In this document: positions 1 to 64,000 of the stretch, in pieces | How the letters are laid out: the number at the start of each line of letters is the position of its first letter | Numbering within the stretch: the stretch's first letter is position 1 | Source: Macrocystis pyrifera | Lineage: Eukaryota; Sar; Phaeophyceae; Laminariales; Laminariaceae | Assembly (NCBI GenBank): GCA_031763025.1 | Contig: JASSKH010000030.1 | Location: forward strand, 3,355,197-3,419,196 | DNA: 64,000 bases | Reading direction: 5' to 3' | Made by a program: the position numbers and the translations under genes | The notes under the pieces: generated by a model | Told to the model about the DNA's origin: nothing | The model's input: the letters and a program-made list of their open reading frames with translations, nothing else | Database searches by the model: none

Positions 1-152
1 ATGCGATATCCGGCGGGTTTAATTTACACCTCAGCGACTTGTGGTGGGTTTGATGATGTAATGTAACGTAACGCCACCGGTCTGCCTTAGAAGGGTTAAG
101 AGGCCCGTGTTTTGTCGGCAGGGTTTTTGCGCTGAAGTGCGCGCCCCGTCGA

Positions 153-176
153 GGGGGGGGGGGGGGGGGGGGGGGG
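153..176. repeat. poly-G tract
   Basis: An uninterrupted run of about 24 G is followed by a short GGGTGAT direct repeat. The flanking reading frames are low complexity (proline or glycine runs) and do not look coding. From the window start to about 2,990 I see no convincing gene. Confidence 0.9.
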
Positions 177-1137
177 CGGGGATGGGTGATGGGTGATGGA
201 TGCTTCCGCATTTGAAATCACGATTTGTTTTAGCTTGCCTTGTCTTCCTGTCTGCTTTGCTTTGTTTTTGTTTGGCTTGCCTTTGCTTCGCGTTTGCTTG
301 CGTGCTTGCTTCAATGGTTGTAAAGTGTAAAGCCGTGCGTTCGGGCTTCCAATATTGGTGCCGCAAGAAAATTATCGGGACATTCGGAATTTTCTTGGAA
401 CTTAATTGGAATGTTCTTGGGCTGCTCAGTTGCGCTGTAAAGCGGTGGTTGGGGGCGGCGAAATTGGAACCATGCCATGCTGGATTGCCTATTTTTCTCG
501 GTGTGGGCGATGGCTGCCGGCAGGGGATCGGTCGCCTCTCCTAGCAGAGAGATGGCCGATTGCGTGCCGAAGCATTGCCCGAGAGGGGTCGGGTTGTCGA
601 CAGACAGGAATAACGAGCATACGACGATTCTCGTAAATAAATGCAGCAGAGAGGGGAGCCCTTGCCTGTTGCCTGACAGCCCTCACAGGGCGGTCTGTGT
701 TTGTGTGTTTTTTTGGTGGAGCGAATTATGATATGATAGGAAAAAGTCAGGCACGTTTAGTTTCCGTTTTTCGTTTTTGATTTGCCCCTATTTTTGGTTT
801 CGTTTCGTTTCGTTTCGTTTGGTTTCGTTTCGTTTTCTTGTTCCTCAGTTTTTTTTTTCTTATATATATACAAGCACACGGAATGCCCCACCCAGCGAGG
901 CGATACGTAACATGCGGGTACCTGATTATTTTCGCCTTATCAACAGAGTTCGTCGGTAGGGTCCCCCCCCCCCCCCCCCGCCCTCCCCCCGCCCCGGCCA
1001 GACCAAGCGGTAGCGGCGTACCAGCACGCGTAGAATGTGTTTTGAGTTTTATGGGCAAACACCGGCAAGTAGGTAAGGATAGCTTCAGTGCTGCGGAGCT
1101 GTGACGCCTTATCGATGCTGCATCGGTGCCGCCAATG

Positions 1138-1138
1138 A

Positions 1139-1172
<34 letters not shown>
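1138..1172. repeat. CTG/CAG trinucleotide microsatellite
   Basis: About eleven CTG triplets run in tandem, followed by interrupted GCG/GCT triplets to about 1,250. They give poly-Leu, poly-Gln or poly-Ala in every frame. No flanking domain supports a protein here. Confidence 0.85.
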
Positions 1173-2994
1173 CTTCGTCGGCTGTGGTGGCGGCCTTCTG
1201 CTGCGGCTTGTGCTTCTGCGACGGCGGCGGCGGCGGCGGCTGCTGCTAAGCCCCACGCTACCTACTGCTACTATTTTTACTGCTCGTTGGTAGCGTAGGG
1301 CACCCAAGTAGTATCACTAGTAGAAGCAGTAGTGGCAGTAACCCGTTGTGTCGACGATGGACAGAAGGGGGGGCACTCGTTCGAAGGATTTGGAACCGAT
1401 GATGGGAGATAAGGAGAGGGGGAAGGGAAAGAACAAAAGAAGACAACTCTTTCTTTTTCCTGCCGCTCACCAAAGGCCGATAATTGCTTTTTAGGCCCCT
1501 GTGAGACAATCTACGCTGTCGGTGGACTTGCCGTGTCTTCTTGCTGCGCTGTTGGTGCGGTCGTTGTTCCTTTTGCTGTTCATGTGCAGCAGCTGTTGAT
1601 GCCTAACGACTTGGTGGCAGCTGTGTTGTTACTCCTTTCCCGTTCGCGTGCTTGACTCATTCGACCCCCGCGGTGCATATATATGGTAGACGTTTTGCGG
1701 GTGTCGGGAGGGTAGGTTGTTTTGGCTCTGCGCGGTGCCTTGAGACACATAGTAGACGTTTTGTTGCCGCATTTTTAGGAGGGATAGGCACCAAACCAGT
1801 AAATAGGAGCATGTGGTGTCTATACGTCCACCATGGCCGTTTCTACGGTGCTGACGTACAGTAAGTAGTTCACACCTCGTGTTTTTGCCTCTCTCTTGCC
1901 TGCCTGCCTGCCTGCCTGCCTGGTTACCATGTCGCCAGGGCAGAGGCGCTCACGCACTTGCTTATCTTGCTGTGTGCGCACGTACGCACGTACAAAGACA
2001 TGGGAGGGATCACTCGTGGCACGGGCCTTGTTTTTAATGTGTTCAGAAACGCACGCTTGTGCGTGCCTCCGGTGAGGAAGTATCTAACACACGTAAGTGA
2101 GCGGGATTGGCGACTCGACTTTTGATTGATTTTGAGCGAGGCTGGGCGGGCTTCTCTCTCTTGCCTTTTTGTTTTGTTTTGTTTTGTTTTCTCTTTTTGA
2201 AAAGCGTACGAAATCACGGGGCTAAAGCTGTTTCTATATTTTTGTAGATGGCTTGAAGCTCTAGCTGCTGCTGTAGGTAACAGGTCACGTCCGGATCACT
2301 GGAACAAAGCCCAGGAGACGTGGTGTAGAAGACAGCTTTGGCTAAGGAATCGTCGTACGTTTCGGTCCCACGCAAGAGAAGAACGCCTCCAGCGGGAAAA
2401 CAGCGCCTACTGGAACTCCCGGTCGGTGTACTGAAGGTCGATATGGGGTATAGGGTCGCCCGGGGATCAATCGGCATACATATGGGGAAGGTGGGGGAAA
2501 TATCGTGGAAAATTCTGGACATAATATCCACCCTCTGTTTTTTTTCCTTCACCTTTATATGTATGACATGATAACCTGGCGAATAGTTTTGGTTTAGTCT
2601 TTCGTTCTTGGTTTATTTTGCGTCTTCTCTGCATCGCGTGGTGCGGCTTTTTCTCATTTATTGCTTTCTTTCATTTTTTGCGTAGATTGTACAATCTAGA
2701 TCCTTTTCTTCTATGATTTATTTATTGATGTGTTTCTGTTTTGTATTTCTGTATTCTGTACTTTGTGTATTTTTATTTGTTTCATTTATTTCCTCTCTCT
2801 TCTATCGGTATCTGTATCTGGCTATATTTATATCGGGTGATCAAGTGCGAAAGTTCGTCTCGTTTGCTTAAATACGGTGCGCTTGTATTCAATCTCTTTC
2901 GCCGCTTGCTCTCTTTTAGCCTGGAGCTTGCCCTTTTTGTTTGGTAAAAGGTTGCAAGGGTGTGTTTTTTAGTGAGGGGGTAATTAAGATTTTA

Positions 2995-3230
2995 TACTCT
3001 GGGGATAGCCGGGTACATACCCGAGTATATAGGACCAAAATAACCAGGTTTGGTACCCGGGTACATACCCGGGTATGACCAAAACCATCAGGTTCGGTAC
3101 AAGGTTACATACCCGAGTATGACCAAAACAACCAGGTTCGGTCAAAACAACCAGGTTTGGTACCTGGGTACACACCCGTCTATGACCAAAACAACCAGGT
3201 TTGGTGCCCGGGTATTTACTCAGAGTAAAT
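2995..3230. repeat. Short tandem array with core ACCAGGTTTGGTACCCGGG
   Basis: Four to five degenerate units of roughly 45-60 bp repeat the elements GACCAAAACAACCAGGTT and GGTAC(C/A)CGGGTACATACCCG. Each unit contains a small palindrome (GTACCCGGGTAC). Reading frames across it simply repeat the unit and are not judged coding. Confidence 0.75.
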
Positions 3231-3467
3231 TTCCTGTATCCACTAAAGTAAACACACCCTTGACAAGGTTTCGAATTTTCGTCGTTTTTGTTTTGTTTTT
3301 TTTCTGTCGATATGCTTTTGTGCTAGGGGTAGTGGGTGGGTGGGTGGGTAGGCTGGTGGGTCGTGTATGCCCTACCAGGGTACGTGGTAGGGGCCCGCCT
3401 CTGTTTCCTACTCGGACGTAGCAGCAAGCATGACTGGAGAGTGAGGTATATATATGGTGCAACAGCT

Positions 3468-3725
3468 TTGTCAATAACATTTTGACCGTAAAATATCGGT
3501 CACCTTCCAAAAGAATGCCTGGTATTATTCGGTACGTGCTGCCCTTCGTTGCTGGGGCAATAATAACATTTCGGCCGTAAATTATCGGGCACTTACTGCC
3601 AAAATGATACCTGTGGTGTTGGTACGTGGTGCCGCTCTTTCTGCATGCAATCGATGAAAGACATTTTGACCGTATATTATCGGCCACAATGACAACCTGG
3701 TACTACGTGGTCCCTAGTCTGGCGG
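3468..3725. repeat. Three degenerate ~85 bp tandem units
   Basis: Three consecutive units share an ACATTT(T/C)(G)ACCGTA-AT(A)TTATCGG core near 3,478, 3,568 and 3,662. Each core is followed 30-50 bp later by a GGTA(C)GTG(C/G)TG-like motif. The array lies just 5' of the gypsy-type element and could be part of its leader or older debris. No LTR ends were recognised in it. Confidence 0.55.
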
Positions 3726-3859
3726 ACTTCGCAACCTTCGTCCGTGCTTGTAAAGAACGTGTTTCCATCGCACAAGGCACGGACCGGGTCTTCAAGTCGA
3801 GCGATGCCATGGTTGTTTAGATTGTACGCGGCGCTACGGGCAGCCAATACCCGTCACTT

Positions 3860-4065
3860 ATGCCCACGCTTTATCCGGGGCGCCTCATGACCACCCCGCA
3901 GCCCTTCTCCTCGGTTGTCGACATGTGGGCAGCATTCGAAGTGTCGGTGACCAACAAGACGCCGGCGATCAACGGGCACCGCTTCCACGCGACTTCCTCC
4001 GGCGGGTTTGTCACGTACTCCTCCTCTCCACCGACCCCAGCGCGGCAGCAAACTCCGCGTGACCC
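3860..4065 (+). pseudogene. Probable N-terminal Gag remnant
   Basis: An open frame from about 3,860 reads a moderately natural protein (motifs such as VVDMWAAFEVSV) before changing into serine/proline-rich text. The next frame, containing the Gag zinc knuckle, begins at 4,066, so a frameshift probably separates two parts of one Gag. Assignment rests only on its position upstream of the knuckle. No capsid-specific motif was recognised. Confidence 0.4.
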
Positions 4066-4596
4066 ATGCACCAACGCAAGGGGGTCTTCCTCCAACGCGT
4101 TCGTCATGAACGTGTAGCCGAACAGGGGCGCGACCCGTTCTGCGAGGACGAGGCGGACTGGCCGCTGCGGCATTGCGAGGAGGTATACATGGTCACGACC
4201 ACATTTAACCCTCAGACCCTGCCGCTCCTGACGAGCTCGGCCCGCCCCCAAGCCCTACGCGCTCACGGTGGACGTTGCCTCAACTGCAATGGTACGGACC
4301 ACGGTATGGAGACCTGCTTCGAGGGCTTCCTCAACACGTCCGGCATCTTAAACCCGGCACTCGGACAGTTTAACCACGGTGGACACGCCTACGGCCAGTG
4401 GCAACAGAGGATGCTCTCCTACCGCCGTGGGCAATACGAGCGCAACCTAGAGCGGAGCTCCAACCGCTACGACAACAACAGTCGAGGCAACCACAACAAC
4501 AACCGCAGCGGCAACTACAACAACAACCGCTCCAACCAGAACCACTACCGCAACTACCGCGGCAACAACGGGCGCTCCCGACAACTGGCGCCATAG
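4066..4596 (+). CDS. Gag C-terminal region with CCHC zinc knuckle
   Basis: This frame has 176 codons and ends in a stop at 4,594-4,596. Near residues 70-83 it carries CLNCNGTDHGMETC, an exact C-x2-C-x4-H-x4-C zinc knuckle, which binds RNA in retroelement nucleocapsids. A 60-residue tail very rich in Asn, Arg, Tyr and Gly follows (repeats of the type NNNRSGNYNNNRS), plausibly an RNA-binding disordered region. The first residues are probably not a genuine start; the frame more likely continues an upstream Gag through a frameshift. About 1 kb of proline/serine-rich sequence without a recognisable domain separates it from the NADAR frame. Confidence 0.75.
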   Translation: MHQRKGVFLQRVRHERVAEQGRDPFCEDEADWPLRHCEEVYMVTTTFNPQTLPLLTSSARPQALRAHGGRCLNCNGTDHGMETCFEGFLNTSGILNPALGQFNHGGHAYGQWQQRMLSYRRGQYERNLERSSNRYDNNSRGNHNNNRSGNYNNNRSNQNHYRNYRGNNGRSRQLAP

Positions 4597-5640
4597 CAAC
4601 GGCCGTTCATACGACAACGGCAACCGACAGTCGCCAGGGCAACAGTGCCAACAACAACGCATCGAGCCTGCCCCCTCGTCTTCAGCGGTGACGGTGCACA
4701 CCCCTGCGACCAACACTTCCGCACCTGCCGCCCCCGCGAACATGCGGATGGGCAGCAACAACTCGACCACCCACCCGAACCAACGGCAGCCGGGCACCTT
4801 CCGCACCAACTGACAAGCCGATGGTGGAGCAACTGCCGCATCTCCACCAACAGCATCTACTGCGAGCACCCGAGGCTCCCAGGACGCACGAGTAAATCAC
4901 GTGCACCACGCCTCCCCGACCCCTGCCCCCCCATGCCCCCCCCTACCCCAGCCCATTTCCCAGCCACTTGTTCAAGCACTGATCATCTTGCCCGAGTGAT
5001 TGCCTTGAGGTGTGGGCGGGTGGAGGCCAAGACGCCGAGCCCCACCCGGATGCTCCACTCGAAATCTTTCGGCAGTGAGAAACGCTGCTTGCCGACTATT
5101 GCCGAGACCCCAGACATTGCTACCCTGGGAGACGTCTCGACGATTACGGCTACCAGCGGTTCCGGTTCACACGAAACTACTGTTTGTTTTGTCTACCGGG
5201 CCATCGCCCCCTGAGCCTGCCTCAACCCCAAATTGGCCGCTCCATACGCGCTTGTCCCGGCATGCGCGCTTTTCTTGTGACAGCGTTGAACCCGCGAACG
5301 ACGGGCTTCCATCAGCTGCCACGGTGTTGACACCACCGCTGCCCCTAATCTCGAGGGACAGTCCCGTTTTAAATATGGAAGACTCGCGACGACCGTTGAC
5401 CAGGACATGCCCTGAGCCCCCTGGCCCGTCCTCCTCTCCTTCTTTGCGCAACGCGTGGACACGGACCCCAGGTGTGGCATGCCCTAGCGAGTGTTACCCT
5501 GTCCTCCAAACGTTGAAAGATAGGGCCCTTCAGGGTCGTCTCGCCCCGCGAATAAGCCCCGGCGTGGATCCCCCCCGTACCTCGGCTATGCGGAGCAATT
5601 CCCCCGCGAACACGAGGGTTCCGGATAGCACCGCTAGATC
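4597..5640 (+). other. Proline/serine-rich spacer between Gag and NADAR
   Basis: Several overlapping frames are open here, and all are rich in Pro, Ser, Thr and Arg. I recognise no domain. It may be a low-complexity linker of the polyprotein that has lost its frame. The composition matches the rest of the element, not the flanks. Confidence 0.5.
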
Positions 5641-6102
5641 GTGCTGACTTTACCCCTCTCGACGCCAGGCGGCGATAGGAATAATTATCGTCGCCCCCCA
5701 CCCCCAACACACAACACGCCATCGACAGCACACATCACGGAGGCCCCCTCATCTTTCCACTTCTTCTGGGACTCCTCTTCCGTCTTTTCGCAGTGGTACC
5801 TGTGCGACATCGAGCACGATGGCGCCACGTACAACTGCGCTGAGCAGATGATGGCGCAGAAGGCCGCGCTCTTCGGGGACACCACAACTGAGCGCCGTAT
5901 CAAAGAGACCCGCGACCCGGCCGACCAAAAAGCACTTGGGCGAACCGTTTCCGGCTTCGACGAACTGGTCTGGGAGCGACACCGCTATAACAGCGTCCTC
6001 AACATCAACTTCTCCAAGTTCCGCCAACACCCGGAGCTACGGCGGCAGCTAGCGGCAACGGGCGAGATGCACATCGCCGAGGCCAGCTGGGCAGGATACT
6101 GA
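5641..6102 (+). CDS. NADAR (YbiA/DUF1768) domain within the retrotransposon
   Basis: This uninterrupted frame begins after a stop near 5,640 and ends at TGA 6,100-6,102. The first 35 residues are a Pro/Thr-rich linker, so the domain proper starts near 5,745. It shows the NADAR pattern: an aromatic start FHFFWDSSSVFSQWY, the signature AEQMMAQKAALFGD with its conserved Glu (about 5,839-5,880), a P-ADQKALGR-TVSGFDELVW block, NFSKFRQHPELRRQL, then ATGE..IAEASW. NADAR enzymes act on ADP-ribose or NAD-derived N-glycosidic substrates. The usual terminal W-G-x-G stretch is not seen; the frame closes immediately after EASWAGY. It lies between Gag and protease in the same strand and base composition, so it is part of the element and not a neighbouring host gene. 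Its intactness beside a broken Pol is striking. Confidence 0.85.
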   Translation: MLTLPLSTPGGDRNNYRRPPPPTHNTPSTAHITEAPSSFHFFWDSSSVFSQWYLCDIEHDGATYNCAEQMMAQKAALFGDTTTERRIKETRDPADQKALGRTVSGFDELVWERHRYNSVLNINFSKFRQHPELRRQLAATGEMHIAEASWAGY

Positions 6103-6818
6103 TGGACATTCGAGAAAACCTCGGCGCCAATCGCTCCGCCCAACCTCCAATTCCTACCGATCTTCACGACCCGGAGCCAACACCCGCCTCCACCGACTCA
6201 ACCCGGGTCTTCGCCACCCGCGACGGCATCCACGAGACAAGCCCGACTCCTCCATGGCAACCGCCTACCTCACCACTTGGGCCACTTCTACCGGCGTCTA
6301 CCCCCGACGCCTACCCCAGCAGCCACTTCGTCCAAGTGTCCACCATCAACACCACAGCCCACAGCCACCTTCCTCCCCCGCCGATACCGGAACACGGACC
6401 ATGCCTTACACGCGGTATCATTACCGTCGACGACGCGTCGTTCACGACGAAGGTACTCGTGCACAGCGGCCCCGCCGCCACTGCGCGCTGCGAACTCGTG
6501 GCACTGCTCGATACCGGCTCGCCCCAGTCGTTTATCACCGCAACTGCGGTGGAACAACTGAAGGCCCCCCAGGCAGCTACCGATGCGTGTGAACGGCACA
6601 GTTCCCCCCGTTCATGGGGAGGTTTCGGCACTTCAGCCGCCCTCTCCACCTCCGTTTACATCCGCTTAAGCATCCAGTTTATGCGCCTTCAGACCCCCAC
6701 CGCTGCCCTAGCAGTATGGGCCTGCGTAGTTCCTGCAGGAACCATGCAGCACCCCATCCTCCTGGGACGAGACAGCTGGATGCGCTTCGAGCAACGCTCG
6801 TATACCACGCTCCAGTAA
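6102..6818 (+). CDS. Retroviral-type aspartic protease region
   Basis: The frame opens with ATG at 6,102-6,104, overlapping the NADAR stop in TGATG, and ends at a stop at 6,816-6,818. The first ~110 residues are a Pro/Thr-rich linker. Then VALLDTGSPQSFIT (about 6,500-6,540) carries the catalytic D-T-G-S motif. HPILLGRDSWMRF near the C-terminus matches the hydrophobic-ILGRD flap-closing element of retropepsins. The domain length of about 115 residues is normal. In retroelements this enzyme cleaves the Gag-Pol precursor. The ATG may be coincidental, and translation may have depended on fusion or frameshifting with the upstream frame. Confidence 0.8.
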   Translation: MDIRENLGANRSAQPPIPTDLHDPEPTPASTDSTRVFATRDGIHETSPTPPWQPPTSPLGPLLPASTPDAYPSSHFVQVSTINTTAHSHLPPPPIPEHGPCLTRGIITVDDASFTTKVLVHSGPAATARCELVALLDTGSPQSFITATAVEQLKAPQAATDACERHSSPRSWGGFGTSAALSTSVYIRLSIQFMRLQTPTAALAVWACVVPAGTMQHPILLGRDSWMRFEQRSYTTLQ

Positions 6819-6873
6819 CAGCCCACCCCCCCCCCCCCACCAACCTCCCCGGCGAACCCGCGGTGAGCTCTCC

Positions 6874-7373
6874 TTGAGTCACCATGACCCCAACAGATCC
6901 TCAGCATTCATTCCCGGTGATCGTTCCACTGAGGACGTCTACCACCTCCGATTCGCCGGCAACAAAGCTATTTCGCTTTCCTCTACCCCCAAGGCTGTCA
7001 AGGTCAACCTGATGCGTCAGTCAATCGCTCCAGTATTTACAGGGAATTACATGGTGAACATGCTCCCCCGCGAGAACCCCCTTTCCGACACGGCGATATT
7101 CGTCTCTTACGGGTACCAAACGGTCCTATTTTCTGGATCTTCCGATCTCGAGCCGGGCGACCTCCTCGGAACCTTCTGCTCCCCACTGGTACAGGTACCA
7201 CTTACCACCCTTGGACACCCTTCCTTGGCCCCTTCCCACCCCCCTCCGATTCCTGACGTACATGCCCTCTACGACAACATCCCCGTGGCCGACCAGAACC
7301 CATCGACAGACGCCCCCCCCACCGCACCAAAAGCCCCGTGCCCACAGCTCCTTGCACGCCTCAACGCTATCAA
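6874..7373 (+). CDS. Protease-RT connecting region, unrecognised
   Basis: An open frame contains a natural-looking ~90-residue segment (VYHLRFAGNKAISL through DLEPGDLLGTF, about 6,935-7,170) followed by a proline-rich linker. It lies between protease and RT, where gypsy-type elements usually have a short connector. I cannot assign a fold. The frame is shifted relative to the protease. Confidence 0.5.
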
Positions 7374-8440
7374 CGGGAAAGATTCCTCGACCTCTGGCAA
7401 CGCCTGCCATTACACCTACGCAACGTCAACTTCGACCCTCACGGTTCTGGATGGACCCCATCGGTGATCAACAACCTGGGCGACGTCCTCTGCGAATTCC
7501 AGGACGTCTTCTCCACCTCGAAGACCGACTTCGGCTCGTGCTCGCTTATGCCGTTCAAGATAACCGTACCCTCGGACAGCGCACCGGTCACTTCCCGCCC
7601 CTACAGGATCAACCCCATCCTCGCCAAGAAGGCCGACGCCGTACTTGACCAGTACCTGGCCGCCGGCCTGATCCAGCATTCCACGTCGCCATACTCCAGC
7701 TCTACGATCGCCATCCCCAGGATGGACGTGTCCGCATCACAATCAACTACAAGAAGCTCAACGCCACCAGCTCCCTCGGACAACTCCCCATCCCCCGCGT
7801 CGACGAAGTCCCCGACTCCTTGGGCAAAGGTCGCATCTTTTCTCTCTTCGACCTGGTCTCCTCGTTCTACCAAATCACCATCGACGAAGACACCATCACT
7901 TTGACAGCGTTTTGCGCCCCCAGCCGGCCATTCGAGTAGCATGTCATGCCGCAAGGCAGCAGCGCCTCCCCCGGATGGTTCGCCAAGGTCATTAACGAGG
8001 TCATCAAAGGCCTGGAACGCGTAGCCGTGTACCTCGACGACATCATCGTCTTCGACCCCGACCCCATCGAAAACATCGCCAACATCAGAGCCCTCTTCGG
8101 ACCGGAAGCACCACCTCAAACTTTCCCCGCCACGGCCAAAATTGGCGCCACCACCGCCGATTTCCTGGGACACACCATCTCCGCTGGCGGTTACAGTCCC
8201 AACTCCGACAAGGTCGCTGCCCTCACCAGAATGCCCATGCCGACCAACAAGAAGCAAGTGCGCTCGCTCCTTGGAGGCATCAACTACTACCGCAAGTTCC
8301 TGCCGAACCTTTCCCGTCTGCGCCCCATCAACGCCCTACTCAAGCAAGACGCCACGTTCGACTTCACCCCTGCCATGGAAACCACCGTCCGCGCCATCCT
8401 ACAAGAACTTGCCGAACCGCCTATCCTCGTCTACCCCGAC
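7374..8440 (+). pseudogene. Reverse transcriptase domain, frameshifted
   Basis: RT motifs appear in order: fingers (TSRPYRINPILAKKADAVL, LAAGLIQHSTSPYSS), then NYKKLN and QLPIPRVDEV in a different frame, then a TAG at about 7,937 immediately before VMPQGSSASPGWF, then the catalytic VYLDDIIVF (about 8,023-8,050). Thumb and connection follow (FLGHTISAGGY, VRSLLGGINYYRKFLPNLS). At least one frame change near 7,720 and one stop interrupt it. The NYKKLN and LPIPRVD segments match the fragment at 14.6-15.6 kb closely, which makes the correct family frame easy to see. The enzyme makes cDNA from element RNA; this copy is inactive as it stands. Confidence 0.85.
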
Positions 8441-9163
8441 TGGGACGCCGTCGCCGACAACTCCCGCCCCTTCCGCCTCTACTGCGACGCGAGCATCGAC
8501 AGCTTCGGAGCGACCCTTGAGCAATAACAACCCGACGGCTCAGTCCGCCCCATCCTCTTCATCAGCCGCGCCACTCTCGACTCAGAACGTTCATGGACAC
8601 CCCTCGACCTCGAGGCTGGGAGCATCGTGTGGGCGATCAAACGCCTCCGCGGACATTTATGGTCCACCCGCTTCCAGATCTACTCGGACCACAAGGCGCT
8701 CGAGAACATCGCCAAGGTCGGCGAACACAACGCCCGTATCCGGCGCTGGCTCGAGTTCTTTTCGGCGTATACCTACACTCTGGAGTACCGGAAGGGCACG
8801 ACCAACGGCGACGCCGACCTCCTCTCCCGGCTCCCCCAACCAGCCACCGACGCCGACCGCACCGGACGCATCCGCCTCACTGGCCCCGACACCATCGGCA
8901 TCTACCTCATCCGCCCTTGCGACTTCGCGCTGAACGACCCTCCCGCCCCGGGTATCGGCTTGGGTGGGCTCGTATCCCCCCCTTCAAGACCCATCCCAAC
9001 CATCCAGTCGCTCCCATTCACCGACGACGACTTCTGCGACTTCTGCCTATTGGGAGCACGTATGGAGCACCCTCCCTTTTTCCCGCAACCCATACCTTCG
9101 TCGAGCCTTTTGCGACCCGCGACTCCACCACCAAACGGCTTGCCACCAAGAATGCCGCCGTGA
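8441..9163 (+). pseudogene. RNase H domain (interrupted) and downstream linker
   Basis: RNase H of the Ty3/gypsy type is recognisable from FRLYCDASIDSFGATLEQ, where YCDAS holds the first catalytic Asp. It continues through ISRATLDSERSWTPLDLEA (catalytic Glu region), SDHKALENIA and NGDADLLSRLP. A TAA at 8,525-8,527 interrupts it. At that position the related fragment at 14.9 kb keeps a glutamate/glutamine codon, so the stop is a secondary mutation. After about 8,850 the frame continues into a proline-rich region without known domains. Confidence 0.83.
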
Positions 9164-9890
9164 ACACCGGAGCTCCTCCAGGCTTGGCTTCCAGGATGTC
9201 TGTCATCTCTCCGCCGTCTACTATTGGCGCCACGAGACCAACCCTTCCAGGTTTGATATCTTCCGGCCCCGCCATCGCGTCGCCGCTGCCGTGGGAACCC
9301 CTCGGCCCACAGCCGACTATCGGTTTGGGCGCCGACCACCACCCGTCGTGCGCAAACGATCTACACCCACCTATCGTGCGACCACGCGCCCGGCCGGGGC
9401 CCAGCCAAGACTTCCTCAAACGACGACGCCTTCAGCTATAGCCCCTGCGCCACCCGCACCGTCGACGCCACCCGAGCCATCGGCGCCCAGTATACCAAGA
9501 CCTACCCCTTCAACAACGTCCTCTCCGCCGGCACTAACACCACCGTCACTGGCCCTTCTGGAGCCCGTCGTCGAACCCGATGACGACCCCTACCTCCTCG
9601 CCTGCGTCGAGCACTACACCTACAAAGACTGGGCGCGAGAACAACGCGCAGAGCCCCTGTGCTGCGCCACCATCCACTTCCTGTCGTTGGACTCCCCTGC
9701 CCCCACGCCGAACGACCTCCTGGATTTCATCCCCTCGGTCCGGCGCCCACAACTTTCCGACGTCCTCACTCTTGCCTCCAAAAGCAAGCTGCACCGTACC
9801 GATGACGAGACCACCCTCCTGGTCCAACGACCACCCATATCCCCACCCGGGAACAGCCTACCACCACCCGCCCCCTTACCCCACGCGTCT
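9164..9890 (+). other. Proline/serine-rich linker between RNase H and integrase
   Basis: Several frames are open and rich in Pro, Thr, Ser and Arg. One (about 9,560-9,840) includes an acidic, more natural stretch, EPDDDPYLLACVEHYTY, which probably belongs to the Pol polyprotein ahead of the integrase. I recognise no domain. Confidence 0.45.
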
Positions 9891-9892
9891 AC

Positions 9893-10680
9893 GTGCCAGT
9901 GTTAATGCGCCCCTGGGTGCTGAACACATGCCACGCCACCACCTCTTTACACCTGGGAGTCACCCGAACTGTCCGCATGCTGGCACGTTTCTTTTGGTGG
10001 ATTGGCATGGACGCTTCCGGCGGCTGGTGGATCCGGCGCTGCCTCCAATGCCAGGCGCGGAAGACCTCCCGGCACACCATTCGTTGGCCCATTCTTTCTC
10101 TTCCTTTGCCCTACGGGCCTGCCATCACCGTCAGCGTCGACTACTTTGGACCCCTGCCGCTCACACCGCGCGGCAACATTCGCATCCTCCTCTTCACCGA
10201 CCGCTTTAGCTGCCGATATGTTGGCCGTTTCAGCGGCGCAGTTTACGGCCGCCGGCACCGCCGACATCTGCCTGAACGAGTACATCCCTCTCTGGGGGTG
10301 CCCGGTTACACTCCTCTCTGACAACGGACTACAGTTTACCTCCAAGCTTGCGAACATCGTCTACGACCGCCTTGGTATCCACAAGGTCAACACCAGCTCC
10401 TACCACCCCTGCACCAACGGTGGCGTCGAGCGCGTCAAACATGTGTTGGCCCAAATGTTTTCTATGGTCGGCAACGAACAGCAGACCGACTTGGACGTGC
10501 TGCTTTGACACATATCGCCGGCCTACAACAACCCTGTGAACGCCGCTACAGGGCTTGCGCCTAACGAAACCCACATGGGCTGCCTTACTCGCCTTCCGCT
10601 CTCGGTCTCTGAACCCGCCAACATCGGCGGTCACCAAAGCTTGGACCGCGATCACCTGGTCTACATCAACCTCGCCACCT
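9893..10680 (+). pseudogene. Integrase, zinc-binding and catalytic core, frameshifted
   Basis: The N-terminal H-H-C-C zinc module is present: HATTSLHLGVTRTVRML followed by WWIRRCLQCQARK, about 9,930-10,060. The core follows with VDYFGPLPL (first Asp, about 10,140), SDNGLQFTS (second Asp, about 10,318) and NGGVERVK (catalytic Glu, about 10,420). The frame changes near 10,205, after FTDRFS. A TGA at about 10,506-10,508 ends the core, then the sequence resumes as NAATGLAPNETHMG. Integrase inserts element cDNA into chromosomes. The catalytic triad is still readable, but the frame is not continuous. Confidence 0.83.
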
Positions 10681-11834
10681 ACCGACAACGACGCGCCTAC
10701 TCCCTCGTCCGCGCACCGACTCACCGTCTCGAGTCTCCAGCGCCGCAACGCACCCATCATGGCCGCCCTCCTAGCATCTCCCCCCGTCGCCGTAGGCGGC
10801 TGGGTTTGGGTCTACAACTCCGCCTCAACCATCCACCAAGGCGTCAAAAAGGGCACCGACGCAACCGTCCTCAAGACGAAGCTTTCCCTGAAGTGGAATG
10901 GCCCCTTCAAAGTCCTCGCCGTAGGACCGACGCCCGCCTCAAGCACCCCCGACAATCGCCCCCTTCACGACAAGCTACTTTTCCTCGGCCTTCCATCCGA
11001 CCTTCCGGGACGGGATTCCAAGCCACGCGTCTCCGTCCAAAGATGCAAACCTTGCCGGACTCCCGACGACACCAGCGACATCCCCAAGCATCTGCCCGCG
11101 GACCTCACTACATACGTGCTCACAGTATCTGCCGCTGAGTCCCCACCGTACCACGTCACCGTCGACGACGTTACTCCTCCACCGGCACGCCTCGAGGTCG
11201 AGCAGATCACTGGCCATCAACTCGTGCGCGGCCGTGGCGGGGTCATCGCCGTTCTGTACGAGACTCACTGGGCTGGACTCTCAGCCCCTCTTGGGAACGC
11301 GAGCTGAACCTTCAACACTTCCGGTGCCACATCCTACTCTACTGGTTACGATCACCAACCCAGCACCGCCAGACGAACCGCCTCTACCGCCAGATGCGCA
11401 TAGGTGCCGCTCACCGCGAACTGGCACGATCTCAAGGACAAATCTTCCTCGCCCCCGGCTACGCCTTGGTCTCCCGCAGCCTTTGGCTCCACAACTTCAG
11501 CACCACCATCCTCCCCTCCAGAGTACACATATGGTACAAGGCGCGCGATGCCCTTTGGTGGCCGGGCAAGGTCGCTCACCGCTCACCCCCTGACGCCTCT
11601 TCGGGAACTCCGCCGGAGCCTTCACCGGGAAGCTCCTACATCGTCCGGTTTCTGGACGACCCCGGCCTGATCAAGATCGACCTCCAGCCCGCCCGCTACA
11701 CTACAGCACGGAACGCCGTGTACGGATCGTGGTGTCTTCAACGCCATGGGAATGGGAGCCTAGCACGCGGGGTGCTGCGGAACTCTGATGTGTCACGCGG
11801 AGCCCCGACCGTTTCCACTCCCCCCCCTGGTTAG
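10681..11834 (+). pseudogene. Integrase C-terminal region with chromodomain and Tudor/PWWP-like module
   Basis: The frame from 10,555 reads a typical integrase C-terminal barrel (VGGWVWVYNSAS, KLSLKWNGPFKVLAVG) and then a chromodomain start, LEVEQITGHQLVRGRGG. After a frame change at about 11,285-11,300 the chromodomain finishes (SWERELNLQHFRCHILLYW). The same frame then stays open to the TAG at 11,832-11,834. That tail contains VHIWYKARDALWWPGKV and YIVRFLDDPGLIKIDLQ, the pattern of a Tudor/PWWP-like SH3 barrel. Chromodomains direct chromovirus integration to modified histones; the second module may add another chromatin contact. The chromodomain call is solid; the Tudor/PWWP call is by pattern only. 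Confidence 0.7.
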
Positions 11835-14117
11835 CCTTGGTTTATCCTTTTGTTGGTTTTGGGTATTTGGTTCTGATTTGTCTACAATATCTTAAGAGTA
11901 GTTCTTCAGGGTTAGTCTTCAATAGTAATCAGCAGCCAGCTTCTTGGATGTGTTTGTTTCCATCTACCGCCACCGGTTTCGCTTGACCGACGCCGTGTTG
12001 GCTACCGATCCGAGGTCGTTTATGTTTCTCTTTTGGGTGTTTTTGGGAGTATCATCACCTCCCCCCCCCCTAGATTGTTTTTCTTCTTATCGCGTACTGC
12101 TCCGTGTAGCCTCCTTATGTTCAGGCCGCTGAGTCGTACCTTAATTTGCATTTGTGTGTGTACTTCACTAGCTTACAGCCAATTTATCGGCGATACCACG
12201 CCGAGGTAAATTCGTGTTGTAGCCTGGACTGTACCCTGACCTCCGTCGGCTTCCGCCGACCCGTGTTTCAGACGGTCATCGAGCTAGGGCTATCTCGAGC
12301 TTCCAGCTCACCGGTGTTTCTTCCATGGTTGCCAAGTAGGGTCCCGATAGCATTGCCGCCCCGGAAGGCCGCTGAGTTATCGGCCATACATAGTGGTTCG
12401 GACATGATCGATTTCTCCTGACCTGTGTCCCGCTGGTATTTCGTTTTCTCTTTCCCTTTCTTCCTCTTTTCTTCTTGTTCGGTATTCCGCACGCCACTCT
12501 GCCCTCTGGCAAACAACACCACTTTTGCTGTCGCCGCGGTTGGCCGAGTTGCACACGCTAGTGTTTGGACCCCGCGCTATCTACCACCTCGAACTGCACG
12601 AGGCCGATCTTCTTGCGGATCTTCTTGCCGACACCGTCTTTGAATTTGTTTTTGTTGAGTTACCTACTTGCTACATTTGCTGGTATTTTTCACACCACAA
12701 GCAGGTCTCGGAGACGCCGCGTTGTTCGTTCCGTCCCTCGGTTTTAGTAGTCCCTAGTGCACGCAGCCCTCATAGCACTCAGCTGTGTCCCTTCTGTCTC
12801 GCGTGATGTCTACCATGTTAGGACCTTCGCCACAAGACAAGGCATGGCGCCTAGCGGATATATATGTTTTTTTAATTGTGATCACTGCCACCTTTTTTAG
12901 AGTTTCCTCGTACGCCAACCCGGTTCAGCGAATAACCCCCATTCGTACCTCCTTGGGCCCCAGAGAATGGCTCCAGTAATACATTTGGACGTCCTTCTTT
13001 TGCCTTCACTTCGGTCTTCGTTTTCTTCTTCAGCCTTCGCTTCGGCTTCTGTCTCCTTTTTCGTTCGTCTTTCTTTGTTTTCACTTTGGGTGATTTCTCC
13101 TTTCGCCTCCGCTTTGAATTATGTCTCTCTTCTTTAGTCTCCCTTTTAGTGGTTGTTCTCAGCGCGCACCCCCTCTTCGTAGTGTTTGGGTCTTATTACG
13201 AGGTGTGGGGAAATCTATAGCCTCATTTCTTTTGTTTCGAATAGCCGCATCTTCGACCACCTTTTCCTTGCCGTTTGGGATGAGCTTTATCATCACCCTC
13301 CGACCATCTTGTTGTGGTCTGCATATATGACTATTCATGGTGGGCTAATGTGATATGAGTGGAGTACTCATGGGCCATAAATATAGATAATATGTTGCAG
13401 TCTTGTAGTCTCACGAATACGAGAATAATCCAAAGAATGGATTAACCCGGCGGATATTCCGTTAGTCGAGAGCAACGTTCTTTTAGGAATGTTCCCTAGG
13501 GTCGACAACTCGTTAGACGAGAGTAATGTTCCATAACGCAGATAGGGCCACGAAGTGAGAAGTTCTTATACTAGCAGAAGAACGACCGGCAGGCATAGGA
13601 AAGTTCTGTAAGAGTACATCAGATAAGAGGAATTTAGGAGAGCTTGTGGCGTGGGATGGGATGAGTATATCTGGGCGTCGAGTCCCTCCCCCCTACCTCT
13701 CACTCCTCTACCAGAGCACCTCCTCAGCTCTCCCATCAATAAGGAGATCCAAATCAGAAGAAACGAAGCTTTGCTTTCCAGCTGCCAGAAACACCTGCGT
13801 CCCTCACCCTTACCCAACCTCGGTCACCGCTTCACAAAACACTATAACTTAACGACAGCCTGATCGGAGCGTGTGCTACAGATATAGCAACCTGCTGTTT
13901 GATGCACGTGCTCGGCTCGATGGATGACTGCTTTGTTTACACTTTAACACAACGCTCAACCTAAACCTACAAGGCATGTTGGAAGGCAATATTCAACACT
14001 ATACATATACCTGGCACTACTATTAATTTGTACCTAACTATTTTCTGTATGCTGCAGTAGTATATGCTGGTATATAATTTTCCTCTGGGCAGCTCCGCAA
14101 TTTATTCGGCGTTGATG
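11835..14117. other. Non-coding stretch downstream of the gypsy-type element
   Basis: No recognisable gene. T-rich, C/T-rich and degenerate TTCG-rich tracts occur at 12,980-13,100. A segment at 13,440-13,620 (GTTAGTCGAGAGCAACGTTC ... GTTAGACGAGAGTAATGTTC) holds a short internal direct repeat and could belong to a 3' LTR, but I found no matching copy 5' of the element. Confidence 0.5.
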
Positions 14118-14222
14118 TTACGGGGGACTATAGTAAATAGGACCAAATATTGTTAGTAAAAATAGGTAAATATATAGGTTTTTGTGTGTACCGTAGGTCT
14201 TATTTACTATGGTCCCCCGTAG
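14118..14222. mobile_element. MITE family A, copy 1 (105 bp)
   Basis: Terminal inverted repeats start TTACGGGGGACTATAGTAAA and end with the near-complement ...TTTACTATGGTCCCCCGTAG. The interior (TAGGTTTTTGTGTGTACC) is inverted relative to copies 2-4. The flanking TA duplication seen in the other copies is not intact here. Confidence 0.85.
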
Positions 14223-14575
14223 TAGTATCGTGTCAAGATCAAGCATGCGGGACACTTTGTATCCCTGGACAGGTTTGCCTATTAAGTCGGTACTTGTTGG
14301 TACTCACGTGTGATGTTTGCTTAGAGATAGAAGAAGAGCAGTTTTATTCCTTCCGTGCACGCGGAGACTGGGACCAAGCTCGTGCGTCTCTGGAAAACTC
14401 CTGGTTTCCCACCTAAGATGCGCCTTCCAAGTACTACAAATACGTTCCCAGTGCCTGACCCCATGTAATTACCGGGCTTTCAACCTCATACAAAGCAGTA
14501 TCATAACACTAGCCCACTCTGATGAGCCATATATGCAGAATTATGGGAAATTCATGGAAACCCCGATTCCACAAA

Positions 14576-15648
14576 CTAGAACATGAGTCGAAGATGCGGC
14601 TCCTCAAAACCCACTCCCACAACTCTGAACGGCAAGGCAACGAAGCCGGCAAAGTAAGTAAAAATAATGAAGGGAAGACCTAGCCTTAAGGGGCAGGAAA
14701 AAATCGTCAGTGAAAGCCATCGCCATGCCGCCCGCACGGGGGGGGGAGGCGAGGAAGATGCATGGAAAAGCGCGTGGCAGCCGAATTTCAGTTCGATAAT
14801 TAAATATTCGAAACTCGTGCCCCACAGGCAAATTCGGAGTCGTTTGATGGCCCAGACAATGCTGCCAGCTTCCAGGTCCAACGGTGTCCAGTACCTCTCG
14901 GAATCGAGGGTAGAGCGGCTGATATCAGCTATGGGCCGTACCGAGCCGTCCGGTTGTTCTTGTTCGAGCGCGGCACCAAAACCGTCGATACAGGCGTCGC
15001 AGTACACGTGGAAGAGGCGGGAGCCGTCGGCTACGGCGTCCAAGTCAGGGAAGACCAAAATCGGTGGGGCAGCGAGGGTGTCCCCCTCCTACTCCGCTCC
15101 CGCCATAGCACTGCTGCCTTGGGGCATGGCGAGCCACTCATAGAGGCCCGTGAGAGTGCAAAACACCGTGAGAGGAGCGGTGTCCTTGTGCGCGGTAATC
15201 TGGTGGAACGAGGAGACCAAATCGGAGAGAGGGAAAACACCCGTCCCTTCCCCAGGGAGTCGAGGACTTGGTCCACGCGAGGAATAGGCAGCTGGCTGAG
15301 GTTGCTGATCTGGTTGAGTTTCTTGTAGTTCACGGTGAGTCGAACGCCTCCAGACTTCTTCGGGATGACCACCAACGGGCTCGAGTACCGAGAGGTCGAG
15401 TGCTGGATCAGGCCTGCCGCTAGGTACTGATCCCAGGTGGCCTCCACTTCCTTGGCCAGGATGGGGTTGATGCGGTGCGGCCTGGACGTGACAGGAGCGC
15501 TTCCTTCCGGGACCGAAATCACGAAAGGCATCAACGGGAAGGAACCAAAATCAGACTTGGACTTCGAGAAAACGTCAGGAAATTCGCAGAGAAACGTCCC
15601 CCAGCTATTCGATGGCCTCAGGGGTCCAGCCCGTGCCGTGAAGGTCAA
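14576..15648 (-). pseudogene. Internally deleted gypsy-type RT/RNase H fragment
   Basis: Read on the minus strand from 15,648, RT fingers are clear (TSRPHRINPILAKEVEA, LAAGLIQHSTSRYSSPL, GGVRLTVNYKKLNQISN, LPIPRVDQVLDSLGKGR). They are followed in another frame by the MPQGSSA segment. The sequence then jumps at about 15,080-15,100 directly to PPILVFPDLDAVADGS and the RNase H start YCDACIDGFGAALEQEQPDG. The palm with the YLDD catalytic site is therefore missing. The 5' and 3' parts are also absent: similarity ends near 14,800 within RNase H. It belongs to the same family as the element at 3.9-11.8 kb and shows what several of that element's mutated codons originally were. Confidence 0.85.
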
Positions 15649-16210
15649 AAGCCACCTCCCGCAGATGTAACTGCAAGCGTACCCAGCTCAAGCACGCGGA
15701 CGACAACAAACAACACTACAAATACGGTCATACTACCACTAACATTACTACCTGGTACGAAACGTAGTACTACTGTGCCAGTTTGTCCCCTTCCCGGCAA
15801 CAGCACACCACGCCCAAAAGAAAAAAAAAACGATGGAAGCAAAATAAAGTCGTTTGTTCAGAAGACTGTCCTCATATATATATATTTTTTATTTATCACA
15901 CCGCACACAGGATCGTGCTGCTGCAGAAGCAGAAATCACGAAATAAACTGAAAAAAAAAGTGACGAGCACGGCAGAGCAGCGCGCCCCGTCTGGGCACTG
16001 GGCGAGTCGCACACGTTCTCGTTCATACCAATTTTTTTTTGCAGCTTGCGGTAGGCTATTGTTCTTCCGCATGCCCGAACTAACTGGAAACATCAGGCAT
16101 CAGCCCGACCGAGCTTGCGGGAGAGAGCACAATCTCTCCTCCCCAAAAATAAAAAAATAATTACGTACATATTTTTTCATCCCGAACTTCATCCCGAACT
16201 CCTCCCCAAA

Positions 16211-16352
16211 GAGGTTATTGTTATCGTTTGCGGCGGGTTAGGAATCTCTGAGTGATACGACAAAGTGCGTTGGTCGTACCGGAAACTCGTGGATGATAGT
16301 TAGTTGATGTATCATTCAGAGATAAGTAACTCGCCGCAAACGATCATTATAT
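16211..16352. repeat. Imperfect inverted repeat (~42 bp arms)
   Basis: The left arm around ATCGTTTGCGGCGGGTTAGG...CTCTGAGTGATAC is complemented by GTATCATTCAGAG...ACTCGCCGCAAACGAT about 50 bp later. It can fold into a long hairpin and resembles the two ends of a small foldback element. Confidence 0.7.
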
Positions 16353-16465
16353 CGGTTTTGATTTGTCGTATTATACTGCTGCGCTTTTGTTCTGGAGAAT
16401 TCTTCTCTTTCTGTTCTTCAGTATTTTTTGGGACAACATTACGCATTGTCGGATGGCTAGCAAAA

Positions 16466-16466
<1 letters not shown>

Positions 16467-16538
<72 letters not shown>
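16467..16538. repeat. (TAA)n microsatellite, short
   Basis: About 24 TAA triplets in an uninterrupted run. Confidence 0.95.
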
Positions 16539-16886
16539 TGAGATGGGTGTATCTCAGATTGTCCTGCCGTCGACGCCAATGTGAAATGGGTGTATCTGAG
16601 GTTCAACCTGGGTCTGCAGCAAGCTTCTCTTTCGGTAAGGTGTAGCGTGGAGGACACGCCAGGTATAGGTGAGGCTCGGCATGGTCAGCCGAGCAGAAGT
16701 GATCATGAAGCATGACGCAAGTCATCTCACATGACAGTCATCAGCAATTACTTGGTGATGGAGGCTGGTAATTCCCCGCCTCAACTGTCATCAGATCTGC
16801 GGTGATCTGCGGCCACTTTTGGTACAAGAGTCAATATCCACGATAACGGCTGAACCACTGACTGTAGAGTAACGACCTGAGACTCA

Positions 16887-17643
<757 letters not shown>

Positions 17644-17689
17644 TCATTTTTATTCTTAGGGAGGACAAATTATCTCACATGTCCGAAAT

Positions 17690-18285
17690 TGACCAGAAAC
17701 ATCAGGCATCAGCCCGAAGGATAAATGGGCACCCCAATGCTATTAACTTATAGTATTTTCAAAGACGGATTGACGGGTCAAAGGTAGGCCTGACGAGGCA
17801 AACGTAGGCCGTCGACCAAATCTTTGACCACGAGACTGATAAATCACGTACTGGTAGCTTGCAAAATTGGGCATCGATCACTCAACTCGTCGAACTCAGT
17901 ATCGACCACTCGACTGGTCCACGAAACTCAGTATCCACCACTCATTAGGTACAATTCACAGAGACTGTGAAAAACCACGTACTGGAAGCTTGCAAAATTG
18001 GACATGCCAATGCCATGAACCACAGTATTTGAGAAGTGGGCTTGACGGGACAAAAATAAGCCTAACGGGGCACAGGTAGGCCATCAACCAAATTATTTGG
18101 CCACGAGACTGTTATAAATCAAGTATCGACCACCCAACTGGTCCAACTCACAGCTGACGTACTCACGCCCGGCCAGCCGGCAGCCAGGGCACGGATACTG
18201 TTATAAATCAAGTATCGACCACTCAACTGGTCCAACTCACAGCTGGCGTACTCACACCCGGCCAGCCGGCAGCCAGAGCACGGCG
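17690..18285. repeat. Nested tandem repeats
   Basis: Two ~280 bp units (starting near 17,735 and 18,003) share AATGC(C)ATTAAC-like text, TTGACGGG(T/A)CAAA, GTAGGCC(G/A)TC(G/A)ACCAAAT and CCACGAGACTG. The second unit is followed by an 89 bp perfect-register duplication (18,108-18,196 and 18,197-18,285) with only a few mismatches, containing CAACTGGTCCAACTCACAGC. No coding potential was recognised. Confidence 0.75.
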
Positions 18286-19930
18286 CAAGCACGCCCGAGG
18301 CCGCCCCCGACACAGTCGCGGTCGGGGATCACAATGAGGCAGTTTCGTCCCGTGAGGTGAACCTCATATCGCGCTAGTACAAACAACGCAAAAAAAGACG
18401 TAAGAAACGCTGAGGAGCGCTGAGACCAGAGGGCCAACAATATCGTATACGTATCTATCATGAAGTCCCTCGATAGTAGAAATCAAAGAGCAAGGCGTAT
18501 CACGGTTTATTGTAGGGACAGGAGCGACGGAAACGGCGGGACGGGACGGGATGGGACAAGTAAAACCGTCGTCAAATTGGTCCCGTCGTCCCGTCTCGTC
18601 GACAATTTTTCCAACCGTCGTCACTTACCGTCCCGTTCTGTCACCGCACTCTGCTAAGTCATACCAGGTATGCTACTTGACGTATGGTGGTATTAAAATA
18701 GCTAATATCACTATGTCCCTAGGTAGAAGAGGAACGGGTATCACGGAAGCCCAAGGCACCCGCTTTGGCACGTTGATATCAAGAACCGCTGCATGAATAG
18801 AACATGTTGTCTGTTTCAAATACGCGGTTGACGATAGGGGCTGTCCATCGATGCTGCGTTTGTATCCTTCAGAACTACATTGGGAAGCCTCTTTCCCCCC
18901 CGTTTCGGGCCTATATATCGGGGGCCGCCGTGAGAGATTCTATGTTATTATACAAATGTCAGCGTATCCCCGTTTCCCCTCTAGTTGCTGTCGAGGCGTT
19001 ACTATTTATTACTCCAGCCGCAAGGCCACGCTTCTTCACACAAAACGAGCTCCTTACATTACGGGACAGAGAGTGGCGTCAAGCGTCTCCGCGATTGCTT
19101 TCCTTCGAGCACGTCTTGAGCTTTTGCAGCCGTGAGTCCTGAGACCACAGACTGGCTTGTGTTCATTAAGCTTTGCTCAGGTTATATAGGGCGATGCCTC
19201 GTTCGCTCGTGCTCGTGAATCACTTGCTTTTCTCGGTGACGGAGGTTCGTACAGCAATAATAGTAGTACAAGTAAATCCGTACCAGAGGGAAAATTGAAA
19301 AAATATATTGATCCAATCAGATGGATCCAAGACTGAAAAAAAACACGATCCAACATGTTCCGACATGTTGGGTTTGAATGTGTCGGGACGTTGTATATTT
19401 GGGAGCGTGCTTCGATACAGGCACGTGAACCACGCACACTGGTGAATTGCTACAACTATACACCCCCCCGCCCCCCCCCCCGCCCGCTGCTCTGTGTCAA
19501 CGTGTCGCTTTGGAGCTCCCATCTTGGTGGACCGGCCCAAGAAGGGACATCTTCAATCCTCCCATCACAGCTGCGTGTATCTATCCGATGTCTTCCAGCG
19601 AGCCGTCCATCTGTCAAGGGGTACCGGTAGACGATTGGACAATCGTGTGCAAGGGCAAGGAACGCGCGGCGAAGCAATGAGTCGCGTACGGTATGATAAA
19701 TGACGGCACAGCAAGTAGCCGCCACACACAAAGACAGCGATATAAAAGCCCATCTGTAACGCAGTTTTTCTATAAAACATCATCTATAAAAGGTGAGATG
19801 TGCAATTTTTCATCTTAGATGGATAAAACAAAGTTCAAACGCCACCCCCTACCATCAAGGACTCTGTTAATACAATACTAATCATATTATATTACTAGGT
19901 ATAGTGGTAATTATTAAAAAACACACGCAT
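18286..19930. other. No recognisable gene
   Basis: The region holds GGGAC/GTCCC-rich sequence with partial inverted symmetry (18,519-18,645) and C-rich tracts near 19,465. Open frames are short and unremarkable. I see no splice-supported exon chain. Confidence 0.4.
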
Positions 19931-20050
19931 CAGCTGGGAGATCGAGGATTTCGTCGAAACTCATGCCGGGTGTTTGCAAGCTGCGTGCGATACTTCGATC
20001 GCGCGTACTACGACGGGTTTTGTACGGCCTCGTGAAGGATACATGTCCCT
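19931..20050 (+). repeat. Dispersed repeat family D, copy 1
   Basis: The segment beginning CAGCTGGGAGATCGAGGATT, with GTTTGCAAGCTGCGTGCGAT and CGCGCGTACTACG, recurs inverted at about 57,175-57,282 and in part at 57,681-57,760. It is a dispersed element, not a gene. Confidence 0.7.
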
Positions 20051-20259
20051 TTCAGGGGGAATGACATCGGGCAGGTGCGGAACTCAGGGAGTTTGCATGC
20101 GTATGTACCTACTCTGGGGCTGCACACATGACACGAGTGGGAATTACGTAAAGTGTGTAAATTGTTGTTTTTTAATTAAAAGTATGGGCTTTCCCCCCTA
20201 AGTCTATCCCCTCCCGACCACAGCACGAGACCAAGCACACACATTTACCTTCGTAGACC

Positions 20260-23200
20260 TTATCGCTCCACGACCACAAGACGATCAGTCGGACGCCCAA
20301 AGTTCCCCTCCTGTTCTTTTACCTCGCTCACCTCGAACTCTGGGAGGCCTCCACCCTTGCCGGCGGAGAAGGCACCTGAGAATCCCATCGCCGACAAGTT
20401 GAGGCTCCCTTTTTTCTTCCTGCCCTTGCGTCCGCCCGCGCCCCCTAACACCACCACGCCCGAACCTGCGGCCGCCCTAGATCCCGACTGGTCTATCCTC
20501 ACCCCGGCTTTCATCGCCGCCGCTCCTGCCTCGGCGCCCAGAAACGTCCCCAAGGCACGTTTCGTCTTGTCTGGCCGCGGGAGGTCACTAGGCCCACCGG
20601 CACCGAGCGGGTTGGTTTTCGTCGTCGTCGTTGTTGTTGCTGTTGTCGGGTTGTCGGTGTCTGCTGGCGAGCGTCCAGGGAAATTTCTCCCGGAGAGCGG
20701 AGGAGACGGGTCGCCGGATACTTGCCGTTTGCGCCGTGAGGAGGTCGGGTGCATCTCCATCTTCTCGAGCTTCGTCTCTTTGCGAGATTTGGCGTCGACA
20801 CTACCACGTGTACCACTACTGCCCTTACTCCTGCGGGTACTGCCGCTGCTGCTACTACTACTGTCGTCGTTGCCATGTCCGTTGTGGTTTCGGGGGGGGG
20901 CGCGACTGCGTTCGGGCTTCGCGTCGCTTTTGGTCTCATTCGTGTTTTTTCCTGGCAGCCCCAGGTTTTCCAAAGCGGTGGCGGTTCTTCCTTTGTCAGC
21001 CGACGTTTCGGGATGCTCCCGGTATGATACATGCGCGATGGTGCTTTTTTTGAACGCTGAGCGTTTCTTGCTGACTCTACCACCTCTACCGCTACCACTA
21101 CCGCCTCCATCACCACCACCACTGCCACTGCCATCACCATTGCGACCGCCATCGCCACGGCCACCGCTACCGTGAGCAGCTACGACAGGCATGGGGTTTC
21201 CGATAGCACCCCCGCCAAGGGGCGGGGATACCCGACTACTACTGCTAGCCGGTGTCGGGCCGTCCGGGTCAGCCGCTGACTCCAGGAGGGCGCAAACTTT
21301 GCGGCGGAGACGTTCCGCAGCGGCGGCTGTGGTGGTGGAGGCACTCACTCCCCCCTCAGTCACTGCCTCGAAACAGGGCAGCAAGGTGCGGGCAATAGCG
21401 GCCAAGCTGACGTCCTCGGAGGCGGCCAACCAGCGAGCGTGCCGCGCTACCGCGTCGAAGAGCTGGAGTCTGCCGGGGAGGCCTTGGCGTCGGTGCTGCG
21501 TGCGCACCTTAGCGGCGGTAACGATACCTGACAGCGATTCCGCGGGTACTATGTCCGACGCCTTAGAAGCAATTAAATCCAGCACCGCCCCGCAGAGGGT
21601 GCCCAGATCGAACTTTTCGAGCTCATTGTGAATATCATGAGCTACCGCTCCCGCTGCCGCCGCGCCGTTTGCCGAGGTTGCCTGCGCGGCCGCCGCCTGC
21701 CGGTCTACGCGGTTCAGTGCGTCGGCCGAGCTATAACCGTCAAGAATGAGGGCAGGCGCGGACGACGACGATGATGTTCCCGCGTCTCGAGCCGCCCCCA
21801 AGGATGTCGTAGCCAGTCTCTCGATTTGCAGCGTCAGGGAAGCGATAGCCCTTGCAGTCGTCGCCAGGGAGCGGGAGGGAACAAGATTATCGGTGGTGTG
21901 TTGATCTTCAGAACCTTTCTCTGAACAGGGTTTCCGGCCGCTCGCGCCATGGCCGCTGCCGCCGCCGCCACCGTTGTCATTAGCGTTTTCTAAATTGACA
22001 GCAGTGTCTTTCGTGAATCCTATTTTCGTGTGGTTTGCCTCGCCGCCTATACGCCCAGCACTCGAAGACGCTTGGGGGTGGCCTTGCCCTCTGGCTTCGT
22101 GGCCGTCGCTGTACGATTCTCCCCCTTCCGCCGTCACCGTCGCTTCCTGGTGTCCCCAACCCGCCCCCGACACTGCCTCCACCACTCCTGCTATTGCCTG
22201 ACTTTCCCCCCTCTCCTTTGTTTTTCCTCGGTTTCGTACTGGCGACGATACCGCTCGATCGAAGGACTCTTGAGACAGCTGGGACGATGAAAATGATGAA
22301 AACGACCCGCCCACTTTGCTCCGACTGAGCGATGCGGCCGTCGGGGGGGGGCGTGGCAAGTCGAGCTCGACGAGCGATTGGCTCTTTTTTTCGGCCACGT
22401 GCAGGGCGTTCCCGCGATCACAGGCGGGCGGCGTCACCGATCGATGCGGCGATATTAGCGGTGGATTTATATTTGAACGGTTTTCCCGAATTTTTTTAAT
22501 CGACGGTTTTGACGCCCCCGCCACGTACGAGTATTCCTCCGGACTTTGGTCGAGCCCGTTTCGTGTGGAGGATGATGTATCGTGGCTCCCGCTTGATATT
22601 GCCTGTACGTTCTTTTGTTGATCTTCCTGCCCTCCCTTCTCCTGCCGGCATGCCGCACGATTCGTTACGCCAATCGAGGCTTCTACTGTTTTCGGTTGTG
22701 CGCCACGTTGCTGCTGCTGCTGTTGCTGCTGCTGCAAAGGACCGACACGGCGACTCCTTTCTCGAGCTTCCATCCCCTTGTCGAGCAGCCGCTCGTCACG
22801 TCTGCTAGAAAACCGCAGCCCCGCGGCACTCATCTCCTTTTCACCTCGCCCGCGACCCTTGCTGCCATCGGCATACGTATTGGCAGGCTCTTCCACACAC
22901 GCATCTCGGCTGTCCACACCACCACCGGATTGGCTGTAGCACCCGTCTCTGTAGCCGCCGTTGTTGTCCCCATCGTGTCGATCGGTATGCCGCTGCTGGC
23001 GGAGGGCTCCTGCCAAGGCGTCGCACCGAGCGGCGCGCCCGGCCTCGTTGGCCGCCTCGACAACGGACAGGAAAGCCTTATCATTGCGGATCGATAAAAG
23101 TTTCCGCTGTGCTCTTCTCAGAGCCAGCTCATTGCGCTCGTGTGTCTGCGTTTGTTTATCACACCATGTGCACGGTTCGGTTTTGGAAGAGGGACAATAG

Positions 23201-26200
23201 GCCGAGCAAAAACAAAAGAAGACGAGGCAGCGCAGTTTGAGGCGGCCGTGCGCAGAGGGTGGGGTTTGATGAAGAGAGAGAAAGCTTCCTTTTTTTTCCG
23301 CGATGTTGTCAACTATTGGAGGTAAATGGTGCGCGACATGGAGCTGTATGCGATATTTATCTGCTACGTACGCATTTGACATTACGCGGACAACTTGTTG
23401 TCAACGTTGGGGATGAGTTTTGCCCCTTTCTGACGACGTCAAACATGAACTGTATGTAGCGAACATTGTGGTTGCTCCAAAAGTTGAATTCCGCGTGTGT
23501 CTAGTAATATCATTTTTTACATTTTCTGTGGTTGCCAGCAATCCGTGGGGGCAGCGATCACTGGTTTCCCGTCAGGGCCTTGCCGACTCGCAGACATGCC
23601 TCAGACGAAACTTCGCATCAAAAACCCATATTCTTCTCGTTGCCGACGGCACAGCATATCTGGGGACGAAATATCGTCAGTTTTTTTGCGGGCAATGATC
23701 GGTAGACAGTTGCCCACCGAATCACCTTCGCAGCGGCAAGCTGGCGTCGCCGTCCTTCAATCGCCTCTTTTAGAGCCTTCTCCTGCTCGAAAATATCCCT
23801 CGCCGCCTTTCGTCGGTGCTCCGTCGTGAACCTCTCCTCTTCAAGAGCGCGCAGCTCCGTTGCTTTTCGGTGCAGCTGTTCTTCCTACGCACACAGGTAA
23901 AAACGTAAGCAGACATCATGATCGGGAAACACGTTCGTCCAATTCCGACTGCCCGTCAGATAAATTAGGTGCATTGCTACCTCTTGATATTTGGAATGGG
24001 TTGCCCACGGGATATAAATCGGCCACCCCGCCTTCAACAAAGACTGCAATGACTGCCGGGCTTATCCCGCGCGCTTGCGCTCAGCGAAAGTTTCCCAAGC
24101 AATACCGACATATTCCGCACACCTAAAAGAGGTAGGGACTCAATCTCAGTCACGGGGAGGTAGAAAACCACGAGGAAAAGGCGGCTGCTGCTGCATAGAG
24201 ACTTACTCTCAGTCACGGGGAGGTAGAAACCACGATGAAAAAAGCTGCTGCTACTGCTGTGCCGTGTGGTGCATACCGTACAGCTCAGCAGATCTAAAAC
24301 GTTGCGGAGAGGCGGTGCAGTGTTCCAAGCAAAAAAGTGATACATAAGGCTGCTTCGCCCAGAAAGCCCAGTGGCGAACTCGCGTGAATTTAGCCTCTAC
24401 TCTTACGTAGGTCTGACGACTCTCCATAGCATACAACTCGTGTGCGGGGGAGAGAGTTGGGTAGCAGGTACTCGGTTGGACAGATTTAGATGCCGAAATA
24501 CATGCATTTATACTGAGCAGAATATTTCAGTTTTCCAACAGGTACTGCCTGCGCGAAAATGACACCGGACTTGTCGATCCGCGAAGTAACGTGCGAACTT
24601 CACACAAGAAAAAAAGCGCGCACCGCAGTTTTGTCAGTCGCAGGTGCATTCACGAATACATAGCCGTGATTTTTATGCGCCGGTTGAAATCAACTATCAA
24701 TATTGACTGACTGTACGTACTCATACGATGTATTGCAAGTACATGGTTTCTATTTTACTTGCAATGCTTTCGCGGAGTGCGCGCGTGAAGGACGAATTCT
24801 AGCCCCGAGCAAACGACTCGGCAGCCCATTGCCCATTCGTACCTGCCATGCCGGGTATAGCTTGTCGGCGACGGACAGAAAACGCTCTGTCTGGCACGAC
24901 AGTCTCTTCCGACTCGCGGATACATCGTAGCTCGCCCTTTCGCCGAAGAAAAGCTCGTTCCTCTTCGTACGTAGGTACCGGTACCAGGTAGGACATGTTC
25001 ATATTTTCCACCAGGTCGATTTTAGAACGGCGGTTTGGTCGGTCACGCGGTGCGGGTAGGGTGGAAGCATGTTGCTAGCAGCAGATGATGCGCTTTAGTT
25101 GTTGATCAAATGGCGTGTCGAAGGCCGCCTAGTAGTAACATTCAGGGAACAATGGCACCAATGATATAGCTGGACTTGACGGATGTCTCTGTGTACTCGT
25201 ACGTAGCGATTATCGCGTTGTTAACCTACCGCAGTATATCATGCCAACATGCATGGTGCCGACTACAACTTTTTTTGCACAGGAAGCACGGGAAGGGTGA
25301 CACCAGCGCAGTATACATGTATGTGTCATGACGTATGTTGACGATCGACGGCGCAAATGGACGACGTCGAACTTTTGTCTACAGTAGTAGGACGAAACAA
25401 AACCCAGCTACGAAAGTAAGCGTGACTCAAGCAAAATGTCCCGAGCAGGTAGCCTGCACAAGTAATAACAGCGCCTACGGGTGACGTATAGTTCCCAACC
25501 GATCAATTACGGTACTCTGTGCGGGTGGCGTAGAGCCTCGCCGTGATACGGTAATTGCCGTACAGGAATATACGAAGGAAAAAGTAAGAGTATGTGACTC
25601 GGATAGAGTTCCGACTTATGATGGTGCGGGAACAGAACTGGAGGGCACACGCCACAGAGTCCCTGAGACCATAGATACAACAACAGCAGCCGTTCCTCGA
25701 TCCTGTTTGTAGGTATTCTTACCTCCCGCAACCGCTCGAAAAGGTTCTGGTTCCGTCTCCGAGCGACACCGCACTGTGCAGCGAATGCTTCTCGAACACG
25801 CCCGAGGCGACGCGTGTGGATGACGCTGAATTCCTAAGCAGGTACGAAAACGTTGAACTCGCCAATTTGGGTGTGGGTATGTTTCCGGCGTATGGATATA
25901 CCTTCAAGGGAACGCAGCTTACCGCCTGAAACGCGCACAATCTCGTACTGCCTGCTCACAGACGCTGTACAGGTATTGAGCACAAGCGACAAGCGACATC
26001 TCTAGTGCCGCCGTACGTACTTACATGTATCAGATATGTGCTCGAGCGGTCACAATAGCCAACAAGGTTTGAAAAACGTACACATACGCTACTGTAGGAG
26101 TAGTATCTTCTGCGGACTATCTCCGCCTTTCTGACAACGAACGGCCGATAGCATTGCCCTACCACCAAACACACCACGCTGCAGTACGTGCCCACAAGTA

Positions 26201-26545
26201 AAACTAATGCCCGCGGCAGCCTATACAGGTTGGCCTGCGGGTCTGGTCGGGTTTGGCCTACAGTAGTCACATATTTTCCTTTTTATTAATAGTGTATAAT
26301 GCTCCAGGATCGACGGATTTCGGATGCGGCATATATGAAATATACCTGGATTTGCAATGTATATTCGCGCAAAAACTTACCTGGGCCGTCGCGAGGCGCA
26401 GCTTGAACCTTTCTTCCAGCATGGCGCGCCTCGCCTCAAGCTCTCTCCGCTGATTTTCGAGCTCGTCGACACAGCTGGTCATGGTGACCAGTCCGCGAAG
26501 AAGAAAGTGACGAAGAACGAGTTCTCCAATGTTCTCGTCGTCGGA
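20260..26545 (-). CDS. Multi-exon coiled-coil protein with long disordered C-terminus
   Basis: Five exons chain on the minus strand with every junction in phase 0: 26,545-26,381 (donor GCCCAG|GTAAGT), 25,833-25,723 (CGGGAG|GTAAGA), 24,962-24,843 (TGGCAG|GTACGA), 23,884-23,726 (GCGAAG|GTGATT) and 23,145-20,260 ending in a stop. Acceptors are ATAG, TTAG, GAAG (weak), GTAG and GCAG. From exon 1 this gives about 1,146 residues. The first four exons and the start of the fifth form a charged helical, probably coiled-coil region (DELENQRRELEARRAMLEER; EKALKEAIEGRRRQLAAAK; RNELALRRAQRKLLSIRND). The large exon then reads low-complexity text with a Q9 run. A helical globular segment of about 95 residues follows (LGTLCGAVLDLIAS ... 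LAAIARTLLPCFEAV, about 21,360-21,640), then a Gly/Ser/Lys-rich tail with basic clusters (GRKGRKKKG), suggesting nuclear or nucleic-acid association. The true first exon and start codon probably lie upstream of 26,545; an ATG at 26,482 is the first in-frame. I do not recognise the family. Confidence 0.68.
24137..24255. repeat. Two-copy ~58 bp tandem duplication
   Basis: CTCAGTCACGGGGAGGTAGA starts two adjacent units, each ending in a GCTGCTGCT run. It lies in the intron between the third and fourth exons of the minus-strand coiled-coil gene. Confidence 0.75.
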
Positions 26546-27079
26546 CTATGGTCCGCTCAAGCACTTCTAAGATATGAGTCGGCACGCCGCCACACATCTA
26601 TCCTCTACCTCAACCGATCATCGCGGTCACGTTTGACGAAAGCAAGTACCTGTTCGTATGGTACAGCTATGATGTACGAACAGCAGTCAGTGACTGTCGC
26701 TGGCGTCCAAATTGGTGCAGGAACGCGACAGGACCTTCACAAAGTTTGCTTTGCTCGCAGGGATTCTGCAATAATACTTGGCGCCTCACAGTCTCAGTTT
26801 GACGCCGGCAACTACGTCGTGCGGCTGATCTTGTCTTTTGTTGGCATCTACCTGGTACCAATTAAGTGTCCCGATCAAACGTGAATGCGTAGCGATCAAG
26901 CGATCGTCAACCTTCGCAGCACATATCATCCGTTGTACGGCATACGTCGAACGCAAGAGATACTTATATATGAAACGGTCAGTAATAAAAATCCCAAAAT
27001 TGCAAAATTTGAAAAGAAAAAAAAAAATCCCAAAGAAGAACGTACGCCATCCAAGTTTATGGAACACCGCTTGAAAAAT

Positions 27080-28346
27080 ATTTTTCAAGCCCGCAGCGTG
27101 GGCCCCTGCGCCTCGAGTACCACTCCCGTACTCAGCAGACTCCATCTGTCAGACACAGAGCGCTCAGCTGCCCTGAATCATCAAGGAATGGAGGAAAAGT
27201 CGGCATTCTTCTCATCACACCCGACGGGGGTCTCCAAGTCCTGGCGTAGTGGAACCACAGGCAGCCAAGTGTCGCAGAATGGAGAGGCATCGGGTCCAGC
27301 ATCGCCCTCAACCCAACGGCCACTCGCGAAAAGGAAGTGCGCTCGAGAGAGCAAGGCAGACACTTGCGGTGAGACTGGCCTCAAACTATGTGCTCCCGCA
27401 CACGCAGTATTGTTGATCGTGCTGCAGGATCGCGGCATCACGCCTTGTTGTCGAGTTGTGTTCTTGTGCATACCTACAGGCAGTAGTAGTACTACATGAT
27501 ACATTATCCCTAGCAAATCGTAACCGAACTCTTCTATCATTATTAGAGGTGTACCCCAGCGAGTACACGCGTTTCAAACAGGAAAGGGGTACTCGGATAA
27601 TTTTGAAAGTGAAACCCGAACTCGTCGCGGGTAACCCGGAGAGAAAACGGGTTCAACGAGTACTCGGGGTAAACCCGGGTACCCGGACAATCCTTTTTCG
27701 TTCACGATCATCAAGGGTTACCTCAAGCGGATGACAGGGCGTACTCGGTACTACGATTTGATGTCGAAACAAAAACTACCAGATTAGACCTATGCCAATG
27801 GAAACGCGAAATCCGAAACTTTTTTTTTTTTACATATTGGAGTGTTTGCGATTTTTTTTTTTTTTAACTTTTACTTCTCTAAAAATTCTCCCGAGGTAAA
27901 TTTTTGAGGTAAATTTCTGAAAAAGCGGCCGGAAAAGACTTTAGCGAAGTAAGGATTTCAGCGAAAGTTACGGTAACTTTTGGCTCTCTGTTTTATTGGC
28001 CTACACGCACCGAGCATTATCCCGACGCAGAACGCAACTCAAATCTCGAAGGATCAAAACACCGAGCATCTTCCATGCCACCATGCTGCTTGCCGTACGC
28101 ATCACGACAACCGCTGGGAGCACAGAGGCTCGAGAGGTGTAGCTTGAGTATAGCGCGCACGAGCGGCGTTGGATCGTGCCAGCGGGTCGCCGCCGCTGCT
28201 ACGGTACACGCTTTCGCCCGCTTGGTGACGACGTGGAGGATGCGTCGTCCCAAAAAAGGACTCGTATTCACACTCCTACTCGTACTCGTGCTCGTAGAGA
28301 GCGCGACAGCATGACAGCTCGTGTATCATTTCGATTTCACCATACT
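27080..28346. other. No recognisable gene
   Basis: At 27,545-27,735 lies a GGGTAACCCG/ACTCGGGTAC-rich segment reminiscent of the tandem array at 3.0 kb. Homopolymer T tracts occur near 27,820 and 27,850. Open frames here lack domain similarity and splice support. Confidence 0.4.
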
Positions 28347-28482
28347 ACGGCTGCTGCAGCAGCAGCAGGCAGCAGCAGCAGCAGCGGCAGCGGCGGCAGC
28401 GGCGTCGGCGTAGCGGAGCGCGCCGGCGCTGTGGCGTGCGTAGGCCGAGCGCAGCAGCAGCAGCAGCAGCAGCAACAGCAAT
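28347..28482. repeat. GCA/CAG-rich microsatellites
   Basis: Interrupted GCA/GGC triplets lie at 28,347-28,412, and a purer CAG/CAA run at 28,451-28,482. They give poly-Ala, poly-Ser or poly-Gln depending on frame. Confidence 0.85.
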
Positions 28483-28619
28483 AAAAAAATGGAAGCTGGT
28501 TGGTTTCTGGTGCTTGCTGGTGCTGGTGCTGGTGCTGACGCTGTTTATTTGTGTTGCTCACGCTGCTCCTAGCTGCGTCTAGCGCCAGCTAGCTGCTATT
28601 GCTGCTTGTAGTCGTGGGA

Positions 28620-29481
28620 TGGCTGTGGTGGCTTCGCGGTCAACTGTGCCGCCGAAACGTTGCTGGGCTGCCGTTGCTTCTTGCACGCTGTTTTTTTTTT
28701 CCGTTCACAGCGTTCGTTCTTTTTTTGTTTGCCACATTGCCTCACCTCCCCACTTCCCTTCTTATTTTCGGAGGCGTCGCCTGCAGGATTTGATTTACCT
28801 CACTCGCAAACACACCGAAATTAGGAAGGGAAGGAAATTCACTTTTTTTAGCGGAAGTGAAGTTCGTTTTTTTTTTACCTCTATCGCAAACACTATTGCT
28901 TTAAAAAAACAGCCGAAAATATCCTCGTACCGCCCGCTGTGGGAAAAAAGGGAAAAAATGTTTGATTTTTTCTTTTCTTTTTTCCAACGGCTGCAGGCGG
29001 CGCAATTTGTTTCCTCTCGTTGCAATTTGTCAACACGCTGATAAAAATCAGCTCGTGCGACGATAGATGCTCGATCTCGATATAGACTCAGCCCAAGGCC
29101 AACCCGCTTGGTGTCGGGCAAGGCCAACGAGTATAGATGACGGCATCGAAGATAGAAAGTGAATACATGCTCTAGGGGGCGAGAGCTTGCCGGCGGCGTC
29201 CTGCGGTATCCTCCCAAACCTGAAAAAAAAAGCCTGTTTTTTGCCATTCGAGACAGATCGAGAAATTTTGTCTTCTGTTTTGTACACACCAGCGGCTATT
29301 TGTTTTTTTATCGTACGCCTGGCCAGCGCCCGCCGCACGTCACTGGCCATTGTGTGAAGACGGTGACCCAAGGGTGGGTCGGAGTCCCTAACGAGCGCAC
29401 TCCGTTCAGAATTCATGACGCAGTCTTGGGTTTTGTCGATCGATGTCTGTCGAGGACTCGGAATCTCGCCGCTTCGAACCA
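28620..29481. other. No recognisable gene
   Basis: T-rich blocks (28,690-29,000) and frames in both directions without domain similarity. Confidence 0.35.
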
Positions 29482-29514
29482 AAGATCGGCCTGAGTTTTT
29501 CTCAGGCCGATCTT
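29482..29514. repeat. Perfect 14 bp hairpin
   Basis: AAGATCGGCCTGAG and its exact complement flank a TTTTT loop. Whether it has a function (RNA hairpin or element end) cannot be told from sequence. Confidence 0.8.
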
Positions 29515-29802
29515 GGCCCAACATCGGCCCCAGATTTGCTTTTTTCGGGCTTTTCCAAAAGTTGGGAACTTTTTTTTTTTCTGAACGTGCCCATAGGAAG
29601 CGTGTTCTATTTTTTTTTGGCGGGTATCTTTGGAATTCAAACTTTTTATTGATACTTCGGGTTGCCATTGGCATAGGTCTTGTAGTATTACGCAGCTTGC
29701 AAAGTTGAGAATCGAACTCACAGCTGACGTATTTCATAATTTTTTTAAATAAAAAGCCTGTTTCCTATGCGGTTCGATTTCGAGCTTCAGGTTTGTATTC
29801 TT

Positions 29803-30600
29803 GAGGGCTTTTCGCGGGTCGGGTCACGGGGTGTTCAAAATGTCACGGGTCGGGTCGGGTCGGGTCGGGTCAGGAAGTGTTCAAAATCTCACGGGTCGGG
29901 TCAAGAAGTTTTCTAATCTCGCGGGTCGGGTCAGGTCGGGTCAAGGGTTCTTCAAATCTCACGGGTCGGTTCGGGTCGGGCCAGGTCGGGTCAAGAGGTG
30001 ATGAAAAGTTCACGGGTCGGGTTAGGTCATGACTCGCGAGAAACGGGTCACTCGCGGGTCGGGCCAGCATGACCCGCGAGTGGTTTTTGGCCCGCCGGTC
30101 GGAGCCGCGCATCCGACTCACGGATCCGACACTTCGAACACTTCGCGCTCTCTCACCCAGAGGCTTATCTCGTACTAATACTCAATAATACTCCTTTGGT
30201 ATACGCGTCAGGTTCAAGCATTAAAACATCGCCGAATCCATATACGCATGCCCACATCCATCCATACCCACGACAGCCAGGCCACATATTGCTGCGGGGC
30301 ACAATAATGAGTATTTGATTGTTTTTGAGTGTCGACCCACGTGCCAGATTCGTGGGTCGAATCCGCGGGTCAAGATAAATCATCTCGCGGGTCAAGGTGA
30401 CCCGACCCGCATGAAACCCGTGTCACGGGCCAATCGGAAGGTGGCGGGTCGGGTCTGGTCGGGTCAGGAGATTTTCAAATACTCACGGGTCGGGTCGTGT
30501 CGGGTCAAGTCAACACGACTCAAAATTTTATGCGGGTCGGGTCGGGCTGACCCGACCCGACCCGACCCGTGAGGTTTGACCTGACCCGCGAAAAGCCCTG
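29803..30600. mobile_element. hAT-like non-autonomous element of GGGTC repeats, copy 1 (798 bp)
   Basis: The termini are GAGGGCTTTTCGCGGGTC and, at the far end, the complement of CAGGGCTTTTCGCGGGTC. They are flanked by GTATTCTT (29,795-29,802) and GTATTTTT (30,601-30,608), an 8 bp target duplication with one mismatch. CAGGG-type ends with an 8 bp duplication fit the hAT superfamily. Both flanks of the interior are dense imperfect repeats of CGGGTCGGGTC with spacers such as TTCAAAATCTCAC. A unique AT-rich core sits at about 30,165-30,330. There is no transposase frame. Confidence 0.78.
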
Positions 30601-30894
30601 GTATTTTTATTTTTGTTCTCTCTTCCTTCTTGCGTTTTGCCTTGTCTCCCTTTTTTTTTTCTTTCCCCGCCCCGCCGTCCGTATGCCGGTATCTTCCTGT
30701 CCTTCGAGTTGCTTCGTCCGTGCGGCAGCTATCTGTCCTTCCTGAGTACGTATGCTTTCCATCTAGCAGCTTTTCTGATCTCCTTGCGTCATTTATATTC
30801 TGTTTCATTGCAGATTTTTTATAGTATTTTTGAGCAGCGGCAGCACTCTTGCAGGACGAACGAGCAGAAGTCGTGCAAGCAGCAGTACCCACCT

Positions 30895-31520
30895 GCAGCG
30901 GCCAGCAGCAGCAGCTGCAGCAGCATGCAGCATGCAGCAGCTGCAGAAGCAGTAAGCAGCAGCAAGCATCAACAGGCAGAAGTGCGGTCTATCTTGCGCT
31001 CCTCGATACTCGCTGTGCAAGCAACGCCGCCACAAAGAGCAGATCGCCCTCCTTCTTCTGAGTTGTCCTCTCTGCCCGAGAAGGAGTCGTAGCGCCGAAG
31101 ATCAAAGTGTGGCGGCAAGGGTGCACGCGCTTGCAGCAGCAGCAGCAGCAGCCGTAAGCAGCAGCAGCGCTTGCAACAGCGCTTGTAGCAGCGCTCGTTT
31201 GAAGCAGCTCTCTTGCTTGCAGCAGCGCTTGCTTGCAGCAGCGCTTACTTGCAGCGGCGTTTGCTTGCAGCAGAGCTTGCTTGTACAGCAGCGCTTGCTT
31301 GCAGCAGCGCTTGCTTGCCGCAGTGTTTGCTTGCCGCAGCGCTTGCAGCAACAGCACGGCAGCAAGCAGAACACTTCCTTGCAGCAGTACAGCAGCAGCA
31401 CACTACATGCACTGGCAATACAGTCCGTGACGTGCAGCAGCAGGTAGCAGAGGCATGCAGGTCAAGCAGGCAACAGAGGCATGAAGCAGCAGGCACCAGA
31501 GGCACGCAGCAGCAGCGACA
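30895..31520. repeat. CAG-rich satellite with 16 bp TTGCTTGCAGCAGCGC units
   Basis: Interrupted AGC/GCA triplets run across the region. Within 31,205-31,360 the 16 bp unit TTGCTTGCAGCAGCGC recurs about eight times with small changes. All six frames stay nearly free of stops as a consequence; poly-Ala, Ser, Gln, Cys or Leu products are artefacts of the repeat. Confidence 0.85.
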
Positions 31521-31959
31521 GCAATTCTTCCCGCAAAAACCTCGCGGTAGCAGACATGGTCGGAGGCCACTCTCGGGGCAAGCTTGGCCAATCCAAAGCG
31601 TCTGGAGTGTTTTCGGCAAACACTATGCACCATTCGAATCTGATATCACGCAAATATGGCGCTACCTGTAAAATAATATGCTATCCAAAAATGCATACGT
31701 ATGTTCGTCATACTTGTGCAAATTTGATTATGCTAAGAGTATTAGTCGTCGGTAACGGGAGAATACATGAGCAAATTTCGTAAAATATTTTATTTTGCGC
31801 AGACACCCCATTACCAGGAAGGAGGTACTCTGCTCTACAGTAGTATACCAACTCATCGATGGTTCTGCTGCTGCTGCTTGCTGTCGTAGATAAGATCTTG
31901 AAATCAGAGACCATGCGAATTTTCGAGTTTGAAAATCTGATGGCCCAGGTCGTCGGATT

Positions 31960-32735
31960 TAGGTTGTTTCCTATGCGGTTCGATTTCGAGCTTCAGATTT
32001 ATATTTTTCTATCTCAAAAATGAATGACCCTGCTTATGCAGTCCGAATATGCAAAATCCGACCGGAATTTTTTCGATTTGAGAATCCGATGACCCAAGTC
32101 GTCGGATTTTGGCCCAAGATCCGACGACTTGGGTCATCAGATTTTCAAATCGAAAAATGGCATGCTCTCTAAATTCAAGATGTTGTCCACGACAGCAAAC
32201 AGCAGCAGAACGATCGATGAGTTGGATGGTGATACAGCTGTATAGCGACGTTGCTTCGCGCCCGACGCGCGGTCGGCGGGGGGCGCGTCCCTCCGTGGCC
32301 AGACTACAGTCGGTTGGCGCGGGCTCGGGCCTAGAGACCACGACAAGCGCACTCGGCGCGCACTTCTCCATGGATACGTACTCGTACATTACACTGCTGT
32401 ACAGCAGCAGCAGCAGCAGCAGTCAGACATATTTTGAAACGCAAAATACCAAGACAGCTCGACTCTAGCGCACGCGCCGCGTCTCTTCGCCGCCAGACCA
32501 TAGGCAGTCAGCCTTGGCTCGGACGCTTGAGTCCTACGCGCAGGGCAGCGCACCCAGCGCGTCTCTTCGCGGCGCCAGACCACAACAAAAGCAGTTGGTC
32601 TTGGCGTTTGCTCGAATCTCAGCACGCGTACTAAATCTGATTTTTCCGCATAAGACGGCTGTTTCGATTTGCCAAGTTCACATCTAAACATGCGATCGGG
32701 TCAAAACTCAAAGATCGAACCGCATAGGAACGCCT
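31960..32735. repeat. Inverted-repeat element sharing TCCTATGCGGTTCGA ends
   Basis: TTCCTATGCGGTTCGATTTC at about 31,969 is complemented by GATCGAACCGCATAGGAA at about 32,712-32,730. The same 20-mer also occurs at 29,761 next to the first hAT-like element. A strong internal hairpin lies at 32,072-32,154, and related CGTCGGATTCTCAAATCG text recurs at 32,770. This indicates one or more foldback elements of a single family. Exact ends are uncertain. Confidence 0.55.
32072..32154. repeat. Strong hairpin, ~36 bp arms
   Basis: The core arms GATGACCCAAGTCGTCGGAT and ATCCGACGACTTGGGTCATC are exact complements over 20 bp. They extend outward through TTCGATTTGAGAATCC and its near complement with two mismatches; the loop is 11 bp. 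Confidence 0.85.
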
Positions 32736-33203
32736 TAGGGCCAAAATCTGACGACTTGGGACTTGGGCCGTCGGATTCTCAAATCGAAAAAAAAAACGGT
32801 TTGATTCTGCATGTTCGGACTGCATAAGCAGATGCTTTCATTTTTAATTCCTGAATCGAACGGGGTTGGTGACCAAACCTCTCCTCTCTTTGTACAAACA
32901 AATGCCTGGTACAGCAGTACAAATGCCTGGTATAGCGGTAGTGCCCCAACTCTCTCCGCGCGACGTATGTATCCTCTACAGCAGTTTGTACTGCTCTGTA
33001 CTCTGCTTATCTGCATGTACGGCTGCCTTATTTCTGGTGTACTTTGGCAGTGCCACAGGAGGACTATTAACCGATCGTCCGGTAACATCTATCAGGGTTC
33101 GGGCTGTTCGTTGCTTTAATGACTGTAACATTACCGGAAAATTACCGGAAATATCCTATCGGATGAAGTGTGAATACTACTGGGTATATACCAGGCATAT
33201 GCT

Positions 33204-34126
33204 CAGGGCTGTTCGCGGGTCGGGTATGGCCGATTTTTTTCACATGCCTTGACCTGCAGCCTGACTCGACCCGAACCGCGAAATTTTGGAAACGTCCTGA
33301 CCCGACCCGACCCGACCCGGTCCGTGAGATTTGAAAACATCTTGACCCGGCCCGACCTGACCCGTGAGATTTTGAGCACCTCCTGATCCGACCCGACCCG
33401 ACTCGACCCAACCCGACAGATTTCGATTGACCCGTGAGAGACGGGTTATGTCGTGAGTCGTTCACGTCGATCCGCGAGACCATTTATCTCGCTCGACCCG
33501 CGGGTTCGACCTCCGCGGATCCGGCCCGTGGGTCGACACTTCAGAAACACATTAAATATCCATCTTTGAACCCCGCAATGATGCGTGGCCTTCCTGTAGT
33601 GGGTGTGGATGGATGCGGAAGTGCGTGTGTAGATTTAGCAGTGCTTCAATGTTTGCATGCTATCCCAAACGAGTACTATTGAGCAATGATGCGAGAGAAG
33701 CCTTTGGGCAGAAAGAGGGAAGCGTTTATAGTGTCGGATCCGCGGGTTGGATGCGCGGGGCCGACACGCGAGTCAGCAGCTAAAAAGTCGCGGGTCGTGC
33801 CGGCCCTAACCGCGAGTGACCCGTTTCTCGCGGGTCATGACCTGACCCGACCCGTGCGCTTTTCATCACCTCTTGACCCGACCTGACCCGACCCGTGAGA
33901 TTTGAAATCTTATTGACCAGACCCGACGCGACCCGACCCGTAACGTTTAAAAGAGTCTTGACCCGATCTGACCCGACTCGCGTGATTTTTGAAAACCTCT
34001 GGACCCTCCCCGACTCGACCCGTGAGATTTTGAACACTTCTTTACCCGACCCGACCCGACCCGGCCCGTTTTTGAACACCTCCTGACCCGACCCGCGTGT
34101 CGGGTCGTGACTCGCGAACAACCCTG
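33204..34126. mobile_element. hAT-like GGGTC-repeat element, copy 2 (923 bp)
   Basis: The ends are CAGGGCTGTTCGCGGGTC and the complement of CAGGGTTGTTCGCGAGTC, matching the family at 29.8-30.6 kb. The arms are again GGGTC/GACCC repeats with TTTGAAAAC-type spacers. The unique core (about 33,545-33,735, with GTGGATGGATG) is inverted relative to copy 1 (CATCCATCCATACCCAC). The flanking 8-mers CATATGCT and CATGTCAC match only partly, so the target duplication has decayed or the ends are slightly off. Confidence 0.7.
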
Positions 34127-34275
34127 CATGTCACAGCGGCATAGCACAAGCAACCTTGACTTCGTAAGATCCTTACATTTGTCCACGGCTGCAGGTCAGC
34201 AGTATTTAACTTTTAGCATACCAGTATACCAGTACCCAGTACACGTCGGCGTTACCAGTACCTCAGAATACAATA

Positions 34276-34389
34276 TTACGGGGGTCCATAGTTAATAGGA
34301 CCTATGGTACACATAAAAACCTACCATGGTATATATTTCCCTATTTTTTACTAAAAATATTTGGTCCTATTCACTATAGACCCCCGTAA
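34276..34389. mobile_element. MITE family A, copy 2 (114 bp)
   Basis: Terminal inverted repeats TTACGGGGGTCCATAGT... and ...CCCCCGTAA, flanked by TA on both sides (34,274-34,275 and 34,390-34,391). The interior reads CACATAAAAACCTACC in the same orientation as copies 3 and 4. Confidence 0.88.
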
Positions 34390-35538
34390 TAGTACTGCAG
34401 AAAATGCCATGCCCGAATTACTGGATATATAGGCCCAGTACGAACCTCACAGCAGCCGTACGCGCTACTGCGGTATGTATGTATAATATGTACTCGCACC
34501 GCATACTTGGTATATGATTCACTAGTGATATGCTGCAATACCAGCGAAGTACTCGTAAGACAAATTATGTTGTTACGTCACCCAACCGCACCCACCCACC
34601 CATCCACCTACCGGTCCCACCCACCCACCCACCCACCCATCCTCCCACCATATACAGCAATACAGTACGTACGGCAGCAAGGTAGTCCCTGGTGCCTATC
34701 GTAATGGGGCCTCCATGTTTTACAATCCCCCGCCATCCCGCGTACCAAGCAACCCCTCGTGGGAGGGCATCTTTCCAAGCTCCCCGCTTGCTGAGTTTGG
34801 CTGCGGCGCTCCTTTCGGTGGGACACCAAAGGCTGCCGTGTGGGGCGGGCATGGCACTGACTGTGGCGCGGTCGCGGGAGGTCGTGTGGCGGCCGTGAGA
34901 GCCGGTGTTCCGCGGGGCGGACTGAAACCGAGTAAATTTTGAATATCCAGTACAACACCACCGCATAAGAGTATTAAGTACCAGGTAATAAGGGTACCTG
35001 TGGTACCACGTACCTATATTCATAACAGCAGTACCTCACAGCAACGCGTCACGCCTGAAAAACGAAATGCTGCGTACTGCTGTACTGAAAACTGGAGGTA
35101 TGTACCATACGTACATACTGCGGTGTTACTAATGATGCTGTTGCTGCTGCTGTACTACGGCGGTACAATTCTGAAGGGGTTAAGAGCACCGTGCAGTGGT
35201 ATATACTACAAAGGAGTTGCTTGGTTACGAATTTTCCTGCTCGACGCGCCTGGCCGGTCGCAAGAAACAACTCGGCTACGACGGTGAGGCGTACCGCAGC
35301 TCCACCCTACGATAATATTTTTCGTACGACGGGTTTCAACTCTTACGTATGCCTATAGCGCCGTCGGGATATATTCGCGAGTTTTCCAACCTAAAGATGA
35401 TGAGACTGCGATGATGATCTCGTGGTTGTCTAAGGCTCATTAATTGTCTGCATCCCGAACAATCAATCGTCTTGAGGCATTTCGTAACCCTCGTATTATA
35501 TATGCACGAACCTTTTAACTTTATCGTTCCGCGCACAG

Positions 35539-38500
35539 CTATCTGCATGGGCCCTGTGGAAGACCGGGGTTTCATGCTCAAGCGCCTCTCGTGCGGAACT
35601 TACACGCAGTCGTGCGCCCACGCGCACTGCTTCACGTGCGTGATGACGTGGTCTACGAGGACAAACACTTGCCCCGTGTGCAAGGAGAGGTTCAACGCCG
35701 TGCGTCACAAGCATGGCATCAGGCCCTTCGGGGCTGGGGGAGAAACGGTGGAGGTGAATACCTAAACATTTTGCTGCATGACAGGACGCCAACAACACGT
35801 GAATAAATCGTTTAGGGCTGCACACCCGTTGTGGAGACAAATCACTTGGAATTAGAGTCAGACTTAGCACAGTGCAGGACTGTTGACAGACGGGTTAAGA
35901 GTTCTGGCTCGAGTTTTGCACGAACCATAAGAAGACCGTTTTTTTTGTACACTGATTTTTTGGTGCAGGATGTATCCTGCCTGGCTTACGAATATGAGAG
36001 CTTGACCAGAATAAGAGTTTATTTTGGTGGCGTCGTGTTCTTTGAAGTCGTGAATTGTGGGAAAGGCGGTAGAAGTGGGCACGAATGATGCAGTACGCGT
36101 AACATACGTAGTCGTGAATTTGTGCAATGCTAGAAGCCTTATTTGAAAGGGCGTAATGCCAGGGATCCGTGCACCTGCCTCAAGCATGCAAACGCAACGC
36201 ACCAGCTTACCCCTCGCAACAGTGTTTTCGTCCTTATCATGGCGGTATTTGGGGAAGGGGGCGGGTTATCTATCGTGGCGGGTGCCAAGATGCTACGCTT
36301 CCTCGGTCTGAGAGCTTCGGTCTCAGCGGATTGCAAAAGGGTGCGTTGGCACGAGCCACTTGCTTTGCGCTCAAGAGTCGTGGGGAATGCTTTAGAGTAC
36401 TGCAGATGCCTTTTTTGCTTTCGATGCCTCGATCGATTGGATAACCAACAGCGCACTAGCGCGTCTGAAGGTCGTCGATCGAGATCGACGATTTCCCTAG
36501 CATGCAACCTAAGCGCCGTCGAGTACGATGGTATGGTGCCCTCTTTCGCGCGCCCTGGCATCTCGTGTCCCTTCAAGTCGTCGAAGACCTGAACACCCGC
36601 GCGGATTGATCGATTTCGACGTCATGGTCATGAACATATGAAAGATGGAATGGTGGACAAAGCGAATGGTACAGACGATGAAACTGTTGGAACGCATTTG
36701 ATAGGTGTGCGCACTGTAGTCGCGAGCGTCGTGGAATCGCGCACCATCGCCCATGTGGACGACCTACCTGCAGCTCTGCTCAACTAACTCAATCCGAGCG
36801 AGGCCAATGACCCTTCGCGAAAAACTTATCCCCGGAGAGCCCAATCGTGAAGATTAAGCCACGACAACCTCTTGACGAGTTGGTAAGAGTAACGAATTCC
36901 GGTCTATTCCTGCGACGAAAGCGCTGCGACAAGGAAAAGTTTTTGCGCAGGCACTTTTGTTTTGTATCGCCGTCAGCGACAACAACGAACGCTTTCCTTT
37001 TATTTTGTCGTCAGGTGAAGGACAGAGACCCGATGGCGGATTTCTCGTCTGAGGACGAGAATCTGGCCGCGATGTTGGCCTTCGATGATGACAGTGACCT
37101 TGAAGAAGGAGGAGAGGAGCACGAAACGTCGCAAGAAGTTTCGCACGGCTACAACGTAGACGGCTTCGTGGTACATGACGACGACGCCGCGGAGGTATGG
37201 TACCCGTAGCTCCAATTTCCAATCCCTGCCGTCCCATCCCGTACGTAGAGCTTCATCGTGGCCTCGACCCGTCTGACCTAGCTCGTGCGCCAAGTTTCGG
37301 AGGATGTTTGCTCTCTATTTTGGGGCTTCGTGTACGTTAGGTTATACTGGTAGCTCTTCTCACTCGGCCGTCGTTCATGTGTTCCCTGTATTCTTTTCAG
37401 GAGGGTACCTACGGGAGGGACCAGGAGTGGCAGGAAGACGGGGCATCGGCACAGCGGACTCGTTCGGGCCGCGGGGTCGGCGATTCCGACCGCACCCGGC
37501 GGCAAATCCGAGCGCTTCGTAGGAATGAAAGGGTACGCGAAGAGGCGCATTTTTCTGAGAGGCACGGGGGTTATCGCCAAACACGGGGCCAGGGTATTCG
37601 GGCGCGGCGAAGCGCAGGAGGTGCGGAAACAAGACCGCGAGCAACAAGAGCAACGACAAGAGGAGGGGGAGGAGGAGGAGGGGGAGGGCTAATTCACAGC
37701 TTAGTTGATTCAGATGACGACGAAGTTGAGGTTCTGCCTGACGAGTTGCGTCAGCTCCAACGAGAAGCTGGTGAGGAAAGTTCGACGTTGGATTGTGGCC
37801 GATTTGGCGATTTTTAGTGAGGTTCGCAAGTGGCTATCGCCAAGGTTTGAATGGTCTGCACCAAGTGAACCAAGCGTGACGCGCTTTTATCTGAGAGTGC
37901 TCGAGGGATTCTGAGTTTGTTTGATTGATTATCGAGTGCTCTTCCGATTTTCATTTCAGAGGTAGATTTTTTGTGAGAATTGGATTGCGGGGCAAGGTTA
38001 AGGTTTTTGCAGCATCGCCGACAACGAATTGTGGACGTGTTGCGGGCACCGTCCCAACTGCACCAACTTGGAGTGGTTTTCCCCTGTCGCCCTTGCGAAA
38101 CTTTTCTCGTGTGTTCATCGACGGTCTTTTTACGGTGGCGTCTCTCTCTCGGGGTGCCCCGTTCTCTTGCCAACGTTTTAATGCGTCGACGCGTGCGCGC
38201 AAATCGTCACTACTTACGTTCTTGCGTCAATGTAAGCTCTGCTGCAGCCCTTGATGCACCACGACCCGCCCTCCTCCAGCCTGCGCATGCCTGTGGTTGT
38301 CAGTACAGCTCACCGTCTCTGCCACCGTTCCATCTATCCGCATCCTACGTGTCCGTCACCCTATTTTGTGCAGCTCGTGTGATCGGTGACTCTCCGCTGA
38401 GGCCACGCCGCCGCCCGCCGCAAGTGTCGCGGCCTTCCCGCTACCCAATACGCTCCAATTCCGCAACGGTGGGCTTTGGCGAAAGCGGCGCCAGGTTACG

Positions 38501-40379
38501 TCGCGACAGGAACAGCAATGCGGCCACAGGCGACGGGTCTCAATCCCTCCTTGAAACGGCCAGAGGTTCACGCCGCTTGAATTCCCGACGAGCCGTATCC
38601 ACGCTGAGGCTCACGCGCTCATCGATCGAGGAGAAGGTTGATGACGACGTTGAAGATGTGGCGCCGTGCAACGATAGTTCGGCAGCAACGAGAAGAGTGG
38701 TGGAAGCACCGAGCCCAGTGGAGGTAGCGGCCTCCTCTCGGTGGACCATGTCGGAGGAGCATAATTTTTCAAGCGGTGTGGTCAATTCACCAGGCACCAC
38801 CAACCGTACTAGGCCGACCGCGGCAGTTCCCACGAGCTCGTCTGTTTCTGATAAGCCTGTTGCGGCGGTTGGACAGGCGACGCGCCTCCCCGCGGCACCA
38901 CAGTGGGGGCCATGGATAAGCCGCCGCCCTAGCTCTAGTATTGAGCTGGCAGGGCGTCTACCTTGGCAATCGCCAGCAGAGTCGTTTAACGCCCGCACTG
39001 GCGAGTTAGATCGTGTGAGATCGGCGCGTCAGCGGCGGGTACTGCGTGACAACGGCAACGCCCGACTGTTTCGATCCGCAGCCGCCACCGCAAGCACTTC
39101 TCGTCGGCAAGGAACCATGCGAGACAGATTGGCGACGCGCGGAGCTTCTACGGCTACATCATCGGATAATGATTCTGCTTTGACCAGACAGAGTGCCAGG
39201 ACCGGCTGTTCATCTGGCGGAGGCAACGTAGGGCGCGCAGATGGGAAGGATGAGGTACCGGCGGTGTGCGATGGTGGCGGTGAAGGTGAAGGCAGCGAAA
39301 ACCCGCGAAACGCTGGTGTTTTGGAGACGACGAGGCGGGGTGAGGACTCGTCGAGGTTACTTGGGCAAAGTGTCGTGGGCCAGGGAATTGCTCACCGCAT
39401 GGTGGGGCGAAGGCAGGATGAAAAGACGCGCTTTGGCAGCGACGCTGGTGAGATAGGAAACCGGCGGAACCAGGAAGGGGAGGAGCAGGAAGAGGAGTTT
39501 GAATGGCGTGTTGAGCCTGCCCCATCCCGTGACAAACGCCCCCGGGCGGCAGACCCTGAGGAAGAAGAGGGAGAAGAGGATGAGGAAGACGAATTTGACT
39601 GCTTCATGACGGGTGCGTCATTGCCAACGAAAGAGCACCAGGCAAAAGATAAAAGTGAAGGAGGAACAGAGGAAGGAAGCACAGGAGAGGGCTTGATTTC
39701 CTCGCGGAGTCCTGCTCGGGCATATAGCAGTAGCCAATTGGTCGAGAATCGGCACCGGCAACTAGCTGATTCCGCTGACGCTAGGGGTTCCAGTGGTTTT
39801 GGTGGCGGAAGGAATGTCCGTCGGCGCTTGACTACTTTGGGCGTTGCGGAAATGAAGTTTGTCTCGTCGAGCTCGCCGCCCCCCTCCCCTGCGTCCTCGT
39901 CGCCTTCTCGATCGAGCCACAGAAGGTTCGGGTTGAGAGGGCCTCTTCAATGCGGCATGGAAACGGAGGAGGTAGGGCTGAAAGACCGCTTGCTTCGACA
40001 CCGTCAGGGCTGTTCTCGTACGGGCAGGGGCAACACACAGAAAGAAGACCCTCCAGTTTTTGCGAACGCAGACGCGTTGTCTGAAAGTGACAATGATGAA
40101 TCCTCCTCTGTTGGACGCGTAGAAGGTGACACACGGGGAGCAGCGGGGAAAGGAGTTTTATTTGATAGCGAAGATGACGAGTCCTCCTCCGTGGGACGCG
40201 TAGGAAGTGAAACTCGGGGGGCAGCGAGGAAGGGACAGACTGGTTGCGATTGGCGGCGGGCACAGAGCAGCTCCCAGCATGGGCGTGGGCGTAGCTCGAA
40301 CGTACCCTCGGCCCATGTGTCGTCGCATTATTCGGTGGGGTTCTTCGACAAGTTCCGGTTCGCAGGTGCTCGTACCTAA
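35539..40379 (+). CDS. PHRF1/TOPORS-like RING-finger protein, spliced
   Basis: Four exons join in compatible phase: 35,539-35,753 (acceptor GCACAG|, donor GTGGAG|GTGAAT), 37,015-37,194 (GTCAG|; GCGGAG|GTATGG), 37,401-37,770 (TTTTCAG|; GAAGCTG|GTGAGG) and 38,374-40,379 (TTGTGCAG|, ending in a stop). The first carries most of a C3HC4 RING: IC, then CAHAHCFTCVMTW and CPVCKERF, spaced as in the PHRF1/TOPORS group. GGETVE joins VKDRDPMADF across the first junction, as the family pattern predicts. The first zinc cysteine and the start codon must lie in an unrecognised upstream exon. The rest (about 850 residues) is acidic and Arg/Ser-rich with DSDDDE and EEEEGEEDEEDE clusters and no PHD finger visible. 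Such proteins are usually nuclear E3 ubiquitin (or SUMO) ligases. The tail repeats a unit: SDNDESSSVGRVEGDTRGAA then SEDDESSSVGRVGSETRGAA. Confidence 0.72.
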
Positions 40380-42849
40380 CGTGATATTGTTGTACTTCAA
40401 TTTTTGCCCGGTGGGGTATGGTTTAGATACTGGGGTTATATGTCCCTCTTTTTTTCGTGGACTCGAATGACAATTGCGGGGTCAGTTTGGCACGACGACG
40501 GTAACGCGTTGTAACATGTTTGTATTATTTGCTGCGTCAAACTTGCGTTATCAAGAATATATAGTATGTGTTGTGCCCTGAATCGCGTCTTTTATCAGGA
40601 GCGTCATTACCCCAAACGGCTGATCTCCGAACTTGGGGTGTCTAATTCGCGAATCATTAAGGAACACAGGATCATCTGGACTCGTAAACTATTGTCGGCT
40701 GCGAAATTAAGTGTTGGTGTCAGAGTTGGGCGCTGCATGGAATGTAAAATATATGCCAGCAAGCTATGGGCGTCTTGAAGCACAATGATTCGACAAGTTT
40801 TTCATGTTCTGCCTGCGAGGCGAGTAGTCTAATGCAGAAGCATATTGTTGGTGTCGAAAAATATTTGTGTTCAATAGTTATCATGTCAGATCCTGTGCCC
40901 TTGCCAGGAATATCGATCGCCAGTACCAAGCTTTCCTCCCTACAACTTTGGGACTGCTGCTCCTCCTATCAATTTTGCTATTAATAGTACGAGTTGAAAT
41001 ATCTAGGATACACGTAATCTTTGAACTACAGTAGTGCGTCAGGGGCAGCGGAGCATGGGGTACCCTCGTACCACGTGGGGGGGGTAGGGAGGTGTAGAGT
41101 GCACGACCAGGAAGCGAAGTATATTTTCGTTTGAATATGAAGCTCTGAAGTCGCACCCTTCCGAACCACGCCGACATGTAATTGACGCCAGGTGGATTCG
41201 TGCGCCGCTGGTGGCGAGTACGTAGACATCTTTACCGTTCCGCCTTCCACCTCGCGCCTCCCTTCCCCCTCGGAGGTTGGCGGCATTGCTTGTGCGGCCG
41301 GCCCGTTTCGAGCAAGAGGCGCGATCGAAAGGAAGCTGTCGTTGCACCAGTACCGATCAGTCAATGTGGCTTCTCGCTGGTGGACCATGGCGGGGAGTGG
41401 CTCTGATGTCATCATGGGGTCAAGTTCTACCCACCACGACAACGAGTATATGCATTCATCTGATGGGCTGCACCTTTCTCAGCAGTAGTTATTACCGTGA
41501 CACCTTGCGATGATAGGATGATACGATAATCTGCTGCTTGCTGAATGGCGTGATGAAATAATAATCGCACAGGCAACAGTGTCGTTGTGTATATAGCCTC
41601 CGAACAGACGGGAAAGTGGTTTCGTTCGACTCCGCCGATGCCGCTAAGATGTGTTCAGTCGCTAGATTTTCGTGAAAGGCAATCGATGCAGCACAGCAAG
41701 CGACATCGCTTTTTAGGGGGCGGTGTTGGCAACTTTTCGCGGAGGGCTTTTTTGGGGGGGTGCGTAAATCGAGGCTCATAACCTGTTGCACGCATATTTG
41801 TGTGGCTGAACTTTTAACTTTTGGTATTCGACAGGGTTCACTTATCCCCTTGCCCCTTATATTTGTTATAAACCAATATATGATATGCTGTGAGACGTCC
41901 AAAAGTGATTTTTAGACCAGGTTTTGTGCGGTTTTCGAGTTTGCTCGGGATGAAATCCACCTCTCGGTGTGCTGTTTACTGTCCGTGGCTCACCTTGGTT
42001 GTCTCTCCCGAATCTGCCGGGGGTGGCCTCGGCCGTGCTCACGGCGTTTCTTATGGGCCGTGCTGTACTCGTGTGTTTTTGAGGATTTCATGCCTTTATA
42101 ACAAGCTCGGTATATTTTGTTTTCAGGTCTTGTGTGCTTCGCCGTCTGCGAGAATCTACGAGATTCTTAGCTCGCGGGCGTCTCAGGAGTTGTTCTCGCG
42201 TGTATGGTACTGCTTTAAGCACTACCTGGTATGTGTGTAAAGAGTACTGCGTGCTGCTGCTCTGTGGCTATGCTACTGCTGTTCTGCTGTTTGTTGCTGA
42301 TTGCGGATGCTGTTCGCCATCGCGCACCTTCCACCGGACATGTTCTTCCTATACACCGCCAACGTCCATTTCTATGGCGAACGAACGTACTACTGTAGTA
42401 CACCGCTTTGTAGCACAGTCCCTTTTTGTGCGGCCTCTTACCTGCATCTCTTGACCATTACGGGCATGCGCGGAGTCGCAAGCGAGCATCAACCCGCCGC
42501 GACGGATCCCCCCTTGCCACACGAAGTAGTATCAAAAACCAGCTTGGCAGCACATTGAGATACTTGAAGCGATGTGCGAGACGACGACCCCCAGGCCGGT
42601 ATGGACTTCGCTCATCCGGCTATGTAGCAGTCTATGCCTGAACTGGACAAGCCACGGCGTGATGAGATTGGAGGTGTTACTTGTTGTGCTGTAATAGGTG
42701 GAAGTGTGCCGGACGCATCGCGATACGTACTGCATCGCCGGAATTAATAGTGCACGTTTTCTATGCTAGAAGGACACGTTTATGTCGCCCGGCAGTCGAG
42801 AACCTCTCCATAGTCCATGTTGAAGGATACACGCGCAGATGATTTTTGT
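40380..42849. other. No recognisable gene
   Basis: Short open frames on both strands without domain similarity or a splice-consistent chain. Nothing can be named here. Confidence 0.4.
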
Positions 42850-44745
42850 AACATGATGTCTTGGATAACGAGTTAATGTAAGACGTCAGCGAAAAAAAAC
42901 CGTAACATGACGTTACTACGTTAACTACTTTCTGGGTTTTGTGATAACATAGTGTTAGTGTGCTATGATATTGGCGGGCGATGGCGAAACATTGTGTCAG
43001 GGTGATACCTTGATCCCGTACTGACCGCAGTATATGTGTTACGATGTTAGAGTATGCAGCCCATAGCGAGAAACACTATGTTGGCGTGTTAGAGGAATTC
43101 CTTGCGGCTATCGTAACACACGTTGAAGGGATAACGTACATCGTCGATTAAAAATTAACATTATACCGTGTTAGCGACATCAGCCCGTAGCGAGTAACGT
43201 TAGGTTAATGTGTCAGCGGGATTATTACTTGCTACCGTAACACCCTTCAGACGGATAAGGTACACGGCCAAATAAACGCGTACATAACACTCTGTTGGTG
43301 TGTTAGTGAAATCCCTAGCGGCTATCGTAACACACGTTAGAGGGATGACGTATATGGCCAATACAACATTAACATTTTGTCACCGTATCTATCAGCCGCA
43401 GCAGCAGTCCGTATCGAGCGACGTTGTGGGAAGGTGCTAACGGAAGCCTTGCTACCATAACATTCGTCTAACGGATAACGGACATGATCGATAAAACACT
43501 GATATTATGTTACTGTGTTGGCCCGTATGCAATGTATGTAGTGACACAAGTTAGCAGATAACGTACACCCCTCATCTAACATCAACAATATGTTACTGAC
43601 GTGTTAGCTCGTACGTACGAGTGTGCAGATTACGTTATACTTCGAGGTAGATGGATAACGTACTGTGTTAATGATGACGTAATGGCGGGGTTTCCACATA
43701 AAATAAATGAGGCGTTTTTTGCGGGGATCCCTCCTAAATATCCCCTGTTTTGGGGTTTAAAATATGGAGGCGTTTTTTACCGAGATGCCATGCTATCGTC
43801 CCCCCCGGGGATATTTTTGTAGATATCCCCTACTGGGATATCGGTGAAATTGGATAACACGCCTACGCTATGTTACTCCCACAAGCCGCTTTACCACAAC
43901 ACAGGCAACTCATGTTAGATCTCGGGAAGATCCAAGGGATAACGTAGTAACATTACGTTTCAACGACTTCGGCCCCGACGGTAACTCAGTAACATAATGT
44001 TAGAGCCGGATTGATTTTTTTGCTAACACGGTAACGGAATGTTACCGTGGGATCTTTACTACGGTAACACCGTAACATAATGTTACAGAGACCTCCGCAT
44101 TTAAGCTAGCATCCTAACATAATGATACGTATGGGCCGGCTAAGACTGTAATGTATCTAACGTGCGTTAAGTGTTACGTTATCCGAGCCTAAGGCAATCA
44201 GTTGGGGGGTCCAGAAAACGTAGTGTTAGTAGTGCTGACCAGTTATTAACTGCGTTATGTTACCTCAGTGTGTTTTTTGGAACACAATGTTATGTGTTAG
44301 TAGTGCTGGTGAACATGGTAACGTTATGTCAGGGTGTTACGTGTAACACTCCTCCTAAGGGTAACACTATGTTAATGTGTTAATCTAACGCTGCGTCGAC
44401 AGTAGCATAATGTTATCGTGTTAGTAAATATGCGGATATCGATCTGGGCATGTTAGAGTGATAAAAAACGTATGTGTTTGGTCAAAACCTTAACACTGGG
44501 TTACAGTTATAGTTCAAGGATTGATCACGACATAAAATGATGTTACTGTACCAGACAGAGCTGGACGAGATCGAGCAGCAACATAACGTTAAGGCATGCG
44601 CACGTTCGCGAGTTTCCAGTTAACACTGTGTTACAGCGTTACCGTGATCGCTCCTCCAGTGCTAACACTATGATATCATAGTACGTTACCACGTTCCTGC
44701 GTTAGGCCCCACAACGTAGATAATAAGTGTTCTCCGAGTGATGCG
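42850..44745. repeat. Degenerate palindromic TAACAT/ATGTTA array (~1.9 kb)
   Basis: Dozens of short motifs of the form GTAACATAATGTTAC, TAACACTATGTTA and GTGTTAG alternate in both orientations. Longer degenerate units share GCTATCGTAACACACGTT(A/G)(A)GGGATAACGTA and recur at about 43,115, 43,233, 43,319 and 43,452, with spacing of roughly 85-135 bp. The motif supplies stops in all frames, so almost no open frames exist. It differs from the microsatellites elsewhere in the window by being built from near-palindromes. Confidence 0.82.
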
Positions 44746-44929
44746 TTATCCAAGGTGTGGTCTATTCCGAGAATCGAACTCGGGTTTCAAGTTAAGATAC
44801 TTGCACTGGCGCGTAGTGAGTACATAGCAACTAATTTTGTATCACTTCAGAGTCCACATTTCAACACGTCCCCTTAATGGAAGTTAGCCGCTAGAAAAAC
44901 ATTCAAGACGTTGGAACTTGCTGACACTA

Positions 44930-45034
44930 TTACGGGGGAATATAGTAAATAGGACATATGGTACACACAAAAACCTATCTATTTACCTTTTTTCGCCAAC
45001 AAGTTTTGGTCCTACTAACTATGGTCCTCCGTAA
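44930..45034. mobile_element. MITE family A, copy 3 (105 bp)
   Basis: TTACGGGGGAATATAGTAAA at the left is complemented by ...CTATGGTCCTCCGTAA at the right. TA flanks both ends (44,928-44,929 and 45,035-45,036). The interior CACACAAAAACCTATC matches copies 2 and 4. Confidence 0.88.
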
Positions 45035-45063
45035 TAGTGAATCAATGCTACTTGAACGACTCG

Positions 45064-45369
45064 TTCAGGCCCGTGTATCGCCCGGGTGGTGTAGTGGTAC
45101 CCTCGGTACCCTCAAATGCTGCTAGAGTTGATTCCGTGAAATCGAACCCAACACTATGGTGATGAAGTCTTTTTTTTTCAAAAATAGAAAATGATTCAAC
45201 TGCTGAGAGCGCGTAGCGTGGGTAGGCGCAATTCGACGCGAGTCGACGAGGAGAGAAAGGGCTAAAGTCTCTCGCGATAAAAATGAAGGCACGAACCGTA
45301 GTGGGGAGGGGCGAGGAGAGCGTACTATGTGACCCCGGATCTGAGTTACAACTACGTAGGAGGGAGAAC
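45064..45369 (+). repeat. Dispersed repeat family R, copy 1, with tRNA-like head
   Basis: The body (45,231-45,369: TCGACGAGGAGAGAAAGGGC, GATAAAAATG, GCACGAACCGTAGTGGGGAG, GATCTGAGTTAC) recurs at 48,028-48,160 and 58,581-58,714. Here it is preceded by GGGTGGTGTAGTGGTACC (A-box-like) and, about 35 bp on, GAGTTGATTCC (B-box-like, one base short). That arrangement suggests a tRNA-derived SINE. The tRNA relation is tentative; the repeat family is clear. Confidence 0.6.
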
Positions 45370-47739
45370 GAAAAAAGGCGAAGATAATAAATGGGAGGAA
45401 AAAAGGAAAAAAGAAAAAATGAGAGTTGCCGACGCGATGCATAGTAGTTTGTCACACAACACTCGTGGTGTCACAACCAGCAGCAAGGTATAATCGAGAG
45501 AAAAAAGCGCAAGCTCCTCTACGATGTGTCCAATACGCACGCCCTTTGAATTGAATCCAAGAGCTCAGAGATCGAAGAGAAAAAACTGCGAACGTTTATC
45601 AAGTACAGCGAAAAGTGTTCCCTGAATTAGTTTTGTGTTTGTGCTCGAAACGCCACGGCAAAGTCTAATTAGAGAATTGAATACCACTTCCATGAAAAGC
45701 CAACAAGAAACTCAAAACGACCGTTTGGTTCGATTTGCTGTGGACGCTGAGCCGGCGTATGAATAGCATGCCGGCTGGACTTGAAGATGCAACAAGGCTG
45801 GGACATGAGAAGATAGCGACTTTCGTGATTTCCTGCTGCGGAGCAATTCGGATTCTACCATAGCCCTGAACGTCAAACAATATTGTTTTTGTGGAACCCA
45901 TCCCAGAATGACAACGCTGGTGGGTACCTACTACAGCCCAGCTATATATATATCTGCTCCATCGGCTACTACTACATTCGACTATTAATACCTCAGTACG
46001 ACTCTTGACTCTCCATCGTCCCCAGAAAGCGTCGGCAACCCATAGAATTGATGGCGCGATAGATAGATGATGGCTGTGCGGCTGCCACATGCTGAGACGA
46101 TGAAGACACGGAGAGAGGCTCATGATCTGCTGGAATGATGTTTGTCGAGGCTCCATCTCTATGATAATATATATATATATATATATTAATAGTTACATTC
46201 ACAAACCCGTCAACGGGACATCTAGCTTAGGGTCAGCATCGCTGAAGCACCGGGCTAGTTGATCCCCCAGATGACACACATAAAAGATATTAATGAGTAC
46301 CTGGTAGCTGCTACCTGGTACTTCATGTATTTGTAGAGATCGCTGACTGCTTTGTGCGATGCTCCACCGCAGCAGCAGTATCCATTATATCCGCCGCATG
46401 GTCCGTATCCACCTATGAACCTCGGGGATGCGCCCAGAATGTCCCCTGATGACCACATGCCACAACATCACTGATTCTACAAACTGTACGGAAGGCCCCT
46501 AGTGGCACATACTCACATAGTCTAAAGAGTACTATTAATAAGTGTTCAACTCCATGCATCTAGCGGCCATCCACCGGTGCAACAATTTTGGCCCAGACTT
46601 CTCCCAGTCCTTCTATATGCGCATGCCACTATGAGAAATTGCCACGTGGCGTCACTGCACGTTTTTATTGCACTGGTTTGGGCTATACTGGTACAAGTGT
46701 TGTAGTACATACCTGGTGTGTTGCTGCGTACTCTTCGCATCAAGCCGATACATCTACCTCGCTCCCTGCGGCACCCAGCACACCCCTTTCGTCTATGCCG
46801 GAAAAACCGGGTTGGGTTGGGGGGGAGAAATCCCATGGTATACCAAGATAGCTTTCTATCCCTCCTTTCTGTTGCGATCGCGGGCTTTCGCATGAAGGGG
46901 CGACTAGGGGAGACACTAAACAGCACTATAGAGTCACAGAATATACGCCGTACGGAGGAACTTCTATCGATAGGAGGGGACGATCGAACGTATGGTATAA
47001 TACCTCAACCCAGCCATACAAAACACGGAAAAAAATCGGCCACCGGCAGTAGTTAAGTTGACACAACATAAATACATACAGTAGAATCAGGTGTAGAACC
47101 GAGCGTCGACGATTTTGCAAGCACACACGAAAAACTGTCTAGTTTTGGAAAACCCGTGCGTATACGTAGTTCTTTCCGATCGTTCTGCTGCAATTGGGTA
47201 CAATACAGTACCCACGTATGATCTGCAGACAGAGAACATACTCTGTCAACCGACAGAGAACATACTCTGTCAACCTCAATGGTATCCTACCTACTCTGTG
47301 ACGCGGGCTAGATTATAAGCTTCGCCACGTTATAAAATAAGCGTGGGGTATGCGTTGCTCACGCGAAAGCTCCTGCGTGCGGCAGGGACGTTATCAAGCG
47401 ACAGAAAACACGCAAGGGCGGACGAGACAGCCGCGGCCGAAAACAATGCGCAAATGATAAATAACGACATGCTTACACAGCGATACAAGTCCTATCCCTG
47501 GTTGAAATTCAGCTTCTCCACAGCATGCAAGAAGGCCATTACGAGACGTATTGCAGAGCGTGTTCTTCTCGCCTACAAACCGCAGGTGTCCCTGTCGAAG
47601 CTGTAGGCGATGTCGGCGCAGAACTGCAGCATAAACAAGAGCGGACGGCGGCAGTGGAATACACGAGGTAACATAAGAAAGGAGGAGCTTTGGTGACACA
47701 GTATAATTGAGCTTTGGGGAGCGCACACGCGGCACGAGA
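45370..47739. other. No recognisable gene
   Basis: Short frames on both strands. A TA dinucleotide run lies at 46,163-46,187, and a 24 bp unit containing CAGAGAACATACTCTG is duplicated at 47,228-47,275. Confidence 0.4.
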
Positions 47740-47991
47740 CTACCGTAGAACACGCATGATACATAACATGATACCACACACCCCTCGGAAGAATTTCGAA
47801 CCGTTTATTTCTAGAACACAGCGAAGGCGCAAACGCCGAGCAATGATGTGTCTATGTAGATATCTCGTCGGCATCTTCCCAAAGCCATCATTCTCGGTGT
47901 GTGTGCCCCCTCTCCCCTGGGTTTGGAGAAACTCGTCTCGGAAAGTTCGTCCCAGAGGGTGTGTTTTCTTATCACCCGTGTGATACAGTAG
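47740..47991. mobile_element. MITE family B, copy 1 (~252 bp)
   Basis: The left end CTACCGTAGAACACGCATGA ... ACACACCCCTCGGA pairs with the right end ...GAGGGTGTGTTTTCTTATCA CCCGTGTGATACAGTAG. The second copy at 51,426-51,690 has the same ends and the shared interior TTTGGAGAAAC. There is no transposase frame. Confidence 0.7.
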
Positions 47992-48027
47992 TCAGGCCCG
48001 TGTGCGATGCTAACCACGCGCTCATAT

Positions 48028-48160
48028 TTCGATGCGAGTCGACGAGGGAAGAAAAAATCGAAGGCTTCTCGCAATAAAAATGCACCAGTAAGGCGCGAAC
48101 CGCAATGGGGGGAGGAGGGAGGAGAGCCTAGGATCTAAGTTACGACCAGGAAGGAGAGAG
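48028..48160 (+). repeat. Dispersed repeat family R, copy 2
   Basis: It matches the bodies at 45,231-45,369 and 58,581-58,714 (GATGCGAGTCGACGAGGGAA, CTCGCAATAAAAATGC, GGCGCGAACCGCAATGGGG). It lies directly after MITE B copy 1; the shared GTCAGGCCCGTGT joint precedes it. Confidence 0.7.
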
Positions 48161-48304
48161 AAAAAGAGCGAAATATATCACAAATGGGACGACAAAGAAA
48201 AAAACACTTCCAACGTGCGATGTGCCGTGCAACGACGGTCTCGAGGAGGGGCAACAACACGACAACAGCTGCAGGAGGCGATATCAAGAACGAAGCAGCC
48301 GCGC

Positions 48305-51300
48305 TTAGATGCCCATGACACCACACTCAGGCTCAAGGCTCACATTGGCGTCGTTGTTTTCGAAGACCGTGGCCTCTGGGAAGGTGATTTTCGCGGGCCT
48401 GTATTCCCTGCCATAGTCTTCCTCGAAATCATCATAAGCAGTGAGCTCCACGACGTTGAAGATCCCTGCTGCCCGGTTGGCGCGGTTGTTTTTAAAGGTA
48501 GTCGCCCCTTCGAGTCTGTAGAAAAATCACAACATTCAGTCGCCATGCAGGAAGGGGAAGAGACAGGTTCGCAGGTTCGATTGCTGCCCACGGTAAAGAT
48601 GTACAACATCGTTGGAGCACGCGCGAAAACATTTTCGACAGCTTGTCTATCGCAAGCAGTGGTGAGGAACAGCCAACGCGTCGGCAGCAGAGGAAAAACA
48701 CGAGGGACATCAGGCGAGCGCGCGGCTTGTATAGGCGAAGTATGGCTTCGCGGAGTTCTTCGTTTTTAAACGTACCAGACTGGCGCGTTGTTAGCGGCTC
48801 GAAAAGTGAGTTTTGTTGTTTATAGTAAAAGCTATTTTTAAAAAACTCAGCTAGGTGGCCTACGTCGCGACGCTCAACCAGTAAGCCGTGAAGTCCAGCC
48901 AACCCGTACCCCTAACTATGACATTTCGGAATGTGCTTTGTACGGCGGAGGTATTATAGCACCTTTTTTTTCTGAGGCTCCTAACGTGAGGAATTCTGCA
49001 TCTCTCCCAAAAACTGATTAGGAGAAAAGAGCGGATGCTTAACCTCGGCCTGTCTTAGGTACTGTTCGAAAACGATTGTAAGCGAAAAGAAGACAAACGA
49101 GATTGGGTAGTTCCTCGGCTGAGGAAACCCGTCATCCAGAAATATATGGGGAAAAGGCTCTACGTCTACCGTAGCACGCGTTTACGTACAGAAAACGAGT
49201 CACGGGGGGACGCTCGGTTCAGCCGCAGTATTCATACATTGTATCCTGTCGACGAGAGGAAACCCTCGACCCGTAGAAGTTTTACGAAACTACGAATGCT
49301 ATTACATACAGTAGTACATCAAGAGCGTGACTTCACCCGCTACATAGGGGATCGATCGCGCGTAACACAGCGGCGCTCACAGCATGTCTCCACCGTCGTA
49401 GTTGTAGAGTGCCCCTCCGCTTCCACCGTCGCCGGTGCTTGCCGCGATATTTCCATCGAATGTGCTGCCGGCCAGGAACGCCACGTCACCGCCCTCATTA
49501 GAGAAAGCCCCGCCAAATTGCTGACACAGGAAGGAAGCAAGCAAGGAACGAAGGAAGGAAGGGGGGGAGGGAGGGAGGAAGCGGAAGGAACATCGCGGAG
49601 CAAGCGTTGGTGGTTTTGTCGTGGGCAAGGCAAACAAAAAGCGAACAGCAGATGCACGATGGAAACGTAGAAGCGGTCACGCCTGCATGAGGTGCGCGCA
49701 TCACTTTGTTGCAGAAACTACCTAGTGCAGGTAGTACTGTCAACGCCCTGCACTCATTCAAGTGGAGACTGGCTATGCTGTTGCGTCAACGGGTGGGCGG
49801 CATCCTATGAAGCATCGACCACACATAGAAAGGGATGCTTGTGTCCCCTTTTCCTGATTTTTCTATTTATAGAAAAGAGATTGTCCGATTTGTACAAAAC
49901 GTACTGCCGGGTTACAAATATAACGCTACGGTGCTGCTTCCGCCGGAATTCTATCTTACGCCGATATCGAGGAGCATTTGCCCCATCTCACGTTCGAAGC
50001 CAAGTTCTCCTGGAACGTGACAAAGCTGTTGAACACGAAAGTGGCCCACCTCTTCTGGTAAATGGCGCCTCCATCCTGCGACGGCAGTAACAGTAGCAGC
50101 AGCAGCACAAATGCGTAACGATAGCCAGATTGCGAAAAAGTGCAACTCAACGACTCACAACAGCTCCGCCTGTGGAAGGGGCACGTACTGCGGATTTACC
50201 AGTGTTACCTACCCCACAAATACAGGATAGTTGCATGCGAAGTCGACATCAGTAGAAAATGTGTACGCAGAGTCACTACATACCTACTAATAAGCTTAAT
50301 ACACTGCCTGGCAAGCAGGAGGACCGGCTCCCTAAGCCTCATGCTATTTAGACAGGCACGTCTACCATTAATTGAATATAACCTGAAACAATCGAGCATG
50401 CCCACAGCGGGATTCACAGGTTAGTACCCCAAGACGGTCACAGCACTCCTGGTGGCAACACAAGTGTGTCGCACGCTCTGTTGCACCTGGTACACCAAAA
50501 GCAACCAAGCAATCACTTGAGCGCGGCTGTATACTGGTGGACACTACTGTACTCTATTCTACTGTAAAACAGTTGACCAGCCCAGCCGGCACAACAAGTA
50601 GTGCGTGCAACGCTTCGCTCACCCTGCCATGGTTGCTGGTGAAGTTGGCCTCGCCATCGACCATCACGTCCCCGCGATTAAATATGCCACCGCCCTCGCC
50701 CCTGCCCGCATCGAACTAACCGTTTCACCAATCACAAGCGCGAGAACGGACCAGAGCGAGCGAGGTACAACAAGGCAGGCCCCATATAGGTTTAGCTGTC
50801 GCGAGCACGCCATGATGAGCGTCTGGGGAGGCGTGAGAGTGGAGCCAAGGACAGCGCGGTCGTGTGACCCACGATCCAGTAAATCCGTGCCGTCCATCGT
50901 ACAACAATGAGGACTGTTGAAGCCGAGGGGAGTCGAGGAAGCGAACCGAAAGAATCGTTTATTTAATCCTTTTCCTAAGCGAGTCGCACGTACGTACGGC
51001 AGTATGCACACACACGAGCAAGAGTATTTGGCGCCGCAAACCCCTCGGTAGCCACCCAGCTGCGCCCGTTCCCTTCACAATTCAGTACAACTTACATACA
51101 CGTAGGCATCGTTGTTCGTCATCGTCAGCTTCCCCATGAAGTGCATTGTCCCCTTAGCATGGTGGTACACCGCCCCGCCGCCCCCGGAGCTGCCATGGTA
51201 CACCTCTTCGCCGGCCTCGTTGAACGACTCCCCCGGAACTTGCTGGTTGTAGCATCTCGAAAACGTTGCATCCTTCTCGAAAGTAAGTGTCCCCTGTTCG

Positions 51301-54300
51301 ACGCGCGGCGGGTGTTCACGCCGGGTCAGTACCTAGCGTCTGGACTAAAATATTGATGCCGTTGGCATAGGACAACCCTACGATATACCGGTTTTGGTAC
51401 CTGGTAAGATATACCGTACCTGTAACTACCGTATCACACGGGTGATAAGATAACACACCCCCTCGGACGATTTTTCCGAGACGATTTTTCTCGACAACGA
51501 GCCGGGAGGGTGGATGCACACGCCGAGCGAGAGCGCGTCTTGTCGAAAGAGGTCGACGACATACTTCTGCGTAAAGCCGTAATTTTCGTTTTGTGTGGGC
51601 CCCCTCCTTGTTTTTTGGAGAAACCCATCGCAGAAACATCGTCTCAGGGGGGGGGGGGGTGTTATCTTGTCGCCCGTGTGACTACGGTAGGAAGGTCGAG
51701 TGCTCGCAAAAAAATGACCCTCGATCGAGGAAGCTATTTCTGCCACACTCCGATCTCCGCTCGAACGGTGGTGGCCACCGGGATGCATGCTACACACAAG
51801 ATTGCGGCACGATTCCAGTCCCCAAAAATTGAACAAGATTGCGGCACGATTCCAGTCCCCAAAAATTGAAGTGCTTGCTTGTGATACTGTTCCAACATAT
51901 CTGGTGTATTTATATTTATAGGTGGAGTCTGGCGGCCTTTGTGACGCTGCCGTCGCTTTGTGCATTGAGCGCAAACGCACTCTTTTTTTTTTCTACCATC
52001 GCTTTACTTTCCAGCTTAACTCACAAGAGGCTTTACCCTTAGCGATCTTCTGGACAAGCCGTGGTCACAGGTGTCGCTCCTTTCCCCCCCCCGGTACGTA
52101 CCTTCATTTTTCTTGCGCATAGGGTTCACAGCATTCTCACTGCTCGTCGATTTTCATCGAATGTTGCTGACTCACGCGCTCGCTCTTTCCGCCGATCATG
52201 TTTCATGCAAGAAAACGTCCTTACGAGAATGCACTCGGTGAGATTCGAACCCACGAAAATGATCTTAGTAGGCACGAGGACCACCTACAAAGCCACCGGG
52301 GACGCCAGCTGGGTGGTAATCAATGCCGTCTCCAATGAAGAACGGAGAAAGGCAACAACACCACATAATTGTCCATGGCCCACTTTTGTTAGAAAGTCGA
52401 CACCTATTATTAATAACAGACATTTTTATCGGGGCAGAAAATGAACGACAACGATTCACATGCTCCAAGCAAACAAAAAAAAAAAAAACATCGGGAAAGC
52501 CACACAACGCGCCCATTCGCTTTTTGCCATACCTACCCCGAGGAAGGGGCCAGGACCGCTCGGCTTTCCTTTCACGCGGACCCGCAACAGCAACAACATT
52601 GTCGGCATGTCACTTGCCTCCTGGCTTCGTTCCGAGATGATTTCCATAACACTCCCGAGAAAAACGTATCCGTAAAAATTAACGCTGACCACCGGATGTT
52701 GGCCGCAATAGTGTGCGCATAGCATACCTTGCTGTAGATAGCCGCACCCTTGACGAATCTGCGGATACCCGTGTCGGCCGGAATAATGGAGATGTCCGCA
52801 AAATCTGCCGTCCCCTGGAAGACTCCGACCGCGCCGAGCTCCAACTTTAAGGCGCCGCCGTTGTGGTCCTGGCGAGTGGACGAAAAGGCGGCGGAATGCC
52901 GAGTTTGGGCATGAGTTGAGTCGGTACGCTTGGAATCTCGGTAAGTACATACTCGCATGTGTTTCCATCACCGACCCGGGACGGTGTTGTGAATGGCGAG
53001 CTTAAATTCGGTAAACACCGACTCCGGGTTTAAGGCATCTCTTACGGAAAACTGTTTTTTTCCCCCTGGAAATGGAAGTATCAGCACCTTTGTAGGCGTG
53101 TTGGGGCGGGAACCGGGGCGAAAGAGTCCCATTTTTCTTAAAATTCCCACTAGCTATTTCGCGAGAGGCACCCAACGCCGTTTGCCGTTTCTCCAGGATA
53201 GTTTCCAGTTTCCTCTACATCAATTTCGGACGTGAATAGTCCGAAAAATAGGTCCTTCTTTCGGATGAAACGTCGATACATATATATGGAAGTCTCTTCT
53301 AGTTTTTTGTCTGAAAATGACGCGAACTCCTGTTTTTCTGTCCGAAAATGACACAAAAAAATCAAGCGACATTCCTGGAGAAAAAACTAACGGATCTAAA
53401 TACCTCTCACCAAAGGGGCGCAAGTATTTTGAGAAGGGTGAGCCCGAGTCGGTCGGACTCCGGATCAAAAAGCAAGCGAAACAATCGCGCGTGGAAATCT
53501 CATCTTCAGATATTGTATCGGATTCCAAAATCCTTCCGTATTGTAAGAGATGTTGTCTAAAGTGGTAAAAAGCATAGCAGCAGTACTGCTCGTTTTATTA
53601 TCACGGGGAGGCCGTGTCGAGCCCAAATATACTTATTTTGTCCGTTTTATTAGGTCTAACCACTACACTGAGTATGTTGTTGTTGTTTTCTTTACATTAA
53701 ACCGTTCTTTCTACCCGTCGACATCCAGCACAACCAGTGTCCGTGCCGATTCTTCAAACCTAGAGAGATACAAGTTCTGTGGTCACAAAGCTACGCCACA
53801 GAGATACTACGTTGCCACGTATGCAGTAAACACAGTGGGCAATGCAATGCCATGTCATCATACTGCGTACGACAGGCACGACATATGCATTCCATGAAAT
53901 AGAGAAACGAAACGAAACAAAGAGAAAAAAAACAACTAAAACAAAGAAGACAATTCGAAAGAGAAAAAGAAACAAGAAATGTATATATATATATATATAT
54001 ATAAGAAACAAACCATCGTGCCCCCCCCGCAGGGGATCTGGCAGACACTTGAAAAGAACGAACTGGAAAAAAAAGGAAAAAGAAGAAAAACACCACTAGT
54101 CGTCGTCAAAAGAGTAAGAGTAAGAATCAGAATCAAGGGAAAAATAACGGGCAAACCAACGCACAAAGCATCCTCCAGGTAGCGGCAGCAGTTTATGGTA
54201 CGAGTAGCACAGCCAGGGTCTCCCTGCTAGTCCACCCGGTACCTTGCTACCCTGTCTGCCGCCTCCGTCCAGCGTTCGTCAACTATGCCCGGCCCCTCGG

Positions 54301-57300
54301 CGTCAGACAATACGAAACAAGCAAAGCAGGCTCGTCATCCACCCATTCCACACGACTCCTTCAATAAGGCTTATCAATCGGAGAAAGGAAGAGAAAGAAA
54401 TAAAATGAAAATCACATAGGGTCAGCGCAAAAAGAAGAAAATAAAATGAAATAAAAATAAACAAAAACAACAGGAAGACAAAGGAAGACCACGTTCGAAC
54501 CAGCTGCACCAGTTGGTGGCACGAGTAGTATAGGCATGTTCTACTTCCTAGTCTGCCCGGTACCTTGCTACCCTGTCTGCCATCTCCTTCCTACTTTCGT
54601 CCACTGCAGTTTCCCTTCTACTCCTCTTCCCCCCCCTCTCCGCATTCCCTTGGTCGGGTTTTCTGTCACTCCTCTTGCTGCCCCCCCTCCCCCCATTCCC
54701 TTGGACACCACCCACGGCGGATGCGCGGCGCTGCCTACTCAGCTCAGCCTCAGCCTCGTGCCACCTCACCATGAACCGTTCGGCTGCTTCGAGGATCCCC
54801 CGGTACCACTTCCCCGCCTTTTTTGCAGCAGTGGGCCACAGCGCGGTCTCAACTCCAAACACCAAGGGGGCAAGTTCCGTTGACCCTTCGGTGGCTCGGA
54901 ACTCCCTAAGGTCTTCGACTATGCATATATGCCAAGTCTTAAACTGTCCGCCAGGTCGAGGGTTCTCCCCACCAGCCATCGTCCCGAACATTACCCGACT
55001 GGGTAATCGATCCTTGCTTTGCCGTGCCGCCCCCCCCGCGAAGAAGAGCCGCCGTTTGCGGATGGTCGTTTCGATGCTCTCGCAACGTGTCATCTTGAGG
55101 GCCTTCGCGTACGAGAGGATGGTATGGTCAGTACGAAGTCGGCGCTGGAAACCAATGACTCGCAACAGGACATGGTGGTGAGCCGTTCGAAGCTTGGCAA
55201 AGTGTTCCGCTCTGAGGGTCCACGTCACACACCCGTACAGCAGGGTCTCAATCACCTCGGCCTTCAGCATTCGGACTTTCAGGCTAAGGAGGGCGGTCGT
55301 CCTATCATACAGCTCCGGGCCGAACCGTTTGAGGCATGCTCGCATGAGACGGATCCGTCGGTCGATTTCGAGCGAGAGGTCAGCGTTTTCGTGGATAATA
55401 CCGCCTAGCTAGTAGGTATAAGAACTGGGCCGTCTGCTTATACCTCTGGCCTGCTGCTTCGATGACGAGCGGTGGTGCGAGGGTTTTCTGGTCTGGCGTT
55501 TGTAGAAGCATTGTCCCTGTCTTCTTTTCCGACACCGTAAGGCCTGCTGCTTCGAAGACAGTCACGATGACTGTCATCATTTTCGCGAGCCCTTCAGCCG
55601 ACTTCGAGACAATTCCTGCGTCATCGGCGTACAACATGCCCCATACAGCCCTTCGCACGCACGCCAACGACTCCTGCTCCTCCGCTCCGACTACTCCAGC
55701 ATCACTGAGTTGGACCAAATCCCTTACGATGGCTTCGTCATGGCTAAAGCGTACTAGTACGACGTGTAACGCAGCAGCGAAGAATACGTTGAACAGTAAC
55801 GGTGATAGCACACAGCCTTGCCGCAGCCCCTGCGTGACATCAAACAATTCCGAGTGCTCGCCGTCATCCGTACGCACGCGAGCCCGCATGCCATCGTGGA
55901 AATTACGGATAATTCTCAGCCTCTTGGTTGGTACGCCAAAACGTGTGAGTACCTCCCATAACAGCTCTCGGTCGACAGAGTCGTACGCTTTCTGCAGATA
56001 GATGAAGCACAAGTACAGGGGGATTTTCCTCTGCCGTACAAGCTCTTGCAACCGGCGCACAACGAACAAAATATCAATCGTTGATCGTGCGGGGCGGAAG
56101 CCGCACTGTTCCTCCGGGAGTATTTCCTCGGTCTCGCAGTAGTTGCTGAGGCGGGACGCGACGATTTTCAACAAAACTTTGCCTGCGTGGGCAACAAGCT
56201 AAATCCCTCTGTAGTTGTTGCAATCAGTTCGGTCCTTCTTTTTGTGAAGGACCTTGATGATCGATCTTTCCATTGCTGGGGGACTTCTCCTGTTACCCAA
56301 ACATTGACAAGGATGTTGTGAAAGCACTGGGCGAATGCGGGGTGGTCGATTTTCAGGAGTTCGGCCGGGAGAGCATCTGGCCCGACAGCTTTCCAATTTG
56401 ACATCCCCGTAAGTGCTTCCGTCATCTCGTCCACGAATGGTTCATCTCCGAGCGACAGTTCAAGCGGTCGTGGTGGCAAGAGGTCGATGATCGTGGGATC
56501 GAGTTTAAGCGATTTCGTGTTCAAGAGTTTGTGGTATAGAGCTCAGTGGTTAGACCTATATAAAACGAACACATAATACATGATTACCTGTGATGGAATT
56601 TGGTCCCGCGAAGGACACCATCACCAGCACGAAGCTGCGTACAGTGGTGCATTTTCTTCGAATCTCACTGAGCGGTGTCCCCTTCCCTTGCACGCGCAAC
56701 CTCAGACTACTCCTTTCACATGCAGCAAACAGCCGACCCCTCGCCACGGAAAACGCGAGCCGAGGCACCCCAGGAAAACAGACTGCAACTCCGACAGATC
56801 ATCTACAGAACATCTACAGGTCATTCCGACTTCATGAACTAGATATCTCAAGACAGATAGATCTATCTGTTCCCGATATTGTACATGTGGTCTGCTGCAA
56901 TTGTAGCTCATTTTACCGGGTGAGACACGTACATTCCGCATGACCTACAGCAGCAGCACGTGTTTACTGGGTTGTATCTGCCCTATAAGGCAGATCCTGC
57001 ACAACCTCTCGCAACGGCAGGTAGGTGAGGAACTAGATGATCTATCTGTAGATAGATAGATCATGATATGTGAGACGTGCGGAACAGTCCATGGCGGAGA
57101 CTTGGCGTGACGAACTGCAAACCGATTTCCTCGGCCTCATCCATGTCTGGTATACTTTTTCTTCCTCATATACGTGATGTATATCTTGCGCGAGGCCATA
57201 TAAACCCGTAGTACGCGTGACCAAAGTATCACACACAGCTTGCATAGATGAGTTCCGGCGAAATCCTCGATCTCACAGCTGTTGGTTTTCAATTTGATAA

Positions 57301-59773
57301 TTATTAGGAAGGACGATCATGCCGGTGCTTGTCGGGGAAAGTGTGGAGACATATTTTTGTGGGTCTTCCTTTGCTGACGGAATCATCCCCGAAGAGGTGA
57401 GGACTAGCGGCAGGTTGTCAGATTAGGACGACAGCAAGCAGTAGGACAAAGGTCAGGTTGAGGGCGGGGGTAAAATAGTAGATCGCCCTTCTTTCAACAA
57501 ACTGGACCTATACACCAGGTATACCATGATAACATACTACTGCTGCATTAGCCCGGTTTCTTCAGAATTTCTCCAGATGAAGACACATTGCCGTAAAATT
57601 CTGGTAGCCTGAGCACACCTTAAAAACCAAGGGAATCTCTGGCATGCTTCTATATCGGGGGAAAAAAAAAAACACCTCCTCAGCTGTGAGCTGTGAGATC
57701 GAGGATTTTGTCGGTCTCACTTTTGCAAGCTGCGCGTGTGCGCGTGTATTTGGAAGTGTACTATTAATACAGTATGGGACACCTACATTAATAAGAAACA
57801 GGAAAGCCGGTCCAGGCTGGATTTCTTATTTGAGAATGGGTGCGTCCTACACTAACCTCAATATACCGACGCCCGGATTTCTTTCCTTTCCTGCAATTTC
57901 TACGTATCTGGTATTACGGGGGACCATAGTTAATAGGACCTACGGCACACACAAAAACCTATATATTTACCTATTTTTACTAACAATATTTGGTCCTATT
58001 TACTATGGACCCCCGTAATAGTCCTCTTCCCTTATTGCTCGTTTTCTTAATACTGCAGGTTTCCTGTGCTCCTGTACTGCTGTAATCAGCAATCAGAGAT
58101 CCCAGACCTGGCAAAAGTCAGACTCTCAACTCTCATGCAAGGGCTCAGGTTGCACGCCAACGGACTCGCCTCTGCACTCGGTGTACCGACTGCCATACTG
58201 CGGTAGACTGTAGACATGAAGACGAGTATTATTATACCGATTATAGTGTGGGCCCGCCAACAAGAAACGCCCAACCTGAGCAAGGCTGAGAACCTTATCG
58301 TGACACCATCCCCGAACAAGAGGCTATTTATCATACAGTATAGGCCCGCCAGTGAAGAAAGTGCCCAACGAGGACATAATGCTCACTTTTTGGAGAACGC
58401 CAAGAAAACTGAGTTAAGAAAAATGGCTCAGTGATGAACTCTACACTAAATCCTATATAATAGCTTATGCTCAAGGTTGTTTGAAGATGGCGCCCCAATA
58501 AGAATCTCAGGCTTGCCCAGAGTAGGTGTTTCTTGTTGGCGGGCCCATACTGTACACAGTTTGATGCTATTAATATTAATATTCGACGAGGGAAGAAAGG
58601 GCTGAAGTCTTGTCGCGATAATAATGCCTGCCAGGGCAAGAACCATGGTGGGGAGGAGGGAGAAAAGCCTGCTTTGTGACCCCGGATCTGAGTTACCACT
58701 AGGAAGGAGAGAACAAAAAATGAGTTATGCTATATAATAGTGTGGCGCTCGCCGCTGATCACGACTTCTTATATTCCAAATTTCTCACGTAGCGCCTCCC
58801 TGCCCAAAAAGTGAGCCTTGCGCTATCTCTCTTTTTCGTGGGCCTGTGCTTTGTGCCAGGTCGAGTCAACAGCTTCATAACAACTACAACGAACGGCACA
58901 GGCCGCATGCAGTAGTGATCATGGACAGCGAACTCGAGCACGAGGTGTTGTAATGACCTTTTGGGCCGTCAGTGAGGATATTCATATGATCTGGTGTAAT
59001 ACCATCGGATAATCAACTTGGGTAGAAATGACAAGGACGGACACTGGGTATACCGGTGTAGTTTGGTATTACCAGCAGGGTACAGATTATTAAAGAAGAG
59101 CAACCACAACAACAACCATCGGGAAATCAACTTGCGGGGTAATTTTGAATTTTTGAACTCGTGACTCGTGACTCGTGACACGCGAAGTGCATGTACGACC
59201 GTCGACGCATCTACTGCTCGTGTACCGGTACCTAGTGTACACTAGCAGCAGTCTAATTCGTCGAATCCACGCGCTTGCAGCGTTGGTACTGTTGTCGCTA
59301 TTCGTTGTCCGTATCATCTGTGCGACGGCACGTTCTGGTTGTCTTGGTTGTCTTGTCGAATTATGACAGGTTTGATACCGTCTGCTTGAAGGTGGAACGG
59401 TTCTTCTTTTTGTGCCCGTCGTACTTATGTATAGCAGATAGCAGTACGTATATACAAGTGATTCGCCTCAACTTACTACGTTGGTGATCCCAGTGAACGT
59501 GACATCGGGCTCCACCGTCAGCGAGCCGTAGACCTTCAGCGCTAGGTTCGAGAACATCACCGCGCCCACCGTGGACTTGAGCACCATCTCGCTCCTGATC
59601 GACAGACGGGTGTACGAATCGCATTGGAAATCCGCGGTGGTGATGATAACCTCGGTTTCCGTCTTGCGGTCAACGGCCTCAAACTCCACGCAAGATCCCA
59701 CGTCGACGGCGAGCGTTCGAGGCAGCGCCGCAATTGCCACCAGAGCAGCGGTATAGATGGCAGCAACGCGCAT
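48305..59773 (-). CDS. Secreted PMP-repeat (polymorphic outer membrane protein-like) protein, spliced
   Basis: Seven exons assemble on the minus strand: 59,773-59,477, 52,868-52,728, 51,293-51,096, 50,715-50,623, 50,075-49,992, 49,520-49,381 and 48,515-48,305. All junctions are phase 0 except the last (phase 2, GACATGCT|GTGAGC to CTACAG|A). The product is about 387 residues. ATG at 59,773 opens a signal peptide ([20 protein letters not shown], cleavage likely after TLA). The mature part is a series of GGA(I/L/V)(Y/F)(N) and F..N.A repeats, e.g. [61 protein letters not shown]. This pattern builds a right-handed parallel beta-helix in PMP-like proteins. Repeats run cleanly across junctions ([18 protein letters not shown]), which supports the model. 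An extracellular or cell-surface role is likely. A donor AAT|GTGAGC inside the last exon may allow an alternative end (FCADIAYSFDRDTC near 47,600). Confidence 0.75.
51426..51690. mobile_element. MITE family B, copy 2 (265 bp)
   Basis: Terminal inverted repeats are CTACCGTATCACACGGGTGA TAAGATAACACACCCC and the complement of CTACCGTAGTCACACGGGCG ACAAGATAACACCCC. A 13-G run lies inside the right arm. It sits in intron 2 of the PMP-repeat gene. No clear target duplication was seen. Confidence 0.78.
51797..51870. repeat. Perfect 37 bp tandem duplication
   Basis: Two identical 37 bp units start CAAGATTGCGGCACGATTCC and end CCCCAAAAATTGAA. They lie in intron 2 of the PMP-repeat gene. Confidence 0.93.
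53676..56540 (-). mobile_element. Non-LTR retrotransposon (LINE), 5'-truncated copy 1
   Basis: On the minus strand, RT text begins near 56,524 and runs to a C-terminal stop near 54,550. About 870 bp of 3' sequence follow, ending in an AAAACAACAACA-type tail near 53,676. The endonuclease and first ORF are missing, so the copy is 5'-truncated. The ~1.9 kb at its 3' end is repeated almost exactly at 60,390-62,323. Copy 1 has a (TA)n run at 53,980-54,002 that copy 2 lacks. It sits in intron 1 of the PMP-repeat gene in the same orientation as that gene. No target duplication could be fixed by eye. Confidence 0.85.
54548..56524 (-). pseudogene. LINE reverse transcriptase and C-terminal region, frameshifted
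   Basis: The reading passes through three frames. First comes [18 protein letters not shown] (RT motif 0/1, 56,524 to about 56,260). A short middle frame follows with [18 protein letters not shown]. Then comes the main frame 56,174-55,380 with [37 protein letters not shown] (first catalytic Asp), [19 protein letters not shown] and [13 protein letters not shown] (catalytic YADD, about 55,630). After QFLYL the frame shifts into 55,345-54,548, which holds the thumb ([13 protein letters not shown]-type text, [19 protein letters not shown]) and a charged C-terminus ending [10 protein letters not shown]. Motifs fit the non-LTR class. Several frameshifts make it inactive. Confidence 0.85.
57175..57282 (-). 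repeat. Dispersed repeat family D, copy 2
   Basis: Read on the minus strand it starts CAGCTGTGAGATCGAGGATT and continues GCAAGCTGTGTGTGATACTT, GGTCACGCGTACTACGGGTT, ending near CGAGGCC. It matches copy 1 at 19.9 kb. Confidence 0.7.
57681..57760 (+). repeat. Dispersed repeat family D, copy 3 (partial)
   Basis: CAGCTGTGAGCTGTGAGATC, GAGGATTTTGTCG and TTTTGCAAGCTGCGCGTGTG match the starts of copies 1 and 2. It points away from copy 2, so the two form divergent termini around 57,283-57,680. Confidence 0.65.
57914..58018. mobile_element. MITE family A, copy 4 (105 bp)
   Basis: TTACGGGGGACCATAGTTAA and its complement ...TTACTATGGACCCCCGTAA are flanked by TA (57,912-57,913 and 58,019-58,020). This is the cleanest copy for defining the family consensus. 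Confidence 0.9.
58244..58552. mobile_element. Tc1/mariner-like MITE, family C (309 bp)
   Basis: The left end TAGTGTGGGCCCGCCAACAA GAAACGCC pairs with the complement of the right end, CAGTATGGGCCCGCCAACAA GAAACACC. TA flanks both sides (58,242-58,243 and 58,553-58,554). CAGT-type ends with TA duplication fit Tc1/mariner. A third copy of the terminal motif (CAGTATAGGCCCGCC, about 58,336) inside suggests a nested or rearranged insertion. There is no transposase frame. Confidence 0.78.
58581..58714 (+). repeat. Dispersed repeat family R, copy 3
   Basis: TTCGACGAGGGAAGAAAGGG, GCGATAATAATGCC, GTGGGGAGGAGGGAG and TGACCCCGGATCTGAGTTAC match the copies at 45.2 and 48.0 kb. Confidence 0.75.
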
Positions 59774-60389
59774 GGCGACAGGAGGGAAGGAGATATAGCC
59801 GGTGGTTATAGACGACCAAACCGCACGATCTGACGACTCAGGAGGTTTTTGGGTGTGGTGGTTGGTTGTTTTGCCCCGGATCATTATGCATTGCTTTTTC
59901 TGATGGAAACCCCTCTTCTCCCAAGATCCAACAAGATAAAAAAAGATCTACCGCGGATCTACAGCAGTGGCCTGCAGCGATCACTGATCAGGTAAGATCT
60001 ACAGGATCCTTGGTTTCTTCGTTATCTGGCAGCGCTCTCTTCATCGATGCCAAATAACTTCGTGGTCCCGTCACTTCGAGCACAATGTCAAGGCGGTTGG
60101 TATCACCGGCTTGGGCAACCTTTGATAGTATGGTGCTCGATTTCAGGCGAGAGCGCCTTGTGTTGCCGGTGGTGTTGGTGGTGGCTCCCGCTCGCCGTTG
60201 TGCCCCGACGGGTGAACAAAATGCACAGCCGCAGCAACAAGCAACAAGCAGCAGTGTATAGCAGCGTTGGGTTTCCTCTTGACCACGGGTAAAAATATCA
60301 ATTTGGTTCCAACAACAACAACAACAGTTATCCGTCGCTTCCAGCAACTAACAACTGCGACGCTCAGGAGATAGCGGCAGTTGTTGTAA

Positions 60390-62323
60390 CAATGTTGTTG
60401 TTTTCTTCACATTAAACCGTTCTTTCTACCCGTCGACATCCAGCACAACCAGTGTCCGTGCCGATTCTTCAATCCTAGAGATACAAGTTCTGTGGTCACA
60501 AAGCTACGCCACAGAGATACTACGTTGCCACGTATGCAATGCAATGCCATGTCATCATACTGCGGATCACGACAGGCACGACATACACATTCCATGACCT
60601 ACAGTAGAGAAACGAAACGAAACAAAGAGAAAAAAAAAAACAACTAAAACAAAGAAGACAATTCGGAAGAAAAAAGAAACAAGAAGAAAAAAAGTTTAAT
60701 AAACAAACCATCGTGCCCCCCCCGCAGGGGATCTGGCAGACACTTGAAAAGAACGAACTGGAAAAAAAAGGAAAAAGAAGAAAAACACCACTAGTCGTCG
60801 TCAAAAGAGTAAGAGTAAGAACAAAGGGAAAATAACAGGCAAACCAACGCACAAAGCATCCTCCAGGTAGCGGCAGCAGTTTATGGTACGAGTAGCACAG
60901 CCAGGGTCTCCCTGCTAGTCCACCCGGTACCTTGCTACCCTGTCTGCCGCCTCCGTCCAGCGTTCGTCAACTATGCCCGGCCCCTCGGCGTCAGACAATA
61001 CGAAACAAGCAAAGCAGGCTCGTCATCCACCCATTCCACACGACTCCTTCAATAAGGCTTATCAATCGGAGAAAGGAAGAGAAAGAAATAAACTGAAAAT
61101 CACATAGGGTCAGCGCAAAAAGAAGAAAATAAAATGAAATAAAAATAAACAAAAGCAAAAGGAAGACAAAGGAAGACCACGTTCGAACCAGCTGCATCAG
61201 TTGGTTGTACGAGTAGTATAGGCATGTTCTACTTCCTAGTCTGCCCGGTACCTTGCTACCCTGTCTGCCATCTCCTTCCTACTTTCGTCCACTGCAGTTT
61301 CCCTTCTACTCCTCTTCCCCCCCCTCTCCGCATTCCCTTGGTCGGGTTTTCTGTCACTCCTCTTGCTGCCCCCCCCCTCCCCCCATTCCCTTGGACACCA
61401 CCCACGGCGGATGCGCGGCGCTGCCTACTCAGCTCAGCCTCAGCCTCGTGCCACCTCACCATGAACCGTTCGGCTGCTTCGAGGATCCCCCGGTACCACT
61501 TCCCCGCCTTTTTTGCAGCAGTGGGCCACAGCGCGGTCTCAACTCCAAACACCAAGGGGGCAAGTTCCGTTGACCCTTCGGTGGCTCGGAACTCCCTAAG
61601 GTCTTCGACTATGCATCTATGCCAAGTCTTAAACTGTCCGCCAGGTCTCGGGTTCTCCCCACCAGCCATCGTCCCGAACATTACCCGACTGGGTAATCGA
61701 TCCTTGCTTTGCCGTGCCGCCCCCCCCGCGAAGCAGAGTCGCCGTTTGCGGATGGTCGTTTCGATGCTCTCGCAACGTGTCATCTTGAGGGCCTTCGCGT
61801 ACGAGAGGATGGTATGGCCAGTACGAAGTCGGCGCTGGAAGCCAATGACTCGCAACAGGACATGGTGGTGAGCCGTTCGAAGCTTGGCAAAGTATTCCGC
61901 TCTGAGGGTCCACGTCACACACCCGTACAGCAGGGTCTCAATCACCTCGGCCTTCAGCATTCGGACTTTCAGGCTAAGGGGGGAGATCGTCCTATCATAC
62001 AGCTCCGGGCCGAACCGTTTGAGGCATGCTCGCATGAGGCGGATCCGTCGGTCGATTTCGAGCGAGAGGTCAGCGTTTTCGTGGATAATACCGCCTAGCT
62101 AGTAGGTATAAGAACTGGGCCGTCTGCTTATACCTCTGGCCTGCTGCTTCGATGACGAACGGTAGTGCGAGGGTTTTCTGGTATGGCGTTTGTAGAAGCA
62201 TTGTCTCTGTCTTCTTTTCCGACACCGTAAGGCTGCTGCTTCGAAGACAGTCACGATGACTGTCATCATTTTCGCGAGACCTTCAGCCGACTTCGAGACA
62301 ATCCCTGCGTCATCGGCGTACAA
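60390..62323 (-). mobile_element. Non-LTR retrotransposon (LINE), 5'-truncated copy 2
   Basis: It is nearly identical, with scattered substitutions and small indels, to 53,676-55,635. Similarity stops at about 62,323, inside the codons of the YADD catalytic loop, so it is more severely 5'-truncated than copy 1. A one-base deletion near 62,233 (GTAAGGCTGCTG against GTAAGGCCTGCTG) breaks its RT frame. It lies 0.6 kb upstream of the start codon of the PMP-repeat gene, in the same orientation. The 3' tail again ends in AAACAACAACA. Confidence 0.85.
61256..62035 (-). pseudogene. LINE C-terminal RT fragment, copy 2
   Basis: An open frame of about 259 codons covers thumb and C-terminal text ([39 protein letters not shown]). 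It corresponds to 54,548-55,345 of copy 1. The last residues differ because of a frame change in the C-run near 61,370. It is a remnant and encodes no complete enzyme. Confidence 0.8.
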
Positions 62324-63019
62324 CAGCAGTGTATGCTGCTCACGCTCACAACCACCGTCGTGTGGCCACGATCGTGCCGGCACAGCCCGGCAAATTTTCA
62401 TCCACGGCTTAGAGCGCCGACCGTAGAGACGTATGCGCCGCTTTGGTGGATGCACTGATGCCACGGCCGGCGCAATCCGAGGGGCTGATTTCGCCACGCC
62501 ACATGTCCGAAAAAAAAAAGCATGGTTGGACCTGCTGCTGCCGTTGAGGCGGGAGGGAAGGGAGCATCGCCTACTACTAAATAGTCAAGGATACGCCGCT
62601 ATCAATGGAAGACGAGGCTAGCGCGAGGCAGCACCGGCATGGCGAGTCGGGCAACTCCATCGATGTGGTGCGTGATTGGCTTCTTCCCTGCGGTTCTTGC
62701 GTTGTGGTGGCAACCACTGATACGTCATCGACTTTTGCCCCAACTGCAAGCAATCCCAATGACGTTGGCATGGTGCGTCCTGTGCCTGCTACTGTAGTTA
62801 CACGTACTCGTCATGTTTACTTGGTGCTTGCTTAGCTTTAAAAACTCGTTGTCGTTGTTGCTGTTGTTGTTGTTGTTATTGTTTGGCAGTTGGGTACTAA
62901 TACGCGCAGATTGTTCCTCTCCCCGTTTCCTTCAAACCCCGTTGGAGGCAAGCCGCTACGCACGCAGATGATGTCACGCACACAAGCACATGCGGGGGAC
63001 ACCGTTTGTGTATGTACCC
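62324..63019. other. No recognisable gene
   Basis: Short frames, an A10 run near 62,510 and an interrupted GTT/TTG run near 62,850-62,880. Nothing can be named. Confidence 0.4.
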
Positions 63020-64000
63020 TGGACAATAGATGATAGTCCAATAGTCTATTAATAGCTTCCTAATGCAATTGACTGTCTATTGTGGTCCCTAGTTCCAGTT
63101 AATTGAAAGGCGTCGAGCTCTATTATCCAGACAATTACATTAAGTGACCCCTACCTAGCCCTATTGTACAGACAATTTCACTTTATAGGCAGTCTCCGTA
63201 ATCAATGGTCCGGACAATTCCAATTAATGGACTTTCTCCTAAATAAATTGTCCGGCCAATTCCAATTGACAGACTGTCTCCTGAATCAATTGTCCCGACA
63301 ATTCCAATTGATAGTCGGCCCCCTGAAATAGTTGTCCGGACCATTTCAACTAGTAGACTGACGCCAAAAGTATTTGTCCCGACAACTCCAATTAATAGAC
63401 AGTCTCCCAGATCAATTGGCCCGATGATTCCAATTTATACAGTCTCCAAAATCAATCGTCCGGACAATTTCAATTAGCAGACTGCTTTCTACATCAATTG
63501 TTCGGGCAATTCCAATTAATAGACGGTATAAAAAATAAAGTATCCCGGCAATTTCGACTAATACGAAATCCCCAAAACTACTTCAGACAATGCCATCATT
63601 GGTGGGCAGTCTCCTAAATCAACTGCCTGTACATTTCAAAATAACAGTGCATACGGATTACTTTGTTTCGTGACAACTTTTTTTATGATTTACATCTGAG
63701 CACATGGGTAAGCGGTATCAAAACTTCCTACCCGCGGACATAAAATACAAACCCAAAGTTGAGGTGTCCGGCCCTTTTCTTCTTATGCCTTGGACAATAG
63801 ACCTATCAATAGACCATCGCCCCTACAGCACAGTCACGAAGCTGTCTATTAACCGGAATTGTCCGGGCAAGTGACGTCATAGACTGTCTAGCAATTGAAA
63901 TTGTTTAGACAGCTGATCTTGGATACTGTCTAACAATTGGATTTATTTGGACAATTGATATCGGGTACTGTTTAACAATTGGAAATGTCCGGACAAATAA
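63020..64000. repeat. Degenerate tandem array with TCCGGACAATT core
   Basis: Units of about 55-65 bp repeat TGTCC(G/C)GACAATTCCAATTAA, TAGAC(T/A)GTCTCC and AATCAATTG. They recur near 63,178, 63,215, 63,250, 63,310, 63,345, 63,405, 63,465, 63,510 and again 63,850-64,000. The array continues past the window end. Units contain the palindromic TCCGGA and AATT elements, and between about 63,600 and 63,790 the pattern is weak. Confidence 0.8.

Follow-up and report, generated by a model that had tools for sequence, protein, structure and literature searches.

The stretch of DNA analysed here (the window: 64,000 nucleotides of the Macrocystis pyrifera genome) carries the decayed copy of an LTR retrotransposon of Ty3/Gypsy type, in which a YbiA-type NADAR domain lies on the N-terminal side of Pol, immediately ahead of the protease (Table 1); of this description we are practically certain. 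The expected Ty3/Gypsy order of Gag knuckle, protease, reverse transcriptase (RT), RNase H, and integrase is present, with several of the Pfam scores below cut-off and with broken frames. No long direct repeat that could represent paired LTRs frames the window copy, nor was one found in six stretches of 9.8-9.9 kb from the same genome, which are possibly shorter than whole elements. No second NADAR was found in the 64-kb window. A second Gypsy fragment (RT/RNase H) lies at 14576-15648 (-) and shares ∼70-77% DNA identity with the main element.

Table 1. Parts of the NADAR-carrying element, with window positions and the evidence for each.
Feature	Position	Strand	Evidence
Gag-type zinc knuckle, CX2CX4HX4C (CLNCNGTDHGMETC)	4276..4317	+	Sequence reading
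Linker before NADAR	5415..5654	+	45% identity over 80 positions to database protein P0007, where it is continuous into NADAR
NADAR (YbiA-type), C-terminally truncated	5752..6087	+	PF08719, TIGR02464; FHFFWDS begins at 5755
NADAR C-terminal helix remnant in another frame (LGRILMDIREN)	6087..6119	+	Sequence reading; tblastn of P0009 residues 106-160 to 6078-6248
Linker and aspartic protease (LLDTGSPQSFI at 6504-6536)	6102..6818	+	PF13650 E 0.016, PF12384 E 0.037, both below cut-off
Reverse transcriptase and start of RNase H, broken frames	7446..8527	+	PF00078 E 9e-5 and PF17919 E 3e-5 in 7946-8527, both below cut-off; homologous pieces in other copies
End of RNase H	8627..8900	+	PF17917 E 9e-9, above cut-off, in frame 8627-9163
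Integrase core	10002..10508	+	PF00665 E 0.014, below cut-off; 88-91% identical piece in L154-L156
Chromodomain-like stretch (LEVEQITGHQLVRG...THWAGL), frame broken afterwards	11152..11283	+	By eye
PWWP-like C-terminal domain	11394..11834	+	PF00855 E 1.9e-4, 22.3 bits against a cut-off of 25.6

Other repeats also occur in the window. A MITE-like element, ∼110 bases long and bounded by terminal inverted repeats (ACGGGGGACTATAGTAAAT / ATTTACTATGGTCCCCCGT in the first copy), is present four times (14118-14224, 34274-34396, 44924-45038, and 57912-58025; 77-94% pairwise identity), and a direct repeat of ∼1.97 kb is found at 53678-55636 and 60393-62325 (95% identical), one end of which is overlapped by an RT open reading frame at 55383-56174 (-) (RVT_1, E 4e-27). 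An AAT microsatellite array of ∼760 bases occupies 16888-17647. ARAGORN called a tRNA-Val(CAC) at 33427-33526, inside a repeated stretch and with no Rfam match at the gathering score, and this call is perhaps a repeat-derived false hit. Two further long open frames, 20260-23382 (-) with 1040 codons and 37980-40379 (+) with 799 codons, have no Pfam match at E 0.01.

The initial annotation had placed a NADAR-type domain in the forward frame 5641-6102, and profile searches bear this out: PF08719 matched ORF residues 41-149 with 100.1 bits (cut-off 35.1; E 2.1e-28), and the three NADAR motifs quoted at the time are present in the window. The best NCBIfam model, TIGR02464 (riboflavin biosynthesis intermediates N-glycosidase), scored 90 bits against a cut-off of 73.7, and PDB matches were obtained to 8bau (a NADAR protein; E 2e-9) and 2b3w (YbiA; E 0.006). 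The domain had also been described as intact, which it is not. The match covers profile positions 1-123 of 163, whereas other copies in the genome match up to position 161-163. About 28 residues that are present in relatives (PYDLVWGIG...RWRGRNL in P0009) are deleted after EAS in the window copy, and its C-terminal helix follows directly after the deletion in a shifted frame; the limits of the domain are thus revised from ORF 5641-6102 to about 5752-6087 plus the remnant at 6087-6119. Compared with most relatives, the AEQ...K active-site helix lacks one residue (AEQMMAQK versus AEQMMMAQK), a form that among the database copies is common to the window and P0005.

Functional positions were taken from the P. 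nicotianae protein as described in PMC11543638 (E43, K50, K75, E125, and D130 in its numbering), the first four being mapped through the PDB comparison and D130 by counting on. The window NADAR does not have the complete set: the D130 position and the WGIG block are gone, and the spacing from E43 to K50 is one residue short. At the E125 position (in EAS) it carries glutamate, rather than D or H, which assigns it to the YbiA subfamily. Because the deletion shifts the frame and the relatives read through this point, the ORF stop at 6102 is a decay product and not a natural end; the overlap of stop and start there was considered as a translation signal and rejected, since relatives have a continuous frame and the stop stems from the deletion. 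Because the Gag knuckle, the NADAR, and the protease do not share a frame or have stops between them, the window copy has no readable polyprotein. It is a relic of a NADAR-carrying retrotransposon, and, truncated as it is, it could hardly carry out the hydrolysis proposed below.

The position assigned to the domain, between a Gag-type zinc knuckle and an aspartic protease on the same strand, was confirmed; the protease is weak by Pfam, and the 6102-6818 segment is 88.8% identical over 240 positions to P0020 (68% to P0018). A similar knuckle (CLNCNGTDHSMKTC) lies ∼1.48 kb upstream of the NADAR in loci L119 and L121 of the same genome. Toward the other end of the element, the chromodomain-like stretch yielded no Pfam match; it is 95% identical in L154-L156, three longer stretches of the genome, and 80% identical in a fourth, L159. 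Because 11394-11834 does not reach the PF00855 cut-off, we label it PWWP-like only; 150 of 150 scored matches to it in its own genome, itself included, are 90-100% identical. The element may thus be one with two chromatin-reader-like domains.

Nine close database relatives of the window NADAR (58-73% identity over the aligned part) were found, and the profile search adds more. In three database ORFs (P0018, P0020, and P0022), NADAR, linker, and protease share a single frame, which supports the earlier proposal of a NADAR carried inside a polyprotein, although the window copy itself, with its broken frames, does not encode a readable one. Over 80 NADAR residues, P0020 and the window are 85% identical. 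P0018 and P0020 share 71% identity in NADAR, 53% in the linker, and 82% in the protease, and P0022 represents a distant family (49%, 32-39%, and 61-67%, respectively, against the other two); in these comparisons NADAR diverges more slowly than the linker and faster than the protease. P0019 links the NADAR with this PWWP-like domain: it has a piece of NADAR at its N-terminus and, C-terminally, a portion that resembles window 11394-11834. The named neighbours of the NADAR in sequence searches were mostly bacteria and phages (36-50% identity), both collections searched being prokaryotic or phage by design. A search for long NADAR polyproteins gave one match, P0016, a database protein of 1053 residues with PARG, ADP-ribosylglycohydrolase, NADAR, and Macro domains, for which no retroelement domain is listed.

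When the window's own genome (537,376,219 bases in 223 contigs) was searched for NADAR, 1264 first-look candidates were obtained, and all of the 150 that were scored exceeded the Pfam cut-off; 24 of these 150, counted from the listing, have a stop inside the match, and the window's own copy is not among them. A second query, window 6102-6815 (covering the linker and protease and the final residues of NADAR), produced 3158 first-look candidates, of which 150 were scored and the best 30 loci cut out (L124-L153, L124 being the window's own copy). NADAR lay directly upstream in 30 of these best 30 of 150, in some as a partial domain or in two frames; being the loci closest to the window, they belong mostly to its family (family B). 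Among the other 29 (L125-L153), 22 have an ungapped full-length NADAR, two of them with a stop. Conversely, all 30 loci cut out by NADAR score have a protease match, counted on either strand. By nearest family, the 60 loci comprise 24 of family A and 36 of family B, with the two families ∼51% identical in NADAR, although not all 60 are distinct: L122 coincides with L151 and L123 with L152, and a run of 1,800 bases is identical between L110 and L111 and likewise between L122 and L123.

These counts bear on whether the domain belongs to the element at all. The truncation and frame shift of the window copy are what one might see if a host exon had been caught once or if the assembly were faulty. 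However, with all 150 scored NADAR matches in the genome above cut-off, all 30 linker-protease loci that were cut out accompanied by NADAR, and the domain present on independent database contigs, we rejected this reading, the chance of which we consider negligible. The initial annotation had named element copies without NADAR as the finding that would speak against it, and none was seen among the 30 linker-protease loci; since families ∼50% apart both carry the domain, it is part of the element, as had been supposed.

A match to the RT core is absent from 19 of the 30 linker-protease loci, in which the RT entry piece leads directly into the end of RNase H, and present in 11, the window included. 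Because L154-L156, which likewise have no RT core match, keep the integrase, chromodomain-like, and PWWP-like parts, we conclude that an RT-deleted, NADAR-keeping subfamily has been amplified. The three longer stretches of family A, which may end too early, gave no match to the PWWP-like domain, and only L159 among them matched the chromodomain-like stretch. NADAR is in the same open frame as the protease in all six longer stretches (three per family; the presence of long open frames was one basis for selecting them), and in five of the six the RT lies outside this frame. The exception is L157, whose NADAR-protease frame (3704-6244; 847 codons) extends into the beginning of RT and, over 257 bases, overlaps with a frame upstream of it (2644-3960) that is in a different register. 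The upstream frame contains no knuckle pattern; to judge from the overlap, the arrangement resembles a Gag/Pol frameshift layout with the upstream frame as putative Gag.

Active-site positions are well kept in both families. In family A, K50 is found in 23 of 24 loci and E43, K75, E125, and D130 in 24 of 24 each; in family B, the counts are 33 of 36 for E43 (two G, one not covered), 34 for K50 (one R, one not covered), 34 for K75 (one P, one not covered), 35 for E125 (one not covered), and 34 for D130 (two not covered). Half of the 60 loci were picked by NADAR score and are thus biased toward conservation, while the other 30 were not, and because much of the NADAR element family is recent (∼98% DNA identity), this conservation partly mirrors youth.

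A dN/dS comparison, which had been suggested as a check and which we ran against protease and linker, does not discriminate between the domains. For NADAR, dN/dS was 0.53 (0.38-0.77) in 20 of the 29 copies L125-L153, seven having been left out for want of an ungapped full-length match and two for a stop, and it rose to 0.84 (0.40-0.98) once the two stop-bearing copies were restored. The protease gave 0.43-0.47 among recent copies, and the linker 0.36 (0.28-0.48) in 29 of 29 copies, at loci chosen by likeness in the same linker-protease piece. In family A, the NADAR value was 0.41 (0.28-0.53; 14 stop-free of 18 full-length copies, chosen by NADAR score). No ratio between families A and B is given because dS is saturated (2.9). 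As proof of selection on NADAR, dN/dS was thus set aside as weak, NADAR not being separated from the linker within the family; because the linker value lies below that of NADAR, the most these ratios show is that the recent copies were derived from coding elements.

In a phylogeny of 151 NADARs (LG+C20+F+G4 by PMSF; bootstrap not converged), the 15 retroelement rows sampled, namely the window, six genomic loci (three from family A and three from family B), and eight database proteins, formed one clade (90/82; recovered in 86% of 200 bootstrap trees) amid proteins from bacteria, phages, and metagenomes. Of 80 genome-contig loci, 24 entered the tree, as did 4 of 13 viral loci; P0016 was excluded from it, together with nine retroelement-like sequences that are fragments or near copies (P0001, P0004, P0006-P0008, P0019, P0021, P0026, and P0038). 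The four viral-contig NADARs and a limpet protein (P0033) fall outside the retroelement clade. One capture is the simplest reading of this topology, and a single capture from a bacterial or phage YbiA-like gene, kept since, is in our view supported but not proven. The element NADAR may also be of host origin.

For intact members of the family, a role can be sketched. Pol would be made at a low level as a Gag-Pol fusion through frameshifting, so that NADAR would be packaged into the particle along with RT and integrase. Inside the particle, either as part of Pol or after release by the protease, it would hydrolyse ADP-ribose on guanine bases of the element's RNA or cDNA, and a putative host ADP-ribosyltransferase could therefore not block reverse transcription or integration. 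Taken alone, this mechanism is possible, with a chance that we put somewhat below even; the whole explanation, decayed NADAR-carrying copy and packaged hydrolase together, comes close to an even chance and just misses it. The broader proposal, in which one ancient YbiA-type capture would have served as a packaged eraser of nucleic-acid ADP-ribosylation, with its active site kept through deep divergence and also in the amplified RT-less subfamily, we advance only tentatively. If true, the packaged-eraser reading implies that this lineage has a host defence against retroelements based on ADP-ribosylation, and that retroelements counter such a defence. Defence by nucleic-acid ADP-ribosylation is known for phages and bacteria (DarTG); to our knowledge, its countering has been shown for no eukaryotic retrotransposon. 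In vitro tests of this are feasible, given how many young copies have kept the active-site positions.

Erasure of ADP-ribose by the element NADAR would agree with published biochemistry, in which NADARs including E. coli YbiA and an oomycete YbiA-type NADAR are reported to remove guanine-linked ADP-ribose from DNA or RNA and a myxobacterial YbiA to act as antitoxin to a neighbouring ART (PMC11543638, PMC11125620, PMC11833690). However, because NADARs outside DarT operons are reported to protect poorly against DarT1 in cells, guanine-linked ADP-ribose may not be their main substrate in vivo. The domain could instead have host targets, namely low-molecular derivatives of ADP-ribose or antiviral signals derived from NAD, rather than the element's nucleic acid. 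PMC9503650 proposes such a role for phage NADARs, and macromolecular targets for the NADARs of eukaryotic RNA viruses; for the element, the position in Pol beside the protease suggests packaging with the genome, and we consider host-side action unlikely.

TIGR02464, which exceeds its cut-off of 73.7 in the window and also in P0005 (109.7 bits), would fit an N-glycosidase for damaged nucleotides or flavin intermediates that cleans the nucleotide pool of the RT. The name of this model, however, mirrors the annotation of the wider YbiA family, and we know of no link between reverse transcription and flavin intermediates, so that this role seems improbable. It is more doubtful still that NADAR is a non-catalytic nucleic-acid-binding or folding module of Pol, given that the catalytic positions are kept in two families only ∼51% identical, although published work suggests nucleic-acid binding for the E. 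coli C7 NADAR. Of the roles considered, we thus favour hydrolysis of ADP-ribose on the element's own RNA or cDNA, at the strength stated above.

The initial annotation implied that a NADAR-bearing retroelement was novel, but such elements had already been described in Ectocarpus (PMC12477816; Genome Biol 2025, 29 Sep 2025), where a YbiA-family NADAR is reported at the N-terminus of Pol in a Gypsy lineage; NADAR-Gypsy elements as such are published, and the window family is a further example. Among the papers listed for NADAR or YbiA together with retrotransposons, transposable elements, or brown algae, none of the other titles points to NADAR retroelements. According to PMC12477816, Gypsy-12_Ec32 has a putative C-terminal chromodomain, its chromodomain Gypsy lineages are placed outside the chromoviruses, and NADAR matches outside Ectocarpus are almost exclusively bacterial. 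A chromovirus affiliation of the window element, as the initial annotation implied, is only a possibility. Going by this published description, the window family is like the Ectocarpus elements in having NADAR at the N-terminal side of Pol, and differs in its PWWP-like domain after the chromodomain-like stretch (PWWP is unmentioned in the main text of PMC12477816) and in its RT-deleted subfamily. The same paper reports a YbiA-family NADAR in ORF1 of a Tx1 LINE of the oyster Crassostrea gigas, which is also a retroelement but a non-LTR one, with a NADAR that is called divergent. Certain animal RNA viruses likewise carry NADAR in a replication polyprotein (PMC9503650) and differ in being positive-strand RNA viruses. 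The NADARs of DarT1-NADAR modules belong to the same superfamily and have positions equivalent to E43, K50, and K75, but they are of the BC4488 subfamily, with D where YbiA has glutamate (PMC11543638). Against these systems, what is possibly new in the window family is its large amplification, an RT-less subfamily that keeps NADAR, and the PWWP-like C-terminal domain.
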